From the NCBI GenBank assembly GCA_016783605.1, contig JADHWG010000014.1:1-32741 (forward strand): 32,741 nucleotides of DNA, read 5' to 3'. The DNA comes from Candidatus Omnitrophota bacterium (lineage in GTDB: Bacteria > Omnitrophota > Gorgyraeia > Tantalellales > Tantalellaceae). Both the position numbers and the translations under genes were made by a program. Positions within the stretch are counted from its first letter, which is position 1. Each line of letters begins with the position of its first letter. The notes under the pieces are model-generated. The model was not told where the DNA came from. It was given only the letters and a program-made list of their open reading frames with translations, and did no database searches. Positions 1 to 32,741 of this stretch are shown here, in pieces.

Positions 1-3000
1 AGTATATCCCGCTGAAACTTACCGTGCCTGAAGATACTTGCTCGGTCAGAACCTCGGAGGGTTGTAAAGCCGTAGCCGCGCCGGCGGTGGCGGACAACGT
101 AATTTGAGATGTTGAATCGCCGGTTATTATGTTGCCGTATTGGTCTTGAACCTCTACAGTCGGCTGAGGATTAAACGGCGCCGAAGCAATAGCGTCCATT
201 GCCCCTGTTGGAACCGTGAAGCCGAGTTTACTCGCCGAATCCGTAGTTACGGTTATGTCACCGGTCGCGTCATCGGTCGCTATCGCGTGGGCGGCGGTTA
301 TGGTTCCGACTCCGGTATTGTTTAATGCCGGTTCAAACGTAACGCTTGAAGCGGAAGTTGTAGATAGATCGCCCTCGGTAAGGGTTCCGGTTACGCCCCA
401 GGTTACTGTCGCGTTATTGAGGTACGCATCTCCCGAGGTGTAAGCAACGGCGTAAAGGGTTAAGGTATCATGATTGGCGATGAGAGAATCAGTTGTTATT
501 TCGCTTCCCTCGCCGCCCGCCGCGTCTCGTATAAGAATATGGCCGTCTCCTGGAAGGTTTACGTCAAAGGTATTAGAAACGTCGTCTTCCATTGTATTGC
601 CGCAAGAGTCCTTCGCGCCGGTTATGCTGATATGACACTCTCCGGCTACAGAAGACAGTAGTGTAGTAGTACCTTCCCAAAACGTAGGCTCGGCGTCCTG
701 ATAACCGTTGGTATAGCCCTCTCCGGTTTTAGCGACTATTGTAGCGGTGGTATACGGATCGCTGATGCCGTATTTTATCGTGGGGGCGGTTGCCGTGTCC
801 ATATCCTCGCTGAAGGTTATGGTAAAATCTGTTTCAGTTTCGGCGGGCACAGGGCTCACCGGATCTAAAACCACGCTTGAAACTGTCGGCAGTACGCTAT
901 CTAAGGTGGCGGTAATATCAAAGGCCGCGGTTTCACCGGCTAGGGTGAAGGTAATAACGAAAGTATCGGAGGTTTTGCTGGTATACATGGAGTATTTGTT
1001 CGTATTGGTGGCAGGAACCAGAGGGTCCGGCCATGTGCCGTAAGTTTCGGCATCTGACTTCCCTTGATCCGCAACACCTGTCGTATCGTAATAGATTTTA
1101 GTATTGGCATTATCCCCCCAAGCGGCAAGGACATATTCCGTACTGGCAGACAAACTCACGAGAGAGGAAAACTCACTTGTGTACCAACCAGAGGTTGACG
1201 CCGGAATCGACACCGCGTCTCCTGTTCCGTTATTTAAGCTAAGGTTGGAGTTATAAAGAGCGTATTTAGCCGCGTGAGCGGCACCCGCGTCATCGTTTCC
1301 CAGATAAGCGGTAATACTGCTTACGGTTTCTCCTGATGCGCCTTCCGTAAAAGCCGCGCCCTTGATCACGTTTTCCAAACTAATGGAACTCGCGCCTTGC
1401 GTATCATACCCGAACGTAGGGTCAACAATAACCGGATAAGCCGCGTTGTCCAGCCACTTCCGGTCGATGGTGATCGTAATAGTGCCACTCCCACGCTTCT
1501 GTCCCTCATCCTGAGAAACAGCCCCTTCGTCATCCTGAGCCGCAACCCCTTCGTCATCCTGAGTCGCAACCCCTTCGTCATCCTGAGGAGCAATCCCCCC
1601 GTCATCCTGAGGAGCAATCCCCCCGTCATCCTGAGGAGCTCTGCGACGAAGGACCCCACCCTTTTTCACCTTGCGGGTGGAATCCACTCCCACTTCACCA
1701 CTCACCACCGAATGCTCTATCTTCAAAACCCCCCAAACCCAATCCCCATTTGCGTCTATGATTTTCGGCCGATACACATGAAACGCCTTCCCCGCCTTGT
1801 AATTACCCCCCTGCTTGCTTTCGTGATAGACCGCGTAGGAACCAACAACCTCCTCGGGACGCGCCGCGCCCTGAGCTATTTCTTCTTTACTGAGGGGGCC
1901 TTGATAGTAAAACACCAGCCCCTCCGTTTCTATCGGCAGACTAACCACGTTGGAATCGGGAATCTCCTTAAAAACAACTTCAAACTCAACACCACCGCTT
2001 TCGTTGATGACAAACGTCGAATCAACTTCTTCCCGGCTCTTTTTATAAAAACTGCTCCCTATCTCCGGTGAATCCCAATCTATTTTGCCCGCGTTCCGAG
2101 TTACAGATTTTTTCTCCCGTTTTATCTTATTATCCGGAAATTCCACGCTCAGCGAACTTTCTTCTCCCCATCGCTTTATCTTCGCGTGAGGTCTAAACTC
2201 CATAGTCTCAAAGTCCCCAATTTCAGTTTCGTCTTTTCCGAACATAATTTTGTATCGCTTTTTAAGATTGCGTTTTTCTTCTTCTGTCGGAGTGAACTCA
2301 ATAACTACGGTTCCCGCGCCGCCTCTTGTCGCGCCAGAACCTCCGTTCGCGCTAATTACGCCGTCATAAGTCCGCACGGCTGTTTTGACATAAATCCGCC
2401 CGCCGCCGCCGGCACCGCCCGCGCCGTCAACGTATCCTAACCCGGATTCTTCCACTTCACTCCGTTCAGTGTCAGAATGACGAGAAAAACCGTCATCTCC
2501 CCCATCCGCCGTAATATTTCCCGACCCGTCCAAAACCCCCGTATCTATCAAAATGCTGCCGCCCGCGCCGCCGCCCGCGCCTGCCACGCCGTCCGCGCCG
2601 TCAACCGCGATATCCCCTATCACGGTGAGTTTCCCCGGAACAACAAATCTCACAGCGCCGCCACCCGCGCCGCCGGTCGCGCCGTCAACAACACCACCAC
2701 CACCAGACCCAAAATCAACAGGGTCAAGAGAAGACCCATAACGTATCCCGCCGGAACCGGCATTATTGTCTCCCGCGCCGCCCGCGCCGCCATACCCCGC
2801 GCCGCCCGCGCCCGCGTCTTGATTTCCCGGCTTGCCTCTACCGACACCTTCGCCCGCCGCGCCGCCCGCGCCGCCGGAGAAACCCTTCCCGCTCGCCGAA
2901 ATTAACGCGCCTTCCTCGACAACGAGATTGGTAGCGGCCACCGTCACAGCGACTCCCTGAACGGAAGAATCAATTGTAAGCGCCACGCCGGTTTGAATGG

Positions 3001-3223
3001 TGAGCGTCCCCGTAACTTCCATGTCCGAAGTCCACGTCGTGTCTTCCATAATAGTTACGTCGGTAGGACTGGCAAACCCAACTAAAACTTTGTCAGCCTG
3101 GAAGAATAACGAACACGTCACCAGAAACAAGGTCAGGACAAGCGTCCCGACAATGACACCCAGCGTCACTTTCCCTTGAAAGTCCGGCAGCCCAATTCTA
3201 ATTTTTTTATTATAGGTCTTCAT
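1..3223 (-). CDS. large exported glycine-rich surface/adhesin-like protein, C-terminus truncated by the window edge
   Basis: Reverse-strand frame read from ATG at 3223 (MKTYNKKIRIGLPDFQGKVTLGVIVGTLVLTLFLVTCSLFFQAD...) stays open to base 1. N-terminal hydrophobic segment, GGAGGAGG-rich stretch, then beta-sandwich-like repeats. Missing from the ORF track because it has no stop inside the window. Confidence 0.85.
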   Translation of the reverse strand, partial: MKTYNKKIRIGLPDFQGKVTLGVIVGTLVLTLFLVTCSLFFQADKVLVGFASPTDVTIMEDTTWTSDMEVTGTLTIQTGVALTIDSSVQGVAVTVAATNLVVEEGALISASGKGFSGGAGGAAGEGVGRGKPGNQDAGAGGAGYGGAGGAGDNNAGSGGIRYGSSLDPVDFGSGGGGVVDGATGGAGGGAVRFVVPGKLTVIGDIAVDGADGVAGAGGGAGGSILIDTGVLDGSGNITADGGDDGFSRHSDTERSEVEESGLGYVDGAGGAGGGGRIYVKTAVRTYDGVISANGGSGATRGGAGTVVIEFTPTEEEKRNLKKRYKIMFGKDETEIGDFETMEFRPHAKIKRWGEESSLSVEFPDNKIKREKKSVTRNAGKIDWDSPEIGSSFYKKSREEVDSTFVINESGGVEFEVVFKEIPDSNVVSLPIETEGLVFYYQGPLSKEEIAQGAARPEEVVGSYAVYHESKQGGNYKAGKAFHVYRPKIIDANGDWVWGVLKIEHSVVSGEVGVDSTRKVKKGGVLRRRAPQDDGGIAPQDDGGIAPQDDEGVATQDDEGVAAQDDEGAVSQDEGQKRGSGTITITIDRKWLDNAAYPVIVDPTFGYDTQGASSISLENVIKGAAFTEGASGETVSSITAYLGNDDAGAAHAAKYALYNSNLSLNNGTGDAVSIPASTSGWYTSEFSSLVSLSASTEYVLAAWGDNANTKIYYDTTGVADQGKSDAETYGTWPDPLVPATNTNKYSMYTSKTSDTFVITFTLAGETAAFDITATLDSVLPTVSSVVLDPVSPVPAETETDFTITFSEDMDTATAPTIKYGISDPYTTATIVAKTGEGYTNGYQDAEPTFWEGTTTLLSSVAGECHISITGAKDSCGNTMEDDVSNTFDVNLPGDGHILIRDAAGGEGSEITTDSLIANHDTLTLYAVAYTSGDAYLNNATVTWGVTGTLTEGDLSTTSASSVTFEPALNNTGVGTITAAHAIATDDATGDITVTTDSASKLGFTVPTGAMDAIASAPFNPQPTVEVQDQYGNIITGDSTSQITLSATAGAATALQPSEVLTEQVSSGTVSFSGIY
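1505..1680. repeat. 24-bp tandem expansion of the GTCATCCTGAG repeat inside the CDS
   Basis: About five consecutive 24-bp units, e.g. gtcatcctgaggagcaatcccccc at 1577-1600 and 1601-1624, then a standard repeat arm (gaggagctctgcgacgaaggacccc). Encodes APQDDGGI-like octapeptides on the minus strand. Confidence 0.9.
2441..2483. repeat. GTCATTCTGA-type repeat arm inside the CDS, in frame
   Basis: gattcttccacttcactccgttcagtgtcagaatgacgag, also found at about 5027-5062 and 7235-7271; translates in frame as RHSDTERSEVEES within the 1..3223 protein. Confidence 0.85.
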
Positions 3224-3261
3224 AATTTTACCTCTGGTTTATACCCTAAACTTTCGCGAAA

Positions 3262-3620
3262 AGCAGATTCTTCCACTCCGCTCAGAATGACGAACGTGGG
3301 AACTACCATCATCCTGAGCCACTCCCCACTTCGTCATCCTGAGGAGCGAAGCGACGAAGGACCCCACCCATTCCCACCTTGCGGTCGGCCCCCCACTCCC
3401 TCATTCCATTTCAATTCGCGAAGAACAGATCCTTCGCTACGCTCAGGATGACGAACAAGGGTAGCTCAGAATGACGAAATGAAAAAATCGTCATTCTGAG
3501 CCCACGCCCCCTTCGTCATCCTGAGCCCACACCCCACTCGTCATCCTGAGCCCACGCCCCACTCGTCATCCTGAGCCCGAAGGGCGAAGGACCCCACCCA
3601 TTCCCACCTTGCGGTTGGAG
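3262..3620. repeat. GTCATCCTGAG/GAAGGACC palindromic repeat cluster
   Basis: Multiple arms (tcgtcatcctgag...cgaaggaccccaccc) and the inverse arm (agatccttcgctacgctcaggatgac). Confidence 0.9.
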
Positions 3621-3635
3621 TTCATCCCCACCCCC

Positions 3636-3674
3636 AAAAAAAAACGCCCATACAGTTTGCTTGGGCGTTTTTTT
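3636..3674 (-). terminator. intrinsic terminator of the riboswitch expression platform
   Basis: Minus strand aaaacgcccaagcaaactgtatgggcgtttttttt: GC-rich hairpin plus U tract directly 3' of the aptamer. Confidence 0.8.
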
Positions 3675-3679
3675 ATTTC

Positions 3680-3750
3680 CGGCAGCCTGACAATCCCGCG
3701 TTTCACAGGACTCATAGCTTTGCGCCCTCACATTACTGTAAGTTTGCCTT
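3680..3750 (-). ncRNA. GEMM-I / c-di-GMP-I riboswitch aptamer (copy 1)
   Basis: Minus strand GGCAAACTTACAGTAATGTGAGGGCGCAAAGCTATGAGTCCTG...CGGGATTGTCAGGCTGCC: GGCAAAC, GNRA-capped P2 (CTTACA-GTAA-TGTGAG), GCGCAAAGC core, closing GG(C/T)TGCC. Confidence 0.88.
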
Positions 3751-3787
3751 TTTCGTTTTATACAAAGAACATCGTAATCACCCTTTA

Positions 3788-3827
3788 AGTATACATTAAA
3801 ATGCCAAGCCTGGCAAGTGCCAGGCAC
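3788..3827 (-). promoter_or_regulatory. promoter plus palindromic operator-like module upstream of riboswitch copy 1
   Basis: Minus strand TTGCCA (3816-3811), 17-nt spacer, TATACT (3793-3788); overlapping palindrome GTGCCTGGCACTTGCCAGGC. Confidence 0.7.
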
Positions 3828-4174
3828 TTTATGCCTGAAGTTAAGTCTACACACAGTTACGATCTGTCTCTTTTTATCCATTTTTTATTTCCGTTTGTAA
3901 AGCGGATTCTTTTAATTTTACACACATTCAAAGAAAAACAAACCTTCATCTTAAAGCTTACATAACTCTTTTAAACATAAGAACATTCATTTCTCTCACA
4001 AGAAACCGCTTCCAACAATTAACGCAAAAACCACACCTTTTTTCGAACATATTTTAATGCCCAAACCAACGCTTTTCAGTCCTCTCTTAACCCTATTTTA
4101 AGTAAAAAAACAAATAATAAAATTTATTCAGCTTTTTTATCTTTAACGCCCCCTTACGCCATTACCCCTCGTAA

Positions 4175-4413
4175 TTCCGAGCCCCACCCCACTCGTCATC
4201 CTGAGCCCCACTCCCCCCTCGTCATCCTGAGCCCGAAGGGCGAAGGACCCCACCCATTTCCACCTTGCACATTTGCCCCCACTCCCACTCCCTCGTTCCA
4301 TTTCCTTTCGCTAAGAACAGATCCTTCGCTACGCTCAGGATGACGAACAAGGGCAACTCAGAATGACGAGGTGGAAAATTCGTCATTCTGAGCCCGAAGG
4401 GCGAAGAATCTCA
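4175..4413. repeat. GTCATCCTGAG palindromic repeat cluster
   Basis: Same arms and same central CCACCCATTTCCACCTTGCAC segment as the other clusters. Confidence 0.9.
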
Positions 4414-4707
4414 CCCCGTAAACTCCTCATACAAATCCTTCCATCCGGGGTTCTCCTTTTCTATCAACGCGATCTTCTTCTTCCGAACCCACCCTTTAAC
4501 CTGTTTCTCCCGCGTTATCGCGCTTAGAATATCACCAAAAACTTCATAATATACCAGCTTATTCACGTTATATTTTTTCGTAAACCCGGGAGCCAATTTG
4601 TTTTTGTGTATATACACTCTTTTAATCAAATCACTCGTTACCCCCGTATACAGCACCCTGTTGTAAGCGTTGGTCAATATGTAAATGTATCCTCTTTTTT
4701 CGTACAT
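4411..4707 (-). CDS. GIY-YIG nuclease-domain protein
   Basis: MYEKRGYIYILTNAYNRVLYTGVTSDLIKRVYIHKNKLAPGFTKKYNVNKLVYYE...; GIY-YIG-type motifs (YIYILTN...LYTGVT). Start at 4707 rather than 4779. Confidence 0.88.
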   Translation of the reverse strand: MYEKRGYIYILTNAYNRVLYTGVTSDLIKRVYIHKNKLAPGFTKKYNVNKLVYYEVFGDILSAITREKQVKGWVRKKKIALIEKENPGWKDLYEEFTG

Positions 4708-4719
4708 GCTTTTCCCTTT

Positions 4720-5128
4720 CGCTAAGAACAGATCCTTCCACTTCACTCCGTTCAGTGTCAGGATGACGAACAAGGGCAACTCAGAATGACGAGGTGAAAA
4801 AAATCGTCATCCTGAGCCCACTCCCCCCTCGTCATCCTGAGCCCACTCCCCACTCGTCATCCTGAGCCCGAAGGGCGAAGGACCCCACCCATTCCCACCT
4901 TGCGGTCGGCCCCCACTCCCCACTCGTCATCCTGAGGAGCTCTTGCGACGAAGGACCCCACTTCATTTCCACCTTGCACTTCCATCCACACTCCCTCATT
5001 CCATTTCAATTCGCTAAGAGCAGATTCTTCCACTTCACTCCGTTCAGTGTCAGAATGACGAGGTGGAAAACTCGTCATTCTGAGCTCCACTCCCACTCGT
5101 CATTCTGAGCCCGGAGGGCGAAGAATCT
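4720..5128. repeat. GTCATCCTGAG palindromic repeat cluster
   Basis: Several arms with the central CCACCCATT(T/C)CCACCTTGC segment. Confidence 0.9.
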
Positions 5129-5134
5129 CATTCG

Positions 5135-7039
5135 CTACCCCATAAAAAGAAACATAACTCCCAATCCTAAAAAACACAAAAAAAGCAAAAATTTTGCTAT
5201 CGCGGCGTTTTTCTTGGCTAAACGGATAAACTGATACGAACCGGGATTTACAAAGAAAAACACACAAAAGACCACAACAAGCGGCAAAATGAACGCGATA
5301 TTGTAAAGACATAACAAACCGATCGCTCCGGCTTTTAGTTGTTCCGTCTTCAGAATATACAATATCGTGGGCAAATATATCTGTCCTGTACAGGTTAATT
5401 CCGTAATTGACACGATAAAAGCGGTGACCACTACGGCTCCCGCGATATATTTCAGCCGTATGTTTTTCGAAATTAAACGGGATATCCGTTCTTTCTGTTT
5501 TTCAGAGAGCTGAAGGATTATTTTGTCTTTTCGATTTCTTAGATAATTCACGCAATCCATCAAAGAAAGAAACGATAGTACAAACAATACCATCGCCGCC
5601 GTTGAATAGACAAAGGGTCCCAGTTTCTTCATGATTAAAAAACTGCTTACTCTTAAGACCCCAATCCCAATAAGAAAATATGTCAGAAAAGTTGCCGAAA
5701 TAAACAAAAACCCTGCCGCCAAAACAATTCTTTTTTTCTTTCTAACTACAAATAAAGAAGTTACGAAAAAAATTATCGTGCCGAAAGCGCAAGGATTAAT
5801 TCCATCCACCAGCCCCGCGATCGCGACAGGTAATATTTCGAAATTTTCAAACCTCCTTGAAATTTTGTTTTTCAACATTTGGTTATCGGCCCTTTTGAAT
5901 TCTTCGTATAGCTGATCTCCTGAAAAAACTTCCTCTCTTCCGGATTCTTGGATACAAAGTTCAATTGCCGGATGATATTGATCCTTTTCCGTGAAATAAC
6001 GAGTTCCTATGACAAAGGCGGGAAGGCTCAATATTTTATCTTCCCGGACATTCAATTTATTGCCCGCGTATTCATAAAACAGCACGGATTCAGGGTCTTC
6101 GACATAAAACGTTTTAACGGAAAATTTTGGATACTTTTTGCTGAGAAACGCGAGATATTTCTCCATTTGCCGGCATTTTCCACAATACTTTTTTGTGGAA
6201 AATAAGATCGTTTTTATTTCTTTTGGTTCGGTTTCGGATCTTTTTACATTTTCCCGGCTCTTTAGTGTTTCAAGGTCAAAGAAAGGGAGAGTTTTTCCTT
6301 TAGATGATTCCATCTTTTTTTCAAAACTGCCGGAAATTATTTCATCTTCTCTCATCAGCCCGTCATTAAACAAGATTACGGGCCCGGTAGAAGGTGTTTT
6401 TTTGAAACATTCTTCCGCGGACAGAAGAAGTTCAAAATAATTTGGCAAATTTGTGTCAAGTGTTACCATATTGATGTTGTATTTCGCGGCAACCGGCGTT
6501 ATGTATTCTCTAACGCTCTTAACACATTCCTCACATTCGGTGTCTACAAAAACATAGATGTTAACCGTCCCCGCTTTAGTTTTAGCCGAGGGGGTGGCAT
6601 TTTCTTCTTTTGCCGAGATGATATTCGCGTTTAGTTCGATCAGAACGCGGGGGGAAACCGGGTCATTTGAACATATATACACTCTTTTTTTATCTTCACC
6701 CTCTTCGCGTCCGGTAGAGTCATAGGTCATTTCAATATCTATACTCTGTTTTGGCGGAATGTTTTTAACAAAAGGTTTCGTTTTTATGCACTTACAGGCG
6801 GCGCGTATTCCTTCAATGAACAATTCTCCTTCTCCTGTATTTTTTATCAAAAAAGTTTTTTTCGCCGTCATCCCCGACGGGATATCTCCAATATCCCATT
6901 TGTATTCATCAATTTCAATTTTCCCATTTTTAGCTTCATTCCCTTGAAGCGAACCTATTTCTTCCGCGCCCCCGCGGACAGCGGTTCCCAAGAATACAAC
7001 CCAAATCAACATTCCTAATAAAAATTTCTTTGTTCTCAT
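5135..7039 (-). CDS. membrane fusion protein: DUF1573 domain, thioredoxin-like region(s), CcdA/DsbD-like transmembrane domain
   Basis: N-terminal WDIGDIPSGMTAKKTFLIKNTGEGELFIEGIRAACKCI (DUF1573-like); CGKCRQMEKYLAFLSKKYP redox motif; C-terminal polytopic segment with NPC and TCTGQ. Start MRTKKFLLG at 7039; the longer ORF reads into a repeat. Confidence 0.8.
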   Translation of the reverse strand: MRTKKFLLGMLIWVVFLGTAVRGGAEEIGSLQGNEAKNGKIEIDEYKWDIGDIPSGMTAKKTFLIKNTGEGELFIEGIRAACKCIKTKPFVKNIPPKQSIDIEMTYDSTGREEGEDKKRVYICSNDPVSPRVLIELNANIISAKEENATPSAKTKAGTVNIYVFVDTECEECVKSVREYITPVAAKYNINMVTLDTNLPNYFELLLSAEECFKKTPSTGPVILFNDGLMREDEIISGSFEKKMESSKGKTLPFFDLETLKSRENVKRSETEPKEIKTILFSTKKYCGKCRQMEKYLAFLSKKYPKFSVKTFYVEDPESVLFYEYAGNKLNVREDKILSLPAFVIGTRYFTEKDQYHPAIELCIQESGREEVFSGDQLYEEFKRADNQMLKNKISRRFENFEILPVAIAGLVDGINPCAFGTIIFFVTSLFVVRKKKRIVLAAGFLFISATFLTYFLIGIGVLRVSSFLIMKKLGPFVYSTAAMVLFVLSFLSLMDCVNYLRNRKDKIILQLSEKQKERISRLISKNIRLKYIAGAVVVTAFIVSITELTCTGQIYLPTILYILKTEQLKAGAIGLLCLYNIAFILPLVVVFCVFFFVNPGSYQFIRLAKKNAAIAKFLLFLCFLGLGVMFLFMG

Positions 7040-7062
7040 TTTTTCCGTTCCGTCACACTCCA

Positions 7063-7345
7063 AACAGATTCTTCGTCGCAAGCTCCTCAGAATGACGAAC
7101 GTGGGAACTACCGTCATCCTGAGCCCACTCCCCCCTCGTCATCCTGAGGAGCGAAGCGACGAAGGACCCCACCCATTTCCACCTTGCACATTCGCCCCCG
7201 CTCCCTCATTCCATTTCAATTCGTTAAGAGCAGATTCTTCCACTTCACTCCGTTCAGTGTCAGAATGACGAGGGGAAAAAAATCGTCATCCTGAGGAGCG
7301 AAGCGACGAAGGACCCCACCCATTTCACACCTTGCACATTCGCTC
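7063..7345. repeat. GTCATCCTGAG palindromic repeat cluster
   Basis: Repeat arms at both ends with the central segment. Confidence 0.9.
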
Positions 7346-7355
7346 CCCCACTCCC

Positions 7356-8840
7356 TCAATCCAAAAACTTCGTCAACTCATCAACATCGCGCGGCTCTGC
7401 CGCGATGGTATTATCCTTGCTACTCACCAGAAACATAACCGGCGTGCTTAATACCGCGTAATCATTAGCAACAGGACCATTTATTCCCCCTTCAACGCTA
7501 AGATGTTTCCATCCGGGGAAATTAGCTATCTCTTTTTCCCACGCGCGCGTTTCTGTTTCGGTTTCATCCAAACTGACAGCGGCAATATCAATTTTTTCTT
7601 TGTTTTCCGGATGATTTTGCCATTGCTTAAGTTCTTTCGCCAAGTTCCGGCAAGACACACAGTCACTTGACCAGAACAAAAGCAGTTTATGCGCCGTGGC
7701 CCCCTTCCATTTATGAAATTCGAAATTGTTACCTTCGTTATCACTCGCGGCAAAATCGGGAGATACGGCTCCGGGAAATAACCTTTTCATCCCTTCCAAC
7801 CGTTTAATTATTTGTTGTTTTTTTTCCGCGTGACAATTCGGATTATTGATATGTTTTTCCAGAACTCTCATTCCTTCCGGGATACCGTAGGTTTCGTACC
7901 CTTTGTAAAAATAATCCACCATCCACCCGTAGACCTTGGGATTGCCTCGAGACGCCTTTTCACAGGCAACGCGCCCGGCCTCGGCAAAAAGTTCGCTACG
8001 GGATTTTTCCGTTACGGCTTGCATAGAAAATAACCTCACATAACCATTCATCAGCATGGATAGTTCACGAGAACGTAGAATCAGAGGATCGTTAAAATCA
8101 ATTCCTTCGAAATAGTTTTGTATAAGCCTCGCGTGCTGTTCATCCGGAGTACCGCCCCATTTCATCTTCGGGATATGCTGAAACCGAAACAATCGGCTCA
8201 CATAAAGGTTTTGATACTTTTTGGATTGAGCGTTCACCCAAGCGTTATATTCCACTCTACGCTCTTCAAATTCTTTAACCGCCCGCGCGTAAAACTTTGA
8301 TTTCGGACGGTCGTAGGTTAATAAAAGTTGTTTAAGAAAATCTACAGGCGCGCGGCGCGCGCGGTTTTCTTTCATAAAAGTGCTGTAAGCGGTATTTTCG
8401 GTTTCTTTGGCGTCGAATTTGGTCTTTTCGGAATTGTTAATATACGGCGGGTCAATAGATAGCTCAATGTTCTGTTTGTTGATAAAAATGTTTCTCTCCG
8501 ACGGGTAAGGGTGGTCAGTCTTTTTGCCGCGATAGTCAAGCCTAAGCAGAAACTCTCCCGGCACATATTTAACGGGTATTTTAAGAACCGCGGTCTCGCC
8601 GTCCTTGACATCCTCAACCACGTCAATAGCGGCATCGGTTTTTATTCCGTCAAAAGGCGTTACGGAAATTTTCGAGCTGTATACCCCCTGCAAATGAACG
8701 GTAAGAAGCCGCACTTCTGCGCTTTCATCATCCGCGAATAAACAACGCCCGGGCAAAACAACACCTGCTATCACACACATCCAAGCCGCAACCGCCAAAA
8801 GTTTGCGAATCATTCTTCCAATCCTCTTCATTTGTTCCAT
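7356..8840 (-). CDS. exported TlpA/ResA-like thioredoxin-domain protein
   Basis: N-terminal signal-like segment; C-terminal KLLLFWSSDCVSCRNLAKELKQW with CVSC motif and VLSTPVMFLV cis-Pro region. Exact start uncertain. Confidence 0.8.
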   Translation of the reverse strand: MEQMKRIGRMIRKLLAVAAWMCVIAGVVLPGRCLFADDESAEVRLLTVHLQGVYSSKISVTPFDGIKTDAAIDVVEDVKDGETAVLKIPVKYVPGEFLLRLDYRGKKTDHPYPSERNIFINKQNIELSIDPPYINNSEKTKFDAKETENTAYSTFMKENRARRAPVDFLKQLLLTYDRPKSKFYARAVKEFEERRVEYNAWVNAQSKKYQNLYVSRLFRFQHIPKMKWGGTPDEQHARLIQNYFEGIDFNDPLILRSRELSMLMNGYVRLFSMQAVTEKSRSELFAEAGRVACEKASRGNPKVYGWMVDYFYKGYETYGIPEGMRVLEKHINNPNCHAEKKQQIIKRLEGMKRLFPGAVSPDFAASDNEGNNFEFHKWKGATAHKLLLFWSSDCVSCRNLAKELKQWQNHPENKEKIDIAAVSLDETETETRAWEKEIANFPGWKHLSVEGGINGPVANDYAVLSTPVMFLVSSKDNTIAAEPRDVDELTKFLD

Positions 8841-8844
8841 AAAC

Positions 8845-9280
8845 CGGATCCTCCCACTTCGCTACGTTCAAATCCCGCCCCCCTCGTCATCCTGAGCCCA
8901 CTCCCCCCTCGTCATCCTGAGCCCGAAGGGCGAAGGACCCCACCCATTTCCACCTTGCACATTCGCTCCCCACTCCCCCCATTCCATTTCAATTCGTTAA
9001 GAACAGATCCTTCGCTACGCTCAGGATGACGAACGTGGGTAGCTCAGAATGACGAGGTGAAAAAAATCGTCATCCTGAGGAGCTCCCCCACTCGTCATCC
9101 TGAGCCCACTCCCCACTCGTCATCCTGAGGAGCTCTTGCGACGAAGGACCCCACCCATTTCCACCTTGCACGTTCGCCCCCCCACTCCCCCCCCGTCATT
9201 CTGAGGAGCTCCTTTTTTTTCGTCATTCTGAGGAGCTTGCGACGAAGAATCCCATTCATTTCCACCTTGCACTTCCATCC
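8845..9280. repeat. GTCATCCTGAG palindromic repeat cluster
   Basis: Multiple arms and central segment. Confidence 0.9.
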
Positions 9281-9296
9281 CGCACTCAAGCACACT

Positions 9297-10493
9297 TCAT
9301 CTTTGTGAACGCAATACAAATTTTTTATATCCATCCGTAACAAAAACCAAATTCCACCACCATTTTAAAAATTGATTCTTAATCATTTTTTTTCTTATTC
9401 TGTGTGTCTTGTAATGTTTCATTACTCCAAGATAGGAGTTCATACTACTTACAAACTGATTCTCTTCTTCATTGGTTGGTCTGCGATTCAAAATAACTTT
9501 GTTTTGTTTTCGCATCGCATGGTAAAAACTGCCTTTAGTGCGGTTGGAAATATATGTACGGTAAGGTTTTATTACCGCGCCGAGAAATAAAAATCCTGTC
9601 TTGTAATGTTTTATTTTTGTTTTGTCGGGATGCAAAATAAGTTTTTCATTTGCTTTTAAATAGCCTGTAATCTTCGGCAAAGCGTCTAAAAGATAACCTT
9701 TATCAGGATGAATAACAAAAAAATCATCTACATAGCGACCATAGTATCTAAACGCCATAACTTTCTTCATCCAATGGTCAAAATCATTCAAAAAAACATT
9801 GCCAAAAAGCTGGCTGGTAAGATTGCCGATTGGTAAACCGCAACCTTCCGAAGTATGAAACAAACTTTTATTAGCGGGAAGCCCATCCCAATCGGAACGC
9901 GAGCCTTTAATCCTGCAATTATCGGCAGGATTACGAAATATGGTTTTTTTCAATAGAAAATCAACCATGCCGGTATCAAATGGTATCTTCTTGTTCAATA
10001 AGGCGCATTTTTGATATTCTGTTCGCAATACGCCGTTCACTTTGTTGTACAACAATTCTCTGTTGATGCTCATGAAATAACCTGAAATATCCATTTGCAT
10101 GATGTAACACTCTTTTTTATAGTTTTGAGAACAAGAACGTAAAAACTTTGCCGCTCTTTGAATCCCGGCACTTGTTCCTTTGCCTTTACGACACGAATAG
10201 CAGTCGTAAATAAAGTATTTTTCAATTATTGGGCTGAGATATTGGAATAAAAGGTGATGTACCACTCTATCCCTAAAATCCGCCGCGAATATTTCGCGTT
10301 TTACAGGTTTGTTCACAATAAACGCCATTTCACACAAAGGTTTGTACACGCGCGTTTCTATCTCATTGGACACCTTAAAAATTTCACGTTCAAAATTCAA
10401 TTCGAATTTCAATTGATTGATGGTGTTTCTTTTATTTCGACGCGCGTTGTAGTAGCCCCGAAACAAATCGGTAACTAATCGCGTATTATCCAT
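9297..10493 (-). CDS. reverse transcriptase, diversity-generating retroelement type
   Basis: RT motifs MQMDISGYFMSI, GLPIGNLTSQLFGNVFLNDFDHW and YGRYVDDFFVIH; adjacent Avd-like ORF and a matching TR/VR pair. Confidence 0.95.
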   Translation of the reverse strand: MDNTRLVTDLFRGYYNARRNKRNTINQLKFELNFEREIFKVSNEIETRVYKPLCEMAFIVNKPVKREIFAADFRDRVVHHLLFQYLSPIIEKYFIYDCYSCRKGKGTSAGIQRAAKFLRSCSQNYKKECYIMQMDISGYFMSINRELLYNKVNGVLRTEYQKCALLNKKIPFDTGMVDFLLKKTIFRNPADNCRIKGSRSDWDGLPANKSLFHTSEGCGLPIGNLTSQLFGNVFLNDFDHWMKKVMAFRYYGRYVDDFFVIHPDKGYLLDALPKITGYLKANEKLILHPDKTKIKHYKTGFLFLGAVIKPYRTYISNRTKGSFYHAMRKQNKVILNRRPTNEEENQFVSSMNSYLGVMKHYKTHRIRKKMIKNQFLKWWWNLVFVTDGYKKFVLRSQR

Positions 10494-10869
10494 TGCCGGT
10501 TACCTTTGTTTTATCATACGTCACGCCTTTATTTATTGATTTTTTCCAACCGCTAAGCTGTTTACTTACGTTTTCTATCAGCATGTTGAGAGAGATCATT
10601 CTCTTGATGCTTATTTGCCGTAAATCATGCAATAACCGTATAAGCAAGCGCACCGCTTCTGTATTCTCCATACACCGATCTATATGGATTTTTTTCTCTC
10701 GTCTCGAATTGACTTTATAGATTTGCAGTAACAATTCAAGAGTTTCATTTTTCAGTTTTTCTCCAAGAGTATATTTGTATTCGCGTGACAAACCGGTTGT
10801 CGTCTTACAAATTTCTATCAACAGATCATACGCCTTTTTAAAAACGGGTAAAGTGTTATACAATGCCAT
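10486..10869 (-). CDS. avd: DGR accessory variability determinant (Avd-like four-helix bundle protein)
   Basis: MALYNTLPVFKKAYDLLIEICKTTTGLSREYKYTLGEKLKNETLELLLQIYKVN...; short helical protein overlapping the RT start by 8 bp. Confidence 0.88.
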   Translation of the reverse strand: MALYNTLPVFKKAYDLLIEICKTTTGLSREYKYTLGEKLKNETLELLLQIYKVNSRREKKIHIDRCMENTEAVRLLIRLLHDLRQISIKRMISLNMLIENVSKQLSGWKKSINKGVTYDKTKVTGNG

Positions 10870-10889
10870 AATTTGCTATTTTACCGCCC

Positions 10890-11350
10890 TCTCGTCGTTC
10901 TGCACCCACCCTCCGTCATTCTGAGCCCGAAGGGCGAAGAACCCCACCCTTTTTCACCTTGCGGGTGGCCCCCCACTCCCACCTCGTCATTCTGAGGAGG
11001 TACGACGAAGAATCCCATTCGTTAAGAACAGATCCTTCACTCCGCTCAGAGCCTGCCCTGAGCTTGTCGAAGGGATGACGAGCGTGGAGCTGGATAACGA
11101 GCGTAGAGCAGAATGACGAACAAGAGCGCACAGGATGACGAGCGTAGAGCTGGATGCGAGCGTGGCGCGTCATTCCACCCCACTCATTTCCACTCCCACC
11201 GTCGGCATCCTCAGGAGCCCCCCTTTTTTTCGTCATTCTGAGGAGCTTCATTTTTTTCGTCATCCTGAGGAGCTTGCGACGAAGGACCCCATCCTTTTCC
11301 ACCTTGCACGTTGTCCCCCACTCCCTCATCCTTTTCCACCTTGCACGTTG
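10890..11350. repeat. GTCATCCTGAG repeat cluster between the DGR TR and avd
   Basis: Arms plus gagcttgtcgaagggatgacg variants; central ccttttccaccttgcacgtt segment. Confidence 0.88.
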
Positions 11351-11443
11351 CAACACGGGCACATGCAATGTGCCCCTACATCCCACATCCCCCGCGTGTT
11401 TCAACTCCACGGTGGTGAAAATTTTGGCAGTATTGTTTCATAG

Positions 11444-11624
11444 TCGCTGAGGCAACGCACACTAAAGCCGTTGGCCTTATTGTTGTTATTCACGTTGCTG
11501 TTCGTGCTGTTGAAGTTCAGTTTGTACCCGTTGGTAGTACTGTTCTGGGTGCTGCTCCAGTAGTTGCCGTTGACACCTCTGTTGTTCAGCGCACCATCGC
11601 TGTTGTCGAGATAGCCAGCAGCAT
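11444..11624 (-). other. DGR template repeat (TR)
   Basis: 181 bp aligned without gaps to 12435-12615. Minus-strand reading is Asn-codon rich (NNRGVNGNYWSSTQNSTTNGYKLNFNSTNSNVNNNNKANG). All 15 differences are at coding-strand A. Confidence 0.97.
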
Positions 11625-11746
11625 ACCAGCCAATAAGTTGCCACTTTACATGTGAATACAAGCAGCTAAGCATGTATTCATCTTTTTTTTGCTTTCGGAA
11701 ATCGATATTCATTCCTAAAGCGGGCAACCCGACTATAATCCGCGCT

Positions 11747-12364
11747 CTAACCGAAACCGATAGTCTCGGTTACTCCGGCGTTTCCCATCCCTGCCAAATC
11801 TTTTTGTAATCGCGTAACAAACTGCATAGTTTCTATAAGAGTATTGTTTGCAACTTGGTAAGTCCGCAGCTTTTGAATAATCTCAATTTCTTTTACATCT
11901 AAACGTTTTGCATGTTCCCTTTTTTCGTCATTCTGAGGAGCTCCCCCACTCGTCATCCTGAGCCCACTCCCCCTCGTCATCCTGAGCCCGAAGGGCGAAG
12001 GACCCCACCCATTTCCACCTTGCACATTCGCCCCCACTCCCCCCACCTGCTTTTGCCAGTTTTCGTAACTGCCGTTAGCGGTCATTCCCGATATGATAAC
12101 TTTTTTTTCACCTTCATCGCTGATGCCATAGCCCTTTTCTAATGCTTTTTTCTTCACTTTTGTCAAGCTTTGCTCGGGAAAACCGCAGTAGTAGACATAT
12201 TCATTCACCTTTTTTACCCACTTTTTGCGCACTTTGTAAGAAAAAAGAGACGTTACCATAAACATCGCGGAGCGATTATACGCCCGAAAAAACATCCCTT
12301 CTTTCAACAAATAAACGGCATTTTTATTCCTCAATTCCTGCTCTATTATTTCCCTTACGGTCAT
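11747..12364 (-). CDS. MutS-N-terminal-like DGR accessory protein with an in-frame palindromic repeat insertion
   Basis: MTVREIIEQELRNKNAVYLLKEGMFFRAYNRSAMFMVTSLFSYKVRKKWVKKVNEYVYYCGFPEQSL resembles the MutS mismatch-recognition domain; located between VR and TR. Start 12364 preferred over 12418. Confidence 0.7.
   Translation of the reverse strand: MTVREIIEQELRNKNAVYLLKEGMFFRAYNRSAMFMVTSLFSYKVRKKWVKKVNEYVYYCGFPEQSLTKVKKKALEKGYGISDEGEKKVIISGMTANGSYENWQKQVGGVGANVQGGNGWGPSPFGLRMTRGSGLRMTSGGAPQNDEKREHAKRLDVKEIEIIQKLRTYQVANNTLIETMQFVTRLQKDLAGMGNAGVTETIGFG
11928..12047. repeat. GTCATCCTGAG repeat inserted in frame in the MutS-like CDS
   Basis: cgtcattctgaggagctcc...cgaaggaccccacccatttccaccttgcacattcgccccc; translated GVGANVQGGNGWGPSPFGLRMTRGSGLRMTSGGAPQNDEK with no stop. 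Confidence 0.9.
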
Positions 12365-12396
12365 TAGCATTCCTCTCTTTTTCCAAAAAAAATCGA

Positions 12397-12409
12397 CCCG
12401 CTTCGCGGG
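12397..12409 (-). other. short hairpin downstream of the VR (possible DGR homing hairpin and/or terminator)
   Basis: CCCGC-GAA-GCGGG followed on the minus strand by TCGATTTTTTTT; begins 25 nt past the VR 3' boundary. Confidence 0.6.
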
Positions 12410-12430
12410 ACATCTCAAATAATCAAATTG

Positions 12431-13501
12431 TCAATCGCTGAGGCAACGCACACTAAAGCCGTTGGCCTTACTGCTGTTATACACGTTGCTGCTCGTGCTG
12501 GCGAAGTACAGTATGTACCCGTAGGTAGTACTGCTCTGGGTGCTGCTCCAGTAGTGGCCGTAGACACCTCTGCTGTACAGCGCACCATCGCTGTCGTCGA
12601 GATAGCCAGCAGCATGTAACACTAAATCAGAGCCGAATGCCCAACTCCAAGTGGTTCCGACATCGACATTAGTATATTCACCGCTGGTTGGCAGGCGCCA
12701 GCCCGCGCCAAGTAGTAGCGCGCAGGGATCAAGAGCTGGATTCCAATTAGAAGCATTACTACCTGAATCAGTATAACTTTCACTTTCGTTAATGGAAGTG
12801 ATAGTCCATGCCGGAGACGGCCCGACAGCGTATCCTTGTTTTCGGTTAAACTGCCAATACCAACCCGCGGAAGCGGCAGTAGCATCATCAACCGCGGTTG
12901 CCTGCTGGGTCGCGCCGAGGTTTCGGGTGATCCAGCACTTTTCAGCTCCCGAAATGGATGTGACTACGGTTCCGTACGTAATGTCTACCGTGACAGGCGA
13001 AATACCATCGCCGGCGGTGTGGCTAACAGTGATAGGGTCTCCGGGGGCCCACACATACTCGCCCGCCGTAAGCGTTACCGTCAAGGTCTGCTCTCCTTCG
13101 GCCGTGGTAGAGCTTGGCGCGGTAAATTGCAGATCAAACGTCTGTCCCGCCGCCGCGGTTAAACTTGCAAGTTCGATTCCACTGCCTACGTTGGTAATAG
13201 CGTCCGACCAACTGCCCGAGGCGTCGTGTTTTAGCACAAAAATGTCCGCCCCCGCACCGGCACCCGGACTCAAGGAGGCACCAGTCACCTTGATATAGAC
13301 TGTTGACGTCACATCACCCTCGTTGGTCGCGGTAAAGGTGTCACCTGTTGTCGTCCTCGCGAGACTCATCCCCACTGTCCCTATTGCCCACGGACCGCCG
13401 GTAATCGACACCGCCCGCCCCGCGTAAGCCGTGGCAGAGACTGCGAAAACAAAGACCAACCCCGTCAATCCCATTTTTATTACCCTATTGAACAGCTTCA
13501 T
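12431..13501 (-). CDS. DGR target: exported protein with C-terminal FISUMP-type (C-type-lectin-like) domain
   Basis: Signal peptide MKLFNRVIKMGLTGLVFVFAVSATAYA; C-terminal CWITRNLGATQQATAVDD...GAGWRLPTSGEY...YWSSTQ...GFSVRCLSD; the VR is its last about 60 codons. Confidence 0.93.
   Translation of the reverse strand: MKLFNRVIKMGLTGLVFVFAVSATAYAGRAVSITGGPWAIGTVGMSLARTTTGDTFTATNEGDVTSTVYIKVTGASLSPGAGAGADIFVLKHDASGSWSDAITNVGSGIELASLTAAAGQTFDLQFTAPSSTTAEGEQTLTVTLTAGEYVWAPGDPITVSHTAGDGISPVTVDITYGTVVTSISGAEKCWITRNLGATQQATAVDDATAASAGWYWQFNRKQGYAVGPSPAWTITSINESESYTDSGSNASNWNPALDPCALLLGAGWRLPTSGEYTNVDVGTTWSWAFGSDLVLHAAGYLDDSDGALYSRGVYGHYWSSTQSSTTYGYILYFASTSSNVYNSSKANGFSVRCLSD
12435..12615 (-). other. 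DGR variable repeat (VR)
   Basis: 181 bp, 15 differences from the TR, all at TR adenines (coding strand: 7 A>G, 6 A>T, 2 A>C). The 36 bp at the coding 3' end are identical to the TR (IMH-like). Confidence 0.97.
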
Positions 13502-13524
13502 GATAACACCCCCGCGTTAATTTT

Positions 13525-13840
13525 TCGTTAAGAACAGATCCTTCCACTTCACTCCGTTCAGTGTCAGGATGACGAGGTGAAAAAAATCGTCATCCTGAGG
13601 AGCGAAGCGACGAAGGACCCCACCCATTTCCACCTTGCACTTCCATCCCCACTCCCTCATTCCATTTCAATTCGCTAAGAACAGATCCTTCGCTACGCTC
13701 AGGATGACGAACGTGGGTGGCTCAGAATGACGAGGTGAAAACCTCGTCATCCTGAGCCCACACCCCTCGTCATCCTGAGCCCACACCCCTCGTCATCCTG
13801 AGCCCACACCCCTCGTCATCCTGAGCCCGGAGGGCGAAGG
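13525..13840. repeat. GTCATCCTGAG palindromic repeat cluster
   Basis: Arms, central segment, and a short tandem series cctcgtcatcctgagcccacacc. Confidence 0.9.
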
Positions 13841-13843
13841 ACC

Positions 13844-14095
13844 TCATTCCTCCAACCCGCCCACATAAGCCGTTCCGTCATCATTCTCAATCTTTACAAC
13901 ATCTTTAGTGCCAATACCCGTACATTCAACCATGTCACCGACAGTAACTTCATACCAAACCGTATCGTCGGTTATTTCGCTTACTTTCGCCTTTATCTCC
14001 CGGCCTGTTTTCGTATATATGGTCTCTGCGTATCCGCTTATTGCCGCCGAGACAACCAAAAACAATATCAGAACGGCACAAGTCAATTTCTTCAT
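13844..14095 (-). CDS. small exported protein
   Basis: MKKLTCAVLILFLVVSAAISGYAETIYTKTGREIKAKVSEITDDTVWYEV...; signal peptide; GGAGGAA Shine-Dalgarno upstream of 14095. Confidence 0.75.
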   Translation of the reverse strand: MKKLTCAVLILFLVVSAAISGYAETIYTKTGREIKAKVSEITDDTVWYEVTVGDMVECTGIGTKDVVKIENDDGTAYVGGLEE

Positions 14096-14096
14096 T

Positions 14097-14615
14097 TTAT
14101 TCCTCCCGCGTAACATCTATTTCAAGATTGGGTTCTGCCGGCAAAGTGGAAATTCTTAACCCGATCTGCACCGCCAGCACAAACATATCTCCCGGAGCGT
14201 CTTTCTTACTTTTCACCTCGATCACTCCCTGATATTTTTTATCCCCGTATTTTTCCATATTCGGCACGTTTATGTAAAGCTCCATTTTTCCGGTACTGTT
14301 GCCCTGTATGGATATTTCTTTCGTTTCGGGAGTCACCCAAGACGTATCGGGAATATCCTGAAACCCCGGTTTCAACCGGCCGTTCCCCGTAACCGCGGAC
14401 AAAACGTTTACGGTATACGTGTGACTGCCTGGATCTTTGTTCTGTATTCTGAGAATCATTTCGTCTCCGCCCAGATCCGATGCCGTCACTTTTTCACCCA
14501 ACGGACAATTAGTTACAATAACGTCCACAGGATCAACTTCCATTCCCAAACCAAAACTCGGTACGGAAGAAAGTAAATATATCACCGTGAATAACGCGCA
14601 CAAACCCTTCTTCAT
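14097..14615 (-). CDS. exported protein, probable cell-surface/periplasmic accessory
   Basis: MKKGLCALFTVIYLLSSVPSFGLGMEVDPVDVIVTNCPLGEK...; Shine-Dalgarno (aggtggag) upstream of 14615. The N-terminal extension to 15020 is repeat-derived. Confidence 0.75.
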   Translation of the reverse strand: MKKGLCALFTVIYLLSSVPSFGLGMEVDPVDVIVTNCPLGEKVTASDLGGDEMILRIQNKDPGSHTYTVNVLSAVTGNGRLKPGFQDIPDTSWVTPETKEISIQGNSTGKMELYINVPNMEKYGDKKYQGVIEVKSKKDAPGDMFVLAVQIGLRISTLPAEPNLEIDVTREE

Positions 14616-14659
14616 TTCTCCACCTCTTTCTGCTAATTCAATGTTCATTAAAAACAAAT

Positions 14660-15000
14660 TCTCCCGCTTCACTCCACCCCTCGTCATCCTGAGCCCGAAG
14701 GGCGAAGGACCCCATCCATTCCCACCTTGCACTTCCATCCCCACTCCCTCATTCCATTTCCATTCGCTAAGAACAGATCCTTCCACTTCACTCCGTTCAG
14801 TGTCAGGATGACGAGGTGGAGAGGAACTCAGGATGACGAGGTGGGAGCTACCGTCATCCTGAGCCCGCTCCACCCCCTCGTCATCCTGAGCCCGAAGGGC
14901 GAAGGACCCCATCCATTTCCACCTTGCACGTTCGCTACCCCCACTCTCCTCTTTCTCGTCATCCTGAGGAGCTCTTGCGACGAAGGATCTCATTCCCACC
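14660..15000. repeat. GTCATCCTGAG palindromic repeat cluster
   Basis: Arms and central segment as elsewhere. Confidence 0.9.
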
Positions 15001-15059
15001 TTGCGATTGAACACTACCACTCCATTCTAACCCCTGCACCTTGACCTGCAATGCGTGCC

Positions 15060-15088
15060 TTGACAACATCCGCCTGTTGTGCTACACT
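15060..15088 (+). promoter_or_regulatory. sigma70-like promoter for the HicB-like gene
   Basis: TTGACA, 17 nt, TACACT, about 70 nt upstream of the ORF start. Confidence 0.6.
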
Positions 15089-15156
15089 CACTCAGTCAGT
15101 TATTAAGCAACTGAGAAAAACACTCCATAACCTGATTCGACCTACGAGGTAAAAAA

Positions 15157-15411
15157 ATGTCCGAATATCTTATCCCCATATCCATTGAACCGTTAAAAGA
15201 AGGCGGATACTTGGCCGCCAGTTCTTTTCTCCAGGGGCTTATCGCCCAAGGCCGCACTATTGCCGAAACAATAGAAATAGCTGAAGATGTTGCCCATAAA
15301 ATTATCGAATCGCGCATTGAACATAACGAACCTATACCCAAAAACTTAATTTCCGCCCAAGCACCGCGGATCAAATTTGACATAAAAGTACCCGTCTCCC
15401 CGGAAATATAA
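15157..15411 (+). CDS. HicB-family antitoxin-like protein
   Basis: MSEYLIPISIEPLKEGGYLAASSFLQGLIAQGRTIAETIEIAEDVAHKIIESR...; HicB partial RNase-H-like fold signature. Confidence 0.75.
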   Translation: MSEYLIPISIEPLKEGGYLAASSFLQGLIAQGRTIAETIEIAEDVAHKIIESRIEHNEPIPKNLISAQAPRIKFDIKVPVSPEI

Positions 15412-15527
15412 CCTTTATTTCCAAAGATATTTTCCGAACAACCCTGTTTGTTAATCACATATTCTATTCTCATCGTCCTCATCCCTTTGAAGTTTCATGC
15501 AACACGATACACGTTACAAGTTACACG

Positions 15528-18008
15528 TTATTCCACTATCAAAGACCCGCCTTTACCGGGGTCAAATCCTTCGCCGCCTTTAACGCATATCGTTCCTTTT
15601 ATTCCTCCACTCGCGGCTTTGAGATGAATTCTTCCGCCGCCTCCGCCACCTCCCGTTAGGCCGCCGTAACCGCCTTCGGCGGTTATCACGGCTTTATCGC
15701 TAAAAAACTCGTCAGCCGTTAAGTATACGCTTCCGCCCGCGCCGCCCGCGGATTCATATTCGGTTTCATTACCGAACATTTTTCTGTCTTCTCCGTTGGC
15801 GGTAAGGTATCCGTTAATTTCAAAATCGCCGCGCGCTTTAAGTGTGATGCTTCCGCCGCCGGCTCCGCCCGCGGCATACCATCCGCCACTTCCGCCGGAA
15901 CCCAGATCGCTCGGCGCTCTTTTCGCGCCGTATCTTTCCATGTCTATGTCCGCGTCTTCTTTTTGCGTCTTGGCACGGCCGCCTTTACCTCCGTAAGACC
16001 CGCCTAAAGCGCCCATATCGAGATATTTTCCGGCGCCTCGGCCTTTCGCGTCTGCACGGATGTTTCCGCCGGCGTATCCTTTTTCATCAGCCGTTATTAC
16101 GCCTTCCGGTTTTATCGTAATGTTCTCGGCGGAGAAATTTAGTACGTATGCCTTGACGTCTTCGTTTTCTCTGTGCGTCAATATGCCGCCTCTTTCCACC
16201 ATAAGATCTCCCACGATCGACTGCGGGTTATTGTTTGCCTGGATAAGTTCCCCGCCTTTACGAACGACTATGTCTCCTGAAGCGGGGTTTATGTTGTGAA
16301 TAAGAATGAGTTTGGACGTATGCTCGCCCGTGCCGTCACCGATTATGAGTTTTTTGAAACTGATGCCGCCGGAAGTTTTAATTGTTTCGTTGCCGGCGAT
16401 GGTTACAACCGCGGAAAGATCTTGATACGCTCTTTCTTCGGCGATAATTTCTTCCGCCGTCGCGGGAGCCTCTTCGCCTTCCGAGAGAGAGACCAGCCCT
16501 TCATACGGTTCAACCGTGAACGCGCCGTCCGACAAATCATATATTTTGCTTTCGTTCGCGTCGGAAATCTTGATCACGAGATCGTCCGCCTCTAAATCGC
16601 TTGGTATCGTCCACGCGTAAATTCCGCTGTTTTCTGTTTTTGTAATTTTTGTGAATGTTTTTAGACTGGATTTTTTTGCGTATTCAAGGGTTACCGGATA
16701 GAAAAAATCGTATTCCAGCGCGGACCACATAATGTCTTTCCTGGTTCCCGCCTGCCAAGTTTCGCCGCCATTGGGCACTATCATGGTGATAATCCCGGGG
16801 GCGTAATCCAGTTCCAAAAGTTCCAGTTCTGATTCCTGTATTCCGCGTTCAAATCTTACTTTCGCTTTAGGCTGTTTCCCCGTCTTGAAATCTTCGAGTG
16901 AAACGTAGTAATATGTGTCCGCGTCGCAGTCTTTTTTATACGTTAGTCCGTTATCCGCCGAAACGTCCACGGAAATTTCATCGCCTTCCCATGCCACGAC
17001 GAGTATACGTATATCAAACGCCTCCAATAGAGGCGAGGTTACGTATTGCCCGTTATCGTATCCGTCCAAAAGTACGACGTTTCCAAGCGCATTCAAACCT
17101 ACCTTCTCAAAAGACGGCGTTATCGCCTCTTCCTGTTTGGGCTCATCGCTTGTGTCGGGTTCGGGCACAACTTCTACAAATTCCTTAAGCCATCCGCCGT
17201 TTTCATCCTGTTCACTAAAAACATCTTCAACGCGCGAGGCGTCTTTCGCGTCCACATTTCCGTAATACATATAGATGCTGACCCCGGCGGCGGGTATCTC
17301 GGGCACTTTTACCCAGATCTTCGCGGTACGCGCCGGGCTCACGCCCGTCATCGTCTCACGATAATAGGCGAGTATCGTTTCCCCGTCCGCCGCGGTAAAC
17401 CGGATATCTTCCAGACCTTTCAGCGTATTGCCCAGACAATTGACGTCGTAGTCTTCCGCTTCGAGCGTCTCTCCGACCGCGATATCGACTTGATAGTTAT
17501 ACAGCGTCCGTGAGGAGCCGGTAATGTGAATTTTTTTTCTGTATTTGAGTCCCGAAAGCTGAGGTTCTCCGAATGTAGCGACAATACCGCTTGTATCCGC
17601 ATAGGAAATCTTAACCTCGCTCAAGGTGCTTCCCGTGCCAAGCTGTGCGCGCCACTTCAGGCGGTCGCCTTTCGTGAATCCTGCCTTGAGCGGCACACCG
17701 TTAATCACTTTGTAATAGTGACTTCCCCCGTCAACGCTTACTTCAAGCGTAACCTCGCCGGTAAACACCCAGTTGGCGGTTATCTCTTCTACGAGCCCGT
17801 CCGTTGGCACACTCTTATAAACGACATAGGTGGACCCTGAAATCGCGGGCAAAGAAAAGTCCCCGTTTCCGTCAGCTCGCCAAAAAATAGACGATGTATA
17901 CGTTTTTATCTCCGCCTCCGCCGAAATCGGCCACGCCTGAACAAAAGCGAAAACCAAGATTATCAGTCCCATTTTTATTTTTCCTCTGAGCGTCTTCATA
18001 ACTCTCAC
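15528..18008 (-). CDS. exported surface protein with DUF2341 domain and glycine-rich C-terminus
   Basis: Signal peptide; YRKKIHITGSSRTLYNYQVDIAV...ARTAKIWVKVPEIPAAGVSIYMYYGN (DUF2341-like); ITMIVPNGGETWQAGT; C-terminal GGYGGLTGGGGGGGRIHLKA. Confidence 0.85.
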   Translation of the reverse strand: MRVMKTLRGKIKMGLIILVFAFVQAWPISAEAEIKTYTSSIFWRADGNGDFSLPAISGSTYVVYKSVPTDGLVEEITANWVFTGEVTLEVSVDGGSHYYKVINGVPLKAGFTKGDRLKWRAQLGTGSTLSEVKISYADTSGIVATFGEPQLSGLKYRKKIHITGSSRTLYNYQVDIAVGETLEAEDYDVNCLGNTLKGLEDIRFTAADGETILAYYRETMTGVSPARTAKIWVKVPEIPAAGVSIYMYYGNVDAKDASRVEDVFSEQDENGGWLKEFVEVVPEPDTSDEPKQEEAITPSFEKVGLNALGNVVLLDGYDNGQYVTSPLLEAFDIRILVVAWEGDEISVDVSADNGLTYKKDCDADTYYYVSLEDFKTGKQPKAKVRFERGIQESELELLELDYAPGIITMIVPNGGETWQAGTRKDIMWSALEYDFFYPVTLEYAKKSSLKTFTKITKTENSGIYAWTIPSDLEADDLVIKISDANESKIYDLSDGAFTVEPYEGLVSLSEGEEAPATAEEIIAEERAYQDLSAVVTIAGNETIKTSGGISFKKLIIGDGTGEHTSKLILIHNINPASGDIVVRKGGELIQANNNPQSIVGDLMVERGGILTHRENEDVKAYVLNFSAENITIKPEGVITADEKGYAGGNIRADAKGRGAGKYLDMGALGGSYGGKGGRAKTQKEDADIDMERYGAKRAPSDLGSGGSGGWYAAGGAGGGSITLKARGDFEINGYLTANGEDRKMFGNETEYESAGGAGGSVYLTADEFFSDKAVITAEGGYGGLTGGGGGGGRIHLKAASGGIKGTICVKGGEGFDPGKGGSLIVE

Positions 18009-18030
18009 CTCTGTTTAGTTCGTCAATTCG

Positions 18031-18960
18031 TCAGTTTTCCGATTTTTCCACTTCACGTCTCTTTCTCTCTCGATCCAATCTTTTTGTCGTAGCGCGATAG
18101 TATGACACTAAATCCGCGCGATACTTCGCTTCCAGATCCTGTTTAAGCGCGTCTTCTCTCTCCTGAAACATATCTTCCACTTTCCCTTCCACTTTTTGAC
18201 TCGCTGCGAAATAGTAGTATGTGACCGCGCTTAAAGCGATGATCACTGCCGCGCCCGTCACAATAAAGACCTTCTGAAACCGGCTTCGCAGAATCATCCT
18301 TTTTCCCGTCAGGTTTTCCGCCTTATTCTCTTTTTCGAATTCATCTTTAATCCGCCGGACAAATTCCGCCGACCCGATAATCCCGCTTCTCTGCACTTTT
18401 TTATCCAACGCTTTTAGATCCGAAGGCTCGGCTTCATCTACGAATCTTTTGTACAACCTCACCTGTTCGCCGGGAATAACGGAAAACTTCTCCAACACTT
18501 CCTTCGCGTCCCCTTTCGCCTCCAAATAATGCGAATAACTCGACCACCGGTAGTCTTCGGCTTTGGAGCCGGCGTTTAATTTCTCGGGAACAAGATGAAT
18601 ATAGCGCGTCAATTCCGTCAAGTAGGTATCTTTTTCAACAACTGCCGCCTTAAACCGTCCTTTAAAAAGATGTCCGCTTCTTTCGTAGCGGCGGTTGTAA
18701 TATTTTGTGTATGTCGAATTCATCGCGTGCATAATTTCCGAAATCGTCGTTTCCGGCACAAGTTCGAGCAAAAGATGGATGAATTCCGGCATAAGCACGT
18801 ATGAAAAAAGTTTGAAGCCGTATTTTTCCTTGTATCTGGAGAGTAAGTCCACGTACGCGTCTTTATCCGCGTCGGCGCGAAAAAGCAAATTCACCTGACT
18901 ACCGTACGCGGTAACCAAGTACACCCCCTGCTCAATGTGTATTCTCGGAAGTCTTGCCAT
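18031..18960 (-). CDS. RAYT/Y1-transposase-like protein with degenerate HUH motif and C-terminal TM helix plus coiled coil
   Basis: MARLPRIHIEQGVYLVTAYGSQ...YGFKLFSYVLMPEFIHLLLEL...SGHLFKGRFKAAVVEKDTYLTELTRYIHL...YRWSSY; then FIVTGAAVIIALSAVTYYYFAAS TM and charged helix. 22 bp upstream of the DUF2341 gene. Confidence 0.88.
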   Translation of the reverse strand: MARLPRIHIEQGVYLVTAYGSQVNLLFRADADKDAYVDLLSRYKEKYGFKLFSYVLMPEFIHLLLELVPETTISEIMHAMNSTYTKYYNRRYERSGHLFKGRFKAAVVEKDTYLTELTRYIHLVPEKLNAGSKAEDYRWSSYSHYLEAKGDAKEVLEKFSVIPGEQVRLYKRFVDEAEPSDLKALDKKVQRSGIIGSAEFVRRIKDEFEKENKAENLTGKRMILRSRFQKVFIVTGAAVIIALSAVTYYYFAASQKVEGKVEDMFQEREDALKQDLEAKYRADLVSYYRATTKRLDRERKRREVEKSEN

Positions 18961-19030
18961 CTCTACATCTCCTTCTTATCAATCCCGCGGGACCACATCT
19001 CATGTGCCCAATCAAAAGTCACACACCAAC

Positions 19031-19056
19031 CCGTAGGGGCACATTGCATGTGCCCC
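19031..19056. repeat. CGTAGGGGCA palindromic repeat in the leader of the RAYT-like gene
   Basis: ccgtaggggcacattgcatgtgcccc. Confidence 0.8.
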
Positions 19057-19058
19057 AC

Positions 19059-19095
19059 AAAAAAAAACGCCCGGTAACTTACACGGGCGTTTTTA
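19059..19095 (-). terminator. intrinsic terminator of the riboswitch platform
   Basis: Minus strand aaaaacgcccgtgtaagttaccgggcgttttttttt. Confidence 0.8.
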
Positions 19096-19103
19096 AATTC
19101 TCT

Positions 19104-19175
19104 CGGCAACCAGACAATCCCGAATTCCCCCGGGACTCACGGCTTTGCGCCCTTACATCACTGCAAGTTTGCCAT
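19104..19175 (-). ncRNA. GEMM-I / c-di-GMP-I riboswitch aptamer (copy 2)
   Basis: Minus strand GGCAAACTTGCAGTGATGTAAGGGCGCAAAGCCGTGAGTCCCGGGGGAATTCGGGATTGTCTGGTTGCCG; GNRA loop GTGA. Confidence 0.9.
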
Positions 19176-19219
19176 TTTCTTTTTATACATGTCAAAGGTC
19201 TCTTTCCTGCCACTCCTAA

Positions 19220-19259
19220 AGTATACACCATATGGGGAAGCCTGGCAAGTGCCAGGCAC
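19220..19259 (-). promoter_or_regulatory. promoter plus palindromic operator-like module
   Basis: Minus strand TTGCCA-N17-TATACT with overlapping GTGCCTGGCACTTGCCAGGC. Confidence 0.7.
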
Positions 19260-19569
19260 TCGCCGTTTGAATCTTTCCGATTTTCAGCACCCTCATTAGT
19301 AAATACACCACCGTGGATTTTGCACTCCTTGTGCAACTCCCGTTCCCAAATTTCACCATGAACCAAATTGCTTCCTGCTACCTGTCGAATTTATGCAACT
19401 CCTTTAAATATAAAGAGTGCCAGTCATACCCCACAGCTAATTTTTCTCAATTTTTACAGTTCCCTTTACCCCTTTTCGCCCGACAATAACCTTCAACTTC
19501 TCTACATCTATTCCCCCAAAAACATCCCCACCGTGACACTCCACAACTTTATTTACCTTTTTTCTTTCT

Positions 19570-19878
19570 AATCCCCACGTCCCCTCTTACCCATACGGCC
19601 ACATTGCCCGCACCCCAATTCAATCTCCACATATCCAAAATCCTACGGCCACATCACATGCGCCCTCCCAATTCAATCCCCACGTACCCATTCACCCGTA
19701 CGACCACATTGCATGTGCCCGACTTCAATCCCCACGTACCCATTCACCCGTACGACCACATTGCATGTGCCCCCAATTCAATCTCCACGTATCCCCTTTA
19801 CCCGTAGGGGCACATTGCATGTGCCCAAATTCAATATCCACGTATCCCCTTACCCGTAGGGGCACATTGCATGTGCCC
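19570..19878. repeat. about six tandem copies of a 52-bp CGTAGGGGCA-type unit, progressively degenerate toward the left
   Basis: Unit aattcaatctccacgtatcccctttacccgtaggggcacattgcatgtgccc; leftmost copies carry cgtacgaccac or atacggccac in place of cgtaggggcac. Confidence 0.85.
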
Positions 19879-19944
19879 TAATAACACCTATCGATATAAA
19901 ATTCAAAAAATTTTCCTCTGCCAACGTAATCGTAAGACATCAAG

Positions 19945-19985
19945 AGTATACACAACCATTCCACCCCTGACAAGTGCCAGGCACC
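19945..19985 (-). promoter_or_regulatory. distal copy of the promoter/operator module
   Basis: Minus strand TTGTCA-N17-TATACT with gtgcctggcac upstream. Confidence 0.6.
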
Positions 19986-20227
19986 TTTTTCCATAACTCC
20001 TCTATTCCCCCCTTCACAACACACTACCACCATATACACCAACACACCAACCCGTAGGGGCACATTGCATGTGCCCACGAGGTTACCCGCAACCTTGTAA
20101 TAACGGGCACATGCAATATGCCCCTACGAGATAAAATTCAAGGTTGCCATTCCCAAATTTTCAAATATCAAACCCTTCTCTCCCACTTCCTTCGTCCTCA
20201 ATGAATAATATGCGCTCACATCTCTCG

Positions 20228-20314
20228 AAATCCCCCTAACCCCCTTTGCTAAAGGGGGAACTGAAACCCCTCCGCTCTTCCCCCCCTTAGAAAAAGGGGG
20301 CCGGGGGGATTTTA
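20228..20314. repeat. inverted repeat AAATCCCCC...GGGGGGATTT
   Basis: aaatccccctaaccccctttgctaaaggggg ... cccccttagaaaaagggggccggggggatttt. Confidence 0.8.
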
Positions 20315-20319
20315 ACCAC

Positions 20320-21243
20320 CTATTCAACCTCCCGTCTCCTCCGTTCCCGATCCAGCCTCTTCGTCGTCGCGCGATAATACGACACCAGATCCGCCCGGTA
20401 TTTCGTTTCCAAATCTTGTTTAAGCGCCGCCTCTCTCTCCTGAAACATGTCTTCCACTTTGTCTTCCACTTTTCGGCTCGCCGTGTAGTAGTAATATGTA
20501 ACCGCGCTTAAAGCGACGATCACGGCTGTGCCGGTTATAATAAAGACCTTCTGGAACCGGCTTCTAAGAACCAACCTTTTCTTCGTCACCTTTTCCGTCC
20601 GGTTCTCTTTCTCAAATTCGCCCCTAATTTGCTCAATGAACTCCGCCGACCCGATGATCCCGCTTTTCTGCACCATTTTGTCCAGCGCTTTCAGATCCGA
20701 ATCTTTGGCTTCTTCAACAAACCTTTTGTACAACCTCACCTGTTCTTCAGGAATAACGGAAAACTTCTCCAACACTTCTTTCGCGTTCCCTTTCGCCTCC
20801 AGATAATGCGAATAACTCGACCACGCGTAATCTTCGGCTTTGAATCCCGGATTTCCGATACCGGGAGCAAGATGAATGTAACGCGTCAAATCCGCCAAAT
20901 ATGTGTCTTTCTCAACAACCGCCGCCTTGAACCTCCCCTTGAAAAGATGACCGCTTCTCTTGTAGCGGCCGTTGTAATATTTCGTATAAGTCGAATTGAC
21001 AGCGTGCATAACTTCCGAGATCGTAGTTTCAGCCATAAGTTCGAGCAGAAGATGTATGAGAGACGGCATAAGCACGTATGAAAAAAGCTTAAACCCGTAT
21101 CGCTCTTTGTATTTGGTCAACAGATCCACATAAGCATCCCGGTCAGGATCGCCGCGAAAAAGCACATCCTCCTGCCCGCCGCGCGTGGTGACCATATACA
21201 ACCCCTGCTCAACATGTATTCTCGGAAGTCTCGGCATCTCCAA
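20320..21243 (-). CDS. paralogous RAYT/Y1-transposase-like protein with degenerate HUH and C-terminal TM plus coiled coil
   Basis: Near-collinear with 18031-18960; YVLMPSLIHLLLEL; FIITGTAVIVALSAVTYYYYTAS TM. Confidence 0.88.
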   Translation of the reverse strand: MEMPRLPRIHVEQGLYMVTTRGGQEDVLFRGDPDRDAYVDLLTKYKERYGFKLFSYVLMPSLIHLLLELMAETTISEVMHAVNSTYTKYYNGRYKRSGHLFKGRFKAAVVEKDTYLADLTRYIHLAPGIGNPGFKAEDYAWSSYSHYLEAKGNAKEVLEKFSVIPEEQVRLYKRFVEEAKDSDLKALDKMVQKSGIIGSAEFIEQIRGEFEKENRTEKVTKKRLVLRSRFQKVFIITGTAVIVALSAVTYYYYTASRKVEDKVEDMFQEREAALKQDLETKYRADLVSYYRATTKRLDRERRRREVE

Positions 21244-21324
21244 CTCTCCTTTTTTTCAAAATTCTAACCAAAATTCCACCTCGTAGATGGAATCCCTAAA
21301 TCCCTCTACCAACCCCCAATAACC

Positions 21325-21362
21325 AAAAAAAAACGCCCATGCAAGTTGCACGAGCGTTCTTA
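21325..21362 (-). terminator. intrinsic terminator of the riboswitch platform
   Basis: Minus strand aagaacgctcgtgcaacttgcatgggcgttttttttt. Confidence 0.78.
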
Positions 21363-21369
21363 TATTCTC

Positions 21370-21441
21370 TCGGCAACCAGACAATCCCGATTTTCCCGGG
21401 ACTCACGGCTTTGCGCCCTTACATCGCTGTAAGTTTGCCAT
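21370..21441 (-). ncRNA. GEMM-I / c-di-GMP-I riboswitch aptamer (copy 3)
   Basis: Minus strand GGCAAACTTACAGCGATGTAAGGGCGCAAAGCCGTGAGTCCCGGGAAAATCGGGATTGTCTGGTTGCCG; GNRA loop GCGA with perfect 6-bp stem. Confidence 0.9.
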
Positions 21442-21485
21442 TTTCGTTTTGTGTATGTCAAAGTACGTTTTTCTACTACCCCTAA

Positions 21486-21526
21486 AGTATACATCATATA
21501 GGGAAGCATGGCAAGTGCCTGGCACC
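21486..21526 (-). promoter_or_regulatory. promoter plus palindromic operator-like module
   Basis: Minus strand TTGCCA-N17-TATACT with ggtgccaggcac overlapping. Confidence 0.7.
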
Positions 21527-21890
21527 TGCCGTCCGTTTTTCCCGGTTTTTCAAGCATTGAACCAACAATAGCATCACCGGGAATTTCACACCGAAAATGT
21601 AATTCCCGTTCCAACGATTTCCCATGAACCAAATTACCCACTGCTACCTGTCGAATTTATGTAACTCCTTTAAGCATAAAGAGTGCCAGGCACGTCCCAG
21701 AGCTGATCCCAACCAATTTCCCCTGTTTTCTCTGCCCATTTTTGCCTGACAATTACATACAATTCCCACCCATTCATCCATCAAAGAACCGCCAAAAAAG
21801 TCACTTCACAACTTTATCTACCTTTTTTATCTTTAATGTCCGTAGTGCCACAATCCGGACAACAAATTCGGCGTTAATTTGAAATACGTA

Positions 21891-21966
21891 GGGGCACGGC
21901 ATGCCGTGCCCTTTCTGTCACACAAATCACCGACTCCATGAGGGCACGGCGTGCCGTGCCCCTACG
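21891..21966. repeat. CGTAGGGGCACGGCATGCCGTGCCC palindromic repeat unit
   Basis: Two inverted palindrome arms around ctttctgtcacacaaatcaccgactccatga. Confidence 0.8.
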
Positions 21967-22037
21967 AGATTAAACTGACCAAAAATCTGTAACGCATAAC
22001 TTGCTAAGCAAAACGCCACACAATACCTATCACTAAG

Positions 22038-22080
22038 AGTATACCCAACCACATCAAGCCTGGCAAGTGCCAGGCACTTT
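22038..22080 (-). promoter_or_regulatory. distal copy of the promoter/operator module
   Basis: Minus strand GTGCCTGGCACTTGCCAGGC with TTGCCA-N17-TATACT. Confidence 0.6.
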
Positions 22081-22311
22081 TTTATTTTTCGTGCTCAAAC
22101 TTCGCCTAAAACCAAAAATCTCAATTTCACCTCCCCTCCCACCCAAACAACCTCGTAGGTTGTTTTCATTGCATTGTTATCCGCGACAAACACAACAACC
22201 TCGTAGGGGCACGGCATGCCGTGCCCTTTATCACACGAAACACCGATTCCATAGCGAAGCAATTTGATCAAGATTTGTATGTTTTGAATTTTACGGGTAA
22301 AATAGGGACAT

Positions 22312-22364
22312 TTTTTGCAAGGACTTTTTGTATAAATTTTACACTTTTTGGCACGACTTTTATG
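22312..22364. repeat. direct repeat A flanking the DUF4143 ATPase gene
   Basis: 53 bp, 52/53 identical to 23736-23788 (tttttgcaaggactttttgtataaat[t/c]ttacactttttggcacgacttttatg). Confidence 0.95.
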
Positions 22365-23715
22365 GGCTGGAGGAGACATCAGACTCATTTTTCATAAAAT
22401 CTCCGACTAAATACAACGGATACCGATGAACCTTGTTAATGGGATCGATGAAAAGATTATTCGCGCTAAAAATCGTTCTGTATTTTGACTTATATTTTCG
22501 AGCAAAAACCTTTATGCTCTTTGCCTGGGTTACCCCCCCCGATTTTATTTCTATCGGCAAAATCTCTCCATTTATTTCTCTTAAGAATTCTACCTCAGCC
22601 GATCCTTCTTTCCAGCAATACAGCTCCTTTCCGCTTGAACAAAGAAATTCTTGAGCGGCAAAATTTTCCGCGAAGTAACCTTTGTAAGAACCGTATCCAT
22701 AGTCCATAATAGATTTTGGAGGTAAACCACTCAAAGCTCCCAATAGACCGACATCAAAAACATATAGCTTGAAACTGTTTTCCGTAGTATGCGCGGAAAA
22801 AGGAAGTAGTCCGCTATTGACCATCCGCACTTTTATAACAAGACCGGCGGAAACCAGCCAATCAATGCTCCCGGCTAATTTTGAATACCTTTGAATTCCG
22901 GGGATAACCCCTTTAAACTTAAACTTGCCCGCGGAACCGTCTTGCTCCTTAGCTAATTGCGCGGGAATGTTCTGCCATAATCTTTCAACATGCATCGCGT
23001 TTTGTTTACCGGAATGTTTTGCTATGTCAGCGATATACGCCAATAATAAATTATCCTGTTTTTCTCTCGTTTTTTCTAGAGCAATAAATACATCATCCTT
23101 GTATTCTTTAAACGTGCTAACAATTTCCGGAAGGCCTCCTGTTACAAAATATATTTTTAATTGTTCCCAAAGGCGAATATGAACGATCTGGGGAATTATC
23201 TCGGTTTTCTTGCGATCTTGGAGAAATTCAAATGATTTTATCTCACCGATCCCTTCCAAAAACTCCTCAAATGACAAGGGAAACATATTTAAAAATTCAA
23301 CTTTCCCGACAGGAAAAGATTCATCGGATAACTGGATCCCCAGCAACGAACCGGCCGCGCAAATGGCTAGTTTCGGCAATTCTTCTTGAAAATATTTTAA
23401 ACTGGTTAAAGCTCTTGGAATATTTTGAATTTCGTCAAAAATAATAAGATCGTTTTTTATATCGATAGCGGTGTTGAGATAAAAGCTTAAATCACGCAGT
23501 ATGTTTTGAGGAATAAGGTCTTCAGCGAAAATATCCACTAATTGCTTATGTTTTTCAAAATTCAAATAATGCACTTGTGAAAAACATTCTTTTCCGAATT
23601 TTTGGAGAATATATGTTTTTCCAACCTGACGCGCCCCCTTTAGAATAAGGGGCTTTCGATCTTTTTTATTTTTCCATTTTGTTAGTTTATTCCAAATATT
23701 TCTTTTCATAATCAA
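22360..23715 (-). CDS. AAA ATPase with DUF4143 domain
   Basis: WNKLTKWKNKKDRKPLILKGARQVGKTYILQKFG (Walker A), DLIIFDEIQNIPRALTSLKYF (Walker B), C-terminal EVEFLREINGEILPIEIKSG. Confidence 0.9.
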   Translation of the reverse strand: MIMKRNIWNKLTKWKNKKDRKPLILKGARQVGKTYILQKFGKECFSQVHYLNFEKHKQLVDIFAEDLIPQNILRDLSFYLNTAIDIKNDLIIFDEIQNIPRALTSLKYFQEELPKLAICAAGSLLGIQLSDESFPVGKVEFLNMFPLSFEEFLEGIGEIKSFEFLQDRKKTEIIPQIVHIRLWEQLKIYFVTGGLPEIVSTFKEYKDDVFIALEKTREKQDNLLLAYIADIAKHSGKQNAMHVERLWQNIPAQLAKEQDGSAGKFKFKGVIPGIQRYSKLAGSIDWLVSAGLVIKVRMVNSGLLPFSAHTTENSFKLYVFDVGLLGALSGLPPKSIMDYGYGSYKGYFAENFAAQEFLCSSGKELYCWKEGSAEVEFLREINGEILPIEIKSGGVTQAKSIKVFARKYKSKYRTIFSANNLFIDPINKVHRYPLYLVGDFMKNESDVSSSP

Positions 23716-23735
23716 ATTATGCCCTATTTATACAC

Positions 23736-23788
23736 TTTTTGCAAGGACTTTTTGTATAAATCTTACACTTTTTGGCACGACTTTTATG
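23736..23788. repeat. direct repeat B flanking the DUF4143 ATPase gene
   Basis: See 22312-22364. Confidence 0.95.
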
Positions 23789-23946
23789 AATTGTGACAAT
23801 ATACAAGAATGGAAAAACACTAAAACGTACAATTAATTAACGTAATCGGTATTATTATCCGTGACAAACAAAACAACCTCGTAGGGGCACGGCATGCCGT
23901 GCCCTTTGTATCACACAAACCACCAATCCCATGAGGGGATTTTTAC

Positions 23947-23993
23947 AAAAAAAACCGCAAAACGAGACTTTCGTCCTATTTTGCGGTTTTTTG
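23947..23993 (-). terminator. intrinsic terminator downstream of the PpiC/SurA-like gene
   Basis: Minus strand aaaaaaccgcaaaatagg...cgttttgcggtttttttt. Confidence 0.8.
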
Positions 23994-24024
23994 AGAAACT
24001 CACCACTGCCTTAACCCTAAAGTC

Positions 24025-24987
24025 TTATTCCTCTTTTTTCGGCATTTTCTCTACGATCTCTGCCTCATATATGGTAACATTTTCCTTCTGGAAGGCGTCT
24101 CTAACCAAGTCTGTAATAATTTTTTGATTTGTTTCTCTCATAAGTTCCGACTGAACCTGCCTGCGGACTTCTTCCAAGGTTTTGTCTTTTACCGGTTCCT
24201 TCTCTTTGACATAGAAAATAAAAAGATCCCCGTCTTTGTTTGTCATTATCTGACTAGTCATTCCCGCTTCAAGCGCGAATAGGGCTTTTTTGTCTTCGGG
24301 GCTAAGACCGTCCAATTCGGGTGAGCCGGGCATGTCTTCCGACATCCAATTATCCGATTTCACCACTTTACGTCCCGCGGTTCTTTTGAACGACTGCCCT
24401 TTGTTTAATTTCGCCAGCATTTTGTCGGCGTCTTTTTGGTTTTTCGGCTTGACGTAGTCGATCTTAACTTTCGCCTTGATCTGATATTTGTTTTTGTTCT
24501 GGATATAATAGTTCTGTATATCTTCTTCCGCTATCAGAACTTGCGCCAATTTGCTTGTTATCAGTTTCTCCGCCAGAATACCTTGTTTCGCCTTTTCGAT
24601 ATCCGCCTTAACGCTTTTGTCTTGCCCCAAGCCTTCTTTTTCAGCCATCTCGGCCAAGGCGATCTGTGCGATGTACTGGCGTATGAAGTTTAAGCGCCAC
24701 TGTTGGCTTGTCTCGAAGTTTTCTTTAAGAAACCGGTTAAGTTTTTGAGCAACACGATTAATTTCCGAGAAATATATCTTTCTCGGACCTATTTCGGCTA
24801 TCAAATAATCACTTTCGTCTACCGGCTCCTTTTGAGGTTCAGCTTTTACGTCAACTTTCGCTTCGGTTTTTTGTTCCGGAACTTCCGCCTTGCGGCTTTT
24901 TCCCCAAGCAAAGCCCGGGGTTTCAAAACACAAAACGCTCGCCAAGAACAAACACACCGCAACAAACAAAACGCTTCTCCTACACAT
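24025..24987 (-). CDS. PpiC/SurA-like periplasmic peptidyl-prolyl isomerase/chaperone
   Basis: Signal peptide; SurA-like N-terminal helices; parvulin-like core and C-terminal LEEVRRQVQSELMRETNQKIITDLV. Confidence 0.7.
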   Translation of the reverse strand: MCRRSVLFVAVCLFLASVLCFETPGFAWGKSRKAEVPEQKTEAKVDVKAEPQKEPVDESDYLIAEIGPRKIYFSEINRVAQKLNRFLKENFETSQQWRLNFIRQYIAQIALAEMAEKEGLGQDKSVKADIEKAKQGILAEKLITSKLAQVLIAEEDIQNYYIQNKNKYQIKAKVKIDYVKPKNQKDADKMLAKLNKGQSFKRTAGRKVVKSDNWMSEDMPGSPELDGLSPEDKKALFALEAGMTSQIMTNKDGDLFIFYVKEKEPVKDKTLEEVRRQVQSELMRETNQKIITDLVRDAFQKENVTIYEAEIVEKMPKKEE

Positions 24988-25180
24988 ATCGCCCCCTCTT
25001 TTTATTGTTACTAAATTATTTTTTTACGACACTTGTAAGTCTATTAGAAACCACCCCCAAAGTCAAGCTACTTATCAGTTTATCCTCCCCTTAGAAAACT
25101 ACCCATTACCAGTAGTGGCACATCGCATGTGCCCATTCGTTATTACAACCTCGTAGGTTGCAACGCGCCCCCGACCGTTC

Positions 25181-25591
25181 TCACCGAAACAATATATATT
25201 TCCTCGCGAAAAAATTCAGGATAAAAACAAATATTGTAGAGATGACCTTTGAATATAAATAATGTATGTTCATATTCTCTGTAAAGAACCAGAGACAATA
25301 TTGATTTAATATGAGTCCCACGATCCCGATCAACACGAAAATCGATATCTCTATTAGCCTGTTCTTGAAAGTTCTCTTATTAAAGACCCACGTAACGTTC
25401 AGAATATAACTTGCCGCCGATCCCGCGATAAACGCGACCGCCGCCGACGTTAGATAATAACGTCTAAAACATTCCGTAAGGATGATCAACAAACCATAAT
25501 CAACCAAATACGCGAGGCCCCCCGCTAAAACATAACGAAGCACCTGTATAAAAATATTTGACGTCGGATCTTTAAAAAGTTTTTTCATCAC
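25181..25591 (-). CDS. GtrA-family membrane protein
   Basis: FIQVLRYVLAGGLAYLVDYGLLIILTE...SYILNVTWVF...NFFARKYILFR. Confidence 0.88.
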   Translation of the reverse strand: MMKKLFKDPTSNIFIQVLRYVLAGGLAYLVDYGLLIILTECFRRYYLTSAAVAFIAGSAASYILNVTWVFNKRTFKNRLIEISIFVLIGIVGLILNQYCLWFFTENMNIHYLYSKVISTIFVFILNFFARKYILFR

Positions 25592-25716
25592 AATTTTTCC
25601 TCGACAGCCCCCTATGAACTGCGCTAAAAATCTTATGGCGGGAACGCCTGGATTCCGCTTTCACCGCCATTTTCACCACCAACAAATTCTTATTGAACCG
25701 GTATACTTTTCAAATT

Positions 25717-26880
25717 TCATGCTTTTACTCCAAATACTCCCTTCATACCACCCAAAATCTCATCAAATGGCACGACATCAACTTGCTTGTGAATCGAATA
25801 GCGACGACTCCCGGGATAAATCACGGCGATGCGTTCCAGATTCAAATATTCAAGTGCCGTTCGAATAGATGTCGTCATTGTCGGGGCATCCTGGCGTTTT
25901 ATTTCTACGCCATATATCCGTCCGCCTTTTAATAATATGAGATCAATTTCTGCTCCTTGATGTGTCGCCCAATAGTAAACATCTTGCGGTTCTACCCAGC
26001 GAATGATTTCCTCTATAACGAATCCTTCCCACGATGCGCCACATACAGGATAACGGGGAAGCTCTTGTTCCGAATTAATTCCAATCAACGCGTGCAAAAG
26101 TCCAGTATCGCGAATATAGATTTTTGGCGATTTCACCTGACGCTTTTTGATGTTAGCATACCACGGCTGAAGCTGGCGAATCATAAATAGTCCCGTCAAA
26201 ATATCTAAATATTTACGAATTGTGGGATGAGTTAGTCCAAGAGATGAAGCAATGGGCGAAGCATTCCATATTCTCCCGTGATTATGAGCTAACATGATCC
26301 AAAATTTATGAAGCGTCACAACCGACACATCAAGCCCCTGCGCTTGACGGAGATCTCGTTCTAGAAATGTTCGAATGAAATTAACACGCCATGCTAAGCT
26401 ATCCTCATCGTTCTTGGCGAGAAACGACAGCGGAAACCCTCCTCTGTTCCAAAGACGCGTTTGTTTCTTTTTCCCCACCTCGGACAACCCAAACCCCTCC
26501 ATTTCGATCAATTCCAGTCGTCCGGCTAACGATTCTGAAGATTGTCTTAATAAATCCTGCGAAGCACTTCCTAAAATCAAAAATTTGGCAGGCAACGGCA
26601 CGCGATCCAACAATACGCGAAAAACCGGAAAAACATCCGGGCGGCGCTGAACCTCGTCAATCACAACAAGTCCCTTCAAATGCTCAAGAGCCGTTTTGGG
26701 AGCTTCAAATTCGATTAGCGTTGACGGATCTTCAAGATCAAAATAATTAGGCGAACGGATATCGACAAACTGCCGCGCCAAGGTAGTTTTACCGCACTGC
26801 CGCGCCCCCAATAAAGCCACAGCCTTGCTTCGATTAAGAGCTTTCTCAATACCCTTTTTATAATAAGCACGTTCAATCAT
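25717..26880 (-). CDS. AAA ATPase with DUF4143 domain
   Basis: KAVALLGARQCGKTTLARQF, LVVIDEVQRRPDVFPVFRVLLDR, C-terminal GAEIDLILLKGGRIYGVEIKRQ. Confidence 0.9.
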   Translation of the reverse strand: MIERAYYKKGIEKALNRSKAVALLGARQCGKTTLARQFVDIRSPNYFDLEDPSTLIEFEAPKTALEHLKGLVVIDEVQRRPDVFPVFRVLLDRVPLPAKFLILGSASQDLLRQSSESLAGRLELIEMEGFGLSEVGKKKQTRLWNRGGFPLSFLAKNDEDSLAWRVNFIRTFLERDLRQAQGLDVSVVTLHKFWIMLAHNHGRIWNASPIASSLGLTHPTIRKYLDILTGLFMIRQLQPWYANIKKRQVKSPKIYIRDTGLLHALIGINSEQELPRYPVCGASWEGFVIEEIIRWVEPQDVYYWATHQGAEIDLILLKGGRIYGVEIKRQDAPTMTTSIRTALEYLNLERIAVIYPGSRRYSIHKQVDVVPFDEILGGMKGVFGVKA

Positions 26881-27227
26881 ATCTCAATAATACCATGAAA
26901 ATTGAAAATGTCAATTACAAATTTCAAAAATTCCCGCACTCCAATCACCTTCCCCGCAGTTTATTCAGCCCCAACAGAAGCCAAAAAACCCATAAATTGG
27001 AAAACGTGCTACAAAAAAAATGTAAGGCGTTAGACCCGCTGCATCAAGCTGGTTTGGTTCGCCCGAACGTCGAAATTGGCTGGGATTCCTGGGAGTCAAT
27101 AGAATATCTTTACTATCTTCCACTTTCTGGCATAGATTCACATAATAGGAACCAAAAAAGTGCAACAAATCACATTTTTTGACCATAAGCCTTGCTTTGT
27201 TGCCTTTTTTGGTGTATATTGTTAGAT

Positions 27228-28538
27228 ATGAAGAGAGATATTTACAATAGTCTTGTGCAATGGAAATCATCCAAAATAAGAAAACCTCTAATCCTTAGAG
27301 GTGCAAGACAAACCGGTAAAACGTATATTCTTAGAGAATTTGGACGAAACGAATACCGGAATGTTCATTATTTTAATTTTGAAGAAAACCCGGAGTTGGC
27401 ACATTTTTTTGAATCAAACCTTGACCCCAAAAGAATTCTTTCGGAATTGTCTGTTTATTGTAAACGGGCAATTAAACCGGCGGACGATCTAATTATTTTT
27501 GATGAAATTCAAGTTTCGAATAAAGCTTTGAATTCTTTAAAATATTTTTGTGAAAACGCTAACGAATATCATATAGCTTCCGCCGGTTCTCTTCTGGGCA
27601 TAAAATTATCTTCGCCAGGGTCTTTTCCCGTAGGTAAAGTAAACTTTCTTAATCTTTTTCCATTAACATTTTTTGAATTTTTGGACGCAATCAATAAATC
27701 CGAATATCGCCAAATGTTAGAAAACGTTAATTCTTTCACCCCTTTAGCAGTAGCATTCCATCAGGATCTGATAAGAATTCTATGCAAGTACTATTTTACA
27801 GGCGGAATGCCGGAAGCAGTGAAACATTATGCCGCTACAACAAATTATACTGAAGTAAGACAAATTCAGAAAGATATTGTCGATTCTTATCTTCTTGACT
27901 TCACAAAGCATGCTCCGGTTCACGATATACCAAAACTTACGCTGATCTGGGATTCTATACCCGCACAGCTCGCAAAGGATAACAAGAAATTTATTTTCTC
28001 TTCTCTCAAACAAGGAGCAAGAGCAAGGGAATATGAAAACGCTCTTATTTGGCTTGATGATACAGGATTGATCTATAAAGTGACGGCTATTGAAAACAGC
28101 CGATTTCCTCTTAAACAATATGCCATTAAAACCTGTTTTAAGGTCTATTATTTAGATATCGGGCTTTTGGGAGCAATGTTCAAAACCCCTATAGAGATAA
28201 CGGTACAAAGCACTTGCTTATTCAACGAATATAAAGGTTCTTTCGTTGAAAACTACGTAGCCCAGCAACTCACTACTGCAATGGACCAAAATATGTATTA
28301 TTGGCGCAGTAAAAACGCAAAAGCTGAAGTAGATTTTCTGTGTGAAATAAATGGACAAATATATCCACTTGAGGTTAAAGCCGGCATAAACCCAAAAAGC
28401 AAAAGTTTAAGATCATACGCTGATAAATTTTCTCCATCATGCCTTATGCGTACAACATTATTAAATTTCAAACAAGATGGTGATATTTGCAACATACCTC
28501 TGTACGCGATCTCCATATTGCCTAAACTATTTCAATAG
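27228..28538 (+). CDS. AAA ATPase with DUF4143 domain
   Basis: MKRDIYNSLVQWKSSKIRKPLILRGARQTGKTYILREFG; DLIIFDEIQVSNKALNSLKYF; EVDFLCEINGQIYPLEVKAG. Confidence 0.9.
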   Translation: MKRDIYNSLVQWKSSKIRKPLILRGARQTGKTYILREFGRNEYRNVHYFNFEENPELAHFFESNLDPKRILSELSVYCKRAIKPADDLIIFDEIQVSNKALNSLKYFCENANEYHIASAGSLLGIKLSSPGSFPVGKVNFLNLFPLTFFEFLDAINKSEYRQMLENVNSFTPLAVAFHQDLIRILCKYYFTGGMPEAVKHYAATTNYTEVRQIQKDIVDSYLLDFTKHAPVHDIPKLTLIWDSIPAQLAKDNKKFIFSSLKQGARAREYENALIWLDDTGLIYKVTAIENSRFPLKQYAIKTCFKVYYLDIGLLGAMFKTPIEITVQSTCLFNEYKGSFVENYVAQQLTTAMDQNMYYWRSKNAKAEVDFLCEINGQIYPLEVKAGINPKSKSLRSYADKFSPSCLMRTTLLNFKQDGDICNIPLYAISILPKLFQ

Positions 28539-28850
28539 AATTTTTTTTGAATTTTCTTTTACAACTGGCTCGAATGTCTGACCGCCTCGTGCTATAATCC
28601 TCCTATTCGTCGGATCACTCACGCCCGATTCGGCATTCGGTCATGACCTTCCCCCCCCAAAATCTCTTCTTTTTTCATTGCTTCTTCCTTAGCCTTATAG
28701 CACCCGCTGTCGCATCTGCTATATTTGTAGGCAAAAAAAATCTATTAACCCCATTCCCTTTTCATCGCTTTAATCTCTCTTATCAATTCGCCTCTCATAC
28801 CGTTTTAATCTAAGTAATACATGCTTGCATCCAATGCGTCATCCTGAGGA

Positions 28851-29142
28851 GGGGCTGTTGCAAAACACCTTTTCCTGTCATCCTCGCGAACAGACTGTGT
28901 CAAAAGTCGGGGGCACTTTTCAAAGTGGAGCGTCGTGTTCGCAGAAACGACAAAAAAAGATTGTCATTCCCACGAAAGTGGGAATCTATGCTATAAAGTG
29001 GAGCAAATTTTTCAAAGAAAACATAAAATTGTACTTTTGACACAGTCTGGAACGCGGGGATCTGTAACATATTGTGTTTCTTAGGCTTATAGATCCCCGC
29101 GTTCGCGAGGATGACATTTTTGGGGTATTTTGCGATTTCCCC
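28851..29142. mobile_element. MITE-like element inserted in a GTCATCCTGAG repeat
   Basis: Ends GGGGCTGTTGCAAAACACC / GGGGAAATCGCAAAATACC (14/19), flanked by GAGGA (28846-28850, 29143-29147); joined flanks rebuild gtcatcctgaggagcgttcttcgcgacgaaggatct. Confidence 0.75.
28891..29049. mobile_element. 159-bp MITE-like element nested in a palindromic repeat
   Basis: Perfect 17-bp terminal inverted repeats cagactgtgtcaaaagt / acttttgacacagtctg, flanked by GAA (28888-28890, 29050-29052). Confidence 0.85.
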
Positions 29143-29459
29143 GAGGAGCGTTCTTCGCGACGAAGGATCTCCGTACTGATTAAGTTAAAATGGTATCATA
29201 TGTGGTTACAGCATAGCATGTGCCATAGCGGTTGTCAGGTTTTTTTCAGTTTTTCAGTTTTTTTTATGTCGAGTTTATGACGTGTTTACACTTTATACTC
29301 TTCATTAACTAATCGCGCAGTAATCGCGCAAATCGTGCACTAATCACGCATTATTTGCGCAATGAATATCTCGCAGATCTTCCTTTGCTTACTGTGGAAA
29401 AAACTTTCTTTTTGACCAACTCTTTCAAATCAGTTAATGCCTGCCGCGATGCTGAGGAT

Positions 29460-29534
29460 TGGCTGGGATGCCTGGACTCGAACCAGAAACGGATGAACCA
29501 GAATCATCTGTGTTACCAATTACACCACATCCCA
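29460..29534 (-). tRNA. tRNA-Gln (CTG anticodon), CCA encoded
   Basis: TGGGATG...CATCCCA acceptor; anticodon stem GATGA-TTCTGGT-TCATC; T arm CTGG-TTCGAGT-CCAG; G discriminator followed by CCA. Confidence 0.92.
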
Positions 29535-29566
29535 GCGGATTTAAGAATAAACACCAGTTCTTCTCT

Positions 29567-29789
29567 ACTAGTGTCCGGTTACGCTGAAAATTAACAAATA
29601 GGGACGCTATAACCCTTTAGTTCTGCGGGCTTTAATTTTAAAAGAGAGATTTTCGAATTCAAATCGATAACAGTAATTATGTCACTTTCTCTTTTCTGTC
29701 ATCCTCGCGAAAGCGGGGATCTATAAGGGTTTTAGATTCCCGCTTTCGCGGGAATGACAATGGTTTTTTTATAACAACCGGACACTAGT
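29567..29789. mobile_element. 223-bp MITE-like element
   Basis: Perfect 14-bp inverted repeats actagtgtccggtt / aaccggacactagt; agttcttc present just outside both ends. Confidence 0.7.
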
Positions 29790-29827
29790 GAGTTCTTCCC
29801 CTCTTTTTCGAAAGGCGAGGAACTTCT

Positions 29828-30001
29828 TTATTTCATCGTGAAAGGAACATTTACGCTTATATTTTTTTGCCGCTTCTTTTTCGTTTTTTTGTCAGAGGTA
29901 TATTTCAAATGTAAGTTTACGAACCTCAAATAATCGTCCATCGACAAACTTTTCGTCGGAGGAACTCGTCCCTTAATAATCGGAAGTTTTAATTTTTCCA
30001 T
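29828..30001 (-). CDS. small conserved-looking protein (57 aa)
   Basis: MEKLKLPIIKGRVPPTKSLSMDDYLRFVNLHLKYTSDKKTKKKRQKNISVNVPFTMK; below the ORF-track length cutoff. Confidence 0.6.
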   Translation of the reverse strand: MEKLKLPIIKGRVPPTKSLSMDDYLRFVNLHLKYTSDKKTKKKRQKNISVNVPFTMK

Positions 30002-30077
30002 TTAATACCTTATTTTGTGCTTTTCACTATTTTATCATATATGACACTCGATTCCACCTACTCTGGTGGAATTGGGG

Positions 30078-31757
30078 TTACGCGGTTTTTGCTTCGATTT
30101 TTTTCCATGTGTCTCTTAAGGACACTATTCGGTTAAACACTTTTTGTTCGCTCGAGGAATCTTTCGGGTCGACGACAAAATAGCCTTGTCTTTCGAATTG
30201 ATACCGCACGCCTTTCTCAGCGGTTTTTAAACTTTGTTCCGCGCGGGACGACTTTATTTCTTCCAGTGAATCCGGGTTAATATTGGATTTATAAGTTTGT
30301 CCTTCTTTTGTCTCTTCGGGGTTTCTTTTTGTAAAAAGAGGATCGTATAACCTCACGCTCACTTTTTCAGAATGTTCCGCTGAAACCCAGTGTATTGTCC
30401 CTTTGACTTTTCGACCGTCCGGGGAATCTCCGCCTTTTGTCGCCGGGTCGTATGTACAGCGAAGTTCAGTAACTTCGCCGGTTTTTTTGTCCTTAATCAC
30501 TTCTTGGCATGTAATAAAATACGCGTAGCGCAGCCGCACTTCTCTTCCCGGGGCTAATCTAAAGAATTTTTTGTGCGGCGTTTCCTGAAAATCTTCTTTT
30601 TCGATATATATTTCTCTTGAAAACGGTACTTTTCTTGTGCCTTTGGACGAGTCTTCCGGGTTGTTAACGGCTGTTAGTTCTTCCGTCTTGTTTTCAGGAT
30701 AATTCGTGATGGTCACTTTTAGCGGCCTGAGCACCACCATACGCCGTTCGGCTTTTTTATTCAATTCTTCTCTCAAACCATTTTCAAGCACGCCGAAATC
30801 TATTATGCTGTTTACTTTTGAAACTCCTATTCTCCCGCAAAAGTTCCGGATAGATGCCGGAGTAAACCCCCGTCTTCTAAGCCCCGACAAAGTCGGCATG
30901 CGCGGGTCGTCCCAACCGGCTACATATTTCTCATTCACAAGCTCTAAAAGTTTTCTTTTGCTTAGAACCGTATGGACCAAATTAAGTCTGGCGAACTCTA
31001 TTTGGCGCGGATGATGAACTTTGAGTTCATCGAGTATCCAGTCATATAAAGGACGATTATTTTCAAATTCGAGAGTGCAAACGGAATGTGTGATGCCTTC
31101 AATTGAATCGCTTAAACAGTGCGCGAAATCATACATCGGATAAATGCACCATTTGTCTTTCGTTCTCTGATGCGGTTCTTTTCTTATGCGGTAAAGCGCG
31201 GGGTCTCTCATCAGCAAATTGGGCGATGCCATATCTATCTTTGCTCTTAAAACGCGGGAGGCGTCTTCAAATTCACCCGCCTTCATTCGCTTGAGGAGAT
31301 CCAGATTTTCTTCAATAGTTCTATTTCTGTAGGGGCTTTCTTTCCCTGGCGCCGTAAGTGTGCCTCTATATTCCCGGATCTCGTCCGCCGAAAGATCACA
31401 CACATACGCTTTTTCTTTTTTTATAAGCTCGAGAGCGTATTCGTAAAGTTTGTCAAAATAATCCGAAGCGTAAAAAAGTCTCTCCTCGCAATCGAACCCC
31501 AGCCATTTTACATCTTCTTTTATTGATTCGACATATTCCGCCTCTTCTTTGGTGGGATTGGTATCATCAAATCGCAGGTTGCATAACCCGTTATATTCCG
31601 CCGCTAAGGCGAAATTAAGACAAATGGATTTCGCGTGCCCTATATGCAGATATCCGTTAGGTTCCGGCGGGAACCGCGTATGAACCCGACCTCCGTTTTT
31701 TCCTTCTTTCAGGTCTCTATCGATAATTTCTTTGATGAAATTCGTTTTGTTTTCCAT
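30078..31757 (-). CDS. glnS: glutaminyl-tRNA synthetase
   Basis: [47 protein letters not shown]; start [11 protein letters not shown] at 31757. Confidence 0.95.
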
Positions 31758-31771
31758 GGTTTTTTTGTCCG

Positions 31772-32005
31772 TAAGGGCACCCACAAGGGGCTCCCTTTGT
31801 GGGTGCCCTTTTCAATTAATCGGACAAGGCAGGCCTTGTCCCTACGAATAATATAAAACATACCACAACAAATCGTAGGGGCCGGGCCTGCCCTTTTATC
31901 CCCGTCATCATTGATAACCTTTATATGTTGGTGCCATTACAAACGGTTCGTCTTGAATATTGCCCAAAATTTCGTAGGGGCTTCCTTTATGGGTGCCCTT
32001 TTCAT
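31772..32005. repeat. CGTAGGGGC-type palindromic repeats with variant cores
   Basis: gggcacccacaaggggctccctttgtgggtgccc; ggacaaggcaggccttgtccctacga; cgtaggggccgggcctgccc; cgtaggggcttcctttatgggtgccc. Confidence 0.8.
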
Positions 32006-32741
32006 TTTTTTTCCGCCGCTTTTTTCATTCTATCTATTACTATTTCTTTCCCCAAAAGTTCCATTGTCTCAAAAAGTCCCGCGCCGCGCGTTTTGCCGCT
32101 TATCGCCATACGCGCCGGGTGAATTATCTGGGCGGCTTTTAAATTGTTTTTTTCGGCTATCTCTCGACAAATCGTTTCAATATTTTCGTGGGTAAAATCA
32201 ACAGGTGCTTCTAACTTTTCCGCGAAAAGTTTAATGTTTTTTCTATTTTCTTCTTTGGAAAGATATTTTCGTTCCCCTTTTTCTTCCACCACAAAATCTT
32301 CCGTAAAAAAATAGTCGGCAAGTTCCACAAATTCTTTTATGGTTTTGATCCTGATCTTGTAAAGCGCTATTATTTTCATCAAATGATCGTCGCTTACCTC
32401 GCTTGTATCCAATCCGTCCAAGGCAAGCCTGGCTTTAATCAAAGGGAAAAGTTCTTTTGTTTCTTTCTTCGCGATATATTCCCCGTTCAGCCATCTCAGT
32501 TTCCGCGCGTCGAACCGTGCTTGAACATCTTTCACATCGGTAAGCTCAAAACGCTTCGCCGCCTCGGAAAGCGTAACAAGTTCAGAGTCTTCTCCGGGCG
32601 ACCATCCGAGAAGTAAAAGATAGTTCACAAGCGCTTCCGGAAGAAATCCTTCTTTTTTGTATTCTTCAACCGAAACCGCGCCGTGCCTTTTGGAAAGTTT
32701 AGCACCGTCAGCGCCCATCATTAGAGGCATATGCGCGAATT
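32002..32741 (-). CDS. gltX: glutamyl-tRNA synthetase, C-terminal part (5' end outside the window)
   Basis: HMPLMMGADGAKLSKRHGAVSVEEYKKEGFLPEALVNYLLLLGWSPGED; class I KLSKR signature. Confidence 0.93.
   Translation of the reverse strand, partial: FAHMPLMMGADGAKLSKRHGAVSVEEYKKEGFLPEALVNYLLLLGWSPGEDSELVTLSEAAKRFELTDVKDVQARFDARKLRWLNGEYIAKKETKELFPLIKARLALDGLDTSEVSDDHLMKIIALYKIRIKTIKEFVELADYFFTEDFVVEEKGERKYLSKEENRKNIKLFAEKLEAPVDFTHENIETICREIAEKNNLKAAQIIHPARMAISGKTRGAGLFETMELLGKEIVIDRMKKAAEKK

Follow-up and report, generated by a model that had tools for sequence, protein, structure and literature searches.

RAYT (TnpA_REP) proteins are Y1 HUH proteins related to IS200/IS605, and their genes are recognized by inverted, abundant REPs with a GT(A/G)G head flanking them on both sides (PMC2817692); the proteins bind single-stranded hairpins, not duplex palindromes (PMC8266576). 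In Bacillus thuringiensis, the c-di-GMP-I (GEMM-I) riboswitches Bc2 and cap control adhesins (PMC4933901). For the Omnitrophota, the published description of giant open reading frames (ORFs) and 'symbiotic' ATPase/pilus loci does not explain how these are controlled (PMC10066038). Here, we compare these systems with an Omnitrophota locus in which a c-di-GMP riboswitch precedes the gene for a RAYT-like protein with a predicted membrane helix, termed RAYT-TM. In the literature covered, mostly outside subscription journals, we found neither RAYT-TM nor a c-di-GMP riboswitch ahead of a RAYT gene described.

Organization of the locus

The window, i.e. the whole analysed stretch of 32,741 nt (contig JADHWG010000014.1, assembly GCA_016783605.1; host genome Omnitrophota), carries the following features, in which the palindromes are putative operators:

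19240–19259, minus strand: palindrome GTGCCTGGCACTTGCCAGGC at the RAYT-TM copy 1 promoter, abutting the −35 element, its right half containing the −35 box TTGCCA
19220–19248, minus strand: candidate promoter TTGCCA-17-TATACT, a consensus match only
19102–19183, minus strand: c-di-GMP-I riboswitch aptamer 1 (RF01051, 60.2 bits, cut-off 35)
19059–19091, minus strand: intrinsic terminator of the riboswitch, after aptamer 1
18031–18960, minus strand: RAYT-TM copy 1 (Pfam Y1_Tnp, E 3e-14)
15528–17999, minus strand: secreted surface protein with DUF2341 and a Kre9_KNH-like domain (Pfam)
21506–21525, minus strand: palindrome GTGCCAGGCACTTGCCATGC ahead of aptamer 2
21369–21449, minus strand: c-di-GMP-I riboswitch aptamer 2 (RF01051, 63.5 bits)
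20320–21237, minus strand: RAYT-TM copy 2, 80% identical to copy 1, with its own aptamer
3808–3827, minus strand: palindrome GTGCCTGGCACTTGCCAGGC ahead of aptamer 3
3677–3757, minus strand: c-di-GMP-I (GGC) riboswitch aptamer 3 (RF03167, 63.7 bits)
2–3223, minus strand: large secreted protein behind aptamer 3, 1074 or more residues, cut by the contig end
19965–19984, minus strand: further palindrome copy, followed by TATACT at 17 bp from the −35 position; aptamer not found there
22058–22077, minus strand: further palindrome copy with TATACT behind it; aptamer not found there
21683–21693, minus strand: single GTGCCTGGCAC copy upstream of aptamer 2

An earlier note on this DNA had proposed an operon of promoter-operator, c-di-GMP riboswitch, RAYT-like membrane protein and DUF2341 surface protein. 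The riboswitch, the RAYT-like protein with one predicted C-terminal transmembrane (TM) helix, and the surface protein were all borne out by the matches listed above, the Kre9_KNH match of the latter falling just below its cut-off. The surface protein also matches repeated modules of giant proteins. The terminator at 19091–19059 was missing from the earlier listing. A gap of 22 bp between the two genes, counted from a GTG start at 18008, holds as a short same-strand gap, but the surface gene more likely starts at ATG 17999, which has the Shine-Dalgarno sequence GAGGTG. With this start the gap is 31 bp, still too short for a separate surface-gene promoter, and in a search for separate promoters across 17800–19400 the sole sigma-70-like promoter found precedes the aptamer. 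No surface gene lies directly behind RAYT-TM copy 2. As noted earlier, no RAYT gene lies between aptamer 3 and the large secreted gene starting at 3223; this gene runs off the contig, gave no match in the Pfam search and shares the palindromic site without having a RAYT gene.

Riboswitches and promoter

The aptamers score above the gathering threshold (RF01051/RF03167) in sequence and structure, and a terminator ~10–15 nt after most of them forms an expression platform ahead of the gene. The arrangement of aptamer and terminator ahead of a surface adhesin gene resembles that of B. thuringiensis Bc2 and cap, from which the present loci differ by the transposase-derived gene in between, by outputs that are often giant and by a second, palindromic control site. 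The aptamer core GGCAAAC keeps the G that marks specificity for c-di-GMP over cGAMP; the ligand is presumably c-di-GMP, to which the riboswitch would respond. For antiterminator pairing, own pairs gave a mean run of 6.0 against at most 5.88 for swapped pairs. As a general rule such pairing was dropped, because W2 and W3 do not fit, and owing to this misfit we suggest only tentatively that c-di-GMP might lower read-through (OFF switch).

Of the proposed promoter-operator, the layout stands: the arrangement of palindrome, −35 and −10 repeats at the other aptamers of the window and in other genera, whereas the bare consensus TTGCCA-17-TATACT, found once against 1.6 expected, does not exceed chance. 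A sigma-54 promoter was rejected: although the palindrome accommodates GG-N10-GC, the −12 element matches poorly, and 17 bp after the −35 stands a well-matching sigma-70 −10.

Conservation across the Omnitrophota

The RAYT-TM locus is far larger in scope than the window and recurs across the Omnitrophota, with the order of c-di-GMP-I aptamer, terminator, RAYT-TM and secreted surface protein kept across the phylum. An aptamer lies upstream on the same strand in 38 of 40 retrieved RAYT-TM loci; at L035, L043 and L053 enlarged aptamers with terminators were recognized by reading the sequence, and a local aptamer model finds such enlarged aptamers in L106 and L117, the corresponding GTDB loci, and, below cut-off, in G151. 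Chance association was rejected: at ~5 aptamers per 1.8-Mb genome it would amount to <0.1% per locus (within 400 bp, right strand), and the association is seen in nearly all loci. A large secreted ORF follows RAYT-TM in 34 of 37 readable loci, reaching 4,100 to >12,600 residues where contigs are long enough, and the RAYT-TM stop and the surface gene start often overlap by 4 bp. That the pairing is kept in related genomes supports the earlier suggestion of the surface protein as the probable conserved output of one operon, with the refinement that giant proteins are the usual output and that DUF2341 need not be present.

Non-respiratory F-ATPase genes follow in all five genomes whose RAYT contig reaches far enough. 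Giant ORF, F-type ATPase and type IV pilus (T4aP) genes occur together in G182 and G242, and a giant or long downstream stretch with ATPase in G013, G094 and G224; the ATPase genes and, where read, the pilus genes run in the same direction as the RAYT-TM operon. In the window's genome, contig C60 carries the F-ATPase genes and PilB, and the large gene is cut at the end of C20. In the five genomes with long enough contigs, the RAYT-TM locus is the published 'symbiotic' Omnitrophota locus, at the head of which the main text of that paper does not mention the riboswitch, RAYT-TM or the palindromes. The head of these giant-ORF/ATPase/pilus loci is now seen to bear a c-di-GMP switch together with a candidate for a dedicated regulator and the putative site of this regulator, so that in this uncultured phylum the control of attachment to hosts becomes testable in a laboratory strain.

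RAYT-TM is a clade of putatively membrane-anchored Y1 proteins

RAYT-TM copy 1 comprises a Y1 domain (~residues 1–122) and a TM helix (~residues 231–252, by hydropathy), and among solved structures its best match is TnpA_REP in complex with a REP hairpin (4er8). RAYT-TM thus shares with RAYTs the Y1 fold and the linkage of gene and palindrome; unlike them, it has a C-terminal TM helix and a c-di-GMP riboswitch in front, and its catalytic residues are often lost. In copy 1 the HUH motif is broken, with the first histidine lost (EFIHLL; F60, H62) and Tyr120 kept, and with F60 or L60 at this position the window copies do not possess the intact HUH and catalytic tyrosine of RAYTs.

The RAYT-TM proteins form one clade (SH-aLRT 93). 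Hydropathy indicates one TM helix in 69 of 71 entries, one of the two exceptions being a truncated ORF, against 0 of 16 motif-picked controls. HUH and Tyr are intact in 25 of 54 RAYT-TM proteins versus 30 of 32 other Y1 proteins, chosen without a motif filter. Many RAYT-TM members retain the full active site. The tree requires at least eight changes of catalytic state, with the context kept. As the fold, TM helix and palindrome persist despite frequent loss of HUH or Tyr, cleavage appears dispensable. RAYT-TM would represent a HUH transposase from bacteria that became a membrane protein and can now dispense with its catalytic site, the loss being at different stages in many lineages. Such a case bears on what RAYTs do for their hosts.

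Regulators of the ToxR/CadC type are membrane-bound one-component regulators. RAYT-TM resembles them in its predicted cytoplasmic DNA-binding domain, periplasmic domain and sites beside the −35, as well as in the single TM helix that, by hydropathy and predicted topology, follows the DNA-binding-type domain. The DNA-binding part of RAYT-TM, however, has a Y1 transposase fold rather than a winged helix, and there is no homology.

A palindrome as putative operator

The palindrome GTGCC(A/T)GGCAC sits in the RAYT-TM promoter or leader. Its core occurs 47 times in 23.7 kb upstream versus 9 times in 549 kb elsewhere (~120-fold enrichment), genomes mostly have few or no further copies, and a search near non-TM Y1 relatives outside the RAYT-TM clade found none. 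Paired palindromes are spaced by 19–23 or 30–32 bp, with none at 24–29 bp, a phasing as for a double-stranded site; the loci behind this phasing are related, the spacings form two clusters, and a period of 11 fits about equally well. A REPtron-like mobile unit, with RAYT-TM still a single-stranded DNA-processing transposase that spreads palindromes and has merely come to lie between a c-di-GMP switch and adhesin genes, is an unlikely reading of this pattern. The Y1 fold, the HUH and Tyr kept in 25 of 54 members and the palindromes of G208, which number 36 and mostly form dispersed doublets like REPINs, fit such a unit, as does the tie to palindromes by which RAYT genes are defined (PMC2817692). 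The catalytic changes within a kept context argue against it, as do the helical phasing, the −35 contact and the palindromes themselves, which are of low copy number, lie nearly only 5' of the gene and not on both flanks, and lack a GTAG head. Moreover, the window's genome contains 319 GTAG-tagged REPs over many contigs whose sequence is unlike the palindrome; those near 19033–22212 are of this genome-wide kind and not specific to RAYT-TM genes.

In most loci the palindromes are located in the transcribed leader, often 15–60 nt before the start codon, as expected if RAYT-TM bound a leader RNA hairpin near the ribosome-binding site and controlled translation. We regard such post-transcriptional control as very unlikely, as the spacing tracks DNA turns and copies in the window, L084, L045, L047 and L107 are at or upstream of the −35, outside the transcript from that promoter; in the window, L084, L045 and L047 copies abut the −35 box.

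RAYT-TM may also be imagined as a membrane-anchored component of the surface/pilus machinery that handles single-stranded DNA (e.g. in DNA uptake) or has a structural role, with an unrelated regulator binding the palindrome. Its membrane anchor, a Y1 fold that handles single-stranded DNA, and the co-directional F-ATPase and pilus genes suit this role, which is nevertheless quite unlikely given two properties of the palindrome. Its lineage-specific variants, including GTGCCAGGCAC versus GTACCACGTAC, go with RAYT-TM subclades, promoter and leader palindromes within one locus sharing the lineage's variant. Furthermore, in the window's genome all exact copies lie on the window contig, one of them at the promoter ahead of aptamer 3, and the palindrome is absent at the other two riboswitches (C5, C34); this confinement to the contig encoding RAYT-TM suits a regulator encoded there. 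The RAYT-like protein thereby appears to have its own conserved palindromic site, refining the earlier proposal.

A probable membrane-tethered regulator

RAYT-TM is probably a membrane-tethered DNA-binding regulator of the conserved riboswitch/surface-protein operon. Sequence comparison shows the gene order, aptamers, terminators, clade, predicted membrane helix, catalytic loss and the palindrome with its phasing, and conservation of the site suggests that RAYT-TM binds it. The c-di-GMP-I riboswitch with its terminator would control transcription into RAYT-TM and then the surface protein gene, while the cytoplasmic Y1 domain would recognize the GTGCC(A/T)GGCAC duplex, at sites that either adjoin the −35 box or lie in the leader, after the terminator and ahead of the start codon. 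RAYT-TM would thereby autoregulate its own operon, by activation or repression, and in the window's genome its control would extend to the other surface gene that lies behind a riboswitch. A C-terminal coiled coil or β-barrel in the periplasm could relay signals from the envelope or from adhesin export, pointing to possible periplasmic sensing.

Several observations speak against a regulator: the doublets of G208, the often kept active sites, four loci of one RAYT-TM subclade with a different palindrome (GTACCACGTAC) and L084, where no palindrome is found directly upstream of RAYT-TM. Known TnpA_REP proteins, too, bind single-stranded hairpins (PMC8266576). More tentatively, the RAYT-TM regulators could form a transposase-derived clade of the Omnitrophota that couples c-di-GMP, through the riboswitch, and envelope state, through the periplasmic domain, to the expression of giant adhesins and of the ATPase/pilus locus, a presumed predation or symbiosis locus, via a double-stranded palindrome inherited from REP-like elements. 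RAYT-TM may thus help to control the attachment of these presumed predators to other cells.

Since the single TM helix follows a cytoplasmic domain, the C-terminal barrel of long-type RAYT-TM should sit in the periplasm, and a cyclic-dinucleotide-binding role is for this reason not claimed. The structural neighbours of this barrel are small barrels, Cap15 among them (Z ~11, rmsd 3.8, 100 residues).

Conservation of the aptamer and RAYT-TM unit

The earlier note had described a candidate operon on the minus strand (15528–19259) in which a promoter bearing an operator-like palindrome and a c-di-GMP riboswitch lead into genes for a RAYT-like membrane protein and a DUF2341 surface protein; all of these parts were found, along with two further aptamers in the window.

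Features of the locus and further aptamers in the window
15528–17999, minus: DUF2341 surface protein
18031–18960, minus: Y1_Tnp protein (RAYT-TM copy 1)
19091–19059, minus: intrinsic terminator of aptamer 1
19102–19183, minus: c-di-GMP aptamer 1
before aptamer 1, minus: promoter TTGCCA-17-TATACT
21369–21449: aptamer 2, preceding the second RAYT-like gene
3677–3757: aptamer 3, preceding a large secreted protein gene that leaves the contig

The genome (1.65 Mb), whose named relatives are Candidatus Omnitrophota, contains five c-di-GMP aptamers. Relatives of RAYT-TM, the RAYT-like protein with a C-terminal membrane helix, were drawn from 285 phylum genomes and the GTDB contig set and matched in length and TM helix; the two sets overlap and their counts were kept separate. 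Using a covariance model made from the relatives' own aptamers, we detected a same-strand aptamer upstream of RAYT-TM in 38/40 loci (L083–L121 and L125; lacking in L083 and L084), usually 90–280 bp from the start codon, and none on the same strand upstream of the other Y1 relatives searched (L122–L146 minus L125). Since thirty genomes with RAYT-TM had no more than 1 to 14 aptamers per genome, a chance pairing is excluded. A large secreted ORF, often giant, lies downstream on the same strand in 34/37 readable loci. Thus, the search for a conserved order of riboswitch, RAYT-TM and surface protein, proposed in the earlier note with the surface protein as a possible conserved output, came out in its favor, and conservation of the unit across relatives is close to certain. 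No prior description of the unit or of RAYT-TM was found in the literature searched.

Three oddly named records, L088 and L103 (Planctomycetales) and L119 (Lokiarchaeota), were placed inside the RAYT-TM clade by the tree; mislabelling or contig contamination may explain their names. In the Firmicute Acidaminobacter hydrogenoformans (L126), a c-di-GMP-I-like aptamer (8652–8735) lies ~2.2 kb downstream of a Y1 protein of 302 aa with intact HUH, probably by coincidence.

Secreted proteins and the downstream locus

Often at least one small secreted protein is encoded between RAYT-TM and the large ORF, and 4-bp overlaps are frequent. The large secreted ORFs are nearly always incomplete at the sequence end; on long contigs the giants have lengths of 4,111 to 5,078 aa, with still longer ones in G182 (8,471 aa) and G094 (at least 12,673 aa), and comprise DUF2341, Kelch, Laminin_G_3 and Kre9_KNH domains. 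The surface protein of the window (823 aa) aligns with their repeated modules. F-type ATPase genes then follow on the same strand in all five genomes with a long enough RAYT contig (G013, G094, G182, G224, G242); in G182 and G242 they are in turn followed by genes for PilB, PilC and pilin-like proteins. This arrangement agrees with the locus termed symbiotic by Seymour et al. (PMC10066038), in whose main text none of the words riboswitch, c-di-GMP and transposase occurs. In the genome of the window, the ATPase genes occupy a separate contig together with a downstream PilB-like gene, with no join to the window contig visible.

Five giant ORF ends (L178, L182, L183, L185, L187) share a C-terminus consisting of a coiled coil and 'NIA(N/H)KPVTQTW(F/Y)E(F/Y)', after which comes a ~270-aa secreted protein with 'NPSK..(Q/K)'. 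The large surface gene at 2–3223 (minus) contains in-frame interspersed repeats, translated as HSDTERSEVEES and APQDDEG, which look as if inserted and then retained as coding sequence.

Fold and catalytic residues of RAYT-TM

The AlphaFold models of RAYT-TM (pLDDT 87.6 and 86.0) comprise a Y1 domain, a helical linker and a single long helix containing the membrane segment, the nearest solved structure being TnpA_REP in complex with a REP hairpin. The C-termini are either a short coiled coil, as in the window, or a beta-barrel of ~100 residues. For one long-type protein (L042:1501-2694, residues 286–396), the barrel matches the structure of the Cap15 cyclic-dinucleotide receptor best (Z 11.1), with other small barrels scoring nearly as well.

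RAYT-TM forms one side of a tree branch (SH-aLRT 93), and across the tree the catalytic state changed at least eight times. A complete set of HUH and Tyr residues is present in 25/54 RAYT-TM proteins versus 30/32 Y1 controls chosen without a motif filter (Fisher p 5e-6, an optimistic value because the rows are related). The five remaining Y1 proteins encoded in the window's genome also have the complete set.

A palindromic site and its putative reader

The six exact copies of GTGCCTGGCAC in the genome, counted on either strand, are all on the window contig, where the promoters of the three aptamers account for three of these copies. Across 40 loci, the 23.7 kb of sequence upstream of RAYT-TM contain TGCC(A/T)GGCA 47 times, versus 9 times in 549 kb elsewhere, and exact copies over 30 genomes are mostly those beside RAYT-TM, with the exception of G208 (36 copies). 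Paired palindromes are spaced by 19–23 or 30–32 bp, never 24–29 bp, and one value per cluster yielded R 0.88 at a period of 10.5 bp, with period 11 about equally good in one analysis. The palindrome adjoins the -35 box in the window, L084, L045 and L047, centered near -41 to -43, and L107 has a copy one turn further upstream. Within one locus, promoter and leader copies tend toward common lineage-specific variants. In L084, as in the window, a palindrome also precedes a second aptamer leading to a surface gene without RAYT. Together, these observations argue for a double-stranded DNA site read by a trans-acting protein that would vary with the RAYT-TM lineage. We infer that this reader may be RAYT-TM itself; as the best explanation, it is moderately likely that RAYT-TM is a DNA-binding regulator of the conserved unit.

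In G208 (L156, L157, L103), palindromes are often doublets ~25 bp apart, and some copies sit within the extended stem of c-di-GMP-I aptamers.

Direction of the switch

The terminator mostly does not overlap the folded aptamer. Complementarity between the aptamer core GGYAAAC(U) and the 3' arm of the terminator is seen in many leaders, with matched changes in core and arm (one clade pairs GGTAAACTC with GAGTTTACC, other clades GGCAAACT with AGTTTGCC), and own core-arm pairs beat 300 swaps. Because this pairing would require the unfolded aptamer, c-di-GMP would promote termination, a reading from leader sequences that we hold only weakly because leaders W2 and W3 do not fit the pairing.

Other repeats and a retroelement

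The window also contains a diversity-generating retroelement (9297–13501, minus), in which 15/15 mismatches between template and target repeats are at template adenines.

Features of the retroelement
9297–10493, minus: reverse transcriptase
10486–10869, minus: bAvd
within 11401–11727, minus: template-like repeat
12431–13501, minus: C-type-lectin-like target

GTAGGGGCAC, a GTAG-tagged REP-like repeat, has 319 copies across the genome (reversed control 0), in the window for example at 19033, 19804, 20054, 21888 and 22203.

Follow-up and report, generated by a model that had tools for sequence, protein, structure and literature searches.

What do two transposase-like proteins do that carry a membrane helix and are encoded downstream of c-di-GMP riboswitches? 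RAYTs are regarded as domesticated transposases, and the benefit which they bring to their host is an open question. The window analysed here, a stretch of 32,741 nucleotides from an Omnitrophota genome, encodes two such proteins (Table 1). A preliminary description had taken them for a domesticated and probably catalytically dead regulator rather than a transposase.

Table 1. Features of the locus (positions in the window)
Feature	Position	Strand	Remarks
Gly-rich secreted protein ORF downstream of third riboswitch	2441..3223	minus	ends in translated dispersed-repeat sequence
Third c-di-GMP-I riboswitch	3677..3757	minus	RF03167, 63.7 bits; RF01051, 66.5; terminator ~3636-3668
Promoter TTGCCA-N17-TATACT, third unit	3788..3816	minus	
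Palindrome GTGCCTGGCAC at promoter of third riboswitch	3817..3827	minus	probable further target
Gly-rich secreted surface protein after copy 1	15531..18008	minus	826 aa, DUF2341 + Kre9/KNH Ig-like
TM-RAYT copy 1	18031..18960	minus	309 aa; Y1/RAYT 1-145, linker 146-228, TM helix, coiled coil
TM helix, copy 1	18214..18270	minus	residues 231-249; Kyte-Doolittle mean 2.05
Degenerate HUH motif PEFIH, copy 1	18775..18789	minus	first His replaced by F60
Intrinsic terminator (expression platform), copy 1	19059..19091	minus	sequence
c-di-GMP-I aptamer, copy 1	19102..19183	minus	RF01051, 60.2 bits
Promoter TTGCCA-N17-TATACT, copy 1 proximal	19220..19248	minus	
Palindrome GTGCCTGGCAC, copy 1 proximal	19249..19259	minus	adjoins -35 of its promoter
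Promoter TTGTCA-N17-TATACT, copy 1 distal	19945..19973	minus	
Palindrome GTGCCTGGCAC, copy 1 distal promoter	19974..19984	minus	
TM-RAYT copy 2	20320..21237	minus	305 aa, 80% identical to copy 1
TM helix, copy 2	20491..20547	minus	residues 231-249
Degenerate HUH motif PSLIH, copy 2	21052..21066	minus	first His replaced by L60
Intrinsic terminator (expression platform), copy 2	21325..21358	minus	sequence
c-di-GMP-I aptamer, copy 2	21369..21449	minus	RF01051, 63.5 bits
Promoter TTGCCA-N17-TATACT, copy 2 proximal	21486..21514	minus	
Palindrome GTGCCAGGCAC, copy 2 proximal	21515..21525	minus	adjoins -35 of its promoter
Palindrome GTGCCTGGCAC upstream of copy 2 proximal promoter	21683..21693	minus	without TATACT promoter; context TGGCAC-N5-ATGCT
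Promoter TTGCCA-N17-TATACT, copy 2 distal	22038..22066	minus	
Palindrome GTGCCTGGCAC, copy 2 distal promoter	22067..22077	minus	

The identification of both proteins as Y1/RAYT proteins was confirmed by the open reading frames, the domain matches and the fold. Pfam Y1_Tnp matches the two copies (3e-14 and 2.4e-11) and is the only family above the cut-off; a winged-helix (OmpR-type) N-terminal domain is not among the matches. The NCBIfam model REP_Tyr_transpos scores 63 and 51 bits, below its cut-off of 80. The sole sequence relative in the PDB is E. coli TnpArep 4er8, a RAYT bound to a REP hairpin, which is also the best fold found with Foldseek (E 5.7e-8, TM 0.74) for the AlphaFold model of copy 1 (pLDDT about 95 in the Y1 core). 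The genes were described as duplicated, and indeed a unit of about 1.5 kb is repeated with its starts about 2.27 kb apart, the identity being 79% in the 3′ coding part and 70–81% in the leaders. The start of copy 2 is most likely the ATG at 21237 rather than the TTG at 21243. Each copy has the single membrane helix followed by a charged coil that had been reported. The linker, however, which had been called DNA-binding-like, finds no support, as its match to RHH_1 is not significant (E = 0.15); it contains an ILGS..F extension which non-TM RAYTs have too.

Proteins of this type, here termed TM-RAYTs, are a family of their own. In 386 Omnitrophota genomes we found 57 TM-RAYTs, spread over 56 of them. 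Almost all of these genomes carry one copy; that of the window carries two. In a tree 60 TM-RAYTs form one clade against 53 non-TM RAYTs (SH-aLRT 97); the scores of the two groups are bimodal, and the presence of the TM helix divides them exactly. All complete members have one TM helix, and the charge bias (positive-inside) favours a cytoplasmic N-terminus in only 33 of 55. The predicted extracytoplasmic part is a confidently modelled beta-barrel domain in most members (pLDDT 93) and a coil only in the window. This barrel, the WETMQ domain, was not found in the window's own genome, and a comparison with the PDB gave nothing at E <= 0.001, with weak lipocalin- and fHbp-barrel-like matches. Secreted paralogues of the barrel exist; what HMM matches had led us to suspect as small upstream RAYTs are secreted proteins with the same C-terminal domain. 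A role in anti-phage defence was considered and dropped, as PADLOC gave no match. Our literature search, for which most subscription papers were out of reach, retrieved no paper on membrane RAYTs and nothing on Omnitrophota with c-di-GMP riboswitches.

The loss of the first HUH histidine in both copies is borne out by the alignment with intact RAYTs, in which the second histidine (H62) and the catalytic tyrosine (Y120) are retained. In addition, the asparagine which serves as third metal ligand in class 2 (Y---NP) is replaced by V/A124, a loss missing from the preliminary description. Following its proposal, we tabulated the HUH residues in the homologues. HUH and tyrosine are intact in 25 of 60 TM-RAYTs as compared to all 53 non-TM RAYTs; both histidines are present in 33 of 60 (again 53/53 in the non-TM group) and the tyrosine in 40 of 60. 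Thus, the term catalytically dead fits the window clade and the majority, but not the whole family; loss of the histidine does not define the TM-RAYTs, and catalysis may persist in some. Nor is the loss a private oddity or a sequencing error, since the position reads F or L in the window clade and Q, R, E, S or N elsewhere, and other members have lost the second histidine or the tyrosine instead by various substitutions. The GHLFxxRF motif is kept in nearly all members despite the loss of catalytic residues. With a dN/dS of 0.117 the window pair is under purifying selection, and values of 0.06–0.12 were obtained among three HUH-dead relatives. This dN/dS and the phylum-wide operon described below rule out ordinary transposase copies in decay.

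The riboswitch claimed upstream of both genes was verified by Rfam c-di-GMP-I matches. All three riboswitches of the window exceed the gathering score and have a terminator hairpin with a T-run on their 3′ side (T9 in copies 1 and 2). Within the family, 44 of 57 TM-RAYTs have a c-di-GMP-I match above the Rfam cut-off on the same strand at most 1 kb upstream, 43 of these within 400 nt, and weaker matches occur at five further loci; none was detected at the nine non-TM RAYT loci scanned. The 3′ strand of the aptamer's P1 can pair with the 5′ arm of the terminator over 4.15 nt on average, compared to 3.92 nt with permuted partners (4/1000) and 3.56 nt with shuffled arms. There is a weak hint, on which we do not rely, that c-di-GMP turns the operon off. 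At 48 loci a large secreted protein is encoded downstream of the TM-RAYT, and the giant proteins of these operons have full lengths of 4,116–10,674 aa. The protein of 826 residues after copy 1 is their small counterpart. Type II secretion genes adjoin the operon, and beta-barrel or coil proteins paralogous to the extracytoplasmic parts are encoded upstream. Giant open reading frames for very large secreted proteins are known from Omnitrophota, with proposed roles in adhesion, predation or symbiosis (PMC10066038). Their regulation is not described there; the TM-RAYT family is a candidate regulator and c-di-GMP a candidate signal.

A palindrome accompanies these leaders. In the window it adjoins the -35 hexamer at all five near-identical TTGYCA-N17-TATACT promoters (0.00 such promoters are expected), and the relative L014 has the same layout. 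More widely, in 50 of 57 TM-RAYT leaders the terminator is followed by the element, either as AAAGTGCCAGGCAC or in a clade-specific form, AAAGTACCACGTAC; seven are without it, and in 48 of the 50 the distance from the terminator is 13–16 nt. The main consensus alone occurs in 47 leaders, compared to a mean of 1.6 (maximum 5) in shuffled leaders. Whether HUH and Tyr are broken or intact, most TM-RAYTs have the element or its variant (28/34 and 22/23, respectively). The element is polar, with a conserved AAA foot and an unconserved 3′ side, always lies on the coding strand, and at the other TM-RAYT loci is one-sided relative to the gene. Its sequence variants track the TM-RAYT clades (GTACCACGTAC in L109–L111, GTRCCACGC in L065, L066, L102 and L017). 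The exact 11-mer occurs six times in the window's genome of 1.65 Mb, each time within the window, which excludes a dispersed REP; the true GTAG REP family of the same genome has 301 matches, and the GTAG REPs near the window genes belong to this genome-wide family. Across 20 TM-RAYT genomes, 21 of 25 exact occurrences lie in a TM-RAYT leader. The surroundings of 64 non-TM RAYTs, 617 kb in all, contain none, and 20 exact palindromes are dispersed over 30 TM-RAYT-free genomes. Judged by this distribution, and without binding data, the palindrome is specific to TM-RAYTs, as an element of leader or promoter, and more important than initially thought.

Among known proteins, TM-RAYTs are closest to the class 2 RAYTs (Quentin et al. 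2018, PMC6006769), with which they share the Y1/HUH fold with 4er8 as best match, the Y---NP context in intact members, the ILGS..F extension after the core and a single-copy, non-IS gene context; long members with a C-terminal extension are known from subclass 2.1. TM-RAYTs differ in that a TM helix and an extracytoplasmic domain take the place of the HTH/DnaA-like C-terminus, in the loss of catalytic residues in most members, in the linkage to riboswitch and operon, and in the element, which is a single local one and not a set of dispersed REPs. That study never uses the word 'membrane'. The predicted layout of a cytoplasmic DNA-binding domain, one TM helix and an extracytoplasmic sensor-like domain resembles ToxR-like regulators such as CadC and ToxR (PMC5430869, PMC6320335), but here the DNA-binding domain is a RAYT and not a winged helix, and the gene is under a c-di-GMP riboswitch and heads an operon which it probably controls itself. 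TldR, a TnpB-like regulator (PMC13418256), is likewise a transposon-derived protein turned into a transcription factor for a surface structure; however, it is an unrelated, RNA-guided TnpB relative and not membrane-bound.

That these proteins are domesticated and no longer transposases, as had been proposed, is supported by the single clade, the near single-copy occurrence, the fixed operon and riboswitch, purifying selection and the two catalytic residues lost in the window copies. The proposed regulatory function agrees with riboswitch, operon and element but is itself inferred. We lean, with little more than even confidence, towards a membrane-tethered RAYT regulator of ToxR/CadC-like topology which binds the palindrome and lowers the expression of its own operon. 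Binding, repression, the sensed signal and the topology are all inferences here, as there are no binding or expression data. The cytoplasmic RAYT domain would recognize the palindrome (AAA)GTGCC(A/T)GGCAC as hairpin or operator, and the TM helix would connect it to the coil (window clade) or the small beta-barrel (most others). Both domains are paralogous to secretion or secreted proteins encoded nearby, and would report the state of secretion. The TM-RAYT gene is the first of the operon for the very large surface protein, and read-through would be set by the c-di-GMP-I riboswitch and its terminator. In the window clade the bound protein would occupy the site adjoining the -35 hexamer and reduce transcription of its own operon; at the other loci, positioned 13–16 bp past the U-tract of the terminator, it might keep RNA polymerase in place and promote termination. 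Only tentatively, and with more doubt than conviction, do we extend this to a transmembrane one-component regulator of a new class, derived from an HUH transposase. It would gate the operons of giant surface proteins by two inputs: c-di-GMP would act on the terminator, and the secretion-informed RAYT would form a roadblock just past it (at the -35 in the window clade). Several observations count against a regulator: those TnpAREP proteins that have been characterised bind folded DNA in its single-stranded form, with strand specificity, and are not known to use double-stranded operators (PMC8266576), the topology is favoured in 33 of 55 only, seven leaders lack the element, 25 of 60 members are intact, 20 palindromes are scattered elsewhere and WETMQ is missing from the window's own genome.

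The polarity of the element and its constant place on the coding strand, inside the read-through transcript at most loci, would also suit an RNA hairpin. The RAYT domain could then bind the leader and take the mRNA to the membrane or the secretion machinery, so that a secreted protein of 4–11 kaa is made at the site of its export. We hold this to be unlikely; the place of the element, in the window and in L014 alike, is next to the -35 or upstream of it, thus outside the transcript, and RNA binding by RAYTs was not found in the literature searched. The same position next to the -35 hexamer of TTGYCA-N17-TATACT could instead indicate that the protein recruits polymerase and activates, as ToxR-like proteins such as CadC do (PMC5430869); the adhesin operon would then be under positive feedback. 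Yet an element mostly downstream of promoter, riboswitch and terminator is oddly placed for an activator, and the -35 and -10 of the window already match strongly, so we give this idea little credit.

As binding data are lacking, the palindrome might also be the operator of another, unidentified regulator, and the TM-RAYT a secretion accessory or scaffold with a vestigial nucleic-acid role, which its extracytoplasmic parts, paralogous to secreted and secretion-apparatus neighbours, would fit. This is improbable in our view: the element is almost confined to TM-RAYT leaders, its variants follow the TM-RAYT clades, and the loss of catalytic residues has left GHLFxxRF intact in almost every member. 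We consider it very improbable that the proteins are still active single-strand nucleases or transposases, an unusual REPtron with the palindromes as substrates. HUH and tyrosine are indeed present in 25 of 60, and RAYT genes frequently have their REPs as flanking sequences (PMC6006769). But the element is not dispersed (six local copies against 301 GTAG REP matches), lies on one side of the gene with a constant spacing to the terminator, and belongs to genes nearly always single-copy in one common operon, and the window copies lack one histidine and the asparagine.

In summary, the membrane-tethered regulator remains our preferred reading. For the TM-RAYT lineage a role can be read from the context, a fixed riboswitch, operon and cis-element, while catalysis decays under strong selection. 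TM-RAYTs are a testable case of a transposase turning into a membrane-bound regulator, and their loci connect c-di-GMP with the giant surface proteins of Omnitrophota, the proposed mediators of attachment to other cells.

The preliminary description had taken two ORFs of the window for duplicated, membrane-anchored RAYT-like proteins, and both ORFs are real. The Y1/RAYT domain of each is supported by a Pfam match, by profile comparison with the PDB, where 4er8 (E. coli TnpArep) is the sole match, and by the fold (AlphaFold core pLDDT about 95; Foldseek match 4er8, TM 0.74). As described, a single TM helix and then a long charged coil follow C-terminally. The first HUH histidine is indeed absent, as the copies read PEFIH and PSLIH in place of P-N-H-U-H; the Tyr of YIHLxP is retained, and V or A stands where Y---NP has its Asn. 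The two copies form a duplicated unit with an overall dN/dS of 0.117 (dS 0.98), thus both proteins are maintained by selection. Taken separately, the Y1 domain has a ratio of 0.139 and the TM plus coil part one of 0.049.

We call such fusions of a RAYT domain to a TM helix TM-RAYTs. The window belongs to an Omnitrophota genome of 1.65 Mb whose named near relatives are, with few exceptions, Candidatus Omnitrophota. A profile from 13 TM-fused relatives, run over 386 Omnitrophota genomes, separated the hits into two score classes: a TM helix is present in every complete protein scoring at least 260 bits, and all non-TM RAYTs score at most 218. In total, 57 TM-RAYTs were found in 56 genomes, mostly one each. 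When 60 TM-RAYTs were placed in one tree with 53 non-TM RAYTs from many phyla, all of the former lay on one side of a single branch (SH-aLRT 97). A TM-RAYT-like ORF without a strong TM peak, on a contig (MBAA01000064.1) that binning had assigned to a Lokiarchaeota genome, is nested among the Omnitrophota sequences, likely by binning error or transfer.

All 53 non-TM RAYTs possess both His, the Tyr and the Asn; only 24 of the 60 TM-RAYTs have all four. Parsimony requires at least 6 changes of HUH and at least 12 of Tyr. Three close relatives (L109-L111) carry an E-S-H motif and a Tyr-to-Phe change at a dN/dS of 0.06-0.12. From these repeated changes and the low dN/dS we infer, on sequence grounds, that catalysis was lost several times while the protein was kept. 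The proposal of a catalytically dead protein thus holds for the window clade, where the first His is missing in five of five members, but not for the whole family, in which HUH plus Tyr persist in 25/60. TM fusions with intact HUH, which if transposing would have refuted the preliminary reading as a domesticated, probably dead regulator, do exist as far as sequence goes, in the same genomic context as the dead ones; there are no data on their transposition.

The suspected c-di-GMP riboswitches were recovered by Rfam upstream of both window copies, followed in either case by a T9-ended, strong terminator hairpin. Among the 57 TM-RAYTs, 44 have a same-strand c-di-GMP-I riboswitch over the Rfam cut-off within 1 kb upstream (43 within 400 nt), mostly 90-180 nt from the gene, and five further loci (G305, L020, L061, L064, L113) have weaker, correctly placed matches. 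A scan of nine non-TM RAYT loci detected none. Genomes contain 1-20 such riboswitches; in the window's genome, two more precede a secreted glycoside-hydrolase-like protein (C5:10847-10946) and lie at an apolipoprotein N-acyltransferase-like ORF (C34:24584-24665), respectively. Which way the switch responds is not settled; alternative pairing gives a weak hint that c-di-GMP turns it OFF.

Behind the riboswitch terminator most leaders carry the palindromic element AAAGTGCCAGGCAC (47/57; shuffled leaders 1.6, maximum 5 in 200 shuffles), and 50/57 do so once the clade variant AAAGTACCACGTAC is allowed. Its G follows the end of the T-run by 14 nt in 29 leaders and by 13-16 nt in 48 of 50. The element is polar, as the AAA foot is conserved and the 3' TTT is not. 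All six copies of the 11-mer GTGCCWGGCAC in the window's genome fall inside the 33-kb window, and 21 of 25 occurrences in 20 other TM-RAYT genomes sit in a TM-RAYT leader; 30 genomes without TM-RAYT have 20 scattered occurrences, and none was found around 64 non-TM RAYTs (617 kb). Since 28 of the 34 TM-RAYTs whose HUH or Tyr is broken still have the element, it has no catalytic role in them. In some TM-RAYT clades (L109-L111, L065, L066, L102) it reads GTACCACGTAC or GTRCCACGC, and in L109-L111 the two arms are altered together, as if site and protein had co-evolved. A genome without detected TM-RAYT has the exact palindrome in pairs (G066:C17:2019-2043 and 9570-9601), possibly for a diverged TM-RAYT or another user of the site.

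Members of the window clade have the element in a different position from other loci. Five of six window palindromes directly adjoin the -35 of TTGYCA-N17-TATACT promoters (five in the window, 0 in shuffles), one of which serves the third riboswitch and its Gly-rich secreted protein. The sister locus L014 shares this layout.

Downstream on the same strand, 48 TM-RAYT loci encode a large secreted protein (Kre9/KNH Ig-like, Kelch, DUF2341 domains), preceded at 30 loci by a small one. With 4,116 to 10,674 aa where the contig permits, the large proteins are part of, or similar to, the set of giant ORFs described for Omnitrophota (PMC10066038). The upstream genes (secretin, ATPase, GspC-like, TM coiled-coil) are read, from sequence alone, as type II secretion or pilus-like. 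Most TM-RAYTs end in a domain we name WETMQ, predicted to form a beta barrel of eight strands (pLDDT 93). It has neither a confident PDB match nor a Pfam family and also occurs in secreted proteins immediately upstream at 22 loci; none was found in the window's genome. For the coil of the other architecture, to which the window copies belong, paralogues occur at other loci, in TM-coil proteins encoded nearby.

Coordinates of features in the window
Feature	Position	Strand	Remark
TM-RAYT copy 1	18031-18960	-	
TM-RAYT copy 2	20320-21237	-	
c-di-GMP aptamers of the two copies	19102-19183 (copy 1), 21369-21449 (copy 2)		
Third riboswitch	3677-3757		upstream of Gly-rich secreted protein
Counterpart of large secreted protein	15531-18008		826 aa
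GTAG-foot REPs	19033, 19804, 19856, 20054, 21888, 21942, 22203, 23881, 11357		
Diversity-generating retroelement (DGR)	9297-13501	-	
DGR RT (RVT_1)	9297-10493	-	
DGR bAvd-like	10486-10869	-	
DGR template repeat	11444-11624	-	
DGR variable repeat	12435-12615	-	3' end of target gene
DGR target gene (Lcl_C / Fib_succ_major)	12431-13501	-	
AAA_14/DUF4143 ATPase genes	22360-23715, 25717-26880	-	near each other
Gly-rich ORF	2441-3223		tail of CGTCATTCTGAG-type repeat

The window also holds a diversity-generating retroelement whose template and variable repeats differ only at template adenines (15/15), a pair of ATPase genes, and many dispersed CGTCATTCTGAG-type repeats at 8859-13700 and throughout, some within ORFs. 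A canonical GTAG-foot REP family, GTAGGGGCAC(GGCATGCC or ATTGCAT)GTGCCC, has 301 genome matches versus 0 for the control. Contig C14 encodes an intact RAYT (SNHVH) with two such REPs about 0.6 kb upstream, likely a REPtron.

The window proteins share the fold of class 2 RAYTs and the extension typical of long members (Quentin 2018, PMC6006769). They lack two tested features, HUH and Asn, and their palindrome does not belong to a dispersed REP family, which makes transposase an unsuitable name. By their predicted layout they would work much as ToxR/CadC do (PMC5430869, PMC6320335), but the winged helix is absent and they therefore do not belong to that family.

The family, its context, the element and selection are established. 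Binding by known TnpAREP proteins is strand-specific and directed at a folded hairpin that has a 5' foot (PMC8266576). The element, polar and shaped as foot plus hairpin, fits this mode, its own binding being inferred by analogy. We prefer a model in which the TM-RAYT is a membrane-tethered autoregulator; binding, sign, sensing and topology are inferred. In the window clade, a TM-RAYT bound at the -35 would block initiation. Elsewhere, when the active centre of RNA polymerase stands on the U-tract, the leading edge of the enzyme would reach a site 13-16 bp farther along, and termination would be favoured; this spacing argument uses general knowledge of the polymerase footprint. The extracytoplasmic domain is paralogous to a co-encoded protein that is secreted or belongs to secretion; it is plausibly the sensor and would report the state of secretion.
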